Origin: Phytohabitans maris
GTDB lineage: Bacteria; Actinomycetota; Actinomycetes; Mycobacteriales; Micromonosporaceae
DNA length: 64,000 bases
Assembly: GCF_031085175.1 (NCBI RefSeq)
Contig: NZ_JAVHUY010000047.1
Span: 1 to 64,000 of the forward strand
Reading direction: 5' to 3'
Position numbers and translations under genes: made by a program. The notes beneath the pieces are model-generated. The model searched no databases. It was not told the origin of the DNA and saw only the letters and a list, made by a program, of their open reading frames with translations. The stretch's first letter is position 1. The number at the start of each line of letters is the position of its first letter. Below, one piece after another: positions 1 through 64,000 of the stretch.

Positions 1-75
1 ATGTCCCGGCGGTTAACCGGAGAATCAACATCGACGTGGCGCACCACCCCAACAAATACGGACATTATCTGTCAG

Positions 76-861
76 TTATAGATCAGATGCCCTCTCAGAA
101 GCCAGGAACTCGACCAGCCGCACGCCGCCTGCACCCTCATCGGTGATCTTCACCCCACCCGACCGCGGCGGCCGCCTGCTCTGCCCGACCACCGCCGAGC
201 TGGCACCAGCCGCACCCACCTCACCGGCCGCCACACCCAGATCGGCCAACGACAGCGTCTGCACCGGCTTCTTCTTAGCCGCCATGATCCCCTTGAACGA
301 CGGATACCGCGGCTCGTTGATCGTGTCCCACACCGACACCACCGCCGGCGCCTGCGCCGCGACCACCTCGACCCCTTCCTCGGTCTGCCGCTCGATCGTC
401 AACAACCCGCCCTCGACGGTCAGCTTCCGCGCACCGGTCAACGCCGCCACCCCCAACCGCTCGGCCAGCATGTGCGCCATCACCTGCACCCGACCATCGG
501 TCGACTCCGCACCACACAACACCAAATCCGGGCCAAGCCTGCCCAACACCGCCGCCAGCACCCTCGACGTGGCCAGCGCGCACGAACCATGCAACCCGTC
601 ATCGAGCACATGCACCGCCCGATCCGGACCCATCGACAACGCCTTACGAATCGACTCCGACGCACCCACCGGCCCCATCGTCAAGATCGTGACCTCACCA
701 CCATGCGCCTGCTGAACCCGCAACGCCTCCTCAATGGCATACTCATCCATCTCGTTGATGACACTGCTCACCGACCCACGGTCGACCGTATTATCGTCAC
801 TACGCAGTGAACGCTCCGCGCTGGAGTCGGGCACCTGCTTGACGAGTACGACGATGTTCAT
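76..861 (-). CDS. etfB: Electron transfer flavoprotein subunit beta
   Basis: EtfB/FixA-type subunit (261 aa) that with EtfA carries electrons from acyl-CoA and related flavin dehydrogenases to the quinone pool via ETF dehydrogenase. The protein begins MNIVVLVKQVPDSSAER and continues through an adenine-nucleotide alpha-hydrolase-like fold, with the conserved VINEMDEYAIEEALR segment near residue 35 and length normal for the family. An AGGAGG lies upstream of the ATG, though about 13 nt away. The usual partner etfA would lie downstream, left of the window edge, and only 75 bp of flank is visible (with a perfect CGGTTAACCG palindrome at 10-19). Codon use is odd: many TTG, GGT, GAT and CAT codons, unlike the C-ending neighbours. 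Confidence 0.95.
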   Translation of the reverse strand: MNIVVLVKQVPDSSAERSLRSDDNTVDRGSVSSVINEMDEYAIEEALRVQQAHGGEVTILTMGPVGASESIRKALSMGPDRAVHVLDDGLHGSCALATSRVLAAVLGRLGPDLVLCGAESTDGRVQVMAHMLAERLGVAALTGARKLTVEGGLLTIERQTEEGVEVVAAQAPAVVSVWDTINEPRYPSFKGIMAAKKKPVQTLSLADLGVAAGEVGAAGASSAVVGQSRRPPRSGGVKITDEGAGGVRLVEFLASERASDL

Positions 862-888
862 CGCGCTTCCAGGACCTCCTGCTTGGGC

Positions 889-900
889 TAACGCACGTTA
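889..900. promoter_or_regulatory. Palindrome TAACGCACGTTA upstream of etfB
   Basis: A 5+5 bp inverted repeat (TAACG, CA, CGTTA) lies 28 nt upstream of the etfB start. Its size and position fit a TetR-type operator, but no regulator gene is adjacent and the assignment is inference. Confidence 0.35.
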
Positions 901-924
901 ACTGAAAATTACCCACCGTCTAGG

Positions 925-1350
925 TTACTCGCGAGTAATAGTGGGATCCGACACGACTCCCACCGCGGTCTTGACCTTGGCCAGCGCATCTGCTTCCCGG
1001 GCGTTCACGCCGTGGATCGCCCTCGCGGCCTGCTCGACGGCGGTCACCACGGCGGCCTGGTAGTTGTCCACCTCGGACGGCGCCTTCTCGCGCAGGATCG
1101 CCACCGAGCGCGAGAGCGCCGGCAGCACCAGCGCCTCCACCTCCGCCGCCGAGGCGTGCGGGAGCTTGGGCAGCGGCCCGGTGGTCAGCACCTCCTTGAC
1201 CAGCCCGGTCGCCCCGGCCAGCGCGCCCGATGCGGCGAAGCTCTCCTTGAGCATGGCGAAGAAGCCCGGGTCGGCGTCGGAGACCAGGTAGACCGCGCCG
1301 AACGCGGCCGTCTTCAGCGTGGACTTTTCCTCGGCGTTCAGCTCGGTCAC
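925..1350 (-). CDS. Conserved hypothetical protein, 141 aa
   Basis: Small soluble, mostly helical protein beginning MTELNAEEKSTLKTAAFGAVYLVSDADPGFF, with no signal peptide, membrane segment or catalytic motif that I can recognise. It reads like a small actinobacterial stress or housekeeping protein of unknown function. The GTG start at 1350 is supported by a TAACCT box at 1357-1362 that ends 6 nt before it, the leaderless arrangement. It diverges from the DUF202 pair starting at 1383 and lies upstream of etfB on the same strand with a 63-bp gap. Confidence 0.75.
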   Translation of the reverse strand: MTELNAEEKSTLKTAAFGAVYLVSDADPGFFAMLKESFAASGALAGATGLVKEVLTTGPLPKLPHASAAEVEALVLPALSRSVAILREKAPSEVDNYQAAVVTAVEQAARAIHGVNAREADALAKVKTAVGVVSDPTITRE

Positions 1351-1382
1351 GATCTCAGGTTACGGCCGGCGCCATCGGGATA

Positions 1383-1778
1383 ATGGCAGGCGTGCTGGGC
1401 ATGATCAGGCGTTGGTTCGACACCGAGGAGGTGCGCCGGGTCGGCACGACCCCCGACTACCGCTTCTCCCTGGCCAACGAGCGCACCTTCCTCGCCTGGA
1501 TCCGCACCGGCCTCGCGCTCGTCGCGGGGGGTCTGGCCACGGCACAGTTCCTGCCGCCGCTACCGATCGCCCACCTGCGCGAGGTGATCTCGGTCGCGCT
1601 GCTGCTGCTCGGCGGGCTGGTGGCCGTCCGCGCGGTGGACCGCTGGGCGCGCACCGAGCGAGCCATGCGCCTCGGCCGCGACCTGCCGGCGTCCCGCTTC
1701 CCGGCGCTCCTCGCGATCCTGGTCGGGCTCGGCGCGGTGCTGCTGGTCGTGGCCGTACTCGTGCGGGCGTTCCAGTGA
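1383..1778 (+). CDS. DUF202 family membrane protein (YidH-like)
   Basis: 131-aa integral membrane protein of the DUF202 type. The diagnostic N-terminal signature is FSLANERTFLAWIRTGLALVAGG (residues about 28-50), followed by two more hydrophobic segments at about 62-82 and 108-128, so three membrane helices. The family has no established function. The stop overlaps the GTG start of the next DUF202 gene by 4 bp, so the two are probably made together and may form a heteromer. Confidence 0.85.
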   Translation: MAGVLGMIRRWFDTEEVRRVGTTPDYRFSLANERTFLAWIRTGLALVAGGLATAQFLPPLPIAHLREVISVALLLLGGLVAVRAVDRWARTERAMRLGRDLPASRFPALLAILVGLGAVLLVVAVLVRAFQ

Positions 1779-2053
1779 GCGAACCCGGCCTCGCTCGGGA
1801 GCGCACCTGGCTGGCCTGGCGGCGCACGCTCCTCGTCGCGGCCGGCGTGGCCGTACTCGCCGCCCGGATGGCCGCCGTCGAGGGTGAGCCGCTGCTCGTC
1901 GCGCTGGCGCTGGCCGGCTGGACCGCGCTCTCCGCCGTGGCCTTCCGGCGGTACTTTTCGCGACGCGCCGGCCCTGGCCCCGCCCTCCCCCTGTTCGCGC
2001 TGCTCACCGTCGGGTACACGGCCCTCGGCGCGCTGCTCGTGCTGAACCGTTAG
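1775..2053 (+). CDS. Second DUF202 family membrane protein, 92 aa
   Basis: Short partner of the preceding gene. It begins MSEPGLARERTWLAWRRTLL, carrying the same ER-T-LAW-RT signature, and has three hydrophobic segments. Translation starts at a GTG within the GTGA overlap with the upstream stop. DUF202 genes are often found as such long/short tandem pairs. The role is unknown. Confidence 0.85.
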   Translation: MSEPGLARERTWLAWRRTLLVAAGVAVLAARMAAVEGEPLLVALALAGWTALSAVAFRRYFSRRAGPGPALPLFALLTVGYTALGALLVLNR

Positions 2054-2085
2054 CCAGGGTGGCCATATGGGGCCATCATTGCGAG

Positions 2086-2478
2086 ATGGCCCGCCTGTAC
2101 GTGCTCCTCTTCCTGGTGCAGATCGTCCTCGCCGTGCTCGCGCTGATCAGCTGCCTGTCGGCCGAAGAAGACGAGATCCGCGCGCTCCCGCGCCTCGTCT
2201 GGGTGCTGATCATCCTGTTCTTCCCGCTGGTCGGCTCGATCGCCTGGTTCCTGGCGGGCCGGCCGGCCCGGGAGCGAACGGCCGGCGGCGGATGGCGCGT
2301 CGGCGGCCACGAGACCAGGCGGCCGGTGGCGCCCGACGACGACCCGGAGTTCCTCAAGTCGCTGGACGCCGGCAAGTCGTCGCAGGACCGGGAGCTCTTC
2401 GAGCAGTGGGAGCAGGACCTGCGGCGCCGGGAGGACGAGATGCGCCGCCGCGAGACCGGCGACGAGAGCACTCCCTAG
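2086..2478 (+). CDS. PLDc_N-domain membrane protein
   Basis: About 130 aa. The N-terminus holds two hydrophobic helices around an acidic turn (SAEEDEIRALPRLVWVLIILFFPLVGSIAW split over residues about 24-55), typical of the phospholipase D-nuclease N-terminal domain (PLDc_N), which is found as a stand-alone membrane anchor in actinobacteria. The C-terminal half is charged and cytoplasmic, ending in a helical E/R-rich stretch. The ATG at 2086 is preferred because it starts just before the first membrane helix; an in-frame GTG at 2059 is the alternative. No PLD catalytic HKD motif is present. Confidence 0.75.
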   Translation: MARLYVLLFLVQIVLAVLALISCLSAEEDEIRALPRLVWVLIILFFPLVGSIAWFLAGRPARERTAGGGWRVGGHETRRPVAPDDDPEFLKSLDAGKSSQDRELFEQWEQDLRRREDEMRRRETGDESTP

Positions 2479-2509
2479 CCGCGCGCACTCGCGGGGGAGA
2501 ATCGACCTT

Positions 2510-5500
2510 GTGAAGATCGCGCTGCTGGGTCCGCTCGAGGTGCGCGCCGGCTCCGGCGCGCCCGTCGAGGTGGGTGGCGCGCGCCTGCGTACGCTGCTGA
2601 TCCGGCTCGCGCTCGACCCCGGCCGGGTGGTCACGACCAGCACGCTGATCGACGCGCTGTGGGACGACGAGCCGCCGGCTGGCGCCGCCAACGCGCTCCA
2701 GGCCCTGGTCTCCCGGCTGCGCCGGGCGCTGCCCGAGGGCACGGTCGAGTCGACTCCCGCCGGCTACCGGCTCGCCGTGCCGCCGGAGGCGGTCGACATG
2801 TGCCGGTTCGAGCGGGGCGTGACCGCGGGCCGGGCCCGCCTGGCCACCGACCCGGCCGGCGCCGCGGAGCTGCTGGCCGCCGCGCTGGCATTGTGGCGCG
2901 GGCCGGCCCTGGCCGACGTCCTGGAGGCCGACTTCGCGCAGGCGCCCGCGGCCCGCCTCAACGAGCTGCGGCTCGCCGCGATCGAAGACCGGGTGGACGC
3001 GGCGCTCGCGCTCGGCGACGGCGCCGGGCTCGTACCCGAGCTGGAGTCTCTGGCCCTCGCCCACCCGCTCCGCGAGCGCCTCGCCGGGCAGCTGATCCGG
3101 GTCCTGCGCCGCGCCGGGCGGCCGGCCGAGGCCCTCGCCGCGTACGACCGGCTGCGCACCGCGCTCGCCGACTCGCTCGGCACCGACCCCTCGCCCGAGC
3201 TGGCCGCCCTGCACCTGGCGCTGCTCAAGGACACCGCCGCCGCGCCGCACGAGCCGCTGCCCGCCACCAACCTGCCGGCGACCCTGACCAGCTTCGTGGG
3301 GCGCGACGACGACGTGACCAAGGTCACCAAGGTAGTGGCCGAGTCCCGCCTCACCACGCTTATCGGGCCGGGCGGCGCCGGCAAGACGCGGCTCGCGATG
3401 GAGTCCGCGCGGGCGATGGTCGACCAGGCGCCGGACGGGATCTGGCTGGTGGAGTTCGCGCCGGTGACCGATGCCGCCGAGCTGGCCTCGATCGTGCTGG
3501 CCACGCTCGGCCTCCGGGAGCACCCGCTGGTCACCACCGGCCGCGGCCGGGTGCCGCAGGAGACCGTCGACCCGCTCACCCGGCTGCACGGCGCGCTGGG
3601 CGGCCGCCGCGCGCTGCTCGTCCTGGACAACTGCGAGCACCTGGTCGGCGCCGCCGCCACGCTGGCCGAGAGCCTGCTGGTCCGCTGCCCCCACCTGCGC
3701 GTGCTCGCCACCAGCCGGGAGCCGCTGGGCATCACCGGCGAGGCGCTCTTCCCGGTCGAGCCGCTCGCCCTGCCCCCCGACGGCGCGGCCGCCGGCGACG
3801 CGCTCGCCTACCCGGCCGTACGCCTCTTCGCCGACCGGGCCGCGGCGGTGCGCCCCGGGTTCGCGGTCACCGACTCGGTGGTCCGCATCTGCCGCGCCCT
3901 CGACGGCATGCCACTCGCCATCGAGCTGGCGGCCGCCCGGCTGCGCGCGCTCACGCCCGACCAGGTGGCCGACCGCCTCACCGACCGCTTCCGGCTGCTC
4001 ACCGCCGGCAGCCGCACCGCGCTCCCCCGCCACCAGACGCTCCGGGCGGTCATCGACTGGAGCTGGGAGCTGCTCGACGACGCCGAGCGCACGCTGTGGC
4101 GGCGGCTGGCGGTCTTCTCCGGCCCGGCGACCCTGGAGGCCGTCGAGGAGGTCTGCGGCGGCGAGGCGCTCGACGAGCTGGCCGCCCTGGTCGACAAGTC
4201 GCTCGTGGTCGCCGACCCGGACGGCCGGTACCGGATGCTGGAGACCATCAAGGCGTACGGGCTGGAGCGGCTCGACGAGTCCGGCACGACCCGCGCCACG
4301 CGTCAGGCGCACGCACGGTACTTCCTGCGCCTGGCCCGCCGCGCGGACCGCGAGCTGCGCGGCCGCGAGCAGCTGGAGTGGCTGGCCCGCCTCGACGCCG
4401 ACCACGACAACCTGCACGCGGCGGCGCGGTGGGCGATCACCGCCGGCGAGGCGCGGCTCGCGGTGGGTTTCGCGTCGGCCCTCGGCTGGTACTGGTGGCT
4501 GAGCGGCCGCCGGGCCGAAGGCGCCGAGCTCGCCCTGGAGGCGCTGGCGCTGCCGGCCACCGCGATCCCGCGGCCGGCTCTCGCCCTGGCGAAGTCGGTC
4601 GCCGCGCTCAACGTCGTGGCCGGGCTCTTCCAGCTGGAACGGGGACAGGAGCTGCTCCGCGAGGCGGCCGAGCTGGCCCGCGGCTACGAAGACCGGCACC
4701 CCATCCTCGCCCTGATCAGGCCGATCTGCGACCTCATCGCCGGCCCGCCGGCGGACAAGCAGGCGCTGCCCGCCCTGGCCGGCCTCTTCACCCACACCGA
4801 CCCCTGGATACGCGGTGTGGCCCGGCTCATGTACGGCCACTCCGAAGTCAACTCCGGCCACTCCGACCGCCACTCCGAGGAACACTTCACGGCGGCGCTG
4901 GCGGAGTTCCGCGCGCTGGGCGACCGGTGGGGCACCGCCACCACGCTCGGCGGCCTGGCCCACATGACCACCACCGAGGGCGACCACGCGCGGGCGGCGG
5001 CCTACTTCGAGCAGGCGCTGGAGGAGATGCTCCCGCTCGGCGCGGCCGAGGACGTACCGGAGATGCAGGCGCGGTACGCGTACGAGCTGTGGATGCTCGG
5101 CGAGACGGAGCGGGCGTTCGCGACGCTCGACGAGGCGCGGCGGGCCGCCGAGCGGGTCGGCACCGACGAGGGCCGCGCGGCGGTGGCGTACCACCACGGC
5201 GAGATCCTGCGGGCGATGGGCGAGTTCACCAGTGCCCGCGCGGAGCTGGCGCGGGCCGAGGCGGTGGCGAACGGGTTCGGCTCGGCGCAGCAGTGGGTCG
5301 CCCTCATCGGCGCCGCGATCGGGCAGATCGACGCCGCCGAGGGCGACCTGGCGGCGGCCCGGGCCCGCCACGACGCGGCGCTGGAGCTCGCCACCTCCTC
5401 GCGCGACATGCCGGTGGTCGGGCTGGTCGTGATGGCGTACGCCGACCTCGCCCTCCACAGTGGAGAGCCGGAGAAGGTGGCGGCGTTCCTCGGTGCCGCG

Positions 5501-5671
5501 CACGGGGTTCGCGGCGGGCCGGACCGGTCCACGATGGACACCCGCCGGCTCGAGGCGGCAGCGCGCGAACGCCTCGGCGAAGAGCGCTTCACCGAGGCGT
5601 TCGAGCGGGGCCGGACGACCGCGAAGGCCGTCGACGTGCGCGAGGCCGTCCGCGTCATACTCGCCGCTTGA
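2510..5671 (+). CDS. AfsR/LAL-like transcriptional regulator (wHTH-BTAD-NB-ARC-TPR)
   Basis: 1053-aa regulator. Residues 1-95 form an OmpR-type winged helix (MKIALLGPLEVRAGSG...), about 96-245 a bacterial transcriptional activation domain, and about 265-600 an NB-ARC-like ATPase with Walker A GPGGAGKTR near 286-296 and Walker B LLVLDNCEH near 370. The rest is a TPR-rich helical array. This is the AfsR/SARP-large architecture that activates secondary-metabolite or export genes. It starts at a GTG preceded by GGGGGAGA. Its last 17 bp overlap, tail to tail, the drug-exporter permease gene on the other strand, so the exporter is a plausible but unproven target. Confidence 0.9.
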   Translation: MKIALLGPLEVRAGSGAPVEVGGARLRTLLIRLALDPGRVVTTSTLIDALWDDEPPAGAANALQALVSRLRRALPEGTVESTPAGYRLAVPPEAVDMCRFERGVTAGRARLATDPAGAAELLAAALALWRGPALADVLEADFAQAPAARLNELRLAAIEDRVDAALALGDGAGLVPELESLALAHPLRERLAGQLIRVLRRAGRPAEALAAYDRLRTALADSLGTDPSPELAALHLALLKDTAAAPHEPLPATNLPATLTSFVGRDDDVTKVTKVVAESRLTTLIGPGGAGKTRLAMESARAMVDQAPDGIWLVEFAPVTDAAELASIVLATLGLREHPLVTTGRGRVPQETVDPLTRLHGALGGRRALLVLDNCEHLVGAAATLAESLLVRCPHLRVLATSREPLGITGEALFPVEPLALPPDGAAAGDALAYPAVRLFADRAAAVRPGFAVTDSVVRICRALDGMPLAIELAAARLRALTPDQVADRLTDRFRLLTAGSRTALPRHQTLRAVIDWSWELLDDAERTLWRRLAVFSGPATLEAVEEVCGGEALDELAALVDKSLVVADPDGRYRMLETIKAYGLERLDESGTTRATRQAHARYFLRLARRADRELRGREQLEWLARLDADHDNLHAAARWAITAGEARLAVGFASALGWYWWLSGRRAEGAELALEALALPATAIPRPALALAKSVAALNVVAGLFQLERGQELLREAAELARGYEDRHPILALIRPICDLIAGPPADKQALPALAGLFTHTDPWIRGVARLMYGHSEVNSGHSDRHSEEHFTAALAEFRALGDRWGTATTLGGLAHMTTTEGDHARAAAYFEQALEEMLPLGAAEDVPEMQARYAYELWMLGETERAFATLDEARRAAERVGTDEGRAAVAYHHGEILRAMGEFTSARAELARAEAVANGFGSAQQWVALIGAAIGQIDAAEGDLAAARARHDAALELATSSRDMPVVGLVVMAYADLALHSGEPEKVAAFLGAAHGVRGGPDRSTMDTRRLEAAARERLGEERFTEAFERGRTTAKAVDVREAVRVILAA

Positions 5672-6473
5672 ACGTGCGGACCGCGATCGGGGCGAAGACC
5701 GCCGCGATCGCTACCGCCCACAGCAGCGACTGGCCCACCTGGGTCGCCGCGGCACCGCCGGAGAGCAGCCCGCGCACGGCGTCGGCCAGGATCGTCACCG
5801 GGTTGACGTCGACCCACGCCTGCAGCCAGCCCGGCATGGTGTCGGCCGGCACGAACGCGTTGCTGGTGAAGGTGAGCGGGAAGACCACCACGAAGGCGAA
5901 GATCTGCACCTTCTCCGGGTCGGCGGCGAGCAGCCCCACCAGCACCGCGATCCAGGACACGGCCAGGCTGAAGACGAGCAGCAGCACGAACGCGGCGAGC
6001 ACGCCCTGCACGCCGCCGTGTACCCGGAAGCCCAGGATCACGCCGAGGCCGAGGATCAGCGCGATCGACCACGCCTGCTTGACGGTGTCGGCGATGATCC
6101 GGCCGGCCAGCGGCGCGGAACGGGCGATCGGCAGCGAGCGGAGCCGGTCGAAGACCCCCTTGGTGAGGTCGGTGTTGAGCCCGACGCCGGTCGTGACCGA
6201 GGCGAAGAGCGCGTTCTGCACGACGATGCCGGGCAGCGCGAACGTCAGGTAGTCGCCGGTGCTGCCGGAGATCGCGCCGCCGAAGACGTACGTGAAGAGC
6301 ACCACGAACATGATCGGCTGGACGCTGAGGTCGAGCAGTTCCAGCGGGTTGTGCTTGAGCTGCACGAGGCTGCGCCAGGCGAGCGTGAACGTGTGTCGCA
6401 ACCCCTCGACCGGGTTGACCCGGCGCGGCAGCGCTACTGCGGCGCCCGTTGCGGCGGTCGCGGCGGCTGTCAT
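5655..6473 (-). CDS. ABC-2 type multidrug export permease (DrrB-like)
   Basis: 272-aa inner-membrane permease with six predicted helices and the ABC-2 signature region near the last third (FTSNAFVPADTMPGWLQ, then VNPVTILADAVRGLLSGG). It pairs with the ATPase encoded just upstream, as in daunorubicin-type DrrAB exporters. The start ATG at 6473 is separated from the upstream ATPase stop only by a copy of a 52-nt hairpin element, which leaves no normal Shine-Dalgarno: the bases before the ATG are GGGGCCCCCAA. Translation may therefore depend on coupling or on the hairpin's fold. Confidence 0.92.
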   Translation of the reverse strand: MTAAATAATGAAVALPRRVNPVEGLRHTFTLAWRSLVQLKHNPLELLDLSVQPIMFVVLFTYVFGGAISGSTGDYLTFALPGIVVQNALFASVTTGVGLNTDLTKGVFDRLRSLPIARSAPLAGRIIADTVKQAWSIALILGLGVILGFRVHGGVQGVLAAFVLLLVFSLAVSWIAVLVGLLAADPEKVQIFAFVVVFPLTFTSNAFVPADTMPGWLQAWVDVNPVTILADAVRGLLSGGAAATQVGQSLLWAVAIAAVFAPIAVRTFKRRV

Positions 6474-6475
6474 TT

Positions 6476-6527
6476 GGGGGCCCCGCGGAAATGTGGAGCG
6501 CAGCGGAGCATTTTCGTGGGGTTTCTC
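6476..6527. repeat. 52-nt hairpin element, copy 1
   Basis: Starts GGGGGCCCC. The stem is 6481-6493 paired with 6509-6521 around a 15-nt loop at 6494-6508 that is identical to the loop of copy 2. Relative to copy 2 the stem carries two changes that keep pairing (a C-G pair becomes T-A, and a G-T wobble becomes C-G). It fills the whole space between the exporter ATPase stop and the permease start. Confidence 0.85.
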
Positions 6528-7566
6528 ATGCGAGGATCCTCTCGGGCTGGTTCTGGTCTTCGGTCTCGTCCTCGGCCCGGTGGCCGGTGAGCGCCAGGAA
6601 CACCTCGTCGAGGCTGGAGCCGCGGAGCGCGAGCTCGCCGATCGCCACCTCGGCCTCCTCCAGGCGGCGTACCACGGCCGGCAGCACCGCCGGGTCGGTC
6701 ACCGGCACGGTGAGCAGCCCGCCCTGCGCCTCGGGCGCGCGGCCGGCCACCTGCGCCACGATCGACTCCACGATCGGGGTGTCGACGGGGTACCGGGCGC
6801 GCACCGCGAGGGTCTGCGCGCCGACCCGGCCCTTCAGCTCGTCCGGGGTACCGGTGGCGATGACCCGGCCGTGGTCGATCACCACGATCTCCTCGGCCAG
6901 CAGGTCGGCCTCTTCCAGGTACTGGGTGGTGAGCAGCACGGTCACGCCGCCCGAGACGAGGTCGCGGACGATGTCCCACATCTCGTTGCGGCTACGCGGG
7001 TCGAGGCCGGTGGTCGGCTCGTCCAGGTAGAGCACCTGCGGGCGGCCGACCAGGCTCGCGGCCAGGTCGAGGCGGCGGCGCATGCCACCGGAGTACGCCT
7101 TGGCGGCCTTGTTGGCCGCGTCCTCCAGCCGGAACTCGGCGAGCAGCTCGCGCCCCCGGCCGCGCGCTTCGGGGCGGGAGAGGCCGAGCAGGCGGCCGAT
7201 GAGGATGAGGTTTTCCAGGCCGGTGAGGGTCTCGTCGACCGAGGCGTACTGCCCGGTGAGCCCGATCAGCCGGCGCACCTGGTGGGCGTCGTGGACGACG
7301 TCGTACCCGCCGACGGTGGCCCGCCCGCTGTCCGGCCGCAGCAGCGTGGCCAGGATGCGGACGGCGGTGGTCTTGCCCGCCCCGTTCGGGCCGAGCAGAC
7401 CGAGCACGGTGCCACGGCGCACGGCGAGGTCGACCCCGTCCAGCGCGGTGGTGTCGCCGAAGCGCTTGACCAGCCCTTCGGCGAGTATCGCGTGGGTGGT
7501 CTGTTCGTCGCGGGGGCCCCGGGGAAACGTGGAGCGCAGCGGAGCGTTTTCTTGGGGTGCTTTCAT
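6526..7566 (-). CDS. ABC multidrug exporter ATP-binding protein (DrrA-like)
   Basis: 346-aa ATPase with Walker A GPNGAGKT at 59-66, ABC signature YSGGM at 158-162, Walker B LYLDEP at 179-184 and the C-terminal extension typical of DrrA (ending near LDEVFLALTGHRAE). It drives the adjacent DrrB-like permease. The ATG at 7566 is chosen because no later in-frame start precedes the ATPase domain. Codons 2 to about 18 (KAPQENAPLRSTFPRGP) are the antisense reading of a copy of the 52-nt hairpin element, so the element has supplied the protein's N-terminal extension. Confidence 0.92.
   Translation of the reverse strand: MKAPQENAPLRSTFPRGPRDEQTTHAILAEGLVKRFGDTTALDGVDLAVRRGTVLGLLGPNGAGKTTAVRILATLLRPDSGRATVGGYDVVHDAHQVRRLIGLTGQYASVDETLTGLENLILIGRLLGLSRPEARGRGRELLAEFRLEDAANKAAKAYSGGMRRRLDLAASLVGRPQVLYLDEPTTGLDPRSRNEMWDIVRDLVSGGVTVLLTTQYLEEADLLAEEIVVIDHGRVIATGTPDELKGRVGAQTLAVRARYPVDTPIVESIVAQVAGRAPEAQGGLLTVPVTDPAVLPAVVRRLEEAEVAIGELALRGSSLDEVFLALTGHRAEDETEDQNQPERILA
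7512..7563. repeat. 52-nt hairpin element, copy 2 (inside the ATPase coding region)
   Basis: The stem is 7517-7529 with 7545-7557, 13 pairs counting G-T wobbles, and the loop is 7530-7544. It lies within codons 2-19 of the exporter ATPase, immediately after the ATG. Confidence 0.85.
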
Positions 7567-7650
7567 GCCACCACCGTGCGGCACGGCGCTGACGCCCCCC
7601 TGACAGCAACGCGGGGCCACTGACAAACCGCTGACAGCTCCCCCGGCGCT

Positions 7651-7704
7651 GTGATCAAAGCTCCCGTCAAGTAGCTAGAACTACTTGACGGGAGCTTTGA
7701 TCAC
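7651..7704. repeat. 54-nt palindromic element, copy A
   Basis: Perfect 24-bp inverted repeat (7651-7674 and 7681-7704) beginning GTGATCAAAGCTCCCG, with a 6-nt centre. It lies just past the LPMO stop codon, so it can serve as that gene's transcription terminator. Related copies are at 29514, 39089 and 63444. Confidence 0.85.
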
Positions 7705-7713
7705 GAACGCTGC

Positions 7714-8823
7714 TCAGGTGGTGGCGGTGCAGGTCGCGGCGGGTACGGCGTTGCTGCCGGTCGACGAGCCGATCAGCCCGAACGTGGTGCTCGCCCCGGC
7801 GCCGAGGCTGCCGTTGTAGGCGACGTTCGTGGCGGTCACGCTCGACCCGCTGGAGGTCACGGTGGCGCCCCACGACTGGGCGACGGTCTGCCCGTTCGCG
7901 TACGTCCACCGCACCGTCCAGCCGCGGATCGGCGCCGAGCCGGCGGTCACCCGTACGTCGGCCTGGAAGCCGCCGTTCCACTGACCCACGATCGAGTACG
8001 CCACGGAGCAGCTGCCGTTGCCCGGCGCCGGCGTGCTCGGCGGCGGGGTCGTGGGCGGCGCGGTGGTCGGCGGAGGCGTCGTGGGCGGCGCGGTGGTCGG
8101 CGGCGGCGTGGTCGGGTCCGGTACGCCGCCGAAGTTCACGTCGCTGCAGAAGTAGTAGTTCTGGTCGGCGTGGCTCGCCTTCCAGATCGCGTACACGATG
8201 TGCCGCCCGCTGCGGCCCGGCGCGGTGATGTTGGCGGAGATGGTGACGCCGTTGAGCACCGGGTCGGTCTCGCGGGTGCCGACGCCGGGCAGGATCTTGC
8301 CGGTGTCGTGCCGCAGTTCGAGGTCGGACCAGCGCAGGCGCTGGGTGAGCGGGTTGTAGCCCTGCCGGGTGACGTAGATCCGGATGTAGTCCGCCCCGTG
8401 CAGCGCCTGGTCGTGCATCCGCCACGTGAACGAGGTGCCCACGTTGGTGGCCCGCCAGTTGCCGGGGTTGTCCAGCGCGGCGTAGCGGGTGCCGCCGGTC
8501 TCCCCGGCGCTGCACAGCTGGCCGTCCGGCACGTGCCCCTGGTGGTCACCGGCGACGTTCTCGCGGTAGAGCGAGTTCCAGTTCCACATCGCGTTCGGAT
8601 CGGCCTGCCAGGCCTGCCAGCACATCGGGTCCTGGGTGGCCATGGCCGGGTTCTGGAAGTCGTTGCCCCAACGCTTCCAGCAGCCGTAGTTGCGCGACTC
8701 GGGGCCGATCGCCGAGCCGTGGGCGGAGGCGGTGCCAGGGGCGCTCACGAGTGCGGTCGTGAGCAGGATGAGTGCGGCAAACACGACCGTCGCGGTGCGG
8801 CGCGCGTGCTTGACTGTCGACAT
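7714..8823 (-). CDS. Secreted lytic polysaccharide monooxygenase (AA10) with CBM2
   Basis: 369 aa. Residues 1-34 are a Sec signal peptide ending TASA. Cleavage exposes His35 (HGSAIGPESRNYG), the N-terminal copper ligand of the AA10 histidine brace; His142 (ALHGADYIRIY) is the probable second ligand. The catalytic domain spans about 35-235, followed by a Pro/Thr linker (repeats of TTPPPTTAPP) and a family 2 carbohydrate-binding module (about 270-369) with flanking cysteines. AA10 enzymes oxidatively cleave crystalline chitin or cellulose outside the cell, and the CBM2 suggests cellulose or chitin binding. GGAGG lies 4 nt before the ATG. The gene is single, with its own promoter and palindromic operator. 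Confidence 0.93.
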   Translation of the reverse strand: MSTVKHARRTATVVFAALILLTTALVSAPGTASAHGSAIGPESRNYGCWKRWGNDFQNPAMATQDPMCWQAWQADPNAMWNWNSLYRENVAGDHQGHVPDGQLCSAGETGGTRYAALDNPGNWRATNVGTSFTWRMHDQALHGADYIRIYVTRQGYNPLTQRLRWSDLELRHDTGKILPGVGTRETDPVLNGVTISANITAPGRSGRHIVYAIWKASHADQNYYFCSDVNFGGVPDPTTPPPTTAPPTTPPPTTAPPTTPPPSTPAPGNGSCSVAYSIVGQWNGGFQADVRVTAGSAPIRGWTVRWTYANGQTVAQSWGATVTSSGSSVTATNVAYNGSLGAGASTTFGLIGSSTGSNAVPAATCTATT

Positions 8824-8898
8824 GGGACCTCCACAGTAGAACGATGCGCGGGAAGTTGCCCTGCTCCCCACGATGACTACGCTTCGGCTCCCTTTGTC

Positions 8899-8927
8899 AC
8901 GATAGTTTGACGTATCGACAAACTCAA
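8899..8927 (-). promoter_or_regulatory. LPMO promoter with overlapping palindromic operator
   Basis: On the minus strand TTGAGT (8922-8927) and TATCGT (8899-8904) are separated by 17 nt. An inverted repeat at 8904-8924, with arms AGTTTGACG and CGACAAACT (8 of 9 bp match), fills the spacer, where a bound repressor would block RNA polymerase. The cognate regulator is not visible. Confidence 0.55.
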
Positions 8928-8935
8928 GTACGTAA

Positions 8936-10564
8936 CTACGCCAGGTTGGATGACCTCGGGTAGGCGTCGGCCGGGTCGGTGAGGACGTTGACCAGGTATG
9001 GCACGCCCGCGTCGAACGCACGGGCCAGCGCCGGCCCCAGGTCGCTCGCCTTCGCCACGGTCTCGCCCGCGCCGCCCAGTGCCTTCACCACGTCGTCGTA
9101 CCGCAGCTCGGGCTGGAGGTCGGCGGCCACGTCGTAGCCGTACATCGCGCGCATCGGGTGCTTTTCCAGGCCCCAGATGCCGTTGTTGCCGACCACGACG
9201 ACCACCGGCAGGCCCTGGCGGGCCAGCGACTCGGCGTCCATCAGCGAGAAGCCGGCGGCGCCGTCGCCCATCAGCACGCAGACCTGGCGCCCCGGGTACG
9301 TGATCCGGGCGCCCATCGCGTAGCCCATGCCGGTGCCGAGGCAGCCGTACGGGCCGGGGTCGAGCCAGGTGCCGGGCTCGGCGGGCTCCAGGTACTTGCC
9401 GGCGTACGACACGAAGTCACCGCCGTCGCCGATCGTCACCGCGTCGCGGGCGAGTACCTTGCGCAGCTCGCCGTAGACCCGGGCCGGGCGGATCGGGTCG
9501 GTCTCGGCGGCCATCTCCTCGGCGTCGCGGGCCTTGGCGGCGTCCTCGGCCACGCGGAGGCCGGCGATCCACTCGGCGTGGTCCTCGCGGACGCCCTCGT
9601 AGTCGGCGAGCGCGGAGAGGATCAGCCGCAGGTCGCCGGCGGGGGCGGCGGCCGGCGTGACGTGCGCGGCCCGCTGGGTGGGGGCGTCCACGATGTGCAC
9701 GACCTGGGCGCCGCCGAAGTCGCCGAAGCTGAGCCGGAAGTCGAGCGGCGTGCCGATCACGACGATCACGTCGGCGCCCTTGAGCGCGGTGCGGCGCGAC
9801 TTGGCGAAGGCGAGCTGGTGCTCGGGCGGCAGAGCGCCGCGCCCCATGCCGTTGGTGAAGACCGGCACGTGCAGGGTCTCCGCCGCCTCGCGGAGGGCGG
9901 CGACCGCGTCCCCGGCGTACACGTCGGAGCCGGCGATGATGACCGGACGCTCGGCGGAGGCGATCAGCTGCGCGGCCCGCGCGACCTCGTCGGGGTCGGG
10001 CTCCATCACGGGTACGTCCGGCGTGGCGGGAGCGTCCGCGTCGGCGGCCGAGAAGATCACTTCGAGCGGCAGGTCGAGGAAGGCCGGCCCCCGGTGCGCG
10101 GTGAGCGCGGCGGTCAGCGCGGCGGCGACGGCACCCGGGATCTCCTCGCCCGAGCCGACCGTGGCCGCGTACTTGGTGACCGGCGCGACCAGCGGCAGGT
10201 GGTCGATCTCCTGCAGGCTCCCCGCGCCCCAGCGGAACGCGGGTGCCCGGCCACCGATCACGAGCACCGGCGACCCGTTGAAGTACGCGCTGGTCAGCCC
10301 GGAGATGCCGTTGGTGACACCCGGCCCGGCGGTGAGCACGGCGAGCGCCGGCCGGCGCTGGAGCTTGGCGACCGCCTCGGCCGCGAAGACCGCCGACTGC
10401 TCGTGCCGCACGTCGAAGATGGGAAAGCCGCTCTTGTGGGCCGCGTCGTAGAGCGGGAAGACGTGGCCGCCGGAGAGGGTGAACATCTCCGCGACGCCGT
10501 ACGCCCGCAGTGCCGCCAGCGCCAGCTCGCCGCCGTGTCCTTCGAGCCGCTCGGGTGAAGTCAT
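8936..10564 (-). CDS. Thiamine diphosphate-dependent enzyme (acetolactate synthase / 2-hydroxyacyl-CoA lyase-like)
   Basis: 542-aa ThDP enzyme with the three-domain POX-like fold: N-terminal pyrimidine-binding domain with the activating glutamate at Glu55 (DVRHEQSAVFAAEA), a central domain, and a C-terminal diphosphate-binding domain with the GDG...NN motif (GDGAAGFSLMDAES, ending VVVGNN, about residues 426-456). It resembles proteins annotated as acetolactate synthase or oxalyl-/2-hydroxyacyl-CoA lyase. No regulatory IlvN subunit is adjacent, so anabolic acetolactate synthesis is unlikely. A TAACCT box 6 nt before the ATG indicates a leaderless mRNA. The substrate cannot be decided from sequence alone. 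Confidence 0.85.
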   Translation of the reverse strand: MTSPERLEGHGGELALAALRAYGVAEMFTLSGGHVFPLYDAAHKSGFPIFDVRHEQSAVFAAEAVAKLQRRPALAVLTAGPGVTNGISGLTSAYFNGSPVLVIGGRAPAFRWGAGSLQEIDHLPLVAPVTKYAATVGSGEEIPGAVAAALTAALTAHRGPAFLDLPLEVIFSAADADAPATPDVPVMEPDPDEVARAAQLIASAERPVIIAGSDVYAGDAVAALREAAETLHVPVFTNGMGRGALPPEHQLAFAKSRRTALKGADVIVVIGTPLDFRLSFGDFGGAQVVHIVDAPTQRAAHVTPAAAPAGDLRLILSALADYEGVREDHAEWIAGLRVAEDAAKARDAEEMAAETDPIRPARVYGELRKVLARDAVTIGDGGDFVSYAGKYLEPAEPGTWLDPGPYGCLGTGMGYAMGARITYPGRQVCVLMGDGAAGFSLMDAESLARQGLPVVVVVGNNGIWGLEKHPMRAMYGYDVAADLQPELRYDDVVKALGGAGETVAKASDLGPALARAFDAGVPYLVNVLTDPADAYPRSSNLA

Positions 10565-10635
10565 GGGCGTAGGTTACCGCCCAGTCACCCCGTATCGACC
10601 GAGCCCTCGGCCGCGAACCGGATCCTGCCCGAGAG

Positions 10636-12795
10636 CTACGCCCCGGCCTGGTCCTGGATCCAGTCGACGATGTTTCCCACGACCTCGGCGGGAGCCTGGT
10701 CGCGGGCGGCGGCGAAGGCGAAGACGCCGGCGGCGACCGGCACGACGACGAGCAGCGCCGTGATCACCAGTGCCCGGATCGCCCGCACCACGAACCCGGG
10801 ACGCCGGCGGACCCTCGCCTCCCATGCGGCCGGCTGCGGGCCGCGCGGCGCGGCCAGCGGCACCTGCGGCGGGGCGGGCTGGGTCCGGGGCGCGGTGGGC
10901 GGGGGCGAGTAGCGCGGCTGGCCGGCGGCCGGGTAGCGCGGTAGCTCCGATGGCGGCGGGTAGGGCGAGTGCGGCGCGTTCGGCGGCGGGTGGGCCTGGC
11001 CCGGCGCCGCGTAACCACCGGCAGTCGAGGCAGGCGGGTAGCCACCGGGCGCCGGATACCCACCGGCGGGCGAGGCGGGCGGCGAAGCGGGCGGCGCGTA
11101 ACCGCCGGCGGGCGAGGTCGGCGGCGCGGGCGGCGGGTAGGCGCCGCCGGGTGCGGTGGGCGGCGCGGTCGGCTCCTCGAAGCGCGGCATCGGCTTGGTG
11201 GCGGACGGCGGCGGCACCTGGGCGCGCGGGCGCCCGGACGGCGGCTGCGCCCCCGGCACGATCACCCGCCCGACGGTCCGCGGCGGCGTGCCCGGCGCGC
11301 TACCGGGAGCCGGCGGCACCGCACCGCCGGCAGAGCCGGTCGAGTCGGCCGGGGCGGGGGGCGCGACGCCCGCGGTCCCGGACCCCGACCCGCCGGGCGT
11401 GGTGCCCGCGGATCCCGGGGCGAAGCCACCCGACGGCGTCGAACCGGACGAGCCCTGACCCCCGCGGGCGAGACCACCCCCGGGAGCGGAACCCGGTGCC
11501 AACGCCGACGGCACGGACCCGATGGGCGGCGCGTTGGACGGGATCTCCTCCGGCGGCAGCACGCGCGTCGACCCGGGTGGCACCCCGACAGCCGGCGGCG
11601 CCGAAGTGGGGGGCGGGATAGCCGGCGAAACCGGGCGTCCGGACAGGTCGCCGAGCCGCATCTGCGAGGTGGCCGGGCCGGGCGCGGGCGGCGCGCTCGC
11701 CAGCAGCGCCGCGCCGGCCAGGATGCTCCCCTCGGCCACCACGAGCTCGGGCTGCTCGATCACCTCGGGCGCCTCGCCCAGCGCGCGGTGCAGCAGCGTC
11801 GCCATCAGCGGCATCCGGCTGGAGCCGCCGACCAGGAACACCCCGGCGACCTGCCCCTCGGGCAGTTTCGCCCAGCGCATGACGCCCTGCGTCACCCGTA
11901 CGGTCTGCTCCAGGATCGGCGTCGCCAACTGCTCCAGCTCGACCCGGGTGAGGTGCACCTCCAGGTCGAGCAGGGGCAGCATCAGATCGGCGGAGGGGCT
12001 GCGGGACAGGCGCTCCTTGGCCACCCGTACGTCGTCCCAGAGCTGCCGCTTGGCCCGCCGCTCCTCCGCGGTGGACGGGTTTTCCAGCCGCGCCCAGGCG
12101 GTCCGGTCGCGGTCCGCGTACGTCTTTTCGAGGTGCGCGATGATCGCCGCGTCGACGTCGAGCCCGCCGATGTCGTCGCGGCCGTCGACCGCCAGCACCT
12201 CGAAGCCGGTCGCCTTGCGCGCCACCACGCTCGCGTCGAACGTACCGGCCCCGAAGTCGTGCACCACCACGACCGACCCGATCGGCACCTCGCGCCCGAG
12301 CACCTTCGCGAAGTAGGTGGCGGCGGCGACCGGCTCGGCCACCAGCCGTACCCCCTCGAAGCCGGCCCGGGCGGCGGCGTCGGCCAGCAGCCGGCGGCGG
12401 GTGGCCCCCCACGTGGCCGGGCAGGTCAGCGTGACCTCCGGGCGGACCCGACCGACGGTGCGCTCCCACTCCTCGGCCACCCGCGCGAGCACGGCCGAGA
12501 CCAGGTCGCCGACCGGCACCTCGCGGTCGCCGAGCAGCAGCGTGCCGTCGTCGATGCGGCGCTTGGGGTTGGGCTCGAAGCGGGCCGGGTCGAGGCGGGC
12601 GCTGTGCACCGCGTCGCGCCCCACGATCAGGGCGCCGCCGGGCTCGGCGTAGACGGCGGAGGGCAGCAGCGGCGAGCCGTCGAGCAGCAGCGGGCGCCCC
12701 CGCCCGTCCGGCCACCGCACGACCGCCACGGTGTGTGACGTCCCGAAGTCGATCCCCAGGGCATGCCCCGAGGTCGGCGTCCGGTCCGCTGGCAT
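10636..12795 (-). CDS. Hsp70-family ATPase with proline-rich region and C-terminal membrane anchor
   Basis: 719 aa. Residues about 12-365 form an Hsp70/actin-type ATPase: phosphate-1 GIDFGTSHT, phosphate-2 DFGAGTFDAS and adenosine motif GVFLVGGSSRMP. No canonical substrate-binding domain follows. Instead there are about 310 residues rich in Pro, Ala and Gly, then a basic stop-transfer region and one hydrophobic helix (ALVITALLVVVPVAAGVFAF), leaving about 22 residues outside. The ATPase should therefore sit on the cytoplasmic face of the membrane. A TAGGCT box at 12803-12808 exactly 7 nt before the ATG marks a leaderless start. Such proteins are common in actinomycetes, but their clients are unknown. 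Confidence 0.88.
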   Translation of the reverse strand: MPADRTPTSGHALGIDFGTSHTVAVVRWPDGRGRPLLLDGSPLLPSAVYAEPGGALIVGRDAVHSARLDPARFEPNPKRRIDDGTLLLGDREVPVGDLVSAVLARVAEEWERTVGRVRPEVTLTCPATWGATRRRLLADAAARAGFEGVRLVAEPVAAATYFAKVLGREVPIGSVVVVHDFGAGTFDASVVARKATGFEVLAVDGRDDIGGLDVDAAIIAHLEKTYADRDRTAWARLENPSTAEERRAKRQLWDDVRVAKERLSRSPSADLMLPLLDLEVHLTRVELEQLATPILEQTVRVTQGVMRWAKLPEGQVAGVFLVGGSSRMPLMATLLHRALGEAPEVIEQPELVVAEGSILAGAALLASAPPAPGPATSQMRLGDLSGRPVSPAIPPPTSAPPAVGVPPGSTRVLPPEEIPSNAPPIGSVPSALAPGSAPGGGLARGGQGSSGSTPSGGFAPGSAGTTPGGSGSGTAGVAPPAPADSTGSAGGAVPPAPGSAPGTPPRTVGRVIVPGAQPPSGRPRAQVPPPSATKPMPRFEEPTAPPTAPGGAYPPPAPPTSPAGGYAPPASPPASPAGGYPAPGGYPPASTAGGYAAPGQAHPPPNAPHSPYPPPSELPRYPAAGQPRYSPPPTAPRTQPAPPQVPLAAPRGPQPAAWEARVRRRPGFVVRAIRALVITALLVVVPVAAGVFAFAAARDQAPAEVVGNIVDWIQDQAGA

Positions 12796-12825
12796 GGCGA
12801 TCAGCCTACAAGCAGGCCACTACGC

Positions 12826-13599
12826 TCAGCGCCCGGTGAAACGCGGCTTTCGCTTCTCCACGAAAGCGGCCATACCCTCCCGCTTGTCCTCCGTGGCGAA
12901 GAGCGCCGCGAAGTGCTGGCTCTCCCAGGCCAGGCCCGAGGCGAGGTCCATGTCCAGGCCGCCGTCGACCGCCAGCTTTCCGGCGCGCAGGGCCTGGGCC
13001 GGACCCTCCGTGTACGGGCGGACGAGCGCGACGGCCGCGTCGTACACCTCGGCGGCCGGCACGACCCGGTCGGCGAGGCCGATGCGGAGCGCCTCCTCGG
13101 CGTCCACCATGCGGCCGGAGAGCACGAGGTCCTTGGCGCGGGCCGGGCCGACCAGGCGGGCCAGCCGCTGAGTGCCGCCGGCGCCGGGGATGACGCCGAG
13201 CTTGATCTCCGGCTGGCCGAGCTTGGCGTCGTCGGCGACCACCCGCCAGTCGCAGGCCAGGGCGAGCTCGCAGCCGCCGCCCAGCGCGTACCCGGTGATC
13301 GCGGCGACCACCGGCTTGGGGATGCGGGCGAACGCGTCGATCGCCGCGGAGATCTGGGGAGCGCGGGCGGCCATGTCGACGTACGACATGTCCGCCATTT
13401 CCTTGATGTCCGCGCCGGCCGCGAAGACCTTCTCCCCGCCGTACACGACGACCGCCCGGACCTCGGGGTCGGCGGCGGCCTCCGTGGCGGCGGCGCGCAG
13501 TTCCTCCTGCACCTGGATGTTCAACGCGTTCATCGGCGGGCGGTCCAGCCGGATGGTGCCGATGCCGTCCTTGATCTCCACGCGCACAAAATCAGCCAT
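12826..13599 (-). CDS. Enoyl-CoA hydratase/isomerase family protein
   Basis: 257-aa crotonase. It starts [21 protein letters not shown]. The oxyanion-hole segments ([12 protein letters not shown] and [13 protein letters not shown]) and both catalytic-type glutamates, in GGCELAL and in [21 protein letters not shown], are present, so it is most likely a true 2-enoyl-CoA hydratase acting in fatty acid or amino acid beta-oxidation. The ATG at 13599 has a TAGCCT box exactly 7 nt upstream (leaderless) that overlaps the -10 of the divergent DUF6232-like gene. Confidence 0.92.
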
Positions 13600-13605
13600 G
13601 GCAGC

Positions 13606-13612
13606 TAGGCTA
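13606..13612. promoter_or_regulatory. Overlapping divergent -10 boxes
   Basis: The heptamer TAGGCTA reads TAGGCT on the plus strand (9 nt before the ATG at 13621) and TAGCCT on the minus strand (7 nt before the ATG at 13599). Only one polymerase can open this DNA at a time, so the two genes should be mutually exclusive at the level of initiation. Confidence 0.5.
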
Positions 13613-13620
13613 GTTGGACC

Positions 13621-14082
13621 ATGGTCACCTACTACAGCGACAAGTCGGTGCAGATCACCTCGGATGCCATCCGCATCGGTGGTCGCCGATACCCGCTGGG
13701 TGAGCTGGCCCGGGTGTGGCACTCCAAGGGCGCCCGCTCGTGGCGCGCGATCGCGGGGCGCGGGGCCATCGGCGCGGCGCTGCTCGGCCCGCTCGTGGCG
13801 GCGGCGCTCGGCATCGTCGTCGCGGTCACCGTGCACGCCTCGCTCAGCGTGACGATCGCCATCGTCGGCGTCTCCTGCCTCGTCGGGCTCGGCGTCGGCC
13901 CGCTCGCCGACTTCCTGCTGGAGCACATGGACCGGTCGTACGCGCGGGGCTCCCGTTCGCTGGAGATCTGGGCGACCTGGCGCGGGCAGCCGGTGCTGCT
14001 CCTGCAGACGGGTGACGCGCTCCGGTTCGGGCAGATCTACCGGGCACTCCAACGGGCGCTGGAAAGCACCGCCGTTCGCTGA
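13621..14082 (+). CDS. DUF6232-like membrane protein, 153 aa
   Basis: Begins [33 protein letters not shown], then two membrane helices (about 49-70 and 75-98), then a cytoplasmic tail ending [17 protein letters not shown]. The layout (beta-strand-rich PH-like N-terminus, helical hairpin, C-terminal helix) matches small actinobacterial proteins I associate with DUF6232; the family name is from memory. It is a tandem paralogue of the next gene. Function unknown. Confidence 0.75.
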
Positions 14083-14101
14083 GCCGCGTCACACTGGGCG
14101 A

Positions 14102-14560
14102 GTGGCCGTTTACTATCGCGACGACACGGTGCGCGTGACGTCGTCGTGGGTGCAGGCGTACGGGCTCACCTACCCGCTCTCCGAGCTTTCCTACGTCTGG
14201 CACCGGCGCACCCGGCGCGACCTGCGCGTGGGTGGCCGGATCGCCGGCCGGTGGGCGCTGGTCACGCTGCTCGCCCTGCCGGCCGCGGTGGGCCTGCTCT
14301 GGTTCCTCACCGGCTGGGGCAGTGAGATCGGCCTGGCGCTGGTCGGGCTCGCGGTCCTGCTCGGCCTGATCTTCACGCTCACGCCGCTGTCGGAGTTTCC
14401 GCTCATGGCGCTCGAACGGTCATACGACCGCGGCTCGGCGGTGCACGAGATCTGGGTACAGTGCCGCGGCATGGACGTGCTGCTCCTGCGCACCAATGAC
14501 GCCCTGCGTTTCGGGCAGATTTACCGCGCGTTACAGCGCGCCCTGGAGCAGAGTGAGTAG
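14102..14560 (+). CDS. DUF6232-like membrane protein, tandem paralogue
   Basis: 152 aa from a GTG at 14102 (MAVYYRDDTVRVTSSWVQAYGLTYPLSELSYVWHRR). It has the same hairpin topology and a nearly identical C-terminal helix ([19 protein letters not shown]) as the preceding protein, so the two arose by duplication. They are 19 bp apart and probably cotranscribed. The start is placed by alignment to the paralogue's N-terminus; an upstream in-frame extension lacks similarity. Confidence 0.75.
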   Translation: MAVYYRDDTVRVTSSWVQAYGLTYPLSELSYVWHRRTRRDLRVGGRIAGRWALVTLLALPAAVGLLWFLTGWGSEIGLALVGLAVLLGLIFTLTPLSEFPLMALERSYDRGSAVHEIWVQCRGMDVLLLRTNDALRFGQIYRALQRALEQSE

Positions 14561-14619
14561 TTCCACCCCTTGGGCGTGACATGATGTGGACCCCCATGAT
14601 CCAGGAGGTCCCGCATCCG

Positions 14620-15396
14620 ATGAGCCGTGGCATCGCGCTCGTGCGGCAGCCCAGCAGCCGCCTCGCCGAAGGGCTGGTTACCCACATCGAGCGGTCGACT
14701 GTGGACGTCGACCTCGCCCGGCGCCAGCACGACGCGTACTGCGCCGCCCTCGCCGACGCCGGCTGGAGCGTGCTCGACGTGGTACCCGCCGACCACTGCC
14801 CCGACTCCGTCTTCGTGGAGGACACCGTCGTGGTGAGCGGCACCCGGGCCATCCTCGCCCGCCCCGGCGCCTCCCAGCGCCGCCCCGAGGTGGCCGGCAC
14901 CGAATCGGCCGTACGCGCGGTCGGGCTGGAGGTCGACAAGATCAGCTCGCCCGGCACGCTGGATGGCGGCGACATCCTCCAGATCGGCGACACCGTCTAC
15001 GTTGGACAGGGCGGCCGCACCAACGGCGCCGCGATCCGCCAGCTACGCGGCCTGCTCGCCGACCGCCGCGTGGTGGCCGTGCCACTCGGCCGGGTCCTGC
15101 ACCTCAAGTCGGCCGTGACCGCCCTACCGGACGGCACCGTGGTCGCCTCGCCCGGCCTGGTCGACGTCGGCATCTTCCCCGCCGTCCGCACGGTCGAGGA
15201 GGACGCCGGCTGCCACGTCGTCTGCCTCGGCGGCGACAAGGTGATGATCAGCGCATCCGCGCCCAAGACCACCTCGCTGCTGGAAGACCTCGGCTTCACG
15301 CCGGTGGTGGTCGACGTGAGCGAGTTCGAAAAGCTCGAAGGCTGCGTCACCTGCCTCAGCGTGCTCGTGCCCGGCGTCAGCGGCCCGCAACACTAG
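14620..15396 (+). CDS. ddaH: Dimethylargininase (NG,NG-dimethylarginine dimethylaminohydrolase)
   Basis: 258-aa amidinotransferase-fold enzyme that hydrolyses methylated arginines to citrulline and methylamines. Active-site elements are visible: substrate loop SVFVEDTVVV (63-72), TLDGGDIL (113-120), catalytic His161 in LHLKSAVTAL and nucleophile Cys245 in LEGCVTCLS near the C-terminus. The ATG at 14620 is chosen over 14581 because AGGAGG sits about 10 nt before it and the family starts here. It stands alone, convergent with the citE-like gene. Arginine deiminase is less likely given the short length. Confidence 0.9.
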   Translation: MSRGIALVRQPSSRLAEGLVTHIERSTVDVDLARRQHDAYCAALADAGWSVLDVVPADHCPDSVFVEDTVVVSGTRAILARPGASQRRPEVAGTESAVRAVGLEVDKISSPGTLDGGDILQIGDTVYVGQGGRTNGAAIRQLRGLLADRRVVAVPLGRVLHLKSAVTALPDGTVVASPGLVDVGIFPAVRTVEEDAGCHVVCLGGDKVMISASAPKTTSLLEDLGFTPVVVDVSEFEKLEGCVTCLSVLVPGVSGPQH

Positions 15397-15420
15397 AAAC
15401 CCCAACCCAGACAAAGACTT

Positions 15421-15550
15421 CGAGCTACCGCGATGCCCGTCGTGGTCCAGACCGTCGCGGGGCCCCCGGGGAAACGTGGAGTGCAGCGGAGCGTTTTCTT
15501 GGGGTGCATTTCCCGCGGCCTCACCCTCCGCGCCTCCGCGATCTCACCCC
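15421..15550. repeat. Dispersed repeat interrupted by a 52-nt element
   Basis: 15421-15458 and 15511 to about 15550 together match the uninterrupted stretch at 33957-34023 (CGAGCTACCGCGA, then GTGGTCC, ACCGT, and later GCCTCACCCTCCGCG). The intervening bases 15459-15510 are a copy of the 52-nt hairpin element. Confidence 0.75.
15459..15510. repeat. 52-nt hairpin element, copy 3
   Basis: The stem is 15464-15476 with 15492-15504, the same bases as copy 2, and the loop at 15477-15491 differs by one base. It lies in the convergent intergenic region between ddaH and the citE-like gene. Comparison with 33957-34023 shows both insertion edges. Confidence 0.85.
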
Positions 15551-15591
15551 GGCCCGCCCGGCGCACGGACGGTGGGGACGCGGAAGCAACG

Positions 15592-16383
15592 TCACGGTCT
15601 TTCGGCGTAGCGGGCGGCTAGCTCGACCACGCGGCGGGCGGCGCCCAGCATGGCGCGGTCGGCGAAGCGGCCGTCCGGCAGGATCAGCGGGCCGTCGCCG
15701 GACGACGCGAGGCCGGCGAGCAGCGCCTCCGCGCGTGCCACCTCCTCGGGCTCCGGGCGAAAGGCGGCCACGATCACCGGGAGCTGGCGGGGGTGGATCG
15801 CCGCGCGGCCGAGGAAGCCGAGCCGGCGGCCGGCGCGGCAGGAGGCCGCTAGGCCGTCCACATCGGACACGCTCGGGTAGACGGACATCGCCGGCGGCGG
15901 GAGGCCCGCGGCGCGGGCGGCCACGACCAGCCGGCCGCGCGGCCAGGCCAGGGCGGCCTCGTCGGTCACGCCCAGGTCGGAGCGGAGGTCGGCCTCGCCG
16001 AGCCCGATGCCGGCCACCGCCGGGTGGGCGGTCGCGATCTGGTACGCGTTCTCCACGCCGAGCGCCGACTCGATGATCGGATGCAGCTCCGCGCCGGCCA
16101 GCGCGGCCACCGCCCGCACCTGCTCGGCGGACTCGACCTTGGGCAGGCGCAGTCCGGCCGCGCCCTGGGCGGCGGGCAGGTCGAGCACGGAGGCGATCCG
16201 GACGTACACCGGCACCTCGTGCGGGTCGGCGAGAAACTCGGCGACGGCCGCCCGCGCGTACGCCTTGCGGGGCGCGGCGACCGCGTCCTCCAGGTCGAGG
16301 ATCACCGCGTCCGCGCCGGAGGCGACCGCCTTGGCGAAGCGGTCCGGCCGGTCGCCGGGCACGTACAGCCAGGTGAGCAGCAT
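15592..16383 (-). CDS. HpcH/HpaI (CitE-like) CoA-ester lyase
   Basis: 263-aa TIM-barrel lyase: MLLTWLYVPGDRPDRFAKAVASGADAVILDLEDAVA (substrate-phosphate and metal-binding region), PVYVRIAS (arginine), PKVESAEQV (metal glutamate) and GLGEADLRSDLG (metal aspartate). CitE-like stand-alone enzymes cleave or form malyl-, citramalyl- or related CoA esters. Its ATG overlaps the stop of the CoA-transferase gene (ATGA), which would supply the CoA thioester. It is the last gene of the 11-gene operon beginning at the LacI gene. Confidence 0.88.
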   Translation of the reverse strand: MLLTWLYVPGDRPDRFAKAVASGADAVILDLEDAVAAPRKAYARAAVAEFLADPHEVPVYVRIASVLDLPAAQGAAGLRLPKVESAEQVRAVAALAGAELHPIIESALGVENAYQIATAHPAVAGIGLGEADLRSDLGVTDEAALAWPRGRLVVAARAAGLPPPAMSVYPSVSDVDGLAASCRAGRRLGFLGRAAIHPRQLPVIVAAFRPEPEEVARAEALLAGLASSGDGPLILPDGRFADRAMLGAARRVVELAARYAERP

Positions 16384-17570
16384 CAGATCACCCCGCCCTC
16401 GCGCAGCCCCTCGATCTCCTCGGCGGTGTAGCCGAGCGACCGGAGCACGTCCACCGTGTCGTGCCCGTGCGCCCGCCCGGCGTGCCGGATGGCACCGGGC
16501 GTGGCGGACATGCGGAAGGGGACGTTCTGCATCCGTACGGTGCCGAAGTCGCCGTCCGGCACCGGGACGGCGGTGCCGAGCGCGGTGTACTGCGGGTCGG
16601 CCAGGATGTCCCGCACGTCGTACACCGGGGCGACCGCGGCCTGTGCCGCCTCGAAGGCGGCCACCACCTCGTCCCGGTCCCGGGCGGCGACCCAGGCGGC
16701 CACGGCCGAGTCCAGCTCGTCGGCGTGCGCCGCCCGCCCCGACCCGGTGGCGAACCACGGCTGCTCGACCAGGTCCGGGCGCCCGACGAGGCGTACCACC
16801 CGCTCGGCGATGCTCAGCGCGCTCGTCGAGACGGCGACCCAGCGGCCGTCGGCGCACCGGTACGTGTTGCGGGGCGCGTTGTTGTCCGACCGGTTGCCGC
16901 GCCGGGGCTGGACGTAGCCGAGCTGGTCGTACCAGGTGATCTGCGGCCCCAGCATCGCCATGATCGGCTCGATGATGGCGAGGTCGATCACCTGCCCGGC
17001 GCCGGTGCGCTGGCGGGCGTGCAGGGCGAGCATCACCGCGTACGCGGTGGCGAGCGCGGTCACCGAGTCGGCCAGCCCGAACGGGGGCAGCGTCGGCGGC
17101 CCGTCCGGCTCGCCGGTGGCGGCGGCGAAGCCGCTCATCGCCTCGGCGAGCGTGCCGAAGCCGGGCCGCCGGGCGTACGGGCCGATCTGGCCGAAGCCGG
17201 AGATCCGCGCGACCACCAGGCCGGGGTTGGCTTCGTGCAGCACCTCCGGCCCGATCCCCCACCGCTCCAGCGTGCCCGGGCGGAAGTTTTCGACGAGCAC
17301 GTCCGCTCCGGCGACCAGCCTCTTGAGCACGGCAGCGCCGAGCGGCGACGACAGGTCGAGTGTGACCGTGCGCTTGTTTCGGCCGAGCACCTTCCACCAC
17401 AGCCCCTGGCCGTCCTTGGCCGGGCCGTGGCCGCGCGACGGGTCCGGCTTGGTGGGGTGCTCGACCTTCACCACATCGGCCCCGAAGTCACCGAGGAACG
17501 CCGCGGCAAGCGGGCCGGCGAAGAGTGTCGCCGTCTCGATCACGCGTACGCCGTTGAGCGCCGGGTTCAC
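16383..17570 (-). CDS. CaiB/BaiF family (class III) CoA-transferase
   Basis: 395 aa from a GTG inside a GTGA overlap with the preceding gene. It starts MNPALNGVRVIETATLFAGPLAAAFLGDFGADVVKVE, the signature of class III CoA-transferases, and includes VLVENFRPGTLERWG and FGLADSVTALATAYAV, the region carrying the catalytic aspartate. It moves CoA between carboxylic acids. Together with the downstream CitE-like lyase it could activate and cleave a C4-C6 hydroxy-acid. Finding such a pair inside a sugar-import operon suggests the aglycone or side chain of the imported compound is an organic acid; that is inference. Confidence 0.9.
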   Translation of the reverse strand: MNPALNGVRVIETATLFAGPLAAAFLGDFGADVVKVEHPTKPDPSRGHGPAKDGQGLWWKVLGRNKRTVTLDLSSPLGAAVLKRLVAGADVLVENFRPGTLERWGIGPEVLHEANPGLVVARISGFGQIGPYARRPGFGTLAEAMSGFAAATGEPDGPPTLPPFGLADSVTALATAYAVMLALHARQRTGAGQVIDLAIIEPIMAMLGPQITWYDQLGYVQPRRGNRSDNNAPRNTYRCADGRWVAVSTSALSIAERVVRLVGRPDLVEQPWFATGSGRAAHADELDSAVAAWVAARDRDEVVAAFEAAQAAVAPVYDVRDILADPQYTALGTAVPVPDGDFGTVRMQNVPFRMSATPGAIRHAGRAHGHDTVDVLRSLGYTAEEIEGLREGGVI

Positions 17571-19567
17571 GGCGTGACCTCGGTCAGGAAGACGTCGCCG
17601 CTGGTCAGGCCGGTCACGAGGAGCCGGTCGCCGGAGCGGACCGCGTAGAGGTTCTCCTCGCCGAACTCGTCCACGCCGTCGTCGCGGGCGGTGCCGAGCT
17701 GGGCCGCGGACTGTTGCCGGCCCCGGCCGTCGAGGCGCAGCGCGAAGACGTCCGCGCCGCCGGCCGGTACGCCGAACGTGCTGCCGGTGAAGCCGACCAC
17801 CGCGACCGCGCCGCCGGGCAGCGCGACCACCTCGGCGCCCGCGTCGTCGCCCCGGCCGCCGCTGACCGTGCGCCACCGCTGGGCGCCACCGCTCGTGTAG
17901 GCGGTGGTGAGCGCGTCGCCGCCGGCCGCGCCGGTCGCCACCACCACGCCCGCGGTGGTGACGGCCACGCCGCCGAAGAGGTCGCCGTCGGCCTTGACCC
18001 ACCGCGGCGCACCGTCCACAGTGAACGCAGCCACGAACCCGTCGGTGCCGCCGAGGTAGGGCGCGCCGGGCAGCCCGGCCGACGTCACGCCCGCGACGTA
18101 GGCCCCGCCGGCGTCGGCTGCCACCGCGTAGCCCTTGTCCTCGCCGGCGCCGCCGAGCTGCCGGGTCCAGGCGACCGTGCCGTCCGGGCCGATCCGGGCC
18201 AGGATCACGTCCTTGTCGCCCGCGCTCGGGCCGGCCAGCGCGCCGCTGGTGTAGCCGGCGACGTACACGCCGCCGTCCGGCGCGGCGGTCAGGCCGTAGA
18301 AGCGATCCGCCTTGGTGGCGTCGCCGAGCTGGGTCAGCCAGGCCAGCTCGCCGGTCGCCGTGAAGCGGGCCACGAACCCGTCGTCGGCCGGGCTCCCCGG
18401 ATGCTCGCCGTCCAGGTCGCCGCGCGTGTACCCGGCGACGATCACACCACCGTCCGCCGTGGACACCGCACCGTAGAGGCGGTCGTTGGACGGTGTGCCA
18501 AGCTGCTTCGTCCACTGTGGTGCCTGCACGACGGCGTCCAGCCCGCCCGCGTACGGCTGCCCGTCCACCGGGCCGGAGGCTGAGAAGGCGACGGTGCCGC
18601 CGGGCGTGACGCCACCCGCCCAGTCGGTGCCGGGCGTGCCTCTCAGCGGTCCGGGAATGCCGGTCGGCGGGGTGGCACTGAGCGTGGAGCTCAGCTCGGT
18701 CAGCCCGGCCACGAACGCGGGCCGCCACACGTCCCAGTCGTGCCCGCCGTCGAGCACCCGGAACTGCGCGGCGACCGCGTCCGAGCGGCGCACGTTGTTG
18801 TAGAGCGTCGCCGCCTCGTAGTCGAGGTCGTGCCTGGCGTCGGCCGGGTCGGGGTTGGCCCACTCGTCGTCGCCGACCGCGATGAACATCCTGACCGGCA
18901 GGTCAGCGTCCAAAGCGGGCAGCAGGGCCGGGTAGGTGAGCCGCTGGTACACCTCGTCGACGAAGCGCTCGCCGCCCTGGCCGAACCCGCCGTACTCGCG
19001 GGCGGAGGAGTCGGCCGGCGGCAGCGGGTTGTAGACGGCCGGGCTGAGCACGAGCGCGTTGGCGAAGAGGTCCTGGTGGGCGAGGGCGTAGCGGAGCGCG
19101 CCGTAGCCGCCCATCGAGTAGCCGCCGATCAGCCGGGCCCCGCGGTGCGCCGCCGTGCGGTACGTGGTGTCCACATGCGACACGAGGTCGCCGGTGAGCA
19201 TCGTCTCGACCGCGCTGCCGCCCTCGTACGCCGAGTCGACGTACCAGCTTCCCCGCTCGCTCCACGGGGCGTCGGGCAGCACGGCGATGACCGGTGCGAT
19301 CGTGCCGTCGTCGATGAGCTTGTCGAGGTCGGCCTTGATCTGGGTCCACGCCCGCATGGTGTCGCCGCGCCCGTGCAGCAGGTAGAGCGCCGGGTAGCGG
19401 AGCTTGGCGTTCTTGCGCGCACCGTACCCGTAGGGCAGGTAGACCGTGTAGTCGATCGGGCCGGCCTTCGCGGTGGTGAGCGTGCCGGCGCGGGTGCCGC
19501 CGGCCGACGCCGCGCTCGATACGCCGACGGTCAGCAGGATCAGCACGGCGACGAGTACCTTCCTCAT
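17567..19567 (-). CDS. Secreted esterase fused to SBBP beta-propeller
   Basis: 666 aa. Residues 1-22 are a signal peptide (MRKVLVAVLILLTVGVSSAASA). Residues about 30-300 are an esterase-D/PF00756-like alpha/beta hydrolase with Ser151 (GGYSMGGYG), probable acid in VGDDEW (232-236) and His276 (GGHDWDVW). Residues about 330-660 hold at least six SBBP-type blades of roughly 50 residues (recurring pattern G-R-Y-G, D-G-G-V, V-A-G-Y-T). The propeller may bind polysaccharide while the esterase removes acyl or feruloyl groups. It overlaps both neighbours by 4 bp, so it is translated with cytoplasmic sugar-catabolic enzymes although it is itself exported. Confidence 0.85.
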   Translation of the reverse strand: MRKVLVAVLILLTVGVSSAASAGGTRAGTLTTAKAGPIDYTVYLPYGYGARKNAKLRYPALYLLHGRGDTMRAWTQIKADLDKLIDDGTIAPVIAVLPDAPWSERGSWYVDSAYEGGSAVETMLTGDLVSHVDTTYRTAAHRGARLIGGYSMGGYGALRYALAHQDLFANALVLSPAVYNPLPPADSSAREYGGFGQGGERFVDEVYQRLTYPALLPALDADLPVRMFIAVGDDEWANPDPADARHDLDYEAATLYNNVRRSDAVAAQFRVLDGGHDWDVWRPAFVAGLTELSSTLSATPPTGIPGPLRGTPGTDWAGGVTPGGTVAFSASGPVDGQPYAGGLDAVVQAPQWTKQLGTPSNDRLYGAVSTADGGVIVAGYTRGDLDGEHPGSPADDGFVARFTATGELAWLTQLGDATKADRFYGLTAAPDGGVYVAGYTSGALAGPSAGDKDVILARIGPDGTVAWTRQLGGAGEDKGYAVAADAGGAYVAGVTSAGLPGAPYLGGTDGFVAAFTVDGAPRWVKADGDLFGGVAVTTAGVVVATGAAGGDALTTAYTSGGAQRWRTVSGGRGDDAGAEVVALPGGAVAVVGFTGSTFGVPAGGADVFALRLDGRGRQQSAAQLGTARDDGVDEFGEENLYAVRSGDRLLVTGLTSGDVFLTEVTP

Positions 19568-21492
19568 TGGACCCCTCCGGTGAGGTCAGCGGCGCAGCGA
19601 AAGCCGACGCTCGGCGAGCGGCCCAGCCCAGCGCCGGCGGTCAGCAGCTTGACGGAGACCTCGGGTGGCTGCGGGCCGCCGTCGAGGTACCAGTCGGAAC
19701 CCTCGGCGCGAAAGTCCGCGCCACCCTTGAGAATCACAAACCGCGTGCGGCCGTCGGTGTGCTCGCTCTCGGTCAGCTCCCACACCAGCGGCGCGGTGCG
19801 GCGCAGCAGTCCCGCCTCGGCGGCCACCTGCCACTCGTCTTCGGTCGGCAGCCGCAGGCGAGCCCAGGCCGCGTACGCCCGCGCATCGGCCAGGTCCACA
19901 TTGGTCACCGGGTGATCGACCGGCCCCTGCCCGGCGGTGAAACGCTCCGGACGCACCGGCCGGTAGCCGGTGGCGGCCAGGAACGCCGCGTACTCGCCGT
20001 GCGTCACCTCGCGCTCCGCGATCGCGAACGGCCTCAGCGTCACCGCCCGGAGCAGCGTGCCGGCGCTGTGCAGCCGGGGCGGGAGCGGCTTCCACTCGTC
20101 CACATAGGGCGCCTCGCCGTAGAGCCCGGTCTCCCGGATCCGGTGCCGCACAAGCAGATCCCGTCGCCCTCCGTCGAGGGCCAGCATCCCTTCCGGTACG
20201 GCGTCTCGGGGCGCGACGGGCACCGGAGCGCGGACCGCGGCACGGGCCGGAAAGCCCGGGTCACCGCCGGGCGGCGCGTGCCGGCTTTCCGGTCCGCCCA
20301 CGGCGACCGCGGCTATCCCGCCCGCCGCCAGCCGGCCACCCACGGCCACCTTGCCGCCCTCGACCGGCGTCACGGTGAGCGCCTCGCCGGTCAGCAGGTC
20401 GACGAAGCCCGGCGCCGGCTCGGTCACCAGCCACGGGCCGTCGACGTCGCCGCCCCGGTTGACTACCGTCCACAGTGGCGTGCCGGCGTGCACCCAGCGG
20501 GACGCGTACACCTGGCCACCGGCGTGGTCGGCGAGCGGGGTCCAGTCTTCCGACCGCAGCCAGTCGGCGTGGCCGCGGTGCACCCGCCGCATCGCGCGCA
20601 GCAGGGAGCGGTCCCGCTCGCTCCAGCCGACCCAGACGCCGAAGACGCTCTCCCACACCAGGATGCCGGTGCCGTTGAGCCAGGCGGAGTGCAGCTCGTC
20701 CAGGTGGCCGCGGTGCCAGCGGCGGGTGTGGTGCAGCACGTGCCGGCGCTCGAACCACTTGGCCCGCAGCACACCCGGTACGTCCGAGTCGGCGAACCAC
20801 TGCGCCCACGACATCGCGTGGTCCTCGATGCGGGCGAGCGGTACCCGCGACTCGCCGGCCAGCACCACGTGCGGCGGGAGCGCGGCGCGCAGCTTGCCGG
20901 CACCCTCCTTGAGCGTGTCGAGGAAGACGCCGTCCGCGCCCAGCCAGGTGACGATCGCGGCCACGGCCTCCTCGTCGCCGGCCGCCTCACGCCGGGTGCC
21001 GGTGTCCCACGGGTTGTAGTCGACGAAGACGCGTACGCCCCGGGCGTGGAAGGCGCGGACCACGTCGGGCAGCTCCAGCACGTCGCGGTAGAAGTCGAAC
21101 TGGTTGCGGTCGTCCAGCCCGATGACCGGGTACGCGTGCCAGAGCACCACCCCGTCGAAGCCGCCGAAGTCACGCTCCGCCCCGTCCAGGAACGCGTCCA
21201 CGGTGAACTCCCCCCGCTCGTGGTCGTACAGCGTCTCGTCCCAGAGCCAGGCGAGGCAGACGCTGAGGCAGTCGCCGGGCACCTCGTCGTAGTGCCGGCC
21301 GTCGTAGCCGAGGCGCCGCCGCGCGTCCGCCCGCCACGCGGCGAGCCGTTCCCGCCAGGCCGGCCAGAACGCGGGGTCGGCGGGCGCCGCGAAGATCTTC
21401 GCCTCGTCCAGCTCGGCCAGGTCGGCGCCGCCGTCCAGTGACACCTCGGTCGGCAGGTCGATCGGGCGCGGCACGTACGGGTTGAAGCTCAT
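19564..21492 (-). CDS. TIM-barrel glycosidase-like protein with C-terminal FGE/SUMF1 domain
   Basis: 642 aa, no signal peptide. Residues about 1-400 look like a TIM-barrel glycoside hydrolase: GGFDGVVLWHAYPVIG, RGVRVFVDYNPWDTG, LGADGVFLDTLKEG and HVVLAGESR resemble the successive strands carrying catalytic acids, but I cannot assign a GH family. Residues about 430-640 are a formylglycine-generating-enzyme-like fold (FAIAEREVTHGEYAAFLAATGYRP, RLPTEDEWQVAAEAG, SVGFRCAADL). The two cysteines that make FGE an oxidase are absent from the expected late positions, so this half is probably a binding domain. It overlaps the ribokinase and esterase genes by 4 bp each. Confidence 0.75.
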   Translation of the reverse strand: MSFNPYVPRPIDLPTEVSLDGGADLAELDEAKIFAAPADPAFWPAWRERLAAWRADARRRLGYDGRHYDEVPGDCLSVCLAWLWDETLYDHERGEFTVDAFLDGAERDFGGFDGVVLWHAYPVIGLDDRNQFDFYRDVLELPDVVRAFHARGVRVFVDYNPWDTGTRREAAGDEEAVAAIVTWLGADGVFLDTLKEGAGKLRAALPPHVVLAGESRVPLARIEDHAMSWAQWFADSDVPGVLRAKWFERRHVLHHTRRWHRGHLDELHSAWLNGTGILVWESVFGVWVGWSERDRSLLRAMRRVHRGHADWLRSEDWTPLADHAGGQVYASRWVHAGTPLWTVVNRGGDVDGPWLVTEPAPGFVDLLTGEALTVTPVEGGKVAVGGRLAAGGIAAVAVGGPESRHAPPGGDPGFPARAAVRAPVPVAPRDAVPEGMLALDGGRRDLLVRHRIRETGLYGEAPYVDEWKPLPPRLHSAGTLLRAVTLRPFAIAEREVTHGEYAAFLAATGYRPVRPERFTAGQGPVDHPVTNVDLADARAYAAWARLRLPTEDEWQVAAEAGLLRRTAPLVWELTESEHTDGRTRFVILKGGADFRAEGSDWYLDGGPQPPEVSVKLLTAGAGLGRSPSVGFRCAADLTGGVQ

Positions 21493-22370
21493 AGGGCCGC
21501 CTCGATCTCCGCGCGGGTGGGCAGTGAGCTGGAGGCGCCCGGCCGGGTGGCGCAGACGGCACCGGCCGCGCAGGCCCAGCGGAGCGCCTCCCCGACCGGC
21601 CGCCCCTCGGCCCAGGCGACGGCGAGCGCCCCGGTGAACGCGTCGCCGGCGGCGGTCGTGTCCACCGCCTCCACCGCCGGCGCGGCCACGTCGAGCCGCA
21701 GCCCGTCGCGGTCGGCGTAGGCGGCGCCCCGGGCACCGAGGGTCATCACCACGCGGGGCACCAGGTCGAGCAGGTCGGCCGGCTGGGCGGGATGCCCGGC
21801 GAGCACCTCGGCCTCACCCTCGTTGACCACGAGCAGGTCCACCGTGGACAGCAGCTCCGCCGGGAGGCGGCGGGCAGGCGCCGCGTTGAGCACGGCGACG
21901 GTACCGGCCGCGCGGGCGGTCGCGGCCGCCTCGGCGACCGCTTCGAGGGGGATCTCCAGCTGGCAGAGCAGCACGTCGGCACCGGCGACCGCGGCCCGGT
22001 CCTCGGCCGAGAGGCCGGTGAGCGCCGCGTTGGCGCCGGGCGCGACCACGATGAGGTTTTCCGCGTGCCGGTCCACCGCGATCAGCGCCACGCCGGACGG
22101 GCCGGGCACGGTGCGCAGCCGGGTCACGTCGACGCCCGCCGCGGCGAGGTTGTCCCGCTGTGGGCGGGCGAAGTCGTCACCGCCGACCGCGCCGACGAAC
22201 GCCACCTCGCCACCGGCCCGCGCGGCGGCGACGGCCTGGTTGGCGCCCTTGCCGCCCGGGACGGTGGTGAACTCGCCGCCGAGCACCGTCTCCCCCGGCC
22301 GGGGCAGGGCCGGCGCGGTCACCACGAGGTCGAGGTTGGCGCTGCCCACGACGACGACCCGGGCCGTCAT
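21489..22370 (-). CDS. rbsK: Ribokinase (PfkB family)
   Basis: 293-aa PfkB sugar kinase that phosphorylates ribose at O5. It shows the substrate motif GSANLDLV (9-16), GGKGANQA (39-46) and the C-terminal anion hole VDTTAAGDAFTG with catalytic Asp243. The start ATG overlaps the stop of the ADP-ribosylglycohydrolase gene. Placement behind two ADP-ribosylglycohydrolase-family genes and an ABC importer suggests it captures ribose released from an imported ribosyl compound. A second ribokinase lies at 30224-31123. Confidence 0.9.
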   Translation of the reverse strand: MTARVVVVGSANLDLVVTAPALPRPGETVLGGEFTTVPGGKGANQAVAAARAGGEVAFVGAVGGDDFARPQRDNLAAAGVDVTRLRTVPGPSGVALIAVDRHAENLIVVAPGANAALTGLSAEDRAAVAGADVLLCQLEIPLEAVAEAAATARAAGTVAVLNAAPARRLPAELLSTVDLLVVNEGEAEVLAGHPAQPADLLDLVPRVVMTLGARGAAYADRDGLRLDVAAPAVEAVDTTAAGDAFTGALAVAWAEGRPVGEALRWACAAGAVCATRPGASSSLPTRAEIEAAL

Positions 22371-23653
22371 AACGCCACCTGCGCCGTACGCCGGGCCAGT
22401 TCCTCGAACGTCACCCCGTCGAAGCCGCCGACGCTGCTGCGCAGCCGCCCCTTGAGCGGTGCGGTCCACTGTGGGCCGATCGCTGAGGCGCCACTCAGCG
22501 CGCCGAGGATCGAGCCGACCGTCGCGCCGTTGGAGTCGGTGTCCCAGCCGCCGCTCACCACCGCGCAGATCCCCCGGTCGAAGTCGCCGCCGCTGTACGC
22601 GAGCGCGGCGGCCACGAGCGCGGCGTTGTTGCGGGCGTGCACCCAGTGCAGGTGCCCGTGGCGCCTCTCGATCGCGTCGACGACCGGCTCCCAGTCGCCG
22701 TCCAGCGCCCGCGCCTGCTTGACGGCGGCGGCGAACGGGCCCTCCGGCAGCACCGACTCACCGGCGTCCAGCACCTCGTCCACCGTGGACGCCACGACGG
22801 CGGTGGCGGTCATCGCGGCCACCCACATCGCGCCCGCGACGCCGTCGCCGACGTGGCTGACCACCGCGTCCCGGTACGCCAATGCGGCCGCCGCCTTCGG
22901 CCGGCCCGGCGAGGCCCAGCCGTACGCGTCGGTGCGGATCTGGGCGCCGATCCACTCCCGGAACGGGTTGTGGTGCAGCGCGGTCTCCGGCGGGGTCAGG
23001 CCGAGCAGCAGGTTGCGGTACGCCACCCGTTCGGCGGTGAAGACCCGCCCGGCCGGCAGCCAGTCCAGCCACGCCTGGGCCACGTCGGCGCTGGTGAGCT
23101 CGGTCCCGTGCGCCTCCAGCAGGCGGAGCGCGAGGAGCGCGAAGTTGAGGTCGTCGTCCTCGGGGGTGCCGTCGATGTTCTCGGCGAGGCTGTCGACCGC
23201 GCTGCGGCGGTTCCACGGCCAGCGCTCGGCCACGCTGGGCGGGAGCCCTTCGGCGGTGAAGTACCCCGACAGGGGCCACCGCCCGGTCGCGCTGAGGATC
23301 TCCCGGATCCCCTCGCGCGGGATCTTCTCCACGGGCTTGCCGAGCACGCAGCCGACCGCCCGCCCGGTCCAGGCCCCGAGGAGCCGCTCCGCATCGGGGC
23401 GCGGCCCGGGACCCGGCTCCGGCGCGATGCCGAGCGGCGGGGTCCGCGGCACCGGTACCGCGTCGAGCAGCTCCAGCGCCAGCCCGCGCAGCGCCGGGTC
23501 GCCGGGCACGGAGGCACCGGCGATCGGTGCGGCCAGCGGACCGCCGGCGGCCGCCCAGCGGGCCTCCACATCGGACACGTCGGGGCCTTCGTCGCGGAGC
23601 GCCATCAGCTCGTACGGCAGCAGCTCCTCCGGCGCCGTCCAGGTAAACCTCAC
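22367..23653 (-). CDS. ADP-ribosylglycohydrolase family protein (first of two)
   Basis: 428 aa from a GTG in a GTGA overlap. The ARH/DraG helical fold is recognised by GAWTGRAVGCVLGKPVE, the first metal cluster PEDDDLNFALL (usually TDDT) and the second GGWDTDSNGATVGSILGAL (usually DTDT), so both magnesium sites appear intact with conservative changes. About 110 extra N-terminal residues (MRFTWTAPEELLPYELM...) precede the ARH core and match nothing I recognise. ARH enzymes cleave N- or O-glycosidic bonds to ADP-ribose, but relatives in sugar operons probably act on other ribosides. Confidence 0.85.
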   Translation of the reverse strand: MRFTWTAPEELLPYELMALRDEGPDVSDVEARWAAAGGPLAAPIAGASVPGDPALRGLALELLDAVPVPRTPPLGIAPEPGPGPRPDAERLLGAWTGRAVGCVLGKPVEKIPREGIREILSATGRWPLSGYFTAEGLPPSVAERWPWNRRSAVDSLAENIDGTPEDDDLNFALLALRLLEAHGTELTSADVAQAWLDWLPAGRVFTAERVAYRNLLLGLTPPETALHHNPFREWIGAQIRTDAYGWASPGRPKAAAALAYRDAVVSHVGDGVAGAMWVAAMTATAVVASTVDEVLDAGESVLPEGPFAAAVKQARALDGDWEPVVDAIERRHGHLHWVHARNNAALVAAALAYSGGDFDRGICAVVSGGWDTDSNGATVGSILGALSGASAIGPQWTAPLKGRLRSSVGGFDGVTFEELARRTAQVAL

Positions 23654-24864
23654 GCCAGCCCCTTGAAGCGGTCGGCGCGCGCGGCGAAGCGGGCGGCGTC
23701 GGCGGCGTACACCTCGGCGGCGACCGCGGCCAGCACCCGTGCCGGCTCGGCGAGGTCCACTCTGGACGCCTCGGCCACGGCGGAGGCCCATTGGGCGGGG
23801 ACGGCCGGCGCGCCGCCCAGCGCGCCGGCGATCGCCCCCGCCATGGTGGCGGTCGAGTCGGCGTCCCGGCCGTAGTTGACCGCCCCCAACACCGCTTCCC
23901 GGTACCCCCCGTTGGCGATGACGAGCATGCCGAGCGCGATCGGCAGCTCCTCTATGGAGTGCAGCCGGCTCGGCCGCCTCGCCCCGAGCCCCGGGTTGCG
24001 GTAGTCCTCGCCCACGGTGTCGTACGGCGCCACCGCGGCACGCAGCGCCGGGATGGCGTTACGCGTCTCCTCGTACCCGCTGGCCCGCTGGACCACAGCG
24101 GCGATCGCGGCGCGCGTCCCGTCTCTGGCCAGGTCGAGCGCCGCGTCGACGACGTCGCGGCAGGTCGCGCCCGGCGCCATCGCGGCGGCGACCGAGGCGG
24201 CGAAGACCGCGGCCGCCTCGCGGCCGTAACTGTGCTGGTGGGCGCCGCCGATCTCGACGGCCTCGGCGTACGCGCCGGCGGGGTCGCCGGCGTTGACGAT
24301 GCCGACCGGCGCCATGTACATCGCGGCGCCGCAGTTGACGATGTTGCCCACGCCCGCCTCGCGCGGGTCGGCGTGCGCGTGGTGCAGCCGGGTGACCAGC
24401 CACCGTTCGGCGGCCGCGAGGCGGTGGAAGGCCACCGCCTCGCGCTCCAGGTCCGGGATCCAGACCTCCCGCTCGATGAGGTCGGGCACGAGCAGCTCGG
24501 CGACGTCGTACGCGTCGAGGTGGTCGCGCTTCTTCGCGTAGGCCCGGACCAGCGCGTGGGTCATCAACGTGTCGTCGGTGATGTGCCCGTCGCCCTTGTG
24601 GTACGGGGCGAGCGGCCGGTTCGTGGCCCAGTTCTCGTGGAACGGGGGCACGATGCCGTCCACCCAGCCGCCGTACCGCGTCCGGATCTCCTCGGGAAGG
24701 GCGGTCTCGGTGGCACCGCCGAGGGCATCGCCCACCGCGGCGCCGACGAGGCAGCCGACCGACTTGTCGAGCAAGAGACTCCCAGGCAGCGCCTGCCACG
24801 CTCCGTCGCTCGGCGCTCGTCCGCCGTCGTGGTCAGGGCCCGTAGCCTCACGACTCCCGCTCAT
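23650..24864 (-). CDS. ADP-ribosylglycohydrolase family protein (second of two)
   Basis: 404 aa. The ARH core starts at about residue 33 (LDKSVGCLVGAAVGDALGGATE), with first metal motif GHITDDTLMTHALVRAYA and second NYGRDADSTATMAGAIAGALGG, both canonical. It is closer to textbook ARH than its neighbour, so the two are not a recent duplication and may act on different bonds or form a heterodimer. The ATG at 24864 is chosen because it lies 1 bp past the binding-protein stop, in step with the tight operon; an upstream in-frame start would overlap that gene. No signal peptide, so it acts in the cytoplasm after import. Confidence 0.87.
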   Translation of the reverse strand: MSGSREATGPDHDGGRAPSDGAWQALPGSLLLDKSVGCLVGAAVGDALGGATETALPEEIRTRYGGWVDGIVPPFHENWATNRPLAPYHKGDGHITDDTLMTHALVRAYAKKRDHLDAYDVAELLVPDLIEREVWIPDLEREAVAFHRLAAAERWLVTRLHHAHADPREAGVGNIVNCGAAMYMAPVGIVNAGDPAGAYAEAVEIGGAHQHSYGREAAAVFAASVAAAMAPGATCRDVVDAALDLARDGTRAAIAAVVQRASGYEETRNAIPALRAAVAPYDTVGEDYRNPGLGARRPSRLHSIEELPIALGMLVIANGGYREAVLGAVNYGRDADSTATMAGAIAGALGGAPAVPAQWASAVAEASRVDLAEPARVLAAVAAEVYAADAARFAARADRFKGLA

Positions 24865-24865
24865 T

Positions 24866-26137
24866 CTAGCGAAGAACCTGCTTCCCACCGTCGACCAGCT
24901 GCGTGCCGAGCTGGTCCAGCGTTATCTTGTTGGCGAAGTACTGCTGCAGAGCCGGCGTGGCGTACTTGGTCTTCCACTCCGGATATCCACTGACCGTCTG
25001 AAATGGAGCGATCGTCAGGTCGGCCGCGCTCGCCACCGCCACGTCCCAGCCCTGCTTGCCGCCGGTCGCCTTGACCAGCTCCTCGCCCGCCTTCCTGCCG
25101 GTCGGCACGAGCCAGTCGCCCTGCGCGAGGCGGGCCTGGTTGGCCGGGTTGAGGAAGTACTCGACGAACTGCGCCGCCTGCTTCTTGCCCGCCGAATCCT
25201 CCGAAATGGAGAGTGTCTGCGGGTTGGCCGCCTGGTTGGCCGTGGTGCCCTTGACGGGCGGCAGCGTCACCCACTCGAAGCCGGCCGGCGCCTGCTCCAC
25301 CATCTGCTGGCGGAGGAAGACCCCGCCGGGCAGCATCGCGTACTTGCCGGCGAAGAAGCCGGGCAGCGGGTCGGTGCCGCCCATGCCGACCGCGTCCGGG
25401 GAGGCCGTCTTGGAAACGTAGATCATGTCGTGGATGCGGCGCGGGATCTCCTTCTCCGCGTCGCCGACCTTCACCTCGGTCTTGCCGCCCTCGGTGTAGA
25501 AGAACTTGCCGTCGAAGTTGAGCGACAGGTTCATCACCCGGTTGGTCGGCGACTTGAGCGCCCAGGCGACGCCGTACGTGCCGCCCTTGGTGAGTTTCTG
25601 CGCGTTGGCCTGGAACTCGTCCCAGGTCCACGCCTGCCCGGCCGCCGGCACGGTCACGCCGGCCGCGTCGAGCAGCTTCTTGTTGGCGATGACGACCTGC
25701 GACTCCAGCAGGAACGGCGCGCCGGCCACCTTGCCGTCGACCGTGACCGTGTCCCAGATGCCCTGGCTGATCTCCGACTTGAAGTCGTCACTCAGCAGCC
25801 CGGAGAGGTCGGCGAGGTACCCCTGCTCGGCGAACTCGCCGATCGACGCGCTCTCGTACTGGAAGACGTCCGGCGCGTCCCCGCCCTCGAACGAGGTGAG
25901 CAACTGGTCGTGCACGGAGTTCCAGTCACCCTGGACGTACTCGACCTGGATGTCGGGGTGCTCGGCGTTCCACTTGTCGACCAGCTCACGGTTGGCGGCC
26001 AGCGACTCCTTCTGCCACGCGAGGCTGAGGAAGCGGAGCTTGACCGGGCCTTCGGAGGTTTCCTCGTCGCCTCCGCCACCGCAGCCGGACAGTCCAATGA
26101 GGAGCGCCGCGGACACGGCGACCAACTTTCTCAACAT
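24866..26137 (-). CDS. Sugar ABC transporter substrate-binding lipoprotein
   Basis: 423-aa family 1 (MalE-like) extracellular binding protein. The signal peptide ends in a lipobox, LSGC, with the lipidated Cys19, then GGGGDEE. The mature part has the usual two-lobed pattern (KLRFLSLAWQKESLAANRELVDKWNAEHP at the start; NPANQARLAQGDWLVPTGRK near the end). AAGGAG lies 9 nt before the ATG. It feeds the two permeases encoded just upstream. No ATPase gene is in the operon, so a shared MsiK-type ATPase is probably used. Confidence 0.93.
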   Translation of the reverse strand: MLRKLVAVSAALLIGLSGCGGGGDEETSEGPVKLRFLSLAWQKESLAANRELVDKWNAEHPDIQVEYVQGDWNSVHDQLLTSFEGGDAPDVFQYESASIGEFAEQGYLADLSGLLSDDFKSEISQGIWDTVTVDGKVAGAPFLLESQVVIANKKLLDAAGVTVPAAGQAWTWDEFQANAQKLTKGGTYGVAWALKSPTNRVMNLSLNFDGKFFYTEGGKTEVKVGDAEKEIPRRIHDMIYVSKTASPDAVGMGGTDPLPGFFAGKYAMLPGGVFLRQQMVEQAPAGFEWVTLPPVKGTTANQAANPQTLSISEDSAGKKQAAQFVEYFLNPANQARLAQGDWLVPTGRKAGEELVKATGGKQGWDVAVASAADLTIAPFQTVSGYPEWKTKYATPALQQYFANKITLDQLGTQLVDGGKQVLR

Positions 26138-26150
26138 GGGGGTGTACTCC

Positions 26151-26198
26151 TTAACCCTTGGCGGCACCAGCGAGTTAGCCCTTGACGGCGCCAGCGAG
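26151..26198. repeat. 24-bp tandem duplication across a stop codon
   Basis: 26175-26198, the last eight codons of the permease including TAA, is repeated almost exactly at 26151-26174, again in frame and again ending in TAA. The second TAA merges into the Shine-Dalgarno of the binding-protein gene. Confidence 0.75.
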
Positions 26199-27008
26199 CG
26201 ACCCGGAGGTCAGCCGGCGCTGCAGGAATGCGAAGAAGAGAAGGCTCGGGACGGTCGCCAGCAGCGAGCCGGCGGCGAGGGGTCCGAGCCGCGCGATCCC
26301 CTCGACGCCCACGAACCTGGCCAGCGTCACCGGCAGGGTCGCGAGGTCGGGGCTCTTGAGCAGTACGAGCGCGAAGAAGAACTCGTTCCACGCGGAGATG
26401 AAGGCGAACAGGGACGTGGCCACCACACCGGGGGCGAGCAGCGGGGCGACCACCCGACGCAGCGTCTGCAACCGGGTGGCACCGTCGACGGCGGCGGCCT
26501 CCTCCAGCTCGCGCGGGATGTTGCGGACGAAGCCCTGCAGCATCCACAGCGCGAACGGCAGTGCCCACACGACGTAGACCAGGACGAGGCCGGCGTGGGT
26601 GTTGACCAGGTCGACCTGTCGGAGGATGAGAAACAGCGGAATCACCAGCAGCACGAACGGAAACAGCTGGGACAGCAGCACCCAGCCGAGCGCGACCGTG
26701 CCGAGCCGGGTCTTGAAGCGGGCCAGCGCGTACGCGGCGGGCAGCGCCACGAGCACGGTCAGCACCGCCGTCGCCAGCGAGACCTGGAGGCTGTTGAGCG
26801 CGGCCCGGCCGAGCTCCTGCTCCGTGAACGCCTCGACGTAGTTGTCGAACGTCGGGTTGTGCGGGACGAGCGTGGGATGTATCTCCACCATCTCCCGCGG
26901 CGGCTTGAAGCTCGTCGAGAGCATCCAGACGAGCGGGAAGCCGAGGAACACCATGTATCCCAGGAGCGCGACGTACTGGAGTGCCTTTGTGGTGCGACGC
27001 GCCTTCAT
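26175..27008 (-). CDS. Carbohydrate ABC transporter permease (MalG type)
   Basis: 277-aa membrane protein with six helices and the EAA loop EAAAVDGATRLQTLRRVVAPLLAPG that docks the ATPase. It ends LTSGSLAGAVKG, typical of MalG-like subunits. It starts in an ATGA overlap with the other permease, and its 3' end is followed by a 24-bp duplicate of its final codons. Confidence 0.93.
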   Translation of the reverse strand: MKARRTTKALQYVALLGYMVFLGFPLVWMLSTSFKPPREMVEIHPTLVPHNPTFDNYVEAFTEQELGRAALNSLQVSLATAVLTVLVALPAAYALARFKTRLGTVALGWVLLSQLFPFVLLVIPLFLILRQVDLVNTHAGLVLVYVVWALPFALWMLQGFVRNIPRELEEAAAVDGATRLQTLRRVVAPLLAPGVVATSLFAFISAWNEFFFALVLLKSPDLATLPVTLARFVGVEGIARLGPLAAGSLLATVPSLLFFAFLQRRLTSGSLAGAVKG

Positions 27009-27904
27009 GCGTTCGCCTCCCGCAGCCTTCTGCGTAGGTACACGGCGAGGAGCGCGACGATGATGACCACCATCACGTTGCCGAGCGCGGCGGCGTAGCC
27101 GTAGTTGCCGTACCGGAACGCCTCCTCGTACGCGAAGAGCATCGGCAGCATCGTGCGGCCGCCCGGCCCGCCCGCGGTGAGCACGTAGACGAGGCCGAAC
27201 GAGTTGAAGTTCCAGATGAAGTCGAGGGACGTGATGGCGATGACGACCGGCATCAGGTTGGGGATGGTGACGCTGCGGAAGCGTTGCCACGCCGACGCTC
27301 CGTCCACCGCGGCCGCCTCGTGCAGCTCGCGCGGCACCCCTTGCAGGCCGGCGAGGAGCACGATGGTGGTCTGCGGCATGCCGGCCCAGATGCCGACCAG
27401 GATGACGGCGGGCAGCGCGGTGCTGAAGTCGCCGAGCCAGTTGTGCCGCAACCCTTCCGCGCCGCCCCGGTAGAGCATCTCGTTGAGCAGCCCGGCGTCC
27501 GGGTGGTAGACCAGCCGCCACATGATGCCGACGATCACCGGTGGCATCGCCCACGGCACCAGCGCCATCACCCGCGCGAAGCCGCGGAAGCGCAGCGGCT
27601 GGTCGAGCAGCAGCGCCAGCCCGAGCGCGAGCACGAACTGCAGGATCGTCACCCCGAACGCCCACACCAGCCCGATCCGGAACGCGCTCCAGAACAGGTC
27701 GTCGCTGAGCAGCTCGCGATAGTTGTCGATACCGGTGAAGCTGGTGTCGACGTCGCGGCCGGCGCGGGCGTCGGTGAAGCCGAGATAGATTCCGCGCAGC
27801 AGCGGCACCACCGACAGGACGAGCACCGGCAGGAGCGCGGGCAGCAGCAGGAGGTAGACCGTGGTCCGGTCCGACCGCGCTCGGGCCCGCGCGACTGTCG
27901 TCAT
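27005..27904 (-). CDS. Carbohydrate ABC transporter permease (MalF type)
   Basis: 299-aa permease. Hydrophobic helices begin at YLLLLPALLPVLVLSVVPLL, and the EAA loop is HEAAAVDGASAWQRFRSVTIPNLMP. It forms a heterodimer with the MalG-type subunit. The ATG overlaps the stop of the LacI gene (ATGA), so repressor and importer are translationally coupled. Confidence 0.93.
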   Translation of the reverse strand: MTTVARARARSDRTTVYLLLLPALLPVLVLSVVPLLRGIYLGFTDARAGRDVDTSFTGIDNYRELLSDDLFWSAFRIGLVWAFGVTILQFVLALGLALLLDQPLRFRGFARVMALVPWAMPPVIVGIMWRLVYHPDAGLLNEMLYRGGAEGLRHNWLGDFSTALPAVILVGIWAGMPQTTIVLLAGLQGVPRELHEAAAVDGASAWQRFRSVTIPNLMPVVIAITSLDFIWNFNSFGLVYVLTAGGPGGRTMLPMLFAYEEAFRYGNYGYAAALGNVMVVIIVALLAVYLRRRLREANA

Positions 27905-28932
27905 TGGACGCCGCCGCTCGAGGTCCGGACCACCAGGCTGGGCGCGACGTGCTCGCGCCGGGGTACCAGCGTGCCGTCCGCGATACGGTCGAGCAGCAGG
28001 CGGGCGGCGAGCTTGCCACGCTCGGCCGAGCCGAGCGAAACCGAGGAGATCTGCGGAAACGACATCTGCGCGAGCTCGGTGTCGTCCATGCCCACCAGGG
28101 CCACGTCCTCGGGCACGCGCCGGCCGGTCACCAGGAGCGCGTGCAGGGCACCGACCGCGATGAGGTCGTTGGCGCAGACGATGGCGTCGGGCTCGGCCCG
28201 GGCGAGCAGCCGCTGGGCGGCGGCCCGCCCCGCGGCGTACTGGAAGTCGCCGACCTCCACCATCGCCGGCTCCACGGCCAGCCCGTGACGCGCCATCGCC
28301 GCGCGAAAGCCGGCATCGCGGGCGGCTCCCGGCACCGTGTCCAGCGGGCCGTTGACAAACCCGATCCGGGTACGCCCGGCGGCTACCAGATGGTCGACGG
28401 CGAGGGCGACGCCGGTGCGCGAGTCGGCCCGCACGTTGTCGACGGGCACGTCCTCGGGGAGCTGGCCGACCACGACCACCGGCACCGGGCTGGCCGTGAG
28501 CGCCGCCACGTGCGCCTCGGTGACGCGGATCGGGGAAATGATCATGCCATCGACGTAGCGGTGGGCCAGCCGCCGCAGTAACGCGGTCTCGCCGGCCACG
28601 TTCCCGCCCGTCGCGTGTACGAGCAGCTGATGTCCCGACTCGGCGACCACGGCCTCGATCGCCCGCATCATCGCCACGTACACCGGGTTGCCGATGTCCT
28701 CGACGGCGAGCGCGATGAGCCCGGTCCGCTGCGACTGGAGGGAGCGCGCGATCGCGTTCGGCACGTACCCGACCGCGGCGGCCGCCTCCCGCACCCGCCG
28801 GACGGTCTCGGCGCTGCCGCCGAGACCGTTGAGCACCCGCGAGGCAGACGCGATCGACACCCCCGCCCGGGCCGCGACGGTGTGCACCGTCGGCCGCCCG
28901 TCGACAGCATCCTGTAAACGTTTACGACCCAC
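27901..28932 (-). CDS. LacI-family transcriptional repressor of the riboside operon
   Basis: 343 aa: helix-turn-helix TVHTVAARAGVSIASASRVLNGLGGS followed by the hinge and a periplasmic-binding-protein-like effector domain (GLIALAVEDIGNPVY to the C-terminus). The GTG at 28932 is supported by GGAGG 8 nt upstream. Codons 3-7 contain a perfect LacI operator, GTAAACGTTTAC, and a second near-perfect site lies at the promoter, so the protein should repress its own transcription and the ten genes behind it until its sugar ligand arrives. Confidence 0.92.
   Translation of the reverse strand: MGRKRLQDAVDGRPTVHTVAARAGVSIASASRVLNGLGGSAETVRRVREAAAAVGYVPNAIARSLQSQRTGLIALAVEDIGNPVYVAMMRAIEAVVAESGHQLLVHATGGNVAGETALLRRLAHRYVDGMIISPIRVTEAHVAALTASPVPVVVVGQLPEDVPVDNVRADSRTGVALAVDHLVAAGRTRIGFVNGPLDTVPGAARDAGFRAAMARHGLAVEPAMVEVGDFQYAAGRAAAQRLLARAEPDAIVCANDLIAVGALHALLVTGRRVPEDVALVGMDDTELAQMSFPQISSVSLGSAERGKLAARLLLDRIADGTLVPRREHVAPSLVVRTSSGGVQ
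28914..28925. promoter_or_regulatory. LacI operator O1 (inside the lacI-like coding region)
   Basis: Perfect 12-bp palindrome GTAAACGTTTAC with the central CG typical of LacI/GalR sites, lying in codons 3-7 of the repressor gene. Confidence 0.8.
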
Positions 28933-28956
28933 AGGCCGTACCTCCGGAACTCATCT

Positions 28957-28968
28957 GTAAACGTTTCC
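28957..28968. promoter_or_regulatory. LacI operator O2 at the transcription start
   Basis: GTAAACGTTTCC, one base from a perfect palindrome, centred 43 bp (about four helical turns) from O1. It sits about 5 nt downstream of the -10 box, so it covers the predicted transcription start. Confidence 0.8.
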
Positions 28969-28972
28969 AAGG

Positions 28973-29001
28973 AGCCTGCCCCGTGATCGTCTCCGCGTCA
29001 A
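28973..29001 (-). promoter_or_regulatory. Promoter of the 11-gene operon
   Basis: Minus-strand TTGACG (28996-29001), a 17-nt spacer and CAGGCT (28973-28978). Operator O2 begins immediately downstream. Confidence 0.6.
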
Positions 29002-29101
29002 CCCCTCGTTACGATCTCGTTTCCAACCCCGCTCCGGAGGACCTACTGGGTCGCTCCCGCCTGACCGCGCCCTCTCCGCGCCCCGCCCGCCGGACACGAC
29101 G

Positions 29102-29133
29102 ACGCGGGCCGCGCCTGGCGGCGCGGCCCGCGT
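29102..29133 (-). terminator. GC-rich hairpin terminator
   Basis: Perfect 14-bp stem (29102-29115 with 29120-29133) and 4-nt loop, starting 11 bp past the stop of the small gene at 29145-29318. No T-run, as is usual in this group. It also insulates the downstream operon promoter. Confidence 0.7.
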
Positions 29134-29144
29134 TCACCCGATCG

Positions 29145-29318
29145 CTACCGAGCGTGCGCTGCCGTGGGCTGGCCGCGCACCGGCGCCTCTTGCCGCGCCC
29201 GGCGGCCGCGGCGGGCCCTGCGGGCGGTGGCGAGCAGTCGCTCACGGTCGGCCTCGGCGATCAGCTCACGCTGACGGTCGTTCGCCTGGGCCAGGACGAG
29301 GTCCGGGTGCATCAACAT
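29145..29318 (-). CDS. Small basic conserved protein, 57 aa
   Basis: MLMHPDLVLAQANDRQRELI followed by a charged helix ([20 protein letters not shown]) and a short basic tail. Such MHPD...L-RELI-AD peptides are a frequent small-protein class in actinomycetes, of unknown role. The start is fixed by AAAGGAG about 8 nt upstream of the ATG at 29318, and a strong hairpin terminator follows the stop. It is a single-gene unit. Confidence 0.7.
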   Translation of the reverse strand: MLMHPDLVLAQANDRQRELIAEADRERLLATARRARRGRRARQEAPVRGQPTAAHAR

Positions 29319-29470
29319 GGCTCTGTCTCCTTTGGTCGTTCCCGGTGAACCGCTGATGTGTCCATCCTCGGCCGGTAAGGGAACGACCACATCGGGAGCG
29401 CTTACCTATCTTGGCCGCCCACCCGCCTTACGCAGGGCCGCCAGTGCCTTAGCCAAGCCCCCGCCACGGC

Positions 29471-29484
29471 CTAGGTATACCTAG
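29471..29484. promoter_or_regulatory. Perfect palindrome CTAGGTATACCTAG
   Basis: A 14-bp perfect inverted repeat, unusually A/T-containing for this DNA, about 150 bp upstream of the small gene at 29145-29318. It has the size of a dimeric regulator site; the regulator is unknown. Confidence 0.45.
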
Positions 29485-29513
29485 AGAGCCTTCGCACCCC
29501 GCCCCCCACGTAT

Positions 29514-29567
29514 GTGATCGAAGCTCCCCTCAAGTCGCTCTAGCGACTTGAGGGGAGCTTCGATCAC
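29514..29567. repeat. 54-nt palindromic element, copy B
   Basis: Inverted repeat pairing over essentially its whole length, starting GTGATCGAAGCTCCCC. Compared with copy A, three stem positions differ and all three are compensated in the opposite arm. Confidence 0.85.
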
Positions 29568-29762
29568 AGGCCATCACCCGACTCCGAAAGCTCCAGACGC
29601 CATCGCGCTCGGACGCGGCGGTCGCACGCCTCAAGATCCCGACAAGTCAGGGATTTTGCTGCTACCTCAGAGCGGGCCCCGGCCCTGGTCGGTCCGCGTG
29701 GGTTGCGAAACGCGGAGGGTGTGGCCGCAGGGAGCAAGGGTCCGGACCCAATGCCACTCACG

Positions 29763-30143
29763 CTAATCGATGTCGACGACCTCGCGGCCAAGCGGCCAGA
29801 AGGCGGCCGGGACCAGCTTGAAGTTGGCGATGCCGAACGGGATGCCGATGATGGTTACGCACTGGGCGATCCCGGCGGCGATGTGGGTCAGGGCCAGCCA
29901 CCAGCCGGCGACGATGACCCAGATGACGTTCGCGATGCCCGAGGCGAGGCCGGCGCTGGGCTTGGTGACCAGCGTGCGACCGAAGGGCCACAGCGAGTAG
30001 TAGGCCAGCCGCAGCGAGGCTACGCCGAACGGGATGGTCACGATCAGAGCGAAGCAGATCAGTGCGGCCAGGCCGTATCCGATGGCCAGCACGATCCCGC
30101 TCCCGAAGATCAACCACAGCAGGTTGAGGATGAGGCGGAGCAT
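29763..30143 (-). CDS. yccF: YccF-domain membrane protein
   Basis: 126-aa integral membrane protein with two YccF (DUF307) repeats, seen as the duplicated motif TIPFGVASLRLAYYSLWPFGR and IGIPFGIANFKLVPAAFWPLGR. Four hydrophobic segments. The ATG at 30143 matches the family start (MLRLILNLLWLIFGSG); GGAGG lies only 1 nt before it, so initiation may be atypical. Function of the family is not established. Confidence 0.88.
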   Translation of the reverse strand: MLRLILNLLWLIFGSGIVLAIGYGLAALICFALIVTIPFGVASLRLAYYSLWPFGRTLVTKPSAGLASGIANVIWVIVAGWWLALTHIAAGIAQCVTIIGIPFGIANFKLVPAAFWPLGREVVDID

Positions 30144-30223
30144 GCCTCCAGGATGACCCAACAGATCAAGCTCGCCGAGCCGAACCCCCGACCAGAAGGC
30201 CGAGAGCCGAAACACGGACCCGA

Positions 30224-31123
30224 TCAGGGAGCCGAGCCGAAAAGGGCGTCGATCTCGGCGCGCTGGGGCAGTGACACCGAGGCGCCCAGGCGCCGGGCGC
30301 AGGCGGCGCCGGCCGCGCAGGCCCAGCGGACCGCCTCGACCATGTCGCGGCCCTCGCCCCAGGCCACGGCCAGCGCGCCGGTGAACGCGTCACCGGCCGC
30401 CGTCGAGTCGACCGTCTCCACCTTGAACCCAGGCACGTGCACCGCCGTGCCGGCGCGGTCGCCGTACCAGGCGCCCTCGTCGCCCATCGTGACCACCGCA
30501 CGTGGCACCACGGAGAGCAACGCACCCGGGTCTTCGCGCCCGCGGCCGCTGATGGTGCGCGCCTCGCCCTCGTTGACCACCAGCAGGTCGACCGCGTCGA
30601 GCAGTTCGGCGGGGATCGTGCGGGCCGGCGCGGCGTTGAGCAGCACCCGCACGCCGGCCGCCCGGGCCGCGAGTGCCGCCTCGGTCACCGTCTCGATCGG
30701 GATCTCCAGCTGGGCGACGAGCACGTCCGCCCCGCGTACCGCCGAAAGCTCCGCCTCGGTGAGCGAGGTGAACGCCGCGTTCGCGCCCGGCGTGACGACG
30801 ACGCTGTTTTCGCCCTCGCGGTCGACCACGACCAGCGCGACGCCGGACGAGCCGTACACCACCCTCGCGTGTGCACTGTCCACTCCGGACGCCGCGAGGC
30901 GGGCCTTGAGCGTCACGCCGAACGAGTCCGAGCCGATCGCGCCGAGGAACGCGCACGAGGCGCCCGCGCGGGCCGCCGCGATCGCCTGGTTGGCGCCCTT
31001 GCCGCCGGGCACCATCGTGAAGTCGTTGCCGAGCACGGTCTCACCGGGCCGGGGCAGCACCGGCGCGGTGGCGACGAGGTCCATGTTCGCGCTGCCGGCC
31101 ACGACCACCCGAGGCGCACGCAT
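30224..31123 (-). CDS. rbsK: Ribokinase (PfkB family), second copy
   Basis: 299 aa with GSANMDLV (10-17), GGKGANQA (40-47) and VDSTAAGDAFTG with catalytic Asp245. It is highly similar to the operon ribokinase at 21489-22370 over its whole length, so one is a duplicate of the other. It stands in a separate unit 8 bp downstream of an ABC ATPase gene on the same strand, without an obvious ribose transporter, and may be the housekeeping copy. Confidence 0.9.
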   Translation of the reverse strand: MRAPRVVVAGSANMDLVATAPVLPRPGETVLGNDFTMVPGGKGANQAIAAARAGASCAFLGAIGSDSFGVTLKARLAASGVDSAHARVVYGSSGVALVVVDREGENSVVVTPGANAAFTSLTEAELSAVRGADVLVAQLEIPIETVTEAALAARAAGVRVLLNAAPARTIPAELLDAVDLLVVNEGEARTISGRGREDPGALLSVVPRAVVTMGDEGAWYGDRAGTAVHVPGFKVETVDSTAAGDAFTGALAVAWGEGRDMVEAVRWACAAGAACARRLGASVSLPQRAEIDALFGSAP

Positions 31124-31131
31124 GGGCAAAG

Positions 31132-31926
31132 CTAAGCAGCCCGCGCCGCGAAGCGCGAGCCCGCGCGCTCCAGCGTCAGCGGCACGTCGAACGTCTTCGA
31201 CAGGTTTTCCCCGGTCACCGTGTCGCCGATCAGCCCCTGCGCCACCACGGCGCCGTCGCGCAGCAGCAGGGCGTGCGTGAAGCCGGGCGGGATCTCCTCG
31301 ACGTGGTGGGTGACGAGCACGAGCGCCGGGGCGTCCGGGTCGTACGCCAGCTCGGCCAGCCGCCCCACCAGATCCTCCCGGGCGCCGAGGTCGAGGCCGG
31401 CCGCCGGCTCGTCGAGCAGCAGCAGCTCGGGGTCGGTCATCAGCGCGCGGGCGATCTGCACCCGCTTGCGCTCGCCCTCGGAGAGCGTCCCGTACGCCCG
31501 GTCGGCCAGCCCGGCCACGCCGAACTGCTCGAGCAGCGCCCGCGCCCGTACCTCGTCCATCGCCTCGTACCGCTCGCGCCACCGGCCGACCACACCCCAC
31601 GACGCGGTCATCACGACGTCGACGACCCGCTCCTCGCCGGGGATCCGCTCGGCCAGCGCGGCGCTGGCGATGCCGATGCGGGTGCGCAACTCGTTGACGT
31701 CGGTGCGACCGAGCCGCTCGCCGAGCACGTGTGCGGTGCCGGTGCTGGGGTAGAGGCGGGCGGCGGCGATGCTGAGGAGCGTGGTCTTGCCGGCGCCGTT
31801 CGGCCCGAGGACGACCCACCGTTCGTCCAGCTCGACCTTCCAGGTGAGATCGTGCAGCAGGTGCGAGCCGGTGCGGACGACACCGACGCTGTCGAGGTCG
31901 ACCACGAGATCTTCGGACGAGGCCAC
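31132..31926 (-). CDS. ABC-type ATP-binding protein, stand-alone
   Basis: 264 aa from a GTG at 31926. Walker A GPNGAGKT (41-48), signature LSEGERKR, Walker B ELLLLDEPAAGLD and switch VTHHVEEIP are all present. No permease gene is adjacent on this strand. The sequence resembles ModF/YfmF-type cytoplasmic ATPases whose partner is unknown. It overlaps no neighbour and diverges from the ABC exporter at 31994. Confidence 0.85.
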   Translation of the reverse strand: MASSEDLVVDLDSVGVVRTGSHLLHDLTWKVELDERWVVLGPNGAGKTTLLSIAAARLYPSTGTAHVLGERLGRTDVNELRTRIGIASAALAERIPGEERVVDVVMTASWGVVGRWRERYEAMDEVRARALLEQFGVAGLADRAYGTLSEGERKRVQIARALMTDPELLLLDEPAAGLDLGAREDLVGRLAELAYDPDAPALVLVTHHVEEIPPGFTHALLLRDGAVVAQGLIGDTVTGENLSKTFDVPLTLERAGSRFAARAA

Positions 31927-31980
31927 GTGACCATCCAACCACGTCCGAACAGCCGCCCCCCACGGATGTGACCAGCACCG

Positions 31981-31986
31981 TATGGT
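31981..31986 (+). promoter_or_regulatory. -10 box of a leaderless gene
   Basis: TATGGT ends exactly 7 nt before the ATG at 31994, so transcription should begin at the A of the start codon. This decides the start against the ATG at 31982, which lies inside the box. Confidence 0.6.
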
Positions 31987-31993
31987 CTGGCCC

Positions 31994-32977
31994 ATGACGG
32001 CCGTCATCCAGATCGAGGGGCTGCGCAAGACGTTCCGCACATTGCGGGGCGGCGCCCGGGTCGCCCTCAACGGCTTCGACATGACGGTCGAGGCGGGCCA
32101 GATCCACGGGTTCCTCGGCCCCAATGGCTCCGGCAAGACCACCACGTTGCGCACGCTGCTCGGCCTGGTCCGCGCCGACGACGGTCGGATGTCGATCCTC
32201 GGCCGGACCGCGCCGGAGGCACTGCCGGAGGTCGCCCCGCAGGTGGGCGCGATCGTGGAGAGCCCGCAGTTCTTCGGCAACTTCTCCGGCCGCCGTACGC
32301 TGCGGCTGCTCGCCCGGGCCGGCGGCGTGCCCGCCGAGCGGGTCGAGGCGGTGCTGACCCAGGTGGGGCTCCGCGACCGGGGCGACGAGCGGGTCAAGGG
32401 GTACTCGCTGGGCATGAAGCAGCGCCTCGCGGTGGCCTCGGCGCTGCTCAAGCAGCCCGAGCTGCTGATCCTCGACGAGCCGGCCAACGGCCTCGACCCG
32501 GCCGGCATCCGGGAGATGCGCGACCTGATGCGGCAGCTCTCGTCGGCCGGCATCACGGTGCTCGTCTCCAGCCACATCCTGGCCGAGATCCAGCTGATCT
32601 GCGACCACGTGACGATCGTCTCGCGGGGGCAGCGGGTGGCGACCGGGCCGGTGGCGGCGGTGCTGTCCGGCTTCGACAAGGGCGAGTACCGGGTGCGGGT
32701 GGGCGACCTCGACCGCGCCGCCGACGTGCTCGGCACCGCCGGCCTGCCGGTGACGAAGAACGAGGACCACCTCGTGGTGGCCGACGTGGGCGACCCGGCG
32801 TGGATCACCGAGCAGCTCGGGCGGCGCGGCATGTGGGTCTCCGAGCTGACCCCGCTCACCCCGGACCTCGAGAGCGTCTTCCTCCAGCTGACCGCCACAA
32901 CACCCGATCCGGGCGCGCCCAAGCAGGTGGACGAGGCGATCCAGCCCGGCACGATCGACCTGGGGGTCCAGTCGTGA
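31994..32977 (+). CDS. ABC transporter ATP-binding protein
   Basis: 327-aa ATPase of the ABC-2 exporter class: Walker A GPNGSGKT (42-49), signature YSLGMKQRLA, Walker B LLILDEPANGLDPAGI and the switch histidine in VSSHILAE. About 90 C-terminal residues form the usual accessory domain. The stop overlaps the permease GTG (GTGA). The pair resembles BcrAB-type lantibiotic or bacitracin exporters, but the substrate is unknown. Confidence 0.92.
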   Translation: MTAVIQIEGLRKTFRTLRGGARVALNGFDMTVEAGQIHGFLGPNGSGKTTTLRTLLGLVRADDGRMSILGRTAPEALPEVAPQVGAIVESPQFFGNFSGRRTLRLLARAGGVPAERVEAVLTQVGLRDRGDERVKGYSLGMKQRLAVASALLKQPELLILDEPANGLDPAGIREMRDLMRQLSSAGITVLVSSHILAEIQLICDHVTIVSRGQRVATGPVAAVLSGFDKGEYRVRVGDLDRAADVLGTAGLPVTKNEDHLVVADVGDPAWITEQLGRRGMWVSELTPLTPDLESVFLQLTATTPDPGAPKQVDEAIQPGTIDLGVQS

Positions 32978-33915
32978 ACCTCGCCCTCGCCGAGCTGAGC
33001 CGGCTGGTGGCCCGCCGGTTCGTCCTGCTGATGACGGTGTTGCTGGTCGCGGCGTTCGGCGTGACGGTGGCGACCACCGTGGCCAGCTCGCACCGGCCCA
33101 CCGCGGCGGAGGTGGCGGAGGCCGAGCGGGAGGTCCTGTTCGCACAGGCCCGGATCGAGCAGATCCGGGAGGACTGCGAGCGGCAGCGGGTGAGCCCCGA
33201 GTTCTGCGAGGTGTACACCGAGCGCGAGCCACGGATCGAGGACTACCTCTACGGCGTCTTCGTCTTCTCGCAGGAGATCACCGACCTGGTCTACTTCATG
33301 ATCGCGTTCCTGGCCCTGTTCGCGTTCCTGGTCGCGGCCTCGTTCGTCGGGGCGGAGCTGACCTCGGGCGGCATGACCAACCTGCTGCTGTGGCGGCCGC
33401 AGCGGGTCACCGTGCTCGGCACCAAGCTCGCCACGGTACTGGCCGCGGTGGTCGCCCTGTCGGCCGTCGCGAGCGTCCTCTACATCGGCGCGTTCTACGC
33501 GATCGCCGAGGTGGGCGGCGTGCCGGGCGTCCTCGACGGGGAGTTCTGGCGCGACCTCGTGCTGACCGTCGGGCGCGACCTCGGGATGGTCGCCTTCGCC
33601 GCGGCGATCGGCTTCGGCGCGGCCACGCTCGGCCGGCACACCGCGGCGGCGCTGGGGCTGGTCGCCACGTACGCGATCGTGTGGGAGATCGGCGCCCGCA
33701 TCGTCTTCGAGGTGATCGAGGCGGCCACCCCCGACCGCTACATGCTGTCCAGCTACATCGGCGCCTGGATGGCCGGCGAGGTGTCGTTCTGGGACCAGTA
33801 CGGCGACCGCCAGTACGAGCTGACCTGGATGCACGCCGCCGCCGTCTTCGCGGTCGCGCTGGCGGCTATCGTCGGCGGCGCGTTCGCCACCTTCCGCCAC
33901 CGCGACCTGGCCTGA
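32974..33915 (+). CDS. ABC-2 type transporter permease
   Basis: 313 aa. A first membrane helix (FVLLMTVLLVAAFGVTVATTV) is followed by an extracytoplasmic segment of about 75 residues containing two cysteines (EDCERQRVSPEFCEVY), then five more helices. This helix-large loop-five helices topology is typical of ABC-2 permeases of the BcrB/NatB kind. It forms an exporter with the ATPase encoded upstream. Confidence 0.9.
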   Translation: MNLALAELSRLVARRFVLLMTVLLVAAFGVTVATTVASSHRPTAAEVAEAEREVLFAQARIEQIREDCERQRVSPEFCEVYTEREPRIEDYLYGVFVFSQEITDLVYFMIAFLALFAFLVAASFVGAELTSGGMTNLLLWRPQRVTVLGTKLATVLAAVVALSAVASVLYIGAFYAIAEVGGVPGVLDGEFWRDLVLTVGRDLGMVAFAAAIGFGAATLGRHTAAALGLVATYAIVWEIGARIVFEVIEAATPDRYMLSSYIGAWMAGEVSFWDQYGDRQYELTWMHAAAVFAVALAAIVGGAFATFRHRDLA

Positions 33916-33923
33916 CGCGTGGC

Positions 33924-33959
33924 CCCGGGACAGATCCGAATTTCCCGGGACAGATCCGA
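33924..33959. repeat. 20-bp-period direct repeat
   Basis: CCCGGGACAGATCCGA occurs at 33924-33939 and again at 33944-33959, directly after the permease gene and leading into a dispersed repeat. Confidence 0.7.
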
Positions 33960-34023
33960 GCTACCGCGACGTCCGCGGTGGTCCGGACCGTTGCTCCCGC
34001 AGCCTCACCCTCCGCGGTTTCAC
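33957..34023. repeat. Dispersed repeat, uninterrupted copy
   Basis: Matches 15421-15458 joined to 15511-15550. Here the junction ACCGTTGC / TCCCGCAGCC is intact, with no 52-nt element. Confidence 0.75.
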
Positions 34024-34042
34024 AACCGGCCCCGCCCTGCCC

Positions 34043-34104
34043 GTCGATCAGGGACTTGATGGAGTGGCGCGGCGAACGACACGCCCACGAAGTCCCTGAT
34101 CAAC
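34043..34104. repeat. Inverted repeat after the ABC permease gene
   Basis: Arms at 34043-34057 and 34090-34104 share GATCAGGGACTT exactly and enclose about 32 nt. It lies between convergent genes, so it may terminate both. Confidence 0.65.
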
Positions 34105-34123
34105 GCGACGGAGGGGGCCGGGG

Positions 34124-35311
34124 TCACACGGTCGAGCCGAAGATCTCGTCGCGGACCGCGTTGAGGGCGGTGCGCAGCGCGCCGGTGAGCACCGGGTCGC
34201 CGCTCACCTCGGTGGCGACCACCCGGGGCGAGACCAGCGAGATCGCGGCGACCTCGTGCTGCACCCGCTCGGCCAGCGCGGTGCCGCCGGCCTGGCCGAC
34301 CTCGCCGGCGAGCACCACGAGCGGCGGGTCGAGCACCACGCAGGTGCTGGCCACACCGAGCGCCAGCCGCCGGGCGATCTCGTCGAGCAGTGGCCCGCCC
34401 TGCGTACCGGCGGCGATCGCGGCCTTGACCGCGTCGGCGGCCTTGCCCCGGAAGCCGTGCTCGCGGGCCACGGCCCGGATCGCCTCGGCGCCCGCCACCT
34501 GCTGGAAGGCCCCCTCCAGCTTTAGCGTCCCCTTGGAGCGGCGGTGGGTGTCGCGCGGGATGGGCGCGCCGGGCACCGGCAGGTAGCCGATCTCGCCGGC
34601 GGCACCGGTGCTCCCCTCGTGCAGCCGCCCGCCGAGCATCACCGCGAGGCCCATGCCGCCGCCGGCCCAGATCAGCACGAAGTCGTCGACGCCCTTCGCC
34701 GCGCCCTCGTGCGCCTCGGCCACGGCCGCGAGGTTGACGTCGTTGCCGAAGACGACCGGGATGCTGAGGTCTTCGCGGAGCGCCGCGAGCAGGCCGCGGT
34801 GCCAGCGTGGCAGGTTCCACGCGAACGTCATGTCGCCCGTGTTCGGATCGACCACGCCGGGCGTGCCGAGCACCACCCGCCGTACCAGGGAGAGGTCGGC
34901 CGCCGCGCTTTCGGCGGCCTGCACGACCGCGCTGTGTACGACCTTGACCGGCTCGTCGTTGTCCTTGGTGGACAGTTCGGCGCTGCCGATGACGCTGCCG
35001 GTGATGTCGGCGCAGGAGGCGACGACGCGGTCGGCCTCGACCACCGCGCCGATCACGTAGGCGCTGCCCGGGGTGACGGCGTAGAGCTGCGCGTTGGGCC
35101 CCCGGCCACCGGCCTGCTCGCCCACGCGGGTGACGAGTCCGCGCTCCTCCAGCCGTTCCACCAGCTGGGACGCGGTCACCTTGCTGAGCCCGGTCAGCTC
35201 GCCAAGCTGGGCACGGGTGAGGGGCCCGCGCGAGAGCAGGAGCTCGAGCGCGGCGCGGTCGTTGAGCGCGCGCAGGAGCCGCGGCGTGCCGGGTAGGCGT
35301 GGAGACCCCAT
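34124..35311 (-). CDS. ROK-family transcriptional regulator
   Basis: 395 aa. N-terminal winged helix (RAALELLLSRGPLTRAQLGELTGLSKVTASQLVERLEERG, split here by about 40 residues) followed by a ROK sugar-kinase-like domain with GTPGVVD, GNDVNLAAVAE and WAGGGMGLAVMLGG. The CxCGxxGC zinc motif of ROK kinases is missing, as in some repressors. It diverges from a GH3 glucosaminidase-like gene across a 123-bp AT-rich intergenic region, so it most likely controls that gene in response to an amino sugar or glucoside (NagC-like logic). Confidence 0.88.
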   Translation of the reverse strand: MGSPRLPGTPRLLRALNDRAALELLLSRGPLTRAQLGELTGLSKVTASQLVERLEERGLVTRVGEQAGGRGPNAQLYAVTPGSAYVIGAVVEADRVVASCADITGSVIGSAELSTKDNDEPVKVVHSAVVQAAESAAADLSLVRRVVLGTPGVVDPNTGDMTFAWNLPRWHRGLLAALREDLSIPVVFGNDVNLAAVAEAHEGAAKGVDDFVLIWAGGGMGLAVMLGGRLHEGSTGAAGEIGYLPVPGAPIPRDTHRRSKGTLKLEGAFQQVAGAEAIRAVAREHGFRGKAADAVKAAIAAGTQGGPLLDEIARRLALGVASTCVVLDPPLVVLAGEVGQAGGTALAERVQHEVAAISLVSPRVVATEVSGDPVLTGALRTALNAVRDEIFGSTV

Positions 35312-35337
35312 CTACCGTCCTCTAGTATTTAGGAGAC

Positions 35338-35348
35338 TTAACAGTTAA
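35338..35348. promoter_or_regulatory. Candidate ROK operator
   Basis: TTAACAGTTAA is a perfect palindrome in the intergenic region, and a further ACTTAACC half-like copy follows about 10 bp later. AT-rich sites of this kind are used by ROK repressors. Confidence 0.5.
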
Positions 35349-35434
35349 ACCTTACTCACTTAACCGGGTAGGCGTAGCGTAATCGTCTAGGGCCGCTCCA
35401 GCGGTCAGCCGGCTGGACAGAAGGGGTTCCCACC

Positions 35435-36883
35435 ATGTCGCTCGATCCTGGGTTGCGCCGGCTTGCCCTGCGTACGCTGCTCGCCGCCTTCCCCGGCACC
35501 AGCGCACCGGACTGGGCAACGGATCTGGTCGGCGACGGGCTCGCCGGTTACACACTGTTCGGATACAACATCGCCGAGCCTACGCAGGTCGCCGCCATAG
35601 CCGCCGCCCTTCGCGCCACCCGCGGCGACGTGCTGATCGCGATCGATGAAGAGGGAGGCGACGTCACCCGGCTGGCGCACGCGACCGGCAGCCCGTACCC
35701 GGGGAACGCCGCCCTCGGCGCGGTGGGTGACGCCTCGCTGACCCAGCGCGTGTACGAGGCGATCGGCTGGGAGCTCGCCGCGCTCGGCGTCAACCTCAAC
35801 CTGGCGCCCACGGTGGACGTCAACACCGCCGACGAAAACCCGATCATCGGTACCCGCTCGTTCGGCGCCGACCCCAGGCAGGTCGCCGCCCACGCCGCCG
35901 CGGCGGTCGCCGGCCTCCAGGACGCCGGGGTGGCCGCCTGCGCCAAGCACTTCCCCGGCCACGGCGCGACGGTCGCCGACTCGCACCTCGAACTCCCCAC
36001 AGTGGACGCCCCGCTCGACCTGCTGCGCGCCCGCGACCTGCCGCCGTTCGCCGCGGTGGTCGAGGCCGGCGCCAAGGCGATCATGACGGCGCACATCCGG
36101 GTGCCCGAGCTCACCGGCGACGGGCCGGCCACGTTCAGCCGCGCCGCGCTGGTCGACCTGCTCCGCGGCGAGCTCGGCTTCACCGGCGCGGTCATCACCG
36201 ACGCGCTGGAGATGAAGGGCGCCGCGCTGGCGGCGGGTGGCACCGCACGCGCCGCCGTCCCCGCGCTCGCCGCCGGCGCCGACCTGCTCTGCATCGGCGC
36301 CCGGGTGAACGCCGCGCTGGTCGAGGAGGTCGCCGCCGAGATCGTGGGGGCGATCTCCGGCGGGCGCCTCCCGCTCGCCCGGGTCGAGGAGGCCGCCGGC
36401 CGCGTCGACGCGCTCTCCGCGTGGACGGCACGCTCCGCGCCGGTCACGGTCTCCACCACCGACCTCGGGTACGCGGCCGCGCGGCGCGCCGTCCAGGTGG
36501 AGGGGAGCCTCGACGGGCTCGGTGTGCCGCTGGTCGTGCAGCTCGTCGCCACGTCGACGATCGCCGAGGGGCCGGTGCCGTGGGGCCTCGGCCCGCACAT
36601 CAACGGCACCGAGCAGGTACGCGTGGCGGTTGCCGAGGCGGTCGCGGCCGACCTGCTCACCCGCGCCGGGGCCCGGCCGATCGTGGTGGTCGGCCGGCAC
36701 GCCCATCGGATGCCCGAGGCGCGTGCCCTGATCGAGACGCTGGCCGCCAACCACCCGGTCACCGTGGTCGAGATGGGCTGGCCGTCCCGGTGGCGGCCGG
36801 TGGGCGCGCGGGCGTTCGTCACCACGTACGGGGCGAGCCACGCCAACGGCCGCGCCGCCGCCGAGGCACTCGGTCTCGCGTAA
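35435..36883 (+). CDS. Glycoside hydrolase family 3 protein (beta-N-acetylglucosaminidase, NagZ-like)
   Basis: 482 aa. The bacterial NagZ signature KHFPGHGATVADSH (171-184) supplies the His184-Asp182 acid/base dyad, and Asp256 in VITDALEMKG is the nucleophile. No signal peptide, so it acts in the cytoplasm on imported chitobiose- or muropeptide-type substrates. About 130 C-terminal residues after the barrel form the extra sandwich domain seen in two-domain homologues. AAGGGG lies about 9 nt before the ATG. Divergent from the ROK regulator. Confidence 0.9.
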   Translation: MSLDPGLRRLALRTLLAAFPGTSAPDWATDLVGDGLAGYTLFGYNIAEPTQVAAIAAALRATRGDVLIAIDEEGGDVTRLAHATGSPYPGNAALGAVGDASLTQRVYEAIGWELAALGVNLNLAPTVDVNTADENPIIGTRSFGADPRQVAAHAAAAVAGLQDAGVAACAKHFPGHGATVADSHLELPTVDAPLDLLRARDLPPFAAVVEAGAKAIMTAHIRVPELTGDGPATFSRAALVDLLRGELGFTGAVITDALEMKGAALAAGGTARAAVPALAAGADLLCIGARVNAALVEEVAAEIVGAISGGRLPLARVEEAAGRVDALSAWTARSAPVTVSTTDLGYAAARRAVQVEGSLDGLGVPLVVQLVATSTIAEGPVPWGLGPHINGTEQVRVAVAEAVAADLLTRAGARPIVVVGRHAHRMPEARALIETLAANHPVTVVEMGWPSRWRPVGARAFVTTYGASHANGRAAAEALGLA

Positions 36884-36937
36884 CTCTCCGTAGTCGCGCG
36901 CTAGTCGGCCGAACGGACTATTTCCGCCCTTCTCCTC

Positions 36938-36967
36938 TTGAAAGCGCATTTACTCGTCCCATAGCGT
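36938..36967 (+). promoter_or_regulatory. Orphan intergenic promoter
   Basis: TTGAAA (36938-36943), an 18-nt spacer and TAGCGT (36962-36967). No open reading frame starts downstream before a strong hairpin. Confidence 0.5.
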
Positions 36968-36973
36968 TTCAGT

Positions 36974-37055
36974 CACAGCACAAGCCACGACCTGGGGAGT
37001 CAAAACGAACCGCGGGCCCGGGGATCCCCCGACCGGACCCGCGGTTCGTCTTTGC
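36974..37055 (+). ncRNA. Candidate small RNA of about 80 nt
   Basis: The predicted transcript runs from the orphan promoter to the hairpin at 37005-37049, which is followed by CTTTG. There is no coding potential and it is independent of the leaderless FAH gene downstream. It could instead be only a read-through terminator for the GH3 gene. Confidence 0.4.
37005..37049. terminator. Strong hairpin terminator
   Basis: 12-bp perfect arms (37005-37016 and 37038-37049, ACGAACCGCGGG and its complement) enclose an inner GGGGATCCCC hairpin. A-rich before and TCTTT after, so it may work in both directions. Confidence 0.7.
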
Positions 37056-37062
37056 GCTGAAG

Positions 37063-37068
37063 TAGGGT
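37063..37068 (+). promoter_or_regulatory. -10 box of the leaderless FAH gene
   Basis: TAGGGT ends exactly 7 nt before the ATG at 37076, which selects that start over the in-frame GTG at 37067. Confidence 0.6.
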
Positions 37069-37075
37069 GCCTCGC

Positions 37076-37918
37076 ATGCGGCTGGGGAATCAGGGCGGAC
37101 GGCTCGTCATCGTGACGGGTGACGAGGTCGTCGACGTGGCTACGGCGAGTGAGGGCCGGTTCGGGCCCGACCCGCAGTCGGCGTACGAGGCGTGGGACGG
37201 CTTCACGGCCTGGGCGGCGCAGGGGCCCACACCCACCGGCAAGCTCGACGAGGCCGCGCTCGGCCCGGTGTCGCCCCGCCCGCGGCAGATCTTCGCGGTC
37301 GGCCTCAACTACGCCGACCACGCCGCCGAGTCCGGTCACCCGCTGCCCCAGCACCCGATGATCTTCACGAAGTTCGTCACCTCGCTCACCGGACCGTTCG
37401 GCGACATCGTGCTGCCCAGCGCCACTGTGGACTGGGAGGTGGAGCTCGTCGCGGTGATCGGCCGGGCCGCCACCGGCGTACGCCAGGAGGACGCCTGGAG
37501 TCACGTGGCCGGGCTCACCATCGGGCAGGACATCTCCGAGCGCGAGGTGCAGCGGCGCGGCCAGCCACCGCAGTTCAGCCTCGCCAAGTCGTACCCCGGC
37601 TTCGGTCCCGTCGGTCCCTGGCTGGTCACGCTCGACGAGGCCGGCGACCCGGGCGACCTCGCGTTGGGCTGCACCGTCAACGGCGAGGTCGTGCAGGACG
37701 GCAACACCAGCTCGATGATCTTCTCGATCCCCGAGCTGATCGCGTACCTCTCCGGCGTCTGCACGCTCCTCCCCGGCGACCTCATCTTCACCGGCACCCC
37801 GCCGGGGGTGGGCATGGGCCGCAAGCCGCCGCGCTACCTGGCGCCGGGCGACGTGCTGGAGACCACGATCGAGGGTCTCGGCACGATGCGACACCGGTTG
37901 ATCTCCCCGTCGCAGTGA
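37076..37918 (+). CDS. Fumarylacetoacetate hydrolase family protein
   Basis: 280 aa. The FAH core shows FAVGLNYADHAAESGH, TKFVTSLTGP, a metal-binding region in VDWEVELVAVIGR, DISEREVQRRG, FTGTPPGVGMG and GLGTMRHRL. Members hydrolyse or decarboxylate 2-oxo acids such as acylpyruvates and homoprotocatechuate intermediates. This length and motif set fit the acylpyruvase/YcgM-like branch rather than true fumarylacetoacetase (over 400 aa). Leaderless start. Single gene. Confidence 0.9.
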   Translation: MRLGNQGGRLVIVTGDEVVDVATASEGRFGPDPQSAYEAWDGFTAWAAQGPTPTGKLDEAALGPVSPRPRQIFAVGLNYADHAAESGHPLPQHPMIFTKFVTSLTGPFGDIVLPSATVDWEVELVAVIGRAATGVRQEDAWSHVAGLTIGQDISEREVQRRGQPPQFSLAKSYPGFGPVGPWLVTLDEAGDPGDLALGCTVNGEVVQDGNTSSMIFSIPELIAYLSGVCTLLPGDLIFTGTPPGVGMGRKPPRYLAPGDVLETTIEGLGTMRHRLISPSQ

Positions 37919-38003
37919 CCGCGGAACGCGTTGGGGTCGACTGCGGGACACCTTCGCGACACTGCTGTTGACAGCACTCCGTAACCATGGGATTCCGGAG
38001 TGC

Positions 38004-39080
38004 ATGGCGGAACTGCAAACACGTCAACGTACGGTCCGCCGCTCCAAGCGGGTGGGCGGCTGGCGGGAGATCGTGCTGGCCCGGGCCGCGCTCATCCACG
38101 CCCAGCTCGACGCGACCCGGCAGGACACCGCCGCCTGGCGTTCCACCGAGGCGTCGGCGCACGCGCACCTGGAGGCCGCGATCACGGCGGCGAGCCAGCG
38201 CCGCGGCACCGGGCTGCGTGACTGGCTGACCGGTGCGCAGATCGACGCGGCCTGGACCAACCTGCACAACGCCGAGCTCGTGCTCGTCTCGGTGGTGTCC
38301 GAGGAGGATCTGACCGCGGGCCGGCAGGCGGTGGTCGGGCTGGTGGAGCAGACGCTGACCAAGGGCGACCCGCGCTGCGTCGAGGCGCGCGAGCAGCTGG
38401 TCGAAAAGTGGCCGGCCGAGGGGCCCGGCGCACTGCAGCGGGCCGCCTACCGGGCAGCGCTGCAATGGGGCTTCGTCGCGGCCGACGAGCAGTACGCCCG
38501 GGTGCGCAGCCTGCGTAACCTGATCCTCGGCTCAGCGCTCTTCATGCTGGTCCTCGCGGTCGGCATGGGCGTGCTCGGCACACTCCGCCCACACCTGGTG
38601 AGCCTCTGCTTCGACAACGTCGTGGCCGGCGGCGCCGAGCGGCGCAGCTGCCCCGCCGGCGCGAGCGGGCCCGGGCGCTGGGACATCCTCCTGGTCGAGC
38701 TGCTCGGCCTGCTCGGCGGCTCGCTCAGCGCGATGGTGGCGATCCGCGGGATGCGCGGCACCTCCACGCCGTACGGCGTGCCCGTGGCGCTCGCCCTGCT
38801 CAAGCTCCCGGCCGGCGCGCTGGTCTCGCTGAGCGCCCTGCTGCTGCTCGGCGGCGAGTTCTTTCCCGGTCTGTCCGGGCTGGACAGTCCACAGCAGATC
38901 GTCGCGTACGCGCTCGTGCTCGGCTACGCCCAGCAGCTCGTCACCCGCCTGGTCGACCGGCAGGCCAACACCGTGCTCGACAAGGTGCCCAGCTCCGAAC
39001 CGGCCCAGCGCGAGCAGCCGAGCGCCGCCACATCCGCCCAGCGCACACAGACCGACTCCTTGGCCGCCGCGACCACCTGA
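38004..39080 (+). CDS. Membrane protein of unknown function, about 358 aa
   Basis: An N-terminal cytoplasmic helical region of about 165 residues (many Arg and Ala) is followed by a hydrophobic helix (ILGSALFMLVLAVGMGVLGTL), an external loop with two cysteines (VSLCFDNVVAGGAERRSC), and three more helices (LLVELLGLLGGSLSAMVAI; LALLKLPAGALVSLSALLLL; QIVAYALVLGYAQQLVTRLV). The tail is polar. I recognise no family. The ATG at 38004 follows GGAG closely; a TTG at 37968 in the same frame is an alternative. Confidence 0.65.
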   Translation: MAELQTRQRTVRRSKRVGGWREIVLARAALIHAQLDATRQDTAAWRSTEASAHAHLEAAITAASQRRGTGLRDWLTGAQIDAAWTNLHNAELVLVSVVSEEDLTAGRQAVVGLVEQTLTKGDPRCVEAREQLVEKWPAEGPGALQRAAYRAALQWGFVAADEQYARVRSLRNLILGSALFMLVLAVGMGVLGTLRPHLVSLCFDNVVAGGAERRSCPAGASGPGRWDILLVELLGLLGGSLSAMVAIRGMRGTSTPYGVPVALALLKLPAGALVSLSALLLLGGEFFPGLSGLDSPQQIVAYALVLGYAQQLVTRLVDRQANTVLDKVPSSEPAQREQPSAATSAQRTQTDSLAAATT

Positions 39081-39088
39081 GCCTCGTC

Positions 39089-39142
39089 GTGATCGAAGCT
39101 CCTCTCACGCCGTTCTAGCGACGTGGGGGAGCTTCGATCGCG
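39089..39142. repeat. 54-nt palindromic element, copy C (degenerate)
   Basis: Outer arms GATCGAAGCTCC / GGAGCTTCGATC are intact, and the inner arms have a 1-nt indel and wobble pairs. It lies between two convergent genes and probably terminates both. Confidence 0.75.
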
Positions 39143-39148
39143 AGCAGG

Positions 39149-39814
39149 CTAGACGCCGTAGACGGTCCAGCCGCGCTCGGGGAAACCGGCCGCCTCGGCC
39201 ACCTTCGCCGACGCGGTGTTGTCGGGCGCGTGCAGGTATGTGGGAACGGCGCCCTCGTCGAGCACCCGCCGGGCGGCCTGCGCCACGAGCCGGCGGGCCA
39301 GGCCACGGCCGCGGGCCGCCTCCTCGGTGCCGACCGACAGCTCGTTGCCGTACGCGTCGTGGCGTTTGATACCAACGCCGGCCAGATACGCCCCGGTGTC
39401 CGGGTCGCGGGCGACGAGCACGTCACCGCCGAACGGCCACAGCCACTCCGGCACCGTCGGATCGTCGTGTGGCAACCACTCGCCGGCCTCCGGCATGGGC
39501 ACGGGGGCGAGCGAGTAGCGGAACACACCCCGGTAGGCCCGTCGCCCGGCGTCGAGACCGAGCGCGGTGGGCAGCTTGGCGAGCACGTCGTCGAGGGGCT
39601 GGTCGGCGAGCACCCGCGCGGCGGCGGCCCGGGGCGGGGGCACCGAAATCACCGTGCCGCTCGGGGCACCGACACCCACCATCGGGTAGACCCGGCCATC
39701 CCATGCCGGCTGGGTGCGCCGGTCGGAACCGACCACAGCCAGCGGCTGACCCGCGGGCCACTGGCCCAGCCAGGTCACCAGATGGTGGTACAGCCGCTTG
39801 TCGAGCATCGCCAT
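39149..39814 (-). CDS. GNAT-family acetyltransferase
   Basis: 221 aa. The acetyl-CoA pyrophosphate loop is EEAARGRGLARRLVAQAAR, preceded by the strand YGNELSVGT and followed by LHAPDNTASAKVAEAAGF, the usual C-terminal GNAT motif B. The N-terminal 110 residues form a lid-like domain with no clear family. Substrate unknown. Convergent with the membrane-protein gene across a palindromic element. Confidence 0.87.
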   Translation of the reverse strand: MAMLDKRLYHHLVTWLGQWPAGQPLAVVGSDRRTQPAWDGRVYPMVGVGAPSGTVISVPPPRAAAARVLADQPLDDVLAKLPTALGLDAGRRAYRGVFRYSLAPVPMPEAGEWLPHDDPTVPEWLWPFGGDVLVARDPDTGAYLAGVGIKRHDAYGNELSVGTEEAARGRGLARRLVAQAARRVLDEGAVPTYLHAPDNTASAKVAEAAGFPERGWTVYGV

Positions 39815-40114
39815 GACCTTACCTCTATGCCGCGCTGAGCATCCGTCTGGTCGGCCGCCACCAGATCACCGACCGAAGCACTTGGCAGCCAATGTGCAAG
39901 TGCCCAACAAGGACTGAAAGCGACGGTCGGACCCTGGCGGCGGTCGATGGGCCGTACACCATCACCTCGGCTTGCGCGCGGTCAAGGCCGCCGGCCCGTC
40001 ACCCCGCAACCCGTCAGCAGCGTCGGGAGAGGCCTATCCAGCTCGGAGCCGTACGCAAGGCCCCAGAAAGGAGCCGCACGAAGAATTGGAGACAACCAGC
40101 AAGGGAGGCTGCAG
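39815..40114. other. 300-bp regulatory region before the 86-aa gene
   Basis: No gene supported. Contains the inverted GCACTTG motif at 39878-39903 and the Shine-Dalgarno of the following small gene. Base composition is less GC-rich than in flanking core genes. Confidence 0.5.
39878..39903. promoter_or_regulatory. Inverted GCACTTG motif
   Basis: GCACTTG (39878-39884) faces CAAGTGC (39897-39903). The minus-strand reading extends to GCACTTGCACA, matching the direct repeats at 44263-44284 upstream of the SARP-receiver gene, so the same regulator may bind here. Confidence 0.5.
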
Positions 40115-40375
40115 ATGGACCTCAACGACATCATCGACGGCAACGTGCTGGCCGCCGCCGTCGCCCTCATCACCCTGGGCCGCTACGCCGTTCGCTCGTG
40201 GCAGCGTCACCCGCCACGCCGATCCGCCCGGAGCGACGCCACCCGCGGCAAGCCGGAGCCAGTGACTGGCCAGGCTTCCCTGGTCGTCGTGATCGTCATT
40301 CGGGAACCTCTCCAGCAACCTCCCGAGCCGCCGCCGCCCCCGGACTTCTGGCTCCCGGAAGACGACGCCGCGTAA
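40115..40375 (+). CDS. Small single-span membrane protein, 86 aa
   Basis: Begins MDLNDIIDGNVLAAAVALIT with one hydrophobic helix (about 9-27), then a basic stretch (RSWQRHPPRRSARSD), a second hydrophobic patch (ASLVVVIVIREP) and a proline-rich acidic end (EPPPPPDFWLPEDDAA). AAGGGAGG 6 nt before the ATG supports translation. No family recognised. It ends 5 bp from the stop of the convergent sensor kinase, and the inverted GCACTTG motif lies upstream, so it may belong to that signalling system. Confidence 0.6.
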   Translation: MDLNDIIDGNVLAAAVALITLGRYAVRSWQRHPPRRSARSDATRGKPEPVTGQASLVVVIVIREPLQQPPEPPPPPDFWLPEDDAA

Positions 40376-40380
40376 GTGGG

Positions 40381-42114
40381 TCACGCCGCGGGCGCGGACC
40401 GGTGCAGGTACATCCGGAAATGTGCGCCGCCGAGCTTGGACTGCTCCTCCAACAGTTCCACCGCCCCACCGAGCATGCCGACCAGACCCCGCGTGTGATA
40501 GAGCCCGTGGCCGTGACCCTCGCCGCGGGTGCTGAACCCGGAGTCCCACACGCGCTGCCGGTGGTCCTGGGGAATGCCCGGCCCGGAGTCCTCGACGTCC
40601 AGCATGACGATGTGCCGGCGCCGGCCGTTCCAGTCCCGCTCGACGCTGGTGGCCGACAGCCGAAGCTCGCCCCCGCCGTCCGCGTCGAGCATCGCCTGCA
40701 CGGCGTTTCGCACCAGGTTTCCCACCGCCTCGCGCAGCAGGTACTCGCTGGCCTCCACGAACAGGGCTGGGTCGATGTCGTGCCAGATCACGACCCGGTC
40801 GTAGTAGTCCCGCTCCACGGTACGGGTGACGATGCGAACGACCTCCCCGAGCCGCAGCCGGGCCTGCTCGCTGACGTTGACGCTCAGGCGCATGACCTCG
40901 CCCATGATCTGGCCTAGACGGTCGACCGAGGACCTGATCTGGTCGAGGTCACGGCGTGCCCGGGCCGGCAGCGCGGCGCCCTGCCCATCCAGATCCTCCG
41001 CCAGGGAATCCGCGGCGAGCTTGGCCAGCCCGGCCTCGTTACCGACGGTGTGCAGCACGGACTCGATGATGACGTGCCGGATCCGCTCGGTCTCCTCGTA
41101 CCGCTGGCGCTTCTGCTCACGCGCGAGCCCGGCCATCACGATGGCGACCGCGGCATAGCTGCTGAAGGGTTGGATCAGCTCTCTGTCGTCGTCGCTGAGC
41201 GGCTCGGCCCCCCGGAAGAACATGATGAGCACGCCGCGCGGCTCGGTGCCGATGTGCAGCGGCGCGGTGACCACGGAGTGATAGCCGCCGTCGCCGTCAT
41301 CGACGATCGGGCGGCCGTCCGTCAGCACTTCCACCGTGTTGGACGAGATCGTCTTCTGGATCAGGTCGGTCTCCGCTACGCGTGGCGGCTGGGGCAGCTC
41401 GTCGGAGCCCGTCGCCAGCCAGGGCTCCTCCACCTCCTCCAGCATCCATACCCGGCACAGCGCGTCGCTGAGCAGCAGCATGTCCCGCAAGCCGTCGCCG
41501 ACCGCCTGCACGACCCGGTCCAGCCCTCGTTCGTCGGGGCGGCTGAGCGATGCGATCGCCTCGTTGAGCACTTGCAAGGCGCGGACGATCTTGAGCTGAT
41601 GCCGCGCGTCGCCGCCGTGCAGGAGGGCCAGCTGCCGGGAGCGGTCGAGCTGGTGACTGAGCTGCTCCAGGTAGGAGATGTCGATGCCTACCTCGGCGTG
41701 GAGGTATCGCCCTCGGGTCTCGTCCCATACCCGGAACGAGTTGCCGAGAACGGTCAGCGTCCGGCCGTCCTTCGCCACGTCGTCGGCGGCATAGTTCCAG
41801 CCGTACGCCTCACCCGACTCGACGATTCGCCGGTGCGAGTCGATCGCCTGCTGCCGCTCGTTCGGGTTGACGAAGAGGGAGAGGTAGTTTCGTCCCAGTG
41901 CCTCGGAGCGTTTGAACCCGTAGATGCGCTCTGCGCCCTGGTTCCAGAGTCGGATCGCGTAGTCGGCGTCGGAGTTGTCCGCTACCCACACCGCGAGCTT
42001 CGCCTGCCGTAGCACGTCTATCAGCAGATTGGCATCGGCGTCGTCCACATCCGCCTGTGGCCTGCTGCGCGCCAAACCGCTACCAGCCGCCCCGCTGTCG
42101 GCCTTTCCGCTCAT
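40381..42114 (-). CDS. PAS-GAF sensor histidine-kinase-like protein
   Basis: 577 aa, soluble. PAS domain about 33-155 (VWVADNSDADYAIRLWNQGAERIYGF), GAF domain about 185-335, a helical region with possible phospho-acceptor His347 or His355 (IRHVIIESVLHTVGNEAG), and a HATPase domain about 450-575 with N box REAVGNLVRNAVQAML, G1 DVEDSGPGIP and G2 GEGHGHGLYHTRGL. The His box is not the standard HE-R-P type, so kinase activity needs proof. Start fixed by AGGAGG just before the ATG at 42114. It is the third gene of an operon with a methyltransferase and a SARP-receiver protein, its likely phosphotransfer partner. Confidence 0.85.
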   Translation of the reverse strand: MSGKADSGAAGSGLARSRPQADVDDADANLLIDVLRQAKLAVWVADNSDADYAIRLWNQGAERIYGFKRSEALGRNYLSLFVNPNERQQAIDSHRRIVESGEAYGWNYAADDVAKDGRTLTVLGNSFRVWDETRGRYLHAEVGIDISYLEQLSHQLDRSRQLALLHGGDARHQLKIVRALQVLNEAIASLSRPDERGLDRVVQAVGDGLRDMLLLSDALCRVWMLEEVEEPWLATGSDELPQPPRVAETDLIQKTISSNTVEVLTDGRPIVDDGDGGYHSVVTAPLHIGTEPRGVLIMFFRGAEPLSDDDRELIQPFSSYAAVAIVMAGLAREQKRQRYEETERIRHVIIESVLHTVGNEAGLAKLAADSLAEDLDGQGAALPARARRDLDQIRSSVDRLGQIMGEVMRLSVNVSEQARLRLGEVVRIVTRTVERDYYDRVVIWHDIDPALFVEASEYLLREAVGNLVRNAVQAMLDADGGGELRLSATSVERDWNGRRRHIVMLDVEDSGPGIPQDHRQRVWDSGFSTRGEGHGHGLYHTRGLVGMLGGAVELLEEQSKLGGAHFRMYLHRSAPAA

Positions 42115-42153
42115 TTCCTCCTCCCTCCTTTCGCGCACCTTGTCGGGTAGACA

Positions 42154-42915
42154 TCAGGCTTCCTTCCGCACGAGCAGCTCGATGGTGTGCGCCCGATCGG
42201 GAAAGCGCTCCGCCCCCCACCGCCCCGGGCGCCAGAGCCACGGCCACTCGACAACCCCCGAGAAGAGATTCATCCCGGTCATCCACTCGACCTTCAGGTG
42301 GGCCGCCGCGCACAACTGGCGCACGCCCTCGACCGTGTGCAGTCGGACGGGAACGTTTTCCGGCCTGTCGTCGCCTCGGGTCCGATAGAAATCGCGACGG
42401 TCCCGACTCCGCGCGCGACTCAACGCACGCTCGCTGAGCACCGAAAGGTACGCGTACCCCTCTGGCGCCAAGAGCCGCGAGACCTCGCGGAATACGCCGG
42501 CCGTGTCGCAGGCGTACGATATCGAGGAGAAGAGCGAAAGGACAACGTTAAAAGACTTGTCGTCCAGAAAGTGGAGATCGTCCATGGACGCCTCGTAAAG
42601 CTCGTCCGCTCCGTCGACGTCGAGGGTGGCGAGCATTTGCGGCGAGACGTCGACGCCCACGTAGCGAGCGTACGGGTTGAGATTCTGGACCATTTTCAGG
42701 CCGAGGCCCGTGCCGCATCCGAGGTCCAGGACGCTGGGCGCGGGCACGACGCCGAGGAAGGCCGACAACCTCTCCTCTACCCAGCTGTTTTCTCGCCTGC
42801 TCCATCTGCCGGCGTAGAACTGGTCGTAGCGGTCGGAGATGCCGTCCCAATAGCGCTGCTGCTTGTCTCTCCAGCTGGCAGCCGTATCGGTGTCGCAGCC
42901 GACGACAGGGGTCAT
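42154..42915 (-). CDS. SAM-dependent methyltransferase
   Basis: 253-aa class I methyltransferase. Motif I VLDLGCGTGLGLK (62-74), acidic ribose-binding residue in YVGVDVSPQML, motif II region NVVLSLFSSISYACD. The N-terminal RYWDGISDRYDQFY helix is common in small-molecule C-, N- or O-methyltransferases. The ATG overlaps the SARP-receiver stop (ATGA), so the two are translationally coupled, an unusual partner for a signalling pair. The substrate may be a signal molecule or a metabolite product. Confidence 0.87.
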   Translation of the reverse strand: MTPVVGCDTDTAASWRDKQQRYWDGISDRYDQFYAGRWSRRENSWVEERLSAFLGVVPAPSVLDLGCGTGLGLKMVQNLNPYARYVGVDVSPQMLATLDVDGADELYEASMDDLHFLDDKSFNVVLSLFSSISYACDTAGVFREVSRLLAPEGYAYLSVLSERALSRARSRDRRDFYRTRGDDRPENVPVRLHTVEGVRQLCAAAHLKVEWMTGMNLFSGVVEWPWLWRPGRWGAERFPDRAHTIELLVRKEA

Positions 42916-44183
42916 CAGGCGGCCCCCGCGGACTCGGAGCCGATCGGCCATCGGGCCACGAACTCAGAAATCAGACGATCGAGATCCGTTATAGTCGCAG
43001 CAGAAAGGTTCTGTCGCATTTCCTCACTGTCCCGTTCGAAAGCTACCAGTCGTGCCATGCACCGGTCCAGCTCAGTGTATGATGTGCGCTCGGAACGAAT
43101 GCCACGGCGCGCCGCTATCGTGCGCTGCATGAGGTCGCGTTGTATTTGCACGGCATGCGACTCGAATTTGGACTTCGCTCGGCGGCGAGAGGCTTCCTCG
43201 GATTCGTTGAACATGAACCCGACGACATCCCGGACTCCGGCGGCGCTGTATCCGTCGGCCCCTTTGATGAGCGCATCCATAATGCCGTAGGTGCGCCGAA
43301 GCTGCTCGAGTGAGCCTGACGGCGGGCTCGCGGTGATCAGGAGCCGGGGAAGGTCCGGACGCCGATCGCGGATATAGGAAAGGACCTCGAGCCCGGCGGA
43401 GTCCATCCGCCGCTCCGTGAGGTGCAGATCTATCAGGGCGCCGTCGAACTCCGCCAACTGCTCGGTGAGCACCTGCATGGCCTCCTCGAGGCTGACCGCG
43501 ATTGTCGTGTGGTAGTCGTACAAGATCGACGCCAGCATCTTCGCCACGTTGATCTCGTCTTCGACGATCAACAGCCGACGCTGGCGCCGCAGCGTAGAAA
43601 TGGCCGGAGGAAGTGCTGCGTCCGCTATCTCCGGAAGGACGTCGCTGATCGTCTCCAGGCTCGTGCCCAGCTCTCGCCGATCGGCTGCCGACAGCCGCCG
43701 CAGGTGCTCGGAAAACCGGCCGATCGCCCGGGACAGGCCGTCCCACTCCGCCACGGGCAGCTCGCCGAAAATCACCCGGGGGTCTCCCCGCCACATGCGG
43801 AGCAGGCGCTGTATCTCGCGCAGGTCGAGACGGTCTCCGCGGACCACGTCGACGAATTCGAGCGCGTCGACCTGGTGCCGAGCCAGATCCAGCCGGTAAA
43901 AACTGTTTCCCCGCCTCGGCGGAATAGGCATCCCCAATTTTCCCCGAAGCCTGCTCACCGGTGTCTCGAGGCTCTTCGCGTCGCGGTTGATGGAATTGTT
44001 TCCCGGCCAGACGGCCGCAATGAGCTCGTCGGTACGGCGAGGCTTTCCGGCTCGAAGCGCCATTACTACGAGGAGTCGCTGCATCACGTGGTCGACCGGC
44101 AACGTCATCGCCTCGCCCGCCGCAGAAAAGACCTGCAGCTCGCCTAGAAGCTTGACCCGGTGTGGGCTGGCCGCATGATCCAT
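42915..44183 (-). CDS. SARP-type DNA-binding domain fused to a C-terminal receiver domain
   Basis: 422 aa. Residues about 8-100 are an OmpR/SARP winged helix (VKLLGELQVFSAAGEAMTLP, TDELIAAVWPG, SRLRGKLG). About 100-165 resemble the start of a BTAD (VDALEFVDVVRGDRL, LLRMWRGDP). Residues 203-325 are a response-regulator receiver with acidic pair Glu208-Asp209, phospho-acceptor Asp252 (ALIDLHLTE), Thr284 (LLITASPP) and Lys307 (ALIKGADG) all in place. A helical tail of about 90 residues follows. The domain order is the reverse of OmpR proteins. GGAGG precedes the ATG at 44183. First gene of the operon, with paired direct repeats upstream. Confidence 0.85.
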   Translation of the reverse strand: MDHAASPHRVKLLGELQVFSAAGEAMTLPVDHVMQRLLVVMALRAGKPRRTDELIAAVWPGNNSINRDAKSLETPVSRLRGKLGMPIPPRRGNSFYRLDLARHQVDALEFVDVVRGDRLDLREIQRLLRMWRGDPRVIFGELPVAEWDGLSRAIGRFSEHLRRLSAADRRELGTSLETISDVLPEIADAALPPAISTLRRQRRLLIVEDEINVAKMLASILYDYHTTIAVSLEEAMQVLTEQLAEFDGALIDLHLTERRMDSAGLEVLSYIRDRRPDLPRLLITASPPSGSLEQLRRTYGIMDALIKGADGYSAAGVRDVVGFMFNESEEASRRRAKSKFESHAVQIQRDLMQRTIAARRGIRSERTSYTELDRCMARLVAFERDSEEMRQNLSAATITDLDRLISEFVARWPIGSESAGAA

Positions 44184-44262
44184 GGCGTCCTCCGCGTTCG
44201 TGCCCGACCCGGCAGCGATGGGCGGCACTAACGTTACAGTTCTACTGTGCTCAACGGGCGAG

Positions 44263-44284
44263 GCACTTGCACCGCACTTGCACT
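44263..44284 (-). promoter_or_regulatory. Two direct repeats with 11-bp spacing upstream of the SARP-receiver operon
   Basis: GCACTTGCACC (44263-44273) is followed without a gap by GCACTTGCACT (44274-44284). SARP and OmpR winged helices bind direct repeats spaced one helical turn apart, so this is the expected autoregulatory site. On the minus strand a TTGAGC-like -35 lies a few nt downstream and the 13-bp inverted repeat ACAGT-TCT-ACTGT follows it. Confidence 0.6.
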
Positions 44285-44380
44285 AGGCGATCAAAGTGCG
44301 GCCCTCCAGCACGCCACGGCGGACTGCCGGCGAGGGCGCCGTGGCTCCGCGTCCGTACCGCTTGCAGGACGCTGGATCGG

Positions 44381-45463
44381 CTACCGCGCGGCAAGCTCCG
44401 CGGCCCGAAGCCCGGTGGTCACCACAAACTTGAAGCCATGTCCCGAACACGCGCTGAGCAGGACCGTGCCGGGCAGTCCGGGGCAGTGCGTCACCACGAA
44501 GTCACCGTCAGCGGTGCTCGTGTAGTGGCAGATACGGCTGGACACGGGCTCGACGCGCACGGCGCCGAGGCGGCGCTGAAATGCCAGCGCCTGGACGTGA
44601 GCAGCATCGTGATCTGCCGCGTGGCCGGTGATTTCCGCAGGATTCACCGCTGGTCCGGGCGCGTGGCTGCCGACGACATGCAGTCCACTCGCGGTATTGA
44701 CGATCCCGTAGCCGTCGTCGTTTACCAGGTCTGTCCAGATCAACTGCCGGCCGTCGCCGATCGGCTTATCGGTGGCGAAGATGACCTGTTGTTGTCGGGT
44801 GACGCTAAGTGGAATGGGTGGCTCGGGAACGAGGTCGTGCACCCAAGGGCCTGCCGCGACTATGACCCGGTCCGCCAGAAAGGTCCGATCCCCGGTCTCG
44901 ACCCGCAGTCCGGCCGCGCTTTCGACAATCGAGCGTGCCTGGACACCTTCGAATATCCGTACGCCACTCGCCCGGGCGGCCAGCGACAGTGCGGCGAGTG
45001 CGGCCTTGGGTTCGATTACCGCGGCTCCGATTTCCAGCACAGCCCGCTCGTCCGGCGCCAGATTTATGCCGAGCCGGTCCAGGTGTGAGTCACCCTGCCG
45101 AAGGACCTCATAGTCACGACCCGTGGCCTCCAGAGAGGCGACGATCGACGCCATCCGCTTCGATCCCGACCGGCCGATGTTGAGCCCGTCGCAGCGACGG
45201 AGGAGGGAAACGCCCGTCCCCTCCTCCAGCATTCGCCATAGCTCTTCGGCCTCGACGAGCAGGCGGGAGAACTTCTCGTCCTCGTACGCATACCGCAGGA
45301 TCTTGACCAGCCCATTGGAACTGGCGGCCGGATGCCCGATCCTGCGCGCCTCTAAGCAGACAACCGAGAATCCCATTAAGGAAGCGGCCCACGCCGCGGA
45401 TAACCCGGCCGCCCCAGCCCCGACCACGATCAGGTCGCCCATCGATCTTTGCGATCCGCCCAT
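44381..45463 (-). CDS. FAD-dependent amine/amino-acid oxidoreductase (DAO family)
   Basis: 360 aa. N-terminal Rossmann motif DLIVVGAGAAGLSAAW followed by the ribose-binding acid in VVCLEARR. The C-terminal GxG-type flavin loop SACSGHGFKFVVTTG is that of sarcosine oxidase, N-methyltryptophan oxidase and related DAO proteins, and a cysteine in this loop region can carry covalent FAD. It should oxidise a secondary amine or N-methyl amino acid. The ATG at 45463 has GGGAGG upstream; an ATG at 45442 is also possible. Same strand as the SARP operon but 197 bp upstream. Neighbouring methyltransferase chemistry makes an N-methylated substrate attractive, though unproven. Confidence 0.83.
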   Translation of the reverse strand: MGGSQRSMGDLIVVGAGAAGLSAAWAASLMGFSVVCLEARRIGHPAASSNGLVKILRYAYEDEKFSRLLVEAEELWRMLEEGTGVSLLRRCDGLNIGRSGSKRMASIVASLEATGRDYEVLRQGDSHLDRLGINLAPDERAVLEIGAAVIEPKAALAALSLAARASGVRIFEGVQARSIVESAAGLRVETGDRTFLADRVIVAAGPWVHDLVPEPPIPLSVTRQQQVIFATDKPIGDGRQLIWTDLVNDDGYGIVNTASGLHVVGSHAPGPAVNPAEITGHAADHDAAHVQALAFQRRLGAVRVEPVSSRICHYTSTADGDFVVTHCPGLPGTVLLSACSGHGFKFVVTTGLRAAELAAR

Positions 45464-45702
45464 CGTGGGTCCTCCCACGACGAGTATACGGGCGTCCGTG
45501 CGCCGCATATCAAGAGCGCAAACGGCTCACGGCCCGCAGATTCGATGACCGAAATGTGGCTGATGTCAGGGGCGCACAAGCCATTCTGTCATCGACACAT
45601 CCCCTCAGGATGAAGGCCGAACACAAAGATCACCAATCGACAGTCGAGATACCGACTTTTCTCGCCCGCGTCATTGTGCCGAGCGGCACGGACCACGCCC
45701 TG

Positions 45703-48700
45703 TCACGCCGCGGCGGTGCGGACGAGGGTGCGGATCTGGCGTAGCAGCACCGAGAGCGCCGCCAGGTCGGCCGCCGAATCGGCGAACTCCCCGATCGCGT
45801 TGCGGGTACGGGCGATCGACGAGGTATTCGCCTCCTCCCAGGCCCGTACCCGTTGCGGCGCCGCCAGGTCGGTGGGCGTGGAGTTGAGCACCTCGGCGGT
45901 GAGCGCGGCCAGCGCGGCGTACAGGTCGTAGCGGAGCGCCATCCGGGCCAGCGTCTGCCACCGGTCTTCGCGCGGCAGCAGCGAGATCTTCGACAGCAGC
46001 TCGTCCACCCGAAACTGTTCGGACAGGACGAAGTAGACCTCCGCCACCTGATCCAGCTGGTGGCCGGTCTTGTTGGCGACCTCCACGACGTCGAGCAGCC
46101 CGAAGCCGTACACCAGGCGGGTGGCCCGCCCGGCGAGCTCCTCGGGCAGGCCGTGCGAGGCGAGTCCGGCCGCGTGGGCGCGCACGGTTTCCCGTTCGCT
46201 GCCGCGGAAGAGCGTCTCCAGCTTGGGCATGAGGTGGGCGATGCCGGGGCGGAGCCGCTCGATCTCGCCGGGTACGTCCAATGGGGACCGTCGAGATGAG
46301 ACCAACCAGCGGACCGCCCGATCGAGCAGGCGCCGGGTCTCCAGGTAGATCATCGTCTGCGCGGACGTCGGCACCTTGTTGTCGAGCGCCTCCACGGCGG
46401 CCCAGACGTCGCGCAGGCCGAAGACGTCGCGCACCACCACGTACGCCCGGATGATGTCGGCGGCCGACGCGCCGGACTCCTCGATGGCGCGAAACACAAA
46501 GGACGTACCGCCGCGGTTGACGACCTCGTTGGCGAGCTGGGTGACCACGATCTCGCGGCGCAGCCGGTGCTCGCCCATCCGCTCGGAGCAGCGTTCGCGC
46601 AGCGGTGTCGGGAAATACTCGGCGAGCACCTCGGCCGCCCACTGCTCGTCGGCGAGCGGGTCGGCCAGCAGCTCCTTCTCCAGCACGATCTTCACGTACG
46701 CCAGCAGCACCGCGAACTCGGGCGTGGTCAGCCCGGCCGCCCGCGCGTCCAGCTCCTCGTCGCTGGGGAGGGCCTCGATCTCGCGCTTGAGCGCGCCGGA
46801 GCGCTCCAGGTCGGTCAGCATCCGCCGGTGCACGGGCAGCAGCGAGTCGGCCTGCGCCCGCGCGTTGCCGAGCGCGCACGCCTGGTCGTAGTTGTCGCGG
46901 AGCACGAGCTTGCCGACCTCGCCGGTCATCTCGGCGAGCAGCGCGTCCCGTTCCGGGATGGTCATCTCGCCGTCGGCGACCGCGCCGCCGAGCAGGATCT
47001 TGATGTTGACCTCGTGGTCGGAGCAGTCGACGCCGGCCGAGTTGTCGATGGAGTCGGTGTAGATGCGGCCGCCCCTGTGCGCGAACTCCACCCGCCCCCG
47101 CTGGGTCAGGCCGAGGTTTCCGCCCTCGCCGACCACCCTGGCGCGGAGCTGCCCGCCGTTGACCCGGATCGCGTCGTTCGCCTTGTCGCCGACGTCCACG
47201 TTGGACTCACTGGCCGCCTTGACATAGGTGCCGATCCCGCCGTTCCACAGTAGATCGACGGGCGCCAGCAGGATCGCGCGCATCAGCTCCAGGGGCGAAA
47301 GGGCTTGCACATCCTCGTCGAGGCCGAGCGCCGCGCGCATCTGCGGCGTGATCGGGATGGATTTGAGGGTACGCGGGAAGACGCCCCCGCCAGCGGAGAT
47401 GAGCTTTTCGTCGTAGTCGGCCCACGACGAGCGGGGCAGCTCGAAGAGTCGCTGCCGCTCCACATAGGAGGTTTCCGGGTCGGGTGTCGGGTCGACGAAG
47501 ATGTGCCGGTGGTCGAAGGCGGCCACCAGCTTGATGTGGCGGGACAGCAGCATCCCGTTGCCGAAGACGTCGCCGGACATGTCGCCGACCCCGACGGTGG
47601 TGAAGTCTTCGGTCTGCGTGTCGACCCCGAGGTCACGGAAGTGGCGTTTCACCGACTCCCAGGCGCCCCGGGCGGTGATGCCCATCTTCTTGTGGTCGTA
47701 GCCGGCCGAGCCGCCGGAGGCGAACGCGTCACCGAGCCAGAAGCCGCGCCGCACCGAGATCTCGTTGGCGATGTCGGAGAACGTCGCGGTGCCCTTGTCG
47801 GCGGCCACCACCAGGTAGGTGTCGTCCGGGTCGTGGCGCACCACGTCGCGGGGCGGGGTCACCTTGCCGCCGACGATATTGTCGGTGACGTCGAGCAGCG
47901 CGCCGATGAAGCGTTTGTAGCACTCCACCGCCTCGTCCCGATCGCCTGGCTTCTTCTTCAGCACGAAGCCGCCCTTGGCCCCCACCGGCACGATCACCGC
48001 GTTCTTCACGGTCTGCGCCTTGACCAGGCCGAGCACCTCGGTGCGGAAGTCTTCGCGCCGGTCGGACCAGCGCAGCCCGCCGCGCGCGACCGGGCCGAAG
48101 CGCAGGTGTACGCCCTCGAAGCGGGGCGAGTACACGAAGATCTCGAACTTGGGTCGGGGCGCCGGCAGGTCCGGGATCGCCTGCGGGTCGAGCTTGAAGG
48201 CGACGTACGACTTGGGCCGCCCGTCGCCGCCGCGCTGGAAGAACGAGGTGCGGAGGGTGGCCTGGATGAGCGTCAGGTACGAGCGCAGGATCCGGTCCTG
48301 GTCGAGGCTCTCCACGGCGTCGAGCTGCCTGTGGATCTCCTCGATCAGCTCGGCGCCGCGCTCCTCCCGCTGCTGCGCGGTCAGCGCCGGGCGGGGCGCG
48401 AAGCGGGTCTCGAACAGGCGCACCAGCAGCCCCGCGATCACCGGGTTTTCGGTGAACGTGGTCTCCATGTACCGCTGCGAGAAGAACGTGCCCGCCTGGC
48501 GCAGGTACTTCGCGTAAGCCCGGAGCACCACCACCTGCCGCCAGGTGAGCCCGGCCCGCAGCACCAGCTCGTTGAGGCCGTCGACCTCCGCCTCACCCCG
48601 CCAGGCGGCGGCGAACGCGTTCTCCACGTGCGCCCGCACCTCGGCCAGGTCGCGGTGCGCCTCGGGCAGCTGGAGGCCGAAGTCGTACAGGTAGACGGCG

Positions 48701-50655
48701 GCTTCGGGGCGGCGCAGCTCGTACGGCCGCTCGTCCATCGCCTTCACACCGAGGGAGTGGAGCACCGGCAGGACGGCGGAGAGGACCATCGGCTCGCCGT
48801 ACCGGTAGATCTTGAACCGGACGTTGGTAGGGTCCTGGTCCTTGCGAAACAGGTGCATCTCCAGCTGGCCCGGCTCGTCGAGCAGCTCCAGCTTGGCGAG
48901 GTCTTTGACCGCCTCGAACGGGGCGTGCTCGTCCTTGTACCCCTCCGGGAACGCCTCCGCGTACCGGTGGTAGAGGCGCTTGGCCTGCTCGTCGCCGAGC
49001 TTGCGTTCCAGCACCAGCCGGAAGTCGTCCTCCCAGAGCCGGGTGGCGTCGGCCAGCTCCTCGGCGAGGCCGTCCGGGTCGATCTCGCCCGGCGGGTTGC
49101 CCGGCTCGGTGCGCACGATGAAGTGGACGCGGGCCAGCGTCGACTCGGTCACCCGGGTGGTGTAGTCGACGCCGATGCCGTTGAGCTCACGGAGCAGGAT
49201 CTCCTGCATCTTGAGCCGGTTTTGCGTGGTGAAGCGGTCGCGGGGCAGGTAGATGAGGCAGGAGATGAACCGCCCGTACCCGTCCCGGCGCAGGAACAGG
49301 CGCAGCTGGCGGCGGCCCGCCATGCGCAGCACCCCGATGACCGCCTGGTACAGGTCGTCGGTCTTGATCTGAAAGAGCTCGTCCCGCGGGTACGTCTCCA
49401 GGATCTGCAGCAGGTCCTTGCCGGAGTGGCTGCGCGGCGAGAGGCCGGAGCGGTCGAGCACCTCGGCGACCTTGCGGCGCACCACGGGCAGGTCGCGCAC
49501 GCTCGTGCGGTACGCGGCGGTGGAGAAAAGCCCCAGGAAGCGCCGCTCGCCGACCACGTCACCGGCCGCGTCGAACATCTTGATGCCGATGTAGTCCAGG
49601 TACGCCGAACGGTGGACGGTGGCCCGCGAGTTGGCCTTCGTGATGATCAGGAGGCGCTTTTCCAGCACCTTCTCGTAGGCCTCCGGCGTCATCGAGGAGA
49701 TCACCCGGGGCGCCGTCTGGTCCTGGCGCAGGATGCCGAGGCCGGTGCCGAGCACCGCCTCCAGCAGCCGCTCCCCGCCTTCGCCCTCGACGAGCTTGTA
49801 CTCCCGGTACCCGAGGAATGTGAAATGGTCGTCGGCCAACCACCGCAACAGTTCGACGGAGTCCGTGATGTCCTTTTCTGGCACCGGCGGGCGGTCCGGG
49901 GTGTTACGCCCGGCGGCGAGCTGGTCGGCGATGGCCGTCGCCCGGCGGCGCATCTTGGGCCAGTCTTCGACGGCCTCGCGCACGTCGGTGAGGACCCGCT
50001 GCAGCTCGCGGCGGAGCTGGTCGCGGGCGACCGCGTCGCGGACCGGGTCGACCTCGACGTGCATCCAGCTCTCGACGATGTCGCCGTCGATCGCGTCGTC
50101 CGCCTCGACCTCGGCGGCGACCTCGGTGAGCTTTCCGAGCGGCTCGCGGCGCACCACGATCAGCGGGTGCACCAGCACGTGTACGTCGAGGTGGTGGGCG
50201 GTGAGCAGGGCGGTCACCGAGTCGACCAGGAACGGCATGTCGTCGGTGACGATCTCGATCGCCGTGTGGTCGTCGGCCGTACCCGGCTCGCTGATCCGCA
50301 GCTTGAGCTGGCCCGGCACCCGCTGCTCGGCGAGCTCGCGGTGGCTGCGGGCGGCGGCGAGCATCTCCTCCGCCGTGTAGCCGATCAGCTCCTCGTCCGG
50401 CGCGAACCGCCAGAACCGGTCGACCAGCGCCGCCGCGTCGAGGTCGTCACCGGCCAGCGCCACAGCCTGCGCGACCAGGCGCTCGGTGCTCGGGACGGGC
50501 TCGTCGATCTCGGCGTCCTCCACCTCGTCGACGCTCGGCAGATCAGGAAGCGTGCCGTCCGCGATGGTGTCGACGCTGGCGCCGGCGCCCATCCGGTCCT
50601 CCGACGCTGAGCCTCGGCCACGCCCACCGGGCACGATGTCCGCACGCCGGACCAT
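45703..50655 (-). CDS. NAD-specific glutamate dehydrogenase, large (180 kDa) type
   Basis: 1650 aa, the size of the Streptomyces clavuligerus-type NAD-GDH. It catabolises glutamate to 2-oxoglutarate and ammonium. The N-terminal 700 residues contain ACT-like regulatory regions ([28 protein letters not shown]), and the catalytic core at about 800-1250 shows [43 protein letters not shown] and [26 protein letters not shown]. The C-terminal helical region binds NAD and oligomerises. ATG at 50655 with GGGGGAG 9 nt upstream. Divergent from the PBP gene across 138 bp. Monocistronic. Confidence 0.95.
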   Translation of the reverse strand: [1650 protein letters not shown]

Positions 50656-50793
50656 GGGTGCACACTCCCCCCTCGCCCACCACGCTGTGGGCGGTCTCCG
50701 TAAAGACTAGGCCCTTCCCGAGTACCCGGGCCCAGCCGGGATAGGCACGGTGCGGGGCGTCGATGAGCAGGGCGGGCGTACTACCGTCACGGC

Positions 50794-52710
50794 ATGCGTG
50801 TGACTTACGGGGTGGCGGCGATTGTGCTGGCCGCGGGCGTTTTGACCGCCTGCGGCAGCGATGACGGGCCGGAAAAGAGCGTCGACGCGTTCCTGTCCGG
50901 GTGGCGTTCGGGCAATCTCGACGCGGTGGGCTTCATCGACCCGGGCGGGCAGAAGATCCCGGCCGCCGACGTGGTGACCGAGATCAAGGCTCTCTCCGGC
51001 GAGCTGGCGGCGACACCCCCAGCACTCGCCGTCGAGGGTGAGCCGTCGATCACCGAAAACATCGCCACCAGCACGGTCAAGGTGGACTGGACACTGCCCG
51101 GCGGGGCGCACTGGACGTACCCGACCACGGTCCGGCTCAACAAGGGCTCCGACGACAAGTGGCAGGTGATCTGGGAGCCGAAGATCGTTCAGGAGAAGCT
51201 CACGGCGGGTGACGAGTTCGCGATCGAGCGGGAGACCGCCGACCGGGCGCCGATCCTCGACGCCGCCGGCAAGCCGATCGTGGAGTCCCGCCCGGTGGTC
51301 GTGGTCGGCGTCGAGCCCGGCAAGGTCGCCGGCATGCAACAGCTGGTCAAGGACCTGGACGCGGCGTTCAAGTCGGTCGGCGTCGAGGTGGGTCTCGCCG
51401 ACCTGCCGGCCCGGGCGGCCGCCGCCGACCCGACCCACTTCGTCGAGGTGGTCACGCTCCGCAAGGAGGTGTACCTGAAGATCCGCCAGCGGCTGCAGGA
51501 CCTCCCGGGCACCCACTACCGCGAGGAGACCCGGTACCTGGCGCCGACCCGCGAATTCGCCCGCGCGCTGCTCGGCACCGTCGACCCGGTACAGAAAGAG
51601 GACATCGACAACAACCCGGGCAAGTACGTCGTGGGTGACGTTGTCGGGCACGGCGGGCTCCAGGAGCGGTACGACGACCAGCTGCGCGGCGGTGTCGGGC
51701 AGATCGTGAAGATCGTGCGCAAGACCGGCGAGGGCACCGAAAAGACCACGGAAGAGGTGGCGGAGGTGTTTCGGGCCGAGCCCAAGCCGGGCGCCCCGCT
51801 GAAGACCACGCTCGACACCAAGATCCAGCAGGCGGCCGACGGCGCGCTGCGCGGTGTGGGCGGCGGCACGCCCCGGACGGCCGCACTGGTGGCGGTGCGC
51901 GTGCACGACGGTACGGTGGCCGCCGTCGCCAACACCGGCGACGTCAACCTCGCCTTCAACGCGTCGGTACCGCCCGGCTCGACGTTCAAGATGGTCTCCG
52001 CACTGGCCCTGCTCGACAAGGGCGCGGTCACGCTCGACACGAAGGTGAACTGCCCGAAGAACGCCACGGTCGACGGCCGCTCGTACAAGAACTCGCACGA
52101 CATGGCCCTCGGCAGCGTCCCGTTCCGGGTCGACTTCGCCCGCTCGTGCAACACCGCGTTCATCGGCCTCGCCCCGAAGCTCGGCGACGACGGGCTGGCC
52201 ACGGCCGGACGCTCGCTGGGGCTGGAGGGCACGTGGAACCTGGGCGTGGACGCGTTCAGCGGCAAGGTCTCCACGGGCGGCTCGGCCACCGAGCGCGCGT
52301 CCGCGTCGTTCGGCCAGGGCACGACGGTGGTCAGCCCGCTGGCCATGGCCGCCGCGACGGCCGCGGTGGCGCGCGGCCAGTGGCAGCAGCCGACGATCCT
52401 GACCGAACCCGCGCCGGCGCAGAAGGCGGCGCCCGGCCCCGAGCTCAACGCCGGCTCCGCGGAGGCCGTCCGCACGATGATGCGCGAGGTGGTCACGAGC
52501 GGTACCGGGTCCGCGCTGAAGGACGTGCCGGGCCAGCCGGTGTACGGCAAGACCGGCACCGCCGAGTTCGACAACAACCCCGCCAACACACACGCCTGGT
52601 GGGTGGGGTGGCAGGGCGACATCGCGTTCGCCGTCTTCGTCGAGAAGGGCGGCGACAGCGGTACGAGTTCGGTCCCGGTCGCGGAGAAGTTCCTGCGCGG
52701 CTTGCGCTGA
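50794..52710 (+). CDS. Class B penicillin-binding protein, lipoprotein (MecA_N type)
   Basis: 638 aa. The N-terminus ends in a lipobox-like LTAC with Cys20, so it is probably a lipoprotein rather than a membrane-spanning PBP. Residues about 25-135 form an NTF2-like MecA_N domain (PEKSVDAFLSGWRSGNLDAVGF), then a PBP dimerisation domain, then the transpeptidase domain with Ser396-Thr-Phe-Lys399, Ser451-Cys-Asn and Lys586-Thr-Gly. All three active-site motifs are present, so it should cross-link peptidoglycan and bind beta-lactams. TACCGT ends 6 nt before the ATG (leaderless). MecA_N-containing PBPs are often low-affinity for beta-lactams. Confidence 0.92.
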   Translation: MRVTYGVAAIVLAAGVLTACGSDDGPEKSVDAFLSGWRSGNLDAVGFIDPGGQKIPAADVVTEIKALSGELAATPPALAVEGEPSITENIATSTVKVDWTLPGGAHWTYPTTVRLNKGSDDKWQVIWEPKIVQEKLTAGDEFAIERETADRAPILDAAGKPIVESRPVVVVGVEPGKVAGMQQLVKDLDAAFKSVGVEVGLADLPARAAAADPTHFVEVVTLRKEVYLKIRQRLQDLPGTHYREETRYLAPTREFARALLGTVDPVQKEDIDNNPGKYVVGDVVGHGGLQERYDDQLRGGVGQIVKIVRKTGEGTEKTTEEVAEVFRAEPKPGAPLKTTLDTKIQQAADGALRGVGGGTPRTAALVAVRVHDGTVAAVANTGDVNLAFNASVPPGSTFKMVSALALLDKGAVTLDTKVNCPKNATVDGRSYKNSHDMALGSVPFRVDFARSCNTAFIGLAPKLGDDGLATAGRSLGLEGTWNLGVDAFSGKVSTGGSATERASASFGQGTTVVSPLAMAAATAAVARGQWQQPTILTEPAPAQKAAPGPELNAGSAEAVRTMMREVVTSGTGSALKDVPGQPVYGKTGTAEFDNNPANTHAWWVGWQGDIAFAVFVEKGGDSGTSSVPVAEKFLRGLR

Positions 52711-52767
52711 TCCCGGCCCCGGCCTCATCGGGCCGGGCCGGCGTCTTGACCGGCGCTCGGAGATCGC

Positions 52768-52872
52768 CTTCCTGGAGCGGCTTCGCGGCTCAGCCGATCC
52801 CGCCGGGTGGGGCCTTCCTGGAGCGGCTTCCGGGTTAGGCGATCTCGCCGGGTGGGGTCTTCTTGGGGCGGC
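52768..52872. repeat. Decaying tandem repeat at the 3' end of the arginase-like gene
   Basis: Units starting at 52768, 52814 and 52859 (period 46 then 45) begin CTTCCTGGAGCGGCTTC, the same again, and CTTCTTGGGGCGGC. The last lies inside the codons of the conserved C-terminus, so the outer two are duplicated, now non-coding, copies of the gene end. Confidence 0.7.
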
Positions 52873-55800
52873 GCAAGCGGCCGGGTCCGGCTTTGGCGGG
52901 CGGCCCGAACGGCTCGAACGCCGGCACCGGCAGCGACCCACGCCTTCCCCGGCCGCCGTCCGGTCCTTCACCGCTGCCGCGCGAATCGGACGGTTCCGCG
53001 CCGTTCTCGTGCGGGGCCGGCTCGGCCTCGTCTGCCTCGTCGCCGTCGCGGGCAGGCGGCTTCGGCTCGTCTTCCTTCCACGCCGCCTCGGCCTCGCCGC
53101 CACGGCGGAGCTTGGCCGGCCCAGAGTCGGCGACCCGCCGGATGCCAGCCTGCCCCGACGCGGCCCGACGCGCGGCCCGCTCCGCCGGCGTCCCGCGCCG
53201 CGCGGCCAGGTCGGCGGCGACGTCCATCCAGGCCGACTCGGCCTTGCGGCGTAGGGCCGATTCCGGCTCGCCCTTGGCCCGCCGGGACGCGGCCGTCTCC
53301 CCCTTGCGATCCGCGCCGCGCCCGGCCTCCCCCGTGCCCCGCTCGGACGCGGGCTGGCCGCTCTCGCCTGCGGCCCCGGCACGCTCGGCCTCCGCCCCGC
53401 CAAGCTCCGATCCAAGCTCGCCACGCCCGGCTTCGGCTCCACCACGCTCGGCCCCGCCGCGCCCGGCTTCGTCCTTGCCCTGCTCAGAGCCGCTCCGCCC
53501 GGCTTCGGCCCCGTTTCGCTCGGGCCTTGACCCGCCGCGCCCGGCTTCGTCCTTGCCCTGCTCAGAGCCACTCCGCCCGGCTTCGGCCCCGTTTCGCCCG
53601 GGCCCCGACCCGCCGCGCCCGGCTTCGCCTTTGCCACGCTTGAGCTCGGGCCCGCCGCGCTCGGCCTCGACCCTGCCTTGCTCCAGTCCGGCCGCCGCGC
53701 GGCCCGAGGCCGGCGCGGCCGGATCCGGGTCTGGCTTCGCGCGTTCCAGCGTCCCTCGTCCGGCGCCCTTGGGATCCAGCTTCCGGGTCTCGTCCCGACT
53801 CCGCTTGGTGGGGTCGGCCTTCCCGCGCCCGTCCCGGGCAAGCCCGGCCGCGCCAGCCATCCCGCGCTCGCCGCCGGCGCCCGCCTTCTTGGTGGCGTCG
53901 CCCCTTCCACGCTCGTCCCCGGCAAGCTCGGCAGCGCCAGCCGTCCCGCGCTCGTCGCCGGCGAGTCCGGTGGCGTCCACCCTCCAGCGATCGTCACCAG
54001 CAAGCCCGGTGGCGTCCGCCTTCCCACGCCCATCCCGGGCGAGCTCGCCGGCATCCGGCTTCCCGCGCTCGTCGCGCGCGGGTTTGGTGACGGCAGCGGA
54101 CCGTGGCCGTGGGGCGTCGTCCGGGGCCTTGCGCGCGCTCGGCGGCTTCCGGATGCCGGCAGCTGCCGCGGCAGCGGCCAAAACCTCGGCCGCCGCGCTG
54201 TCGCCCAGGAGCGGTGGCGGCGCGGCACCGTCCCTTGTGGATCCAGCCGGGACACCAGGCCGGCCGGAGGTCGTGCTGGTCGCGGACCCCGACGCCGCGC
54301 GGGCTCCCGACGCCGCGCTGGTCGCCATGCCCGCGCCGGACTCCGCGTCGAGCGGCTTGCGCGCCGCCGGTGCGACCGGGCCCGGCCTCCCCTCCGCCGG
54401 CTCCGGCGCGGACTCGCCGACCTCCAGCGCGGACTCGCCAGACGCCGCCCCCGAGCCAACGCCAAAAGGCGCGGACTCGCCAGACGCCGCCCCCGAGCCA
54501 ACGCCAAAGGGCGCGGACCCGCCGACCTCCAGCACGGACTCACCAGACCCCGACACCGAGCCAACGCCAAAAGGCGCGGACCCGCCGACCTCCAGCACAG
54601 ACTCACCAGACGCCGCCCCCGAGCCAATGCCACCGGCCTCCGGCGCAGGCTCACCAGCCCCTGAGACCGGGCCGACGCCCGAAGCCGACCCAGAGCCGAC
54701 GCCCGAGGCGGACCCAGGCCCCGACCCAGAGGCGGCATCCAAAGCGCCCCCAGATCCAGAGCTGGCCTCCAAAGCAGGCAGGGACTCCGCCCCAGAGCCA
54801 CCATCCAAGACAGGCAGAGGCTCCGGCACGGAGCCACCACCCACGGCGGACACGGCGCCGTCGCCCGAAGAAGACGCGGGCCCTGACAAAGACCCGCCAC
54901 CCACAGTGGACACCGGACCCGACCCGGGGCCGAGGTCCAAAGCGGACACAGCGCCCGGCACGGCACCACCGCCAGAGGCCGGCGGCGGCGAAACGTCGCG
55001 GTCCGATGCCGGTGTCACGTCCGAGGTCGACCCGCGCTCGCCCATGTCCTCGGCAGCCGGCAGCGGCGGCGGCACGCTATCCGGGGTCTCGTCCGCCCAA
55101 CCCTCCGATCCCGCCGAAGGCCCCACCACGTCCGCAGAAGGGTCCGGTCCGAGGCGGGAGGATGAGGATAAGGCCGCAGCCCCCGGCGAGGAGTCCGGGT
55201 CCGCGCGTTCAGCCACCCACGGGACAGCGTCCGGCGGGCCGGAGTCATGCGCGCCCGTGGCAGAGGGTGCGGGGGGCGAAGCGGCCATGCGGACCGGGGC
55301 CAGGCCGGCCACCACGGTCTCGACGATCTCGGCGGCGTACGAGCCGTCCGGGTCGTAGTCGGGGTCGAAGACCGTGATCTCCACGCCCATGCAGCGCGGG
55401 TTGTCGACCAGGCCGGACAGCAGCAGCTCCAGCTCCCCGAACGCGATGCCGCCCGGGTCCGGGGCGTCCACCGCGGGCATCACGGCCGGGTCCAGGACGT
55501 CCACGTCGACGTGTACCCAGTAGCCGGCGCAGTCGCTGAGCTGGTCGCGGGCCCACTGCGCGGTGCGGGCCGCACCCTCCACGCGCAGGGCGGGCACCGG
55601 GCGGGTGATGATGCCGGCGGCCTGGAGGTCGAGCCGGTACTCGTCCTGGGCGCGGATGCCCAGCACCACCACGTCGACGTCGCGGAAGTACGGCCGGCGG
55701 CCCTCGATGCCGGCCAGGTCGGCTTGACCGCGCCCGGTGGCCAGGGCCAGGTCCTCGCCGGCGGCGGCACCCACGTACGAGGCGTTGCCGGGGTGGCGGA

Positions 55801-56194
55801 AGTCGGAGTGGCCATCGACGAACACCAGCCCGATCCGGCCGCCCACCACCTCGCCCTGCCGGTGCATGGCCAGGGCGGAGCCGAGCAGGATGGAGCAGTC
55901 GCCACCGAGTACGACCGGGAACTCGCCGGCGTCGATGATCGAGCCGATGCGGTCGGCCAGGGCGAGCGAGTACGCCGCGATCTGCTCGGCGTGGCACACC
56001 CCGTCGCCGGGCCGCCAGTCGCCCGGGTCGTACCGCGGTGGGGTCAGGCAGCCCGCGTCGCGGGCGGCGAGGCGGGCTACCAGGTCGTGGTCGCGCAGCG
56101 CGCCGGGCGCCTTCGCACAGCCTGGCACCGACGTCTCGGTCGGCGGGCGCAGGCCGAGGTTGGACGGTGCGTCGAGGATGGCGATGCGGCGCAT
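52835..56194 (-). CDS. Arginase-family ureohydrolase with a giant repetitive C-terminal tail
   Basis: 1119 aa. Residues 1-300 are an arginase/agmatinase fold with LGGDCSILLG (Cys100 in place of the usual metal-ligand His), VDGHSDF (Asp127, His129, Asp131) and HVDVDVLDP (Asp230, Asp232). The same His-to-Cys change is known in the hydroxyarginine amidinohydrolase DcsB. Residues about 305-1119 are low complexity: acidic S/G/A/P repeats (SGESVLEVGGSAPFGVG), then alternating charged repeats (GDERG, ARDGRGKADAT), a 26-residue DNA-level repeat at 53461-53616, and a conserved-looking end PKKTPPGEIA. The tail is probably disordered. The frame is uninterrupted, so it is likely translated. Confidence 0.85.
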   Translation of the reverse strand: MRRIAILDAPSNLGLRPPTETSVPGCAKAPGALRDHDLVARLAARDAGCLTPPRYDPGDWRPGDGVCHAEQIAAYSLALADRIGSIIDAGEFPVVLGGDCSILLGSALAMHRQGEVVGGRIGLVFVDGHSDFRHPGNASYVGAAAGEDLALATGRGQADLAGIEGRRPYFRDVDVVVLGIRAQDEYRLDLQAAGIITRPVPALRVEGAARTAQWARDQLSDCAGYWVHVDVDVLDPAVMPAVDAPDPGGIAFGELELLLSGLVDNPRCMGVEITVFDPDYDPDGSYAAEIVETVVAGLAPVRMAASPPAPSATGAHDSGPPDAVPWVAERADPDSSPGAAALSSSSRLGPDPSADVVGPSAGSEGWADETPDSVPPPLPAAEDMGERGSTSDVTPASDRDVSPPPASGGGAVPGAVSALDLGPGSGPVSTVGGGSLSGPASSSGDGAVSAVGGGSVPEPLPVLDGGSGAESLPALEASSGSGGALDAASGSGPGSASGVGSGSASGVGPVSGAGEPAPEAGGIGSGAASGESVLEVGGSAPFGVGSVSGSGESVLEVGGSAPFGVGSGAASGESAPFGVGSGAASGESALEVGESAPEPAEGRPGPVAPAARKPLDAESGAGMATSAASGARAASGSATSTTSGRPGVPAGSTRDGAAPPPLLGDSAAAEVLAAAAAAAGIRKPPSARKAPDDAPRPRSAAVTKPARDERGKPDAGELARDGRGKADATGLAGDDRWRVDATGLAGDERGTAGAAELAGDERGRGDATKKAGAGGERGMAGAAGLARDGRGKADPTKRSRDETRKLDPKGAGRGTLERAKPDPDPAAPASGRAAAGLEQGRVEAERGGPELKRGKGEAGRGGSGPGRNGAEAGRSGSEQGKDEAGRGGSRPERNGAEAGRSGSEQGKDEAGRGGAERGGAEAGRGELGSELGGAEAERAGAAGESGQPASERGTGEAGRGADRKGETAASRRAKGEPESALRRKAESAWMDVAADLAARRGTPAERAARRAASGQAGIRRVADSGPAKLRRGGEAEAAWKEDEPKPPARDGDEADEAEPAPHENGAEPSDSRGSGEGPDGGRGRRGSLPVPAFEPFGPPAKAGPGRLRRPKKTPPGEIA
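53461..53640. repeat. 78-bp tandem repeat in the arginase tail
   Basis: Units at 53461-53538 and 53539-53616 are nearly identical and a third partial unit starts at 53617. 78 bp equals 26 codons, so the frame is kept. It is not a CRISPR because there are no spacers. Confidence 0.8.
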
Positions 56195-56203
56195 GGGCGG
56201 CCG

Positions 56204-57118
56204 CTAGAAGAGCGCGCTCGCGAGGGCCCGCCGTGCGCTGGAGACCGCCGGGTCGTCGGGTCCGGCGATGGTGAACAGCGACAGCAGATGCTTGCGGATC
56301 TCCTCGCGCTCGTCGCCGAAGGTGCGGCGGACCAGGTCGACCAGCCGCTTGTACGCCTCGTCGGCGAGCCCACTGAGCACCTCGACGTCGGCCGCGAGCA
56401 GCTGGGCGGGCACGTCGTCGGGCTTGGCCTCGGCGGCGGCGAGCGCGGACCGCGGGTCGACGCCCACCACGCGGCGGGCCAGGGCGACGTGCGCCAGCCC
56501 GGCCTCGGCGGCCATGTCGGCCGGCGACTCGGCGAGGATCTTCTTGTACGCCCGCTCGGCCGTGTCGAGGTCACCGGTCATCAGCGCGTCGTCGGCCTCG
56601 ACCAGCCGCGGGTCCTCGGGCGCGGCCGGGGCCTGCACGCCGCCCGCCTTGAGCACCGCGTCGATCCACTGGCGCAGCTGCGCCTCGGGCACCACGCCGG
56701 TGAACGCGTCGACCGGCTGGCCACCGACCACCGCGTACACCATCGGGATGCCCTGGACCCGAAACATCTGCGCGAGCCGCGGGTTGGAGTCGACGTCGAC
56801 CTTGGCGAGCACCCAGGAGCCGCCACCCTCGACGGCGAGCTTTTCCAGGATCGGCGAGAGCTGCTTGCACGGCTGGCACCACTCGGCCCAGAAGTCGATG
56901 ACGACGGGTGTGGTGAGCGACCGCTCCAGCACCTCGCTCTGGAACGTAGCCTCGGTGACGTCGATCACAGTGACACCGCCGCCGCCGGGCGGCCCCCCGG
57001 GTGCACCGGGCTGGGCCGATGCCTCGCCGCTGGTGGGTGCGGGTGCGGGAGTGCGCAGCGCGCTGAGGTCGACCGCGCCGCGGGTGAAAATCGACGGAGT
57101 GGTCCGTGGGTCGCTCAT
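56204..57118 (-). CDS. Thioredoxin-domain co-chaperone (YbbN/CnoX-like)
   Basis: 304 aa. A Pro/Gly-rich N-terminus (1-50), a thioredoxin fold about 50-155 with Cys81-Gln-Pro-Cys84 (FWAEWCQPCKQLSP) and cis-Pro in VQGIPMVYAVVGG, then a TPR-like helical C-terminal half (LDTAERAYKKILAESPADMAAEAGLAHVALARR). This is the layout of actinobacterial YbbN, a holdase that also forms mixed disulfides. It lies 9 bp upstream of the arginase-like gene on the same strand, so the two may be cotranscribed. Confidence 0.9.
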   Translation of the reverse strand: MSDPRTTPSIFTRGAVDLSALRTPAPAPTSGEASAQPGAPGGPPGGGGVTVIDVTEATFQSEVLERSLTTPVVIDFWAEWCQPCKQLSPILEKLAVEGGGSWVLAKVDVDSNPRLAQMFRVQGIPMVYAVVGGQPVDAFTGVVPEAQLRQWIDAVLKAGGVQAPAAPEDPRLVEADDALMTGDLDTAERAYKKILAESPADMAAEAGLAHVALARRVVGVDPRSALAAAEAKPDDVPAQLLAADVEVLSGLADEAYKRLVDLVRRTFGDEREEIRKHLLSLFTIAGPDDPAVSSARRALASALF

Positions 57119-57222
57119 GGTTCCCTAGTCTCGCACGCGCGACGCGCACAGGAACCCACCCAGCGCGGTGGTCACCTCACCGAAACGGTGCCACCCCGAC
57201 CCGACCCCGGCCAGCACAAGCC

Positions 57223-60200
57223 TCACCCGCCGGAGCCGCGCGAGCCCGAAGCCCCAGAGCCGCGCGGAGCCGAAGCCCCAGAGCCGCGCGAACCCGAAGC
57301 CCCAGAGCCGCGCGGGGCCGGAACCGCGGAGCGGCGTAGAGCCGAAGCCGCTGACCCGCGCGGGGCCGAAGCCGCGGAGCGGCGCAGCGCCATCGACGCG
57401 CCCACCGCAGCGGCGGTGAAGCCGAGCGCGGCGAGCGCCGCGGGCAGCGCCGCGGCCGAGGGCGACGGCCAGCGTGGCAGTGCGAGCACGAGCGAGTCGT
57501 CCACGAAGACGGGCAGGTAGCCGCCGGCCAGCCACCAGGCCACGACGGCCGCCACCGCGCCGGTGACCAGCGCGGCCACGACCACCGGCAGGTAGGTCCA
57601 GAGCGCGGCCCGGCCGACCACCCGCGCCGGCAGCCCCTGGAGGCGGAGCGCGCGCATGTCCTCGGTGGTACGCCGCCGGTCGACAGCCGCCATGAGGGCG
57701 AGCCCGCCGAGCCCGAGCAGCACGGCGAACCCGGCCGCCAGCAGGTGAAACCAGATCGCCAGCGCCGGCGCCCGCTCGTCGAGCAGCGCCCGCGCCCCGG
57801 CGACCGTGTCGTCGCCCGCGACCACCAGCCCCTGCTCGGCGAGGCGGTCGGTGACGCCGGCCGGCGCGTCCGGGCGGAGCCACACCTGTGGCTGGGCGAG
57901 CCGGGCCGAGCCGCGGGTCTGGCGTTCGAGGTACTCGAGGTCGGTCAGCGCGCCGTGCCCGCCGAGCCGGGGCAGCGCGGTCACCTGCCCGACCACCTGG
58001 TGTACGGGCTGGTCGGCGTCGAGGCCGGGAAGCGCCGCCGAGGTGGGGAGGGGGCCGGCCGGCACCACGGGCAGCGGGCTGGGTACGTCCGGGGCGAGTG
58101 CCCAGGTCTCCTGCCGGGCCCCGGTGGCGGTCGCGGTCACCGTGAGCCCGTCCGGCCCGGGGGTGACGTCGCCCGGGACGGTCCCCTTCCATCCGCCGGC
58201 GGCCAGGTCGGCGGTGGGTACCAGGCCGGGCACCGCGCGGATCACCACGGAGGTGGTCTCCGAGCCGGTGCGCGCGTAGATCGCGTCGAAGCCGAGCAGG
58301 CGGCAGCCGGTGGCGCAGGCCGCCACCTCCGCCGTGTACGTGTGCACACCCGGGTCGAGCACCCCGAGCGTCATCCGCACCGCCGCGCTCCCGTCGAGTG
58401 GCCGCAGCGACACCGCGACCCGGAGCTGCCCCTCGGGAGTGCCGGGGCTGTCGAGCGTGGCGGTGACCCGGGTGCCGCGCAGCACGTACGGCTCGGGGGT
58501 CGCCGGCCGCAGCAGCCGGCTGACCTCGCCCGGGCCCGGCCCGAACTCCGGCCGCCACACCGCGACCCGCTCCAGCCGGGTGCTGTCCACCGCCAGCAGC
58601 GGTACGCCGTCCTGGGTGAGCGCGGGGACCACGGCGGCGGCCATCGCGTACCGGCCGTCGGGGTCGACCTCGCGCACGGCGGCCAGCAGCCTGCCCGCGT
58701 TGACCGGCAGGAACGTGAGCACCCGGTCGGCGCCGGTCTCGACGCTGGCCCGTTCGGCGCGGGAGCGGGCCGCGACGTCGACCGCCATCGCGGCGAAGCC
58801 GAGCAGCGAGGCCGCCACCGCCAGCAGTACGAAGAGGCGGTGGCTGCCCGGGCGGCGGGCCACGTGCAGCGCGCCGAGCGCGGGACCGAGCCGGCCGCGG
58901 CGCAGGGCCCGGGCGCCGAGCCGGCCGGCCAGCGGCATGAGCAGGCGGGCCGCGACGAGCGCGATGGCGACCGCGACCAGCGACGGTACGAGCAGCGAGA
59001 GCCCCACCAGCTCGCCCTCGAAGCCGCGCAGCTGGAGCACCGCCACCGCGGCGAGCACCACGACGATCGCCTCGATCGCGGTGCCGCGCCAGGTGCCGGA
59101 GCGGGCCGGCACCCGGCGGAGCAGGTCGGCGACCGGGCTGGCGAGCTGCTGCCGCTGGGCGAGCAGGGCGGCCAGCAGGGCACCGCCGGTGGCGAGGGCG
59201 GCGTACGGCAGGGCGCCGGCGGAGAAGTCCGGCCCGCCGCCGAGGCCGGCGAAGCGGGCCCGGGCCACCAGCCACACCGCGAGCGTGCCGGCGAGGTATC
59301 CGAGCGGGGCGCCGGCCAGGATCGCGAGCGTGCTCTCGCCCGCACCCAGCCACCAGCGCACCGGCCGGCGGGCACCGCGGAGGGCGACCAGCCCCAGCTC
59401 GTGGCGGCGGCCGGCGGTCCCGTACGCCACCGCGAGGAAGATGACGAACCAGCAGAGCCCGACCAGCGGCACCGCCGCCACCGGCACCACCCGCCGGGCC
59501 AGCGCCTGGGCCCGGTCGATGCGGTCGAGCAGCTCGTCGAGCTCGGTCGTGAGCTTGGCGACGAACGCCGACGAGGCGCCGCTGCCATCGACGAGATCCT
59601 CGCGCAGCTCGGCGAGGTCGGCGCGGACCACGCCGAGGTGGTCGGCGTCGAGCGCGCCCGCCCCGGGTACGCCCTCGACCGTGCGCATGTCCTGCCGGTG
59701 GTCGACACCGTCGGAGGTCTGCCGGTCGACGAAGAGCGGCTCGCGCTCGCTGTCCGGGCTGCCGACGGCGAAGTACCCGGTCCGTCCCCAGTAGACGTTC
59801 GTGACGTCGAGCGGCTGGTAGACCCCGGCGACGGCCAGCGTGGCCGGCGCACCGGCGGGGACGTAGCGGCCGGCCGCCTCGCTGTAGGTAGCTGAGGTGA
59901 TCGTGACGGTGTCGCCCGGCCCGAGGCCCAGCCGGCGCGCGCTGCTCTCGCCGATCACCGTCTCGCCGCCCGCCATCAGGCACCGGCCGGCGACGATCCG
60001 CAGGTGGGGGCAGATGTCGGAGCGGAAGACCAGCCAGGAGACGTCCGGGTCGGGCTCCACGCCGAGCACCGCGTACGTCGTGGAGTAGATCGCCTCGAAC
60101 CCGTCGACGTCGAGCATCCGCGGCACCACCGAGTCGAAGCCCACGGCGGTGACCGTCTCCTGCTCGCCGGCGAACGCGGAGAGGCTGACCGTCTGCTCCA

Positions 60201-60363
60201 TCCGGTCGGACTCGCCGACCTCGGTGCGCACCACCGCGCGGTCGACGGCGCGCAGGTAGGTCGGTCCGGCGGCGGCCGCGCCGGTGGCGAAGAGGCTGAG
60301 CAGCAGCACCGCGACCGCCTGCGCCCGGCGCGCGGCGATCATCGCGAACACCAGCCCGATCAC
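57223..60363 (-). CDS. FtsX-like ABC permease (second subunit)
   Basis: 1046 aa from a GTG in a GTGA overlap with the upstream permease. It has two FtsX-type units: a first helix (AVAVLLLSLFATGAAAAGPTYL), a large extracytoplasmic domain, then helices around 320-500 (LVGLCWFVIFLAVAYG), a second large external domain (about 540-870) and terminal helices ending LAALGFTAAAVGASM. The last 50 residues are 8-residue Ser-Gly-Ala-Arg repeats coded by a 24-bp tandem repeat. It probably exports or extracts lipids, lipoproteins or peptides with the ATPase at the window edge. Confidence 0.88.
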   Translation of the reverse strand: MIGLVFAMIAARRAQAVAVLLLSLFATGAAAAGPTYLRAVDRAVVRTEVGESDRMEQTVSLSAFAGEQETVTAVGFDSVVPRMLDVDGFEAIYSTTYAVLGVEPDPDVSWLVFRSDICPHLRIVAGRCLMAGGETVIGESSARRLGLGPGDTVTITSATYSEAAGRYVPAGAPATLAVAGVYQPLDVTNVYWGRTGYFAVGSPDSEREPLFVDRQTSDGVDHRQDMRTVEGVPGAGALDADHLGVVRADLAELREDLVDGSGASSAFVAKLTTELDELLDRIDRAQALARRVVPVAAVPLVGLCWFVIFLAVAYGTAGRRHELGLVALRGARRPVRWWLGAGESTLAILAGAPLGYLAGTLAVWLVARARFAGLGGGPDFSAGALPYAALATGGALLAALLAQRQQLASPVADLLRRVPARSGTWRGTAIEAIVVVLAAVAVLQLRGFEGELVGLSLLVPSLVAVAIALVAARLLMPLAGRLGARALRRGRLGPALGALHVARRPGSHRLFVLLAVAASLLGFAAMAVDVAARSRAERASVETGADRVLTFLPVNAGRLLAAVREVDPDGRYAMAAAVVPALTQDGVPLLAVDSTRLERVAVWRPEFGPGPGEVSRLLRPATPEPYVLRGTRVTATLDSPGTPEGQLRVAVSLRPLDGSAAVRMTLGVLDPGVHTYTAEVAACATGCRLLGFDAIYARTGSETTSVVIRAVPGLVPTADLAAGGWKGTVPGDVTPGPDGLTVTATATGARQETWALAPDVPSPLPVVPAGPLPTSAALPGLDADQPVHQVVGQVTALPRLGGHGALTDLEYLERQTRGSARLAQPQVWLRPDAPAGVTDRLAEQGLVVAGDDTVAGARALLDERAPALAIWFHLLAAGFAVLLGLGGLALMAAVDRRRTTEDMRALRLQGLPARVVGRAALWTYLPVVVAALVTGAVAAVVAWWLAGGYLPVFVDDSLVLALPRWPSPSAAALPAALAALGFTAAAVGASMALRRSAASAPRGSAASALRRSAVPAPRGSGASGSRGSGASAPRGSGASGSRGSGG
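57238..57381. repeat. 24-bp tandem repeat coding the permease tail
   Basis: Six units of 24 bp, starting GCGCGAGCCCGAAGCC, code for 8-residue repeats at the C-terminus of the FtsX-like protein. Unit number is likely to vary by slippage. Confidence 0.75.
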
Positions 60364-63300
60364 CGGCGGCCACCCGCCCCGACCAGGACCTTGGCGCCGG
60401 CGCTCCGCGGGGTGGACGCCGCCGGACCGAGCCCGCTCGCCCGGACCAGCTGGGCGGCGGCCAGCGCGCCGGTCACGCCGAGCACGACCAGGCCGCCGAG
60501 GCCGGCCGCGAGCAGCGCGGGCATCTGCGGGCCGGTGGAGACCGGGAGCACCGCCCACTCGTCGACGAACACCGGCATCGCCGCCTCCACCAGCGCCCCG
60601 CCCAGCGCCGCCGCCGCGGTCCCGATCGCCACGGCGGCGAGCACCAGCACCGTGTACCCGCCGTGGCCGATCAGCCGCACCGCCCGCCGCGACAGCCCTT
60701 GCGCCCGCAGCGCGGAGAGCTCGGTCGACCGGTCCGGCCGTTCCACCGCCGCCGCCACGGCCAGCGCCAGCGCGGCCAGCAGCACGCCGAGCGCGCCGGC
60801 GAGGAGCTGGAAGCGCAGGGCGAGTGGCGGACCCTGCTCGGCGTACCGCCCCTGGGCCGAGCCGATCGAGTCGTCGGCGAGCACGCCCAGCCCCTGCTCG
60901 CGTAGCCGGTCGGCGATCGCGTCCGGCGCGCCGGGAGCCAGCCACACCTGCGCCTCGTCGCCCAGGCCGGGGTCGGCGGCGAGGCGGTCCGCGTACTCCA
61001 GGTCGACCAGGAAACCCCGCCCCGGCACCCGCGGCAGCGCGGTCACCGCCCTGGAGAACCGCACCGGCACCTCGTCACCGCCAAACAGGGAGAGCCGCGG
61101 GTCACCCGGCGCCCCACCCGCCGACGCGAAGCGGGTGTGCGCGACCGGCAGCGGCACCGGCGAGTCGACCAGGTGGACCAGCCCGGTGCGGGCGGTCCCG
61201 CGTGCGCTGGCCGCCGGCGGCGTGGTCAGCTCCAGCACCCCGCCGGCCGCCGCCACCGTGGGACCGCGCGCGTCGAACCGCGCCGGCCCGCGCCACCGGC
61301 TCGCGTCGAGCAGCCCGGCCACCGGAGCGCCGCCGCTGGTCAGGGCATGGATCCGGACCTCACGCGCCGCCGGGGGCTCCCCGCCCGCCGCCAGGGACGC
61401 CAGCTCCAGGGCGGCCAGCCGGCACCGACCGCCACAACCGGAAAGATCCATCTGGTACGCCGAGCGCCCCACCGCCAACTGTCCAAAGTTGACGGTCAGC
61501 GGTGCGCCGCCGGCCGTGACGAGGTGCAGCAGCGCGCGCACCGGCTCGCCCGGGCCGACCAGCTCGGCGTCCAGCACGAGCGCCCCGTCGCCGAGGCGCA
61601 CCTCGGGCGGCGCCCCGGGCCGCAGCCGGAGCAGGAGATCGGGGAGTGGTGGCCCGTACCCCTCCTGCCAGCTGGCGACCCGCGCGAACCGCTCGGTGTC
61701 GACGGCGAGCACCACCTGCCCGGCCTCGCCTGTGCCGTTACGCACCACGGCGGCGGCCTGCGTGCCGGCGGGGTCGGCGGCCCGGACGGCGGCCAGCAGG
61801 TGGGCGCGGCTGCGCGCCTGGACGGTGAGTACCCGGTCGGCGCCGATGTCGTGGGTGGCCCGTTTCTCCCGGGCGGTGGCGGCGGCCGACCACCCGCTGG
61901 CGGCGGCGCCGAGCAGCGCGACCGAGACGGCGAGCAGCGCGAAGACCCGGTGCGTGCCCGGCCGCCGGGCCAGGTGGGTGGCGGCGAGCGCGAGCGGGAG
62001 CCGCCCGGCCCGCAGCGCGCGGTGGCCGACCCGCACGGCCAGCGGCCCGATCGCGCGGGCGGCGGCCAGCGCGACGGCGAGCGCGACCAGCGCGGGCGCG
62101 ACGAGGACCAGGCCGGTGGACTCGCCGGGCTCGCGGTCGGTCGCGTACGCCTGGTAGACCCCGGCCACCGCGACGACCACCACGACCAGGTCGATCACGT
62201 CGGCCCGCCAGCCGCGCCGCCGCGCCGGCACGTGGCGGAGCAGGTCGATGACGCCGGCGCGCATCCCGCCCCGGTCGGCGACGGCGGCTGCGGCCAGCGC
62301 GCCGAGCACCGCCGCTGCCCCGGCGGCCAGCGAGAGCGAGGCGGCCTGGCCGGCCCGGTCGGGGTCGACGCCGCCGAGGAGGCGGGCGAGGCCGAGGCCA
62401 GCCGCGGCACCGGCGACCGCGCCGGCCAGCATCGGCAGCACGCTCTGCTGGAAGACCAGCGCCCACACCCGCCACGACGCGCCGCCGCGGAGCTTGAGCC
62501 AGCCCACGTCGGGGCGGCGCTGCTCGGCGCTGTGCCGTACGGCGAAGAAGAGCGCGAACCAGCAGAGCAGCAGCAGCTGCGCCGCCGCGACGCTCACCCC
62601 GAGGTTGACCAGCCACTGCTCCCGCTCGACCCGGTCGACCAGCGCGGGCGCGCGGCTCTCCACCCGCCACTGGGAGCCGGCGCCGCCCTGCTGGCGGTCG
62701 ATCTCGGCGGCCAGGTCGTAGCCGTCGATGCCGAGGTATGCCTCCACCGGCACCACCACGTGGTACTCGGCGAACAGCTCCGCGGCGCCGGCCCGCCCCA
62801 CCGTCTCGGCGGTCGTGAAGACCGGGTCGCCGGCGCCGGCGGCCGTGTCGGTGCCGCTGGCGCGGCCGAGGACGCTCCCCGCCCAGTACGGGCCGAGCGG
62901 GTCGCGCAGCCGGTAGGTGCCGGTGACGCGCAGCTCGACCGGGCGCTTGCCGAGCACGGTGAACGCGACCCGGTCGCCGGCGGCCAGCCCGAGCTGGGTG
63001 GCGGTGCGGTCGCTGACCAGCGCCTCGCCGGCCGCGGCGGGGCAACTGCCGGCGAGCGTGAGGTGCCCGCACATCTCGTCGCGGAAGGCGACCGTGGCTC
63101 CCTGCTTGACGCCCTCGTGGGCCAGTTCGCCGGAGACCCGCACCGACGCGGTGCCGCTCGCGCCCCGGATGCCGACCAGGCGGCCGGCCTCGGCCCGCAC
63201 CCTGGCGTCCGCGTCCGGGGCGCTCTCCACCCGCGCGGTGGCCAGCACGACCCGCTGGACGGCCGGGGCGCCGGTGACGTCGGCGATCGCCACCGAGCGG

Positions 63301-63422
63301 GCGGCGGAGACCACGTACCACGGGGCGGCGGTCGCGGCGGCGACGGCGAGCGCGGTGAGCAGGAACAGGGTGGCGGCCTGCGCCCGGCGCGCCCGGATCG
63401 CGCCCAGCACCACCGCGAGCAT
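60360..63422 (-). CDS. FtsX-like ABC permease (first subunit)
   Basis: 1020 aa, homologous in layout to the next gene: MLAVVLGAIRARRAQAATLFLLTALAVAAATAAPWYVVSA, external domain with a Cys pair (DEMCGHLTLAGSCP), central helices from about residue 300 (LLLLCWFALFFAVRH), second external domain with SGCGGRC, and C-terminal helices. The two proteins probably form a heterodimeric transporter. GGGAGGAG lies 6 nt before the ATG at 63422. Between it and the ATPase is a 54-nt palindrome. Confidence 0.88.
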   Translation of the reverse strand: MLAVVLGAIRARRAQAATLFLLTALAVAAATAAPWYVVSAARSVAIADVTGAPAVQRVVLATARVESAPDADARVRAEAGRLVGIRGASGTASVRVSGELAHEGVKQGATVAFRDEMCGHLTLAGSCPAAAGEALVSDRTATQLGLAAGDRVAFTVLGKRPVELRVTGTYRLRDPLGPYWAGSVLGRASGTDTAAGAGDPVFTTAETVGRAGAAELFAEYHVVVPVEAYLGIDGYDLAAEIDRQQGGAGSQWRVESRAPALVDRVEREQWLVNLGVSVAAAQLLLLCWFALFFAVRHSAEQRRPDVGWLKLRGGASWRVWALVFQQSVLPMLAGAVAGAAAGLGLARLLGGVDPDRAGQAASLSLAAGAAAVLGALAAAAVADRGGMRAGVIDLLRHVPARRRGWRADVIDLVVVVVAVAGVYQAYATDREPGESTGLVLVAPALVALAVALAAARAIGPLAVRVGHRALRAGRLPLALAATHLARRPGTHRVFALLAVSVALLGAAASGWSAAATAREKRATHDIGADRVLTVQARSRAHLLAAVRAADPAGTQAAAVVRNGTGEAGQVVLAVDTERFARVASWQEGYGPPLPDLLLRLRPGAPPEVRLGDGALVLDAELVGPGEPVRALLHLVTAGGAPLTVNFGQLAVGRSAYQMDLSGCGGRCRLAALELASLAAGGEPPAAREVRIHALTSGGAPVAGLLDASRWRGPARFDARGPTVAAAGGVLELTTPPAASARGTARTGLVHLVDSPVPLPVAHTRFASAGGAPGDPRLSLFGGDEVPVRFSRAVTALPRVPGRGFLVDLEYADRLAADPGLGDEAQVWLAPGAPDAIADRLREQGLGVLADDSIGSAQGRYAEQGPPLALRFQLLAGALGVLLAALALAVAAAVERPDRSTELSALRAQGLSRRAVRLIGHGGYTVLVLAAVAIGTAAAALGGALVEAAMPVFVDEWAVLPVSTGPQMPALLAAGLGGLVVLGVTGALAAAQLVRASGLGPAASTPRSAGAKVLVGAGGRR

Positions 63423-63443
63423 GCCGTCTCCTCCCGCTGTCGC

Positions 63444-63497
63444 GTGATCGAAGCTCCCTTGATGTCGTTCTAGCGACTTGACGGGAGCTTCGATCAC
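63444..63497. repeat. 54-nt palindromic element, copy D
   Basis: Outer arms GTGATCGAAGCTCCC and complement are intact, the middle is partly mismatched. Its last bases provide the TGA stop codon of the ATPase gene (63494-63496). Confidence 0.8.
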
Positions 63498-64000
63498 AGG
63501 TCGGCTTGGCTGCCGCCCACCACCAGGGTCACCGAGCCGTCGACGCGGTCGACGGTGAAGAGCGTGCCGGGTGGAAACTCGCCGAGCACCTCGGGCGGGA
63601 GCTGGATCGTGCCGTCGCCGGCCACCACCGCGAAGTCCTGGCCGTCGCGCCCCTCGGCGCCCACCCGCCCGTCGCGGATCGTCACCGCCCGCCCGAGCCG
63701 CGCGCCCACCTCGGCGTCGTGGGTGACCACCACGATCGTGGTACCCCGCTCGGCGTTGACCGTCTCCAGCGCACCGAGCACCTCGTCGCGGCCGTGGGTG
63801 TCGAGCTGGCTGGTCGGCTCGTCCACGAGCAGCAGCCCGGGCGAGGCCGCGATGCCCACGGCGAGGGCGGCCCGCTGCCGCGCGCCGGGTGGCAGGTCAC
63901 CGATCTTCGCGCCCGCCCTGCCCCGCAGGCCGACCAGGTCGAGGATCCGCTCCGGGTCGTCGAGCTCGATGCCGGCGGTACGGGCCGCGCGGCGCTGGGC
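63494..64000 (-). CDS. ABC transporter ATP-binding protein (5' end outside the window)
   Basis: The C-terminal 168 residues of an ATPase are visible. The region normally holding the LSGGQ signature reads DLPPGARQRAALAVGIA, followed by Walker B PGLLLVDEPTSQLD and switch VVVTHDAEVG, so the fold is intact but the signature is divergent. After the ATPase core comes an approximately 40-residue module (VAGDGTIQLPPEVLGEFPPGTLFTV, split here by position) resembling an AbrB-like swapped-hairpin strand pattern. It is the partner of the two FtsX-like permeases downstream. Walker A lies beyond the edge. Confidence 0.85.
   Translation of the reverse strand, partial: AQRRAARTAGIELDDPERILDLVGLRGRAGAKIGDLPPGARQRAALAVGIAASPGLLLVDEPTSQLDTHGRDEVLGALETVNAERGTTIVVVTHDAEVGARLGRAVTIRDGRVGAEGRDGQDFAVVAGDGTIQLPPEVLGEFPPGTLFTVDRVDGSVTLVVGGSQADL

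Follow-up and report, generated by a model that had tools for sequence, protein, structure and literature searches.

ARH-fold proteins in a conserved, LacI-associated operon of Phytohabitans maris point to a probable catabolic pathway for a glycoside

Introduction

The known proteins with the ARH (ADP-ribosylglycohydrolase) fold act at the C1'' position of ribose, and the ADP-ribosyl hydrolases DraG, ARH1 and ARH3 belong to them. What the family is known for is the removal of ADP-ribose from proteins. In Streptomyces coelicolor the putative ADP-ribosyl hydrolases far outnumber the known transferases, which surprised the authors of the respective study (consulted part of PMC5087735). Among the S. 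coelicolor proteins, SCO2028-SCO2031 are uncharacterized DraG/ARH homologues (consulted parts of PMC9411070 and PMC5087735). In the excerpts of published work that were available they are treated as ADP-ribose hydrolases, and these excerpts contain no mention of CaiB and CitE; SCO2032 and SCO2033 were not mentioned in the literature searched.

In Escherichia coli the yegTUV genes (GgaR/YegW regulon) likewise combine in one operon a nucleoside-type transporter, an ARH protein and a PfkB sugar kinase (consulted part of PMC10819704). They differ from the operon described here in that the transporter is an MFS nucleoside-type symporter, the regulator is of the GntR type, only one ARH is encoded and CaiB and CitE are absent; the function is unknown there, too. 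The itaconate degradation genes (Ict/Ich/Ccl, RipABC) have in common with the operon a family III CoA-transferase relative and a CitE protein; the CitE of the operon has RipC as its best NCBIfam match. No ARH regulon was found in the consulted part of a survey of LacI regulons (PMC4052901). The first-pass annotation knew of no characterized pathway with the gene set of the operon, and the literature search also yielded none.

Results

An operon of eleven genes on the minus strand

The window, a stretch of 64,000 nucleotides from the genome of the soil actinobacterium Phytohabitans maris, contains eleven open reading frames that follow each other from 28932 down to 15592, all on the minus strand. 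They are listed below from lacI on, followed by two putative operators.

27901-28932, minus strand: LacI-family regulator, 343 aa, GTG start (PF00356, PF13377)
27005-27904, minus strand: ABC permease 1 (PF00528)
26175-27008, minus strand: ABC permease 2 (PF00528)
24866-26137, minus strand: solute-binding lipoprotein, CUT1 type (SBP_bac_1; PF01547, 133.9 bits)
23650-24864, minus strand: ARH1, ARH-fold protein, metal motifs TDDT and GRDADS (PF03747, 161.1 bits)
22367-23653, minus strand: ARH2, ARH-fold protein, N-terminal extension, motifs EDDD and WDTDS, GTG start (PF03747, 171.9 bits)
21489-22370, minus strand: ribokinase-like PfkB kinase (PF00294, 212.7 bits)
19564-21492, minus strand: predicted TIM-barrel glycosidase, FGE-like C-terminal domain (PF03781, 77.5 bits at 481-572)
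17567-19567, minus strand: secreted esterase, SBBP repeat (PF00756, 89.9 bits; PF06739)
16383-17570, minus strand: CaiB, family III CoA-transferase, GTG start (PF02515, 410 bits)
15592-16383, minus strand: CitE, HpcH/HpaI-type C-C lyase (PF03328, 99 bits)
28956-28969, unstranded: LacI-type operator, upstream copy (pattern YGKAAACGTTTMCR)
28913-28926, unstranded: LacI-type operator, copy within the first lacI codons (pattern match)

With the chosen starts the ten junctions measure, from lacI on, -4, -4, +37, +1, -4, -4, -4, -4, -4 and -1 bp, i.e., eight overlaps of 1-4 bp, one gap of 1 bp and one gap of 37 bp, exactly as given in the first-pass annotation. Its gene names were backed by Pfam and NCBIfam profiles. 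This includes the ABC importer, which could be specified as CUT1-type, the two ARH-family enzymes, which match PF03747 and have kept their metal ligands, and the CoA-transferase/CitE pair, all in one operon with a conserved gene order. The proposed LacI control agrees with a putative operator pair at lacI and no other exact site in the genome. The annotated ribokinase is a ribokinase-like kinase; it scored 279.6 bits against TIGR02152 (RbsK), for which the cut-off is 299.65.

The putative operator and the importer

The best NCBIfam match of the regulator was RbsR, with 186.6 bits far below the cut-off of 531. Across the 9.87-Mb genome the operator pattern matched exactly at two positions, which both fall within 28913-28969, and it was expected 0.00 times in the window (100 shuffles); a reversed control pattern had no match in the genome. 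As far as the exact pattern is concerned, the operator is thus confined to this operon, as would be typical of a local regulator. Similar palindromes adjoin lacI in 68 of the 71 LacI rows of related loci, a count made without shuffle control. There were 72 LacI calls, one of which the script passed over. In L051 the first LacI is part of a different gene, and the count becomes 67 of 70 when it is omitted.

Two BPD permeases together with an SBP_bac_1 binding protein characterize the importer as CUT1-type. The N-terminus of the binding protein ends with LSGCG, and its best PDB match was Lmo0181. None of the eleven operon genes encodes a dedicated ATPase, and we assume that a shared MsiK-type ATPase encoded elsewhere in the genome is used. 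It was attempted to deduce the substrate from the PDB relatives of the binding protein, but this was given up because they are too many and too diverse; they are oligosaccharide binders and not riboside binders.

Both ARH proteins have retained the metal motifs

The PF03747 scores of both proteins are far above the curated cut-off of 26.2 bits, and both contain the two-part metal motif (T/E)DD plus DxD(S/T). In ARH1, residues T96, D97, D98, D334, D336 and S337 were invariant (alignment A3), and the metal motifs of ARH2 were invariant as well (alignment A4). A model of ARH2 (pLDDT 90.3) had the fold of the PF03747 family and matched the structures of DraG (3o5t, E 1.6e-08), MJ1187 (TMt 0.77) and ARH3. 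Fold and metal motifs are thus shared with DraG, ARH1 and ARH3, but the window proteins are found in a catabolic gene context and are far below the equivalog cut-offs, with 53.6 and 21.4 bits for DraG (cut-off 337.05) and 49.2 bits for Tri1 (cut-off 490).

Related loci contain additional ARH genes, ARHx2 and ARHx3. ARHx3 has no counterpart in the window. In 33 of its 35 members the second motif is without its first Asp; the search pattern did not find the other two. In Allokutzneria, ARHx3 is fused to ARHx2. Several long branches of the ARH tree carry warnings.

The downstream enzymes

The kinase contains the motifs GGKGANQA and DTTAAGDAF, and its best PDB match was the ribokinase 6znx. The product of 19564-21492 is predicted to be a glycosidase: its model (pLDDT 77.6) yielded Foldseek matches to FGE, EgtB, alpha-amylase and fucosidase with low TM-scores, and D192 and E214 were invariant in 26 sequences. 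The esterase has a hydrophobic N-terminus and a GYSMGG motif at 149.

D168 of CaiB aligns with the catalytic Asp of YfdW, which we take to be Asp169. The best PDB match of CitE was 8khl, and its best NCBIfam match was RipC_Ccl with 143.2 bits versus a cut-off of 375. This low score, the linkage to ARH genes and the lack of a hydratase gene among the eleven operon genes set the operon apart from an itaconate-type CaiB/hydratase/CitE module. The ARH-linked CaiBs cluster in the CaiB tree, but they do not strictly form one clade, because L100 is found among them and there are two label changes; 36% of the bootstrap trees had one label change. Close CaiB/CitE relatives elsewhere have cyclase, MmgE/PrpD and allantoinase/hydantoinase-like neighbors in 8 of the 13 contexts covered in whole or in part, as judged by eye. 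These contexts leave out L104-L108 and part of L109, and one locus (L101) was checked with Pfam and NCBIfam. The neighbors are only suggestive of dicarboxylates or ring-opened amides.

The operon recurs in many actinobacteria

The best 80 loci of 423 relatives were compared, and therefore the following frequencies do not represent actinobacteria as a whole. Genes were called by a codon-usage script, so that their starts are approximate and the calls may be incomplete; ARHx3 was not called in L087. The gene order of the operon is kept across these loci, and the operon itself is common to many other actinobacteria. Since other genomes repeat both the gene set and its order, chance or artefact was rejected as the origin of the arrangement. 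ARH1 adjoins ARH2 in 79 of the 80 loci, and 34 of them contain four consecutive ARH genes. Instead of the two ARH genes of the first-pass annotation, four are thus frequent in this system. RbsK was called in 69 loci, while CaiB was uncalled in 13 and CitE in 16, some of which are truncated. The distance between ARH1 and CaiB was below 10 kb in 41 of 43 genomes, and in the remaining two the genes are on different contigs. For this count nine of the 70 CaiB rows were omitted (two truncated, seven weak); among their genomes only G487 has ARH1, and it was counted through another row. Among the genes that accompany the ARHs, CaiB and CitE are the most constant, and the sequences show a stable ARH-CaiB-CitE linkage.

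All 66 loci that had sufficient flanking sequence contained the TIM-barrel hydrolase, the ARHx2/x3 genes, or both. In its distribution the hydrolase nearly alternates with these other two ARHs, as if a glycosidase could replace them, a pattern that is confounded by the relatedness of the loci.

SCO2028-SCO2031 are expected in the interval from a gltB-like gene to lgt/trp genes (PMC5036795). Four Streptomyces-like loci (L085-L088) occupy this place, and their ARHs are probably SCO2028-2031 or the orthologous genes. In contrast to the window, they comprise ARHs, CaiB and CitE without LacI, importer, TIM-barrel hydrolase and esterase, and RbsK is present in two of the four. Therefore, import may be an add-on or may have been lost there. 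L093, the context of which is unrelated, also has an ARH2-like gene adjoining a PfkB kinase. A ribose/nucleoside operon with a nucleoside hydrolase or RbsD was considered and rejected: the upstream gene in L008 that had been a candidate for RbsD is YccF, and the other flanking genes scanned were unrelated.

Discussion

We propose, with a probability of roughly 70%, that the operon encodes a LacI-controlled catabolic pathway that splits a glycoside. The chances that this glycoside is a ribofuranoside are about even, and the complete scheme of import, ARH cleavage, ribokinase and CaiB/CitE is offered tentatively, at somewhat less than even odds. In this scheme, the CUT1-type ABC importer would take up the glycoside, and the binuclear-metal hydrolases of the ARH fold, two here and up to four elsewhere, would act as small-molecule glycosidases and cleave the ribofuranosidic bond. 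The TIM-barrel hydrolase would remove further parts, as would the esterase, which might act extracellularly; the compartments of all steps are presumptive. The ribokinase would convert ribose to ribose-5-phosphate, while the leftover carboxylic (hydroxy-acid) part would receive CoA via CaiB, and CitE might then cleave the CoA-bound acid to acetyl-CoA and an oxo-acid. The scheme of the first-pass annotation had placed most of the genes, but had omitted two of the eleven, 19564-21492 and 17567-19567, which belong in it. With a kinase for ribose and two enzymes of acid degradation as their neighbors, the ARHs probably serve to break down a nutrient that contains ribose, and not to edit proteins.

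In favor of the scheme are the overlaps between the genes of this single operon and an operator that has no further exact site in the genome. Importer, regulator and kinase all belong to sugar-catabolic families. Further points in its favor are the retained metal motifs, the DraG/ARH3 fold of the ARH2 model, the conserved gene order, the proximity of ARH1 and CaiB, the clustering in the CaiB tree, the presence of the TIM-barrel hydrolase, the ARHx2/x3 genes or both in each of the 66 loci, and the occurrence of an ARH beside a kinase also in L093 and yegTUV. Against it count the oligosaccharide-binding PDB relatives of the binding protein, the loci in which RbsK, CaiB or CitE were not called, the Streptomyces-like loci without importer or LacI, the scores of RbsK and CitE below the NCBIfam equivalog cut-offs, the lack of an operon hydratase that would turn an unsaturated acid into a hydroxyacyl-CoA, the low TM-scores behind the prediction of 19564-21492 as a glycosidase, and the confounding of the hydrolase/ARHx pattern by relatedness. 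Among ribosyl compounds, methanopterin, hydantocidin and others were considered as candidate substrates and dropped for lack of evidence.

Three other explanations were weighed. It is rather unlikely that the ARHs cut another sugar, e.g., an arabinofuranoside, apioside, fructofuranoside or plant glycoside, and that the PfkB kinase acts on it. This would fit the CUT1 importer with its oligosaccharide-type binding protein, the kinase score under the ribokinase cut-off and the presence of a predicted glycosidase and an esterase; however, the best matches of the kinase are ribokinases, the best NCBIfam match of the regulator is RbsR, albeit below cut-off, and the solved ARH structures among the matches listed belong to ADP-ribose enzymes. 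It is improbable that an acid pathway is the core, in which CaiB and CitE degrade a dicarboxylate, the ARHs hydrolyze a non-glycosidic bond of it, and transporter and kinase are later additions. Although the Streptomyces-like loci retain precisely ARH-CaiB-CitE, and the neighbors of CaiB/CitE relatives in 8 of the 13 contexts listed fit as well, RbsK is inside the operon in 69 of the best 80 loci of 423 relatives, and the known ARH-fold members act at the ribose C1'' position in the source excerpts available.

That the ARHs are true ADP-ribosyl hydrolases, and that the operon is a salvage route for ADP-ribose or ADP-ribosylated molecules with the ribokinase handling the ribose end, is considered quite improbable. 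Family membership and metal motifs of ARH1 and ARH2 speak for it, and in the source excerpts available known family members act on ADP-ribose and the ARH3-like SCO5809 of S. coelicolor acts on phosphate-linked ADP-ribose. In contrast, neither protein reaches the DraG or Tri1 equivalog cut-offs, the operon genes include no transferase, macrodomain or Nudix gene, and CaiB/CitE and a CUT1 importer are at odds with it. In addition, SCO2028 and SCO2030, which their position makes probable orthologues, were inactive as purified proteins on U-alpha-ADPr, the single substrate reported in the excerpt available.

Returning to the catabolic pathway for a glycoside, it is a speculative and rather doubtful extension that four ancient ARH subfamilies, arranged as two adjacent pairs, jointly dismantle a hydroxy-dicarboxylic acid conjugated to a ribofuranosyl group, with ARHx3, which has lost one metal ligand, assisting ARHx2 in a non-catalytic or altered role, and with the acid half passing to CaiB and CitE. 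If this were true, many actinobacterial 'ADP-ribosyl hydrolases', including those of Streptomyces, would not be erasers of ADP-ribosylation. If the four listed S. coelicolor hydrolases belong to a catabolic operon that also encodes a CoA-transferase and a lyase, they would account for part of the hydrolase excess in this species, and a metabolic branch would be added to a family whose name stands for one reaction.

Organization of the operon

Eleven genes, all on the minus strand, occupy 15592-28932. The junctions described in the first-pass annotation were borne out, i.e., eight overlaps of 1-4 bp, one 1-bp gap and one 37-bp gap. The gene order is LacI, two permeases, binding protein, ARH1, ARH2, ribokinase-like kinase (RbsK), 642-aa protein, esterase, family III CoA-transferase (CaiB) and HpcH/HpaI-type C-C lyase (CitE). 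The esterase is secreted and has an SBBP repeat. Features of the operon and its surroundings are:

29513-29568, upstream of the operon: perfect inverted repeat with arms of 27 nt and a loop of 2 nt; the genome carries its 18-bp core at four places
23650-24864, minus strand: ARH1, an ARH-fold protein (PF03747)
22367-23653, minus strand: ARH2, an ARH-fold protein (PF03747)
21489-22370, minus strand: RbsK
19564-21492, minus strand: 642-aa protein with an FGE-like domain
14581-15396, plus strand, just past the operon 3' end: gene that matches arginine deiminase in part (35.6 bits against a cut-off of 22.8)
45703-50655: large-type NAD-dependent glutamate dehydrogenase
50794-52710, adjoining the glutamate dehydrogenase gene: penicillin-binding-protein-like gene with a MecA_N-type domain

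Conservation and regulation

When 84,980 species genomes were scanned with ARH2, 423 relatives emerged, the best 80 of which were analysed. Among these 80 loci, some of them incomplete, ARH2 was found in 80, ARH1 in 79, permease 2 and the binding protein in 76 each, permease 1 in 74, LacI in 72, RbsK in 69, CaiB in 67, CitE in 64, the 642-aa-type hydrolase in 49 and the esterase in 24. The nearest relative among the fetched loci is that of Phytohabitans suffuscus (86-97% identity per protein). The full order of the window was the commonest (17 of the 62 loci that contain both ends of the operon), and 11 further loci lacked only the esterase. In 34 of the best 80 loci two further subfamilies, ARHx2 and ARHx3, lie between the binding protein and ARH1, so that four ARHs stand in a row; in two Allokutzneria loci a fused protein takes this place, and additional ARHs, arranged otherwise, are found in L065 and L082.

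The window holds two copies of the palindrome YGKAAACGTTTMCR (expectation from shuffles, 0.00), and these two, both at the operon promoter, are the only ones in the entire 9.87-Mb genome. Similar palindromes adjoin lacI in 68 of 71 LacI rows of related loci (67 of 70 without one row that is a different LacI). Therefore, the regulator looks dedicated to the operon.

The ARH proteins and the 642-aa protein

ARH1 has the motifs TDDT and GRDxDS (the second in 79/79), ARH2 has EDDD and G(W/C)DTDS (79/80), and ARHx2 has GRDADT (36/36). In 33 of 35 ARHx3 proteins the second motif no longer has its first Asp; the other two were missed by the search pattern. In a tree, to which long-branch warnings apply, the four are distinct subfamilies: ARH1 and ARH2 each form one group, ARHx2 and ARHx3 only once the separately labelled halves of the fused proteins are included. 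These ARHx2 and ARHx3 halves (L081, L084) group with their Streptomyces-like counterparts. The ARH2 model (pLDDT 90.3) has the fold of DraG/MJ1187/ARH3; neither ARH1 nor ARH2 of the window reached an ADP-ribosyl-hydrolase equivalog cut-off. Elsewhere in the genome, the region 6423-15381 of contig C30 encodes a second ARH2-like protein together with a sulfatase, an Opp-type ABC transporter, an Asparaginase_2 protein and a protein resembling formylglycine-generating enzyme; an FGE-type domain neighbours an ARH there, too.

The model of the 642-aa protein (pLDDT 77.6, poor at 215-249) matched alpha-amylases and fucosidases in its N-terminal part and formylglycine-generating enzyme and EgtB in its C-terminal part, all with low TM-scores. 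D192 and E214 follow the strands at 188-191 and 210-213 and do not vary among 26 sequences. The protein can be read, weakly, as a probable glycosidase. In 66 loci with enough flank, 33 had the hydrolase alone, 24 ARHx2/x3 alone, nine both and none neither (Fisher p 1.2e-10, relatedness ignored); because 30 of the 33 hydrolase-only loci are from Micromonosporaceae, few independent events lie behind this figure.

Linkage to CaiB and CitE

ARH1 was present in 43 of 246 genomes of the class (E<=1e-70), and CaiB lay within 10 kb of it in 41; the remaining two have the genes on separate contigs. Of 89 CaiBs placed in a tree, the 72 ARH-linked proteins cluster, with one other (L100) among them. In four Streptomyces-like loci (L085-L088) ARHs, CaiB and CitE are flanked by a gltB-like gene on one side and lgt/trp genes on the other. 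LacI, permeases and binding protein are absent from these four loci, RbsK is present in two, and four ARHs were called in three and three in L087. Judging from gene position and papers on SCO2028-2031, the loci are presumably from Streptomyces and their genes would match SCO2028-2033. In two papers SCO2028-2031 are given as uncharacterized DraG/ARH homologues (PMC9411070, PMC5087735), and in a 2026 paper the activity of purified SCO2028 and SCO2030 on one substrate, U-alpha-ADPr, is reported to be undetectable (PMC13036486).

CaiB retains the catalytic Asp (D168) and is similar to transferases of the formyl-CoA, succinate-glutarate and hydroxymethylglutarate kinds; CitE is closest to RipC/citramalyl-CoA-lyase-type proteins, with a score under the cut-off. 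Close relatives of both without ARHs had cyclase and MmgE/PrpD genes nearby in eight of 13 contexts listed, some whole and some partial (by eye), which points to dicarboxylate-like acids, with no finer assignment. L101, the sole domain-checked context, also holds an allantoinase-like amidohydrolase and an FAD enzyme. Two more CaiB paralogues of the own genome (contig C4, 62% identity; contig C47, 54%) lie in acid-degradation-like clusters, the former by eye with CitE, cyclase, MmgE/PrpD-like and amidohydrolase-like genes.

A putative pathway

The substrate would be imported, and, judging from family membership, the ARHs may then split a furanosidic bond, whereupon ribose would be phosphorylated and the acid part activated with CoA and cleaved at a C-C bond. 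The acid step is weak, and outside the window the scheme is weakest at the ribose step, because some loci are devoid of RbsK. No description of this pathway was found in the open-access literature searched. E. coli yegTUV, a smaller and equally uncharacterised set, combines a transporter, an ARH and a kinase (PMC10819704). Taken together, the operon is real, conserved and uncharacterised, and it joins an ordinary architecture with an unusual set of enzymes.
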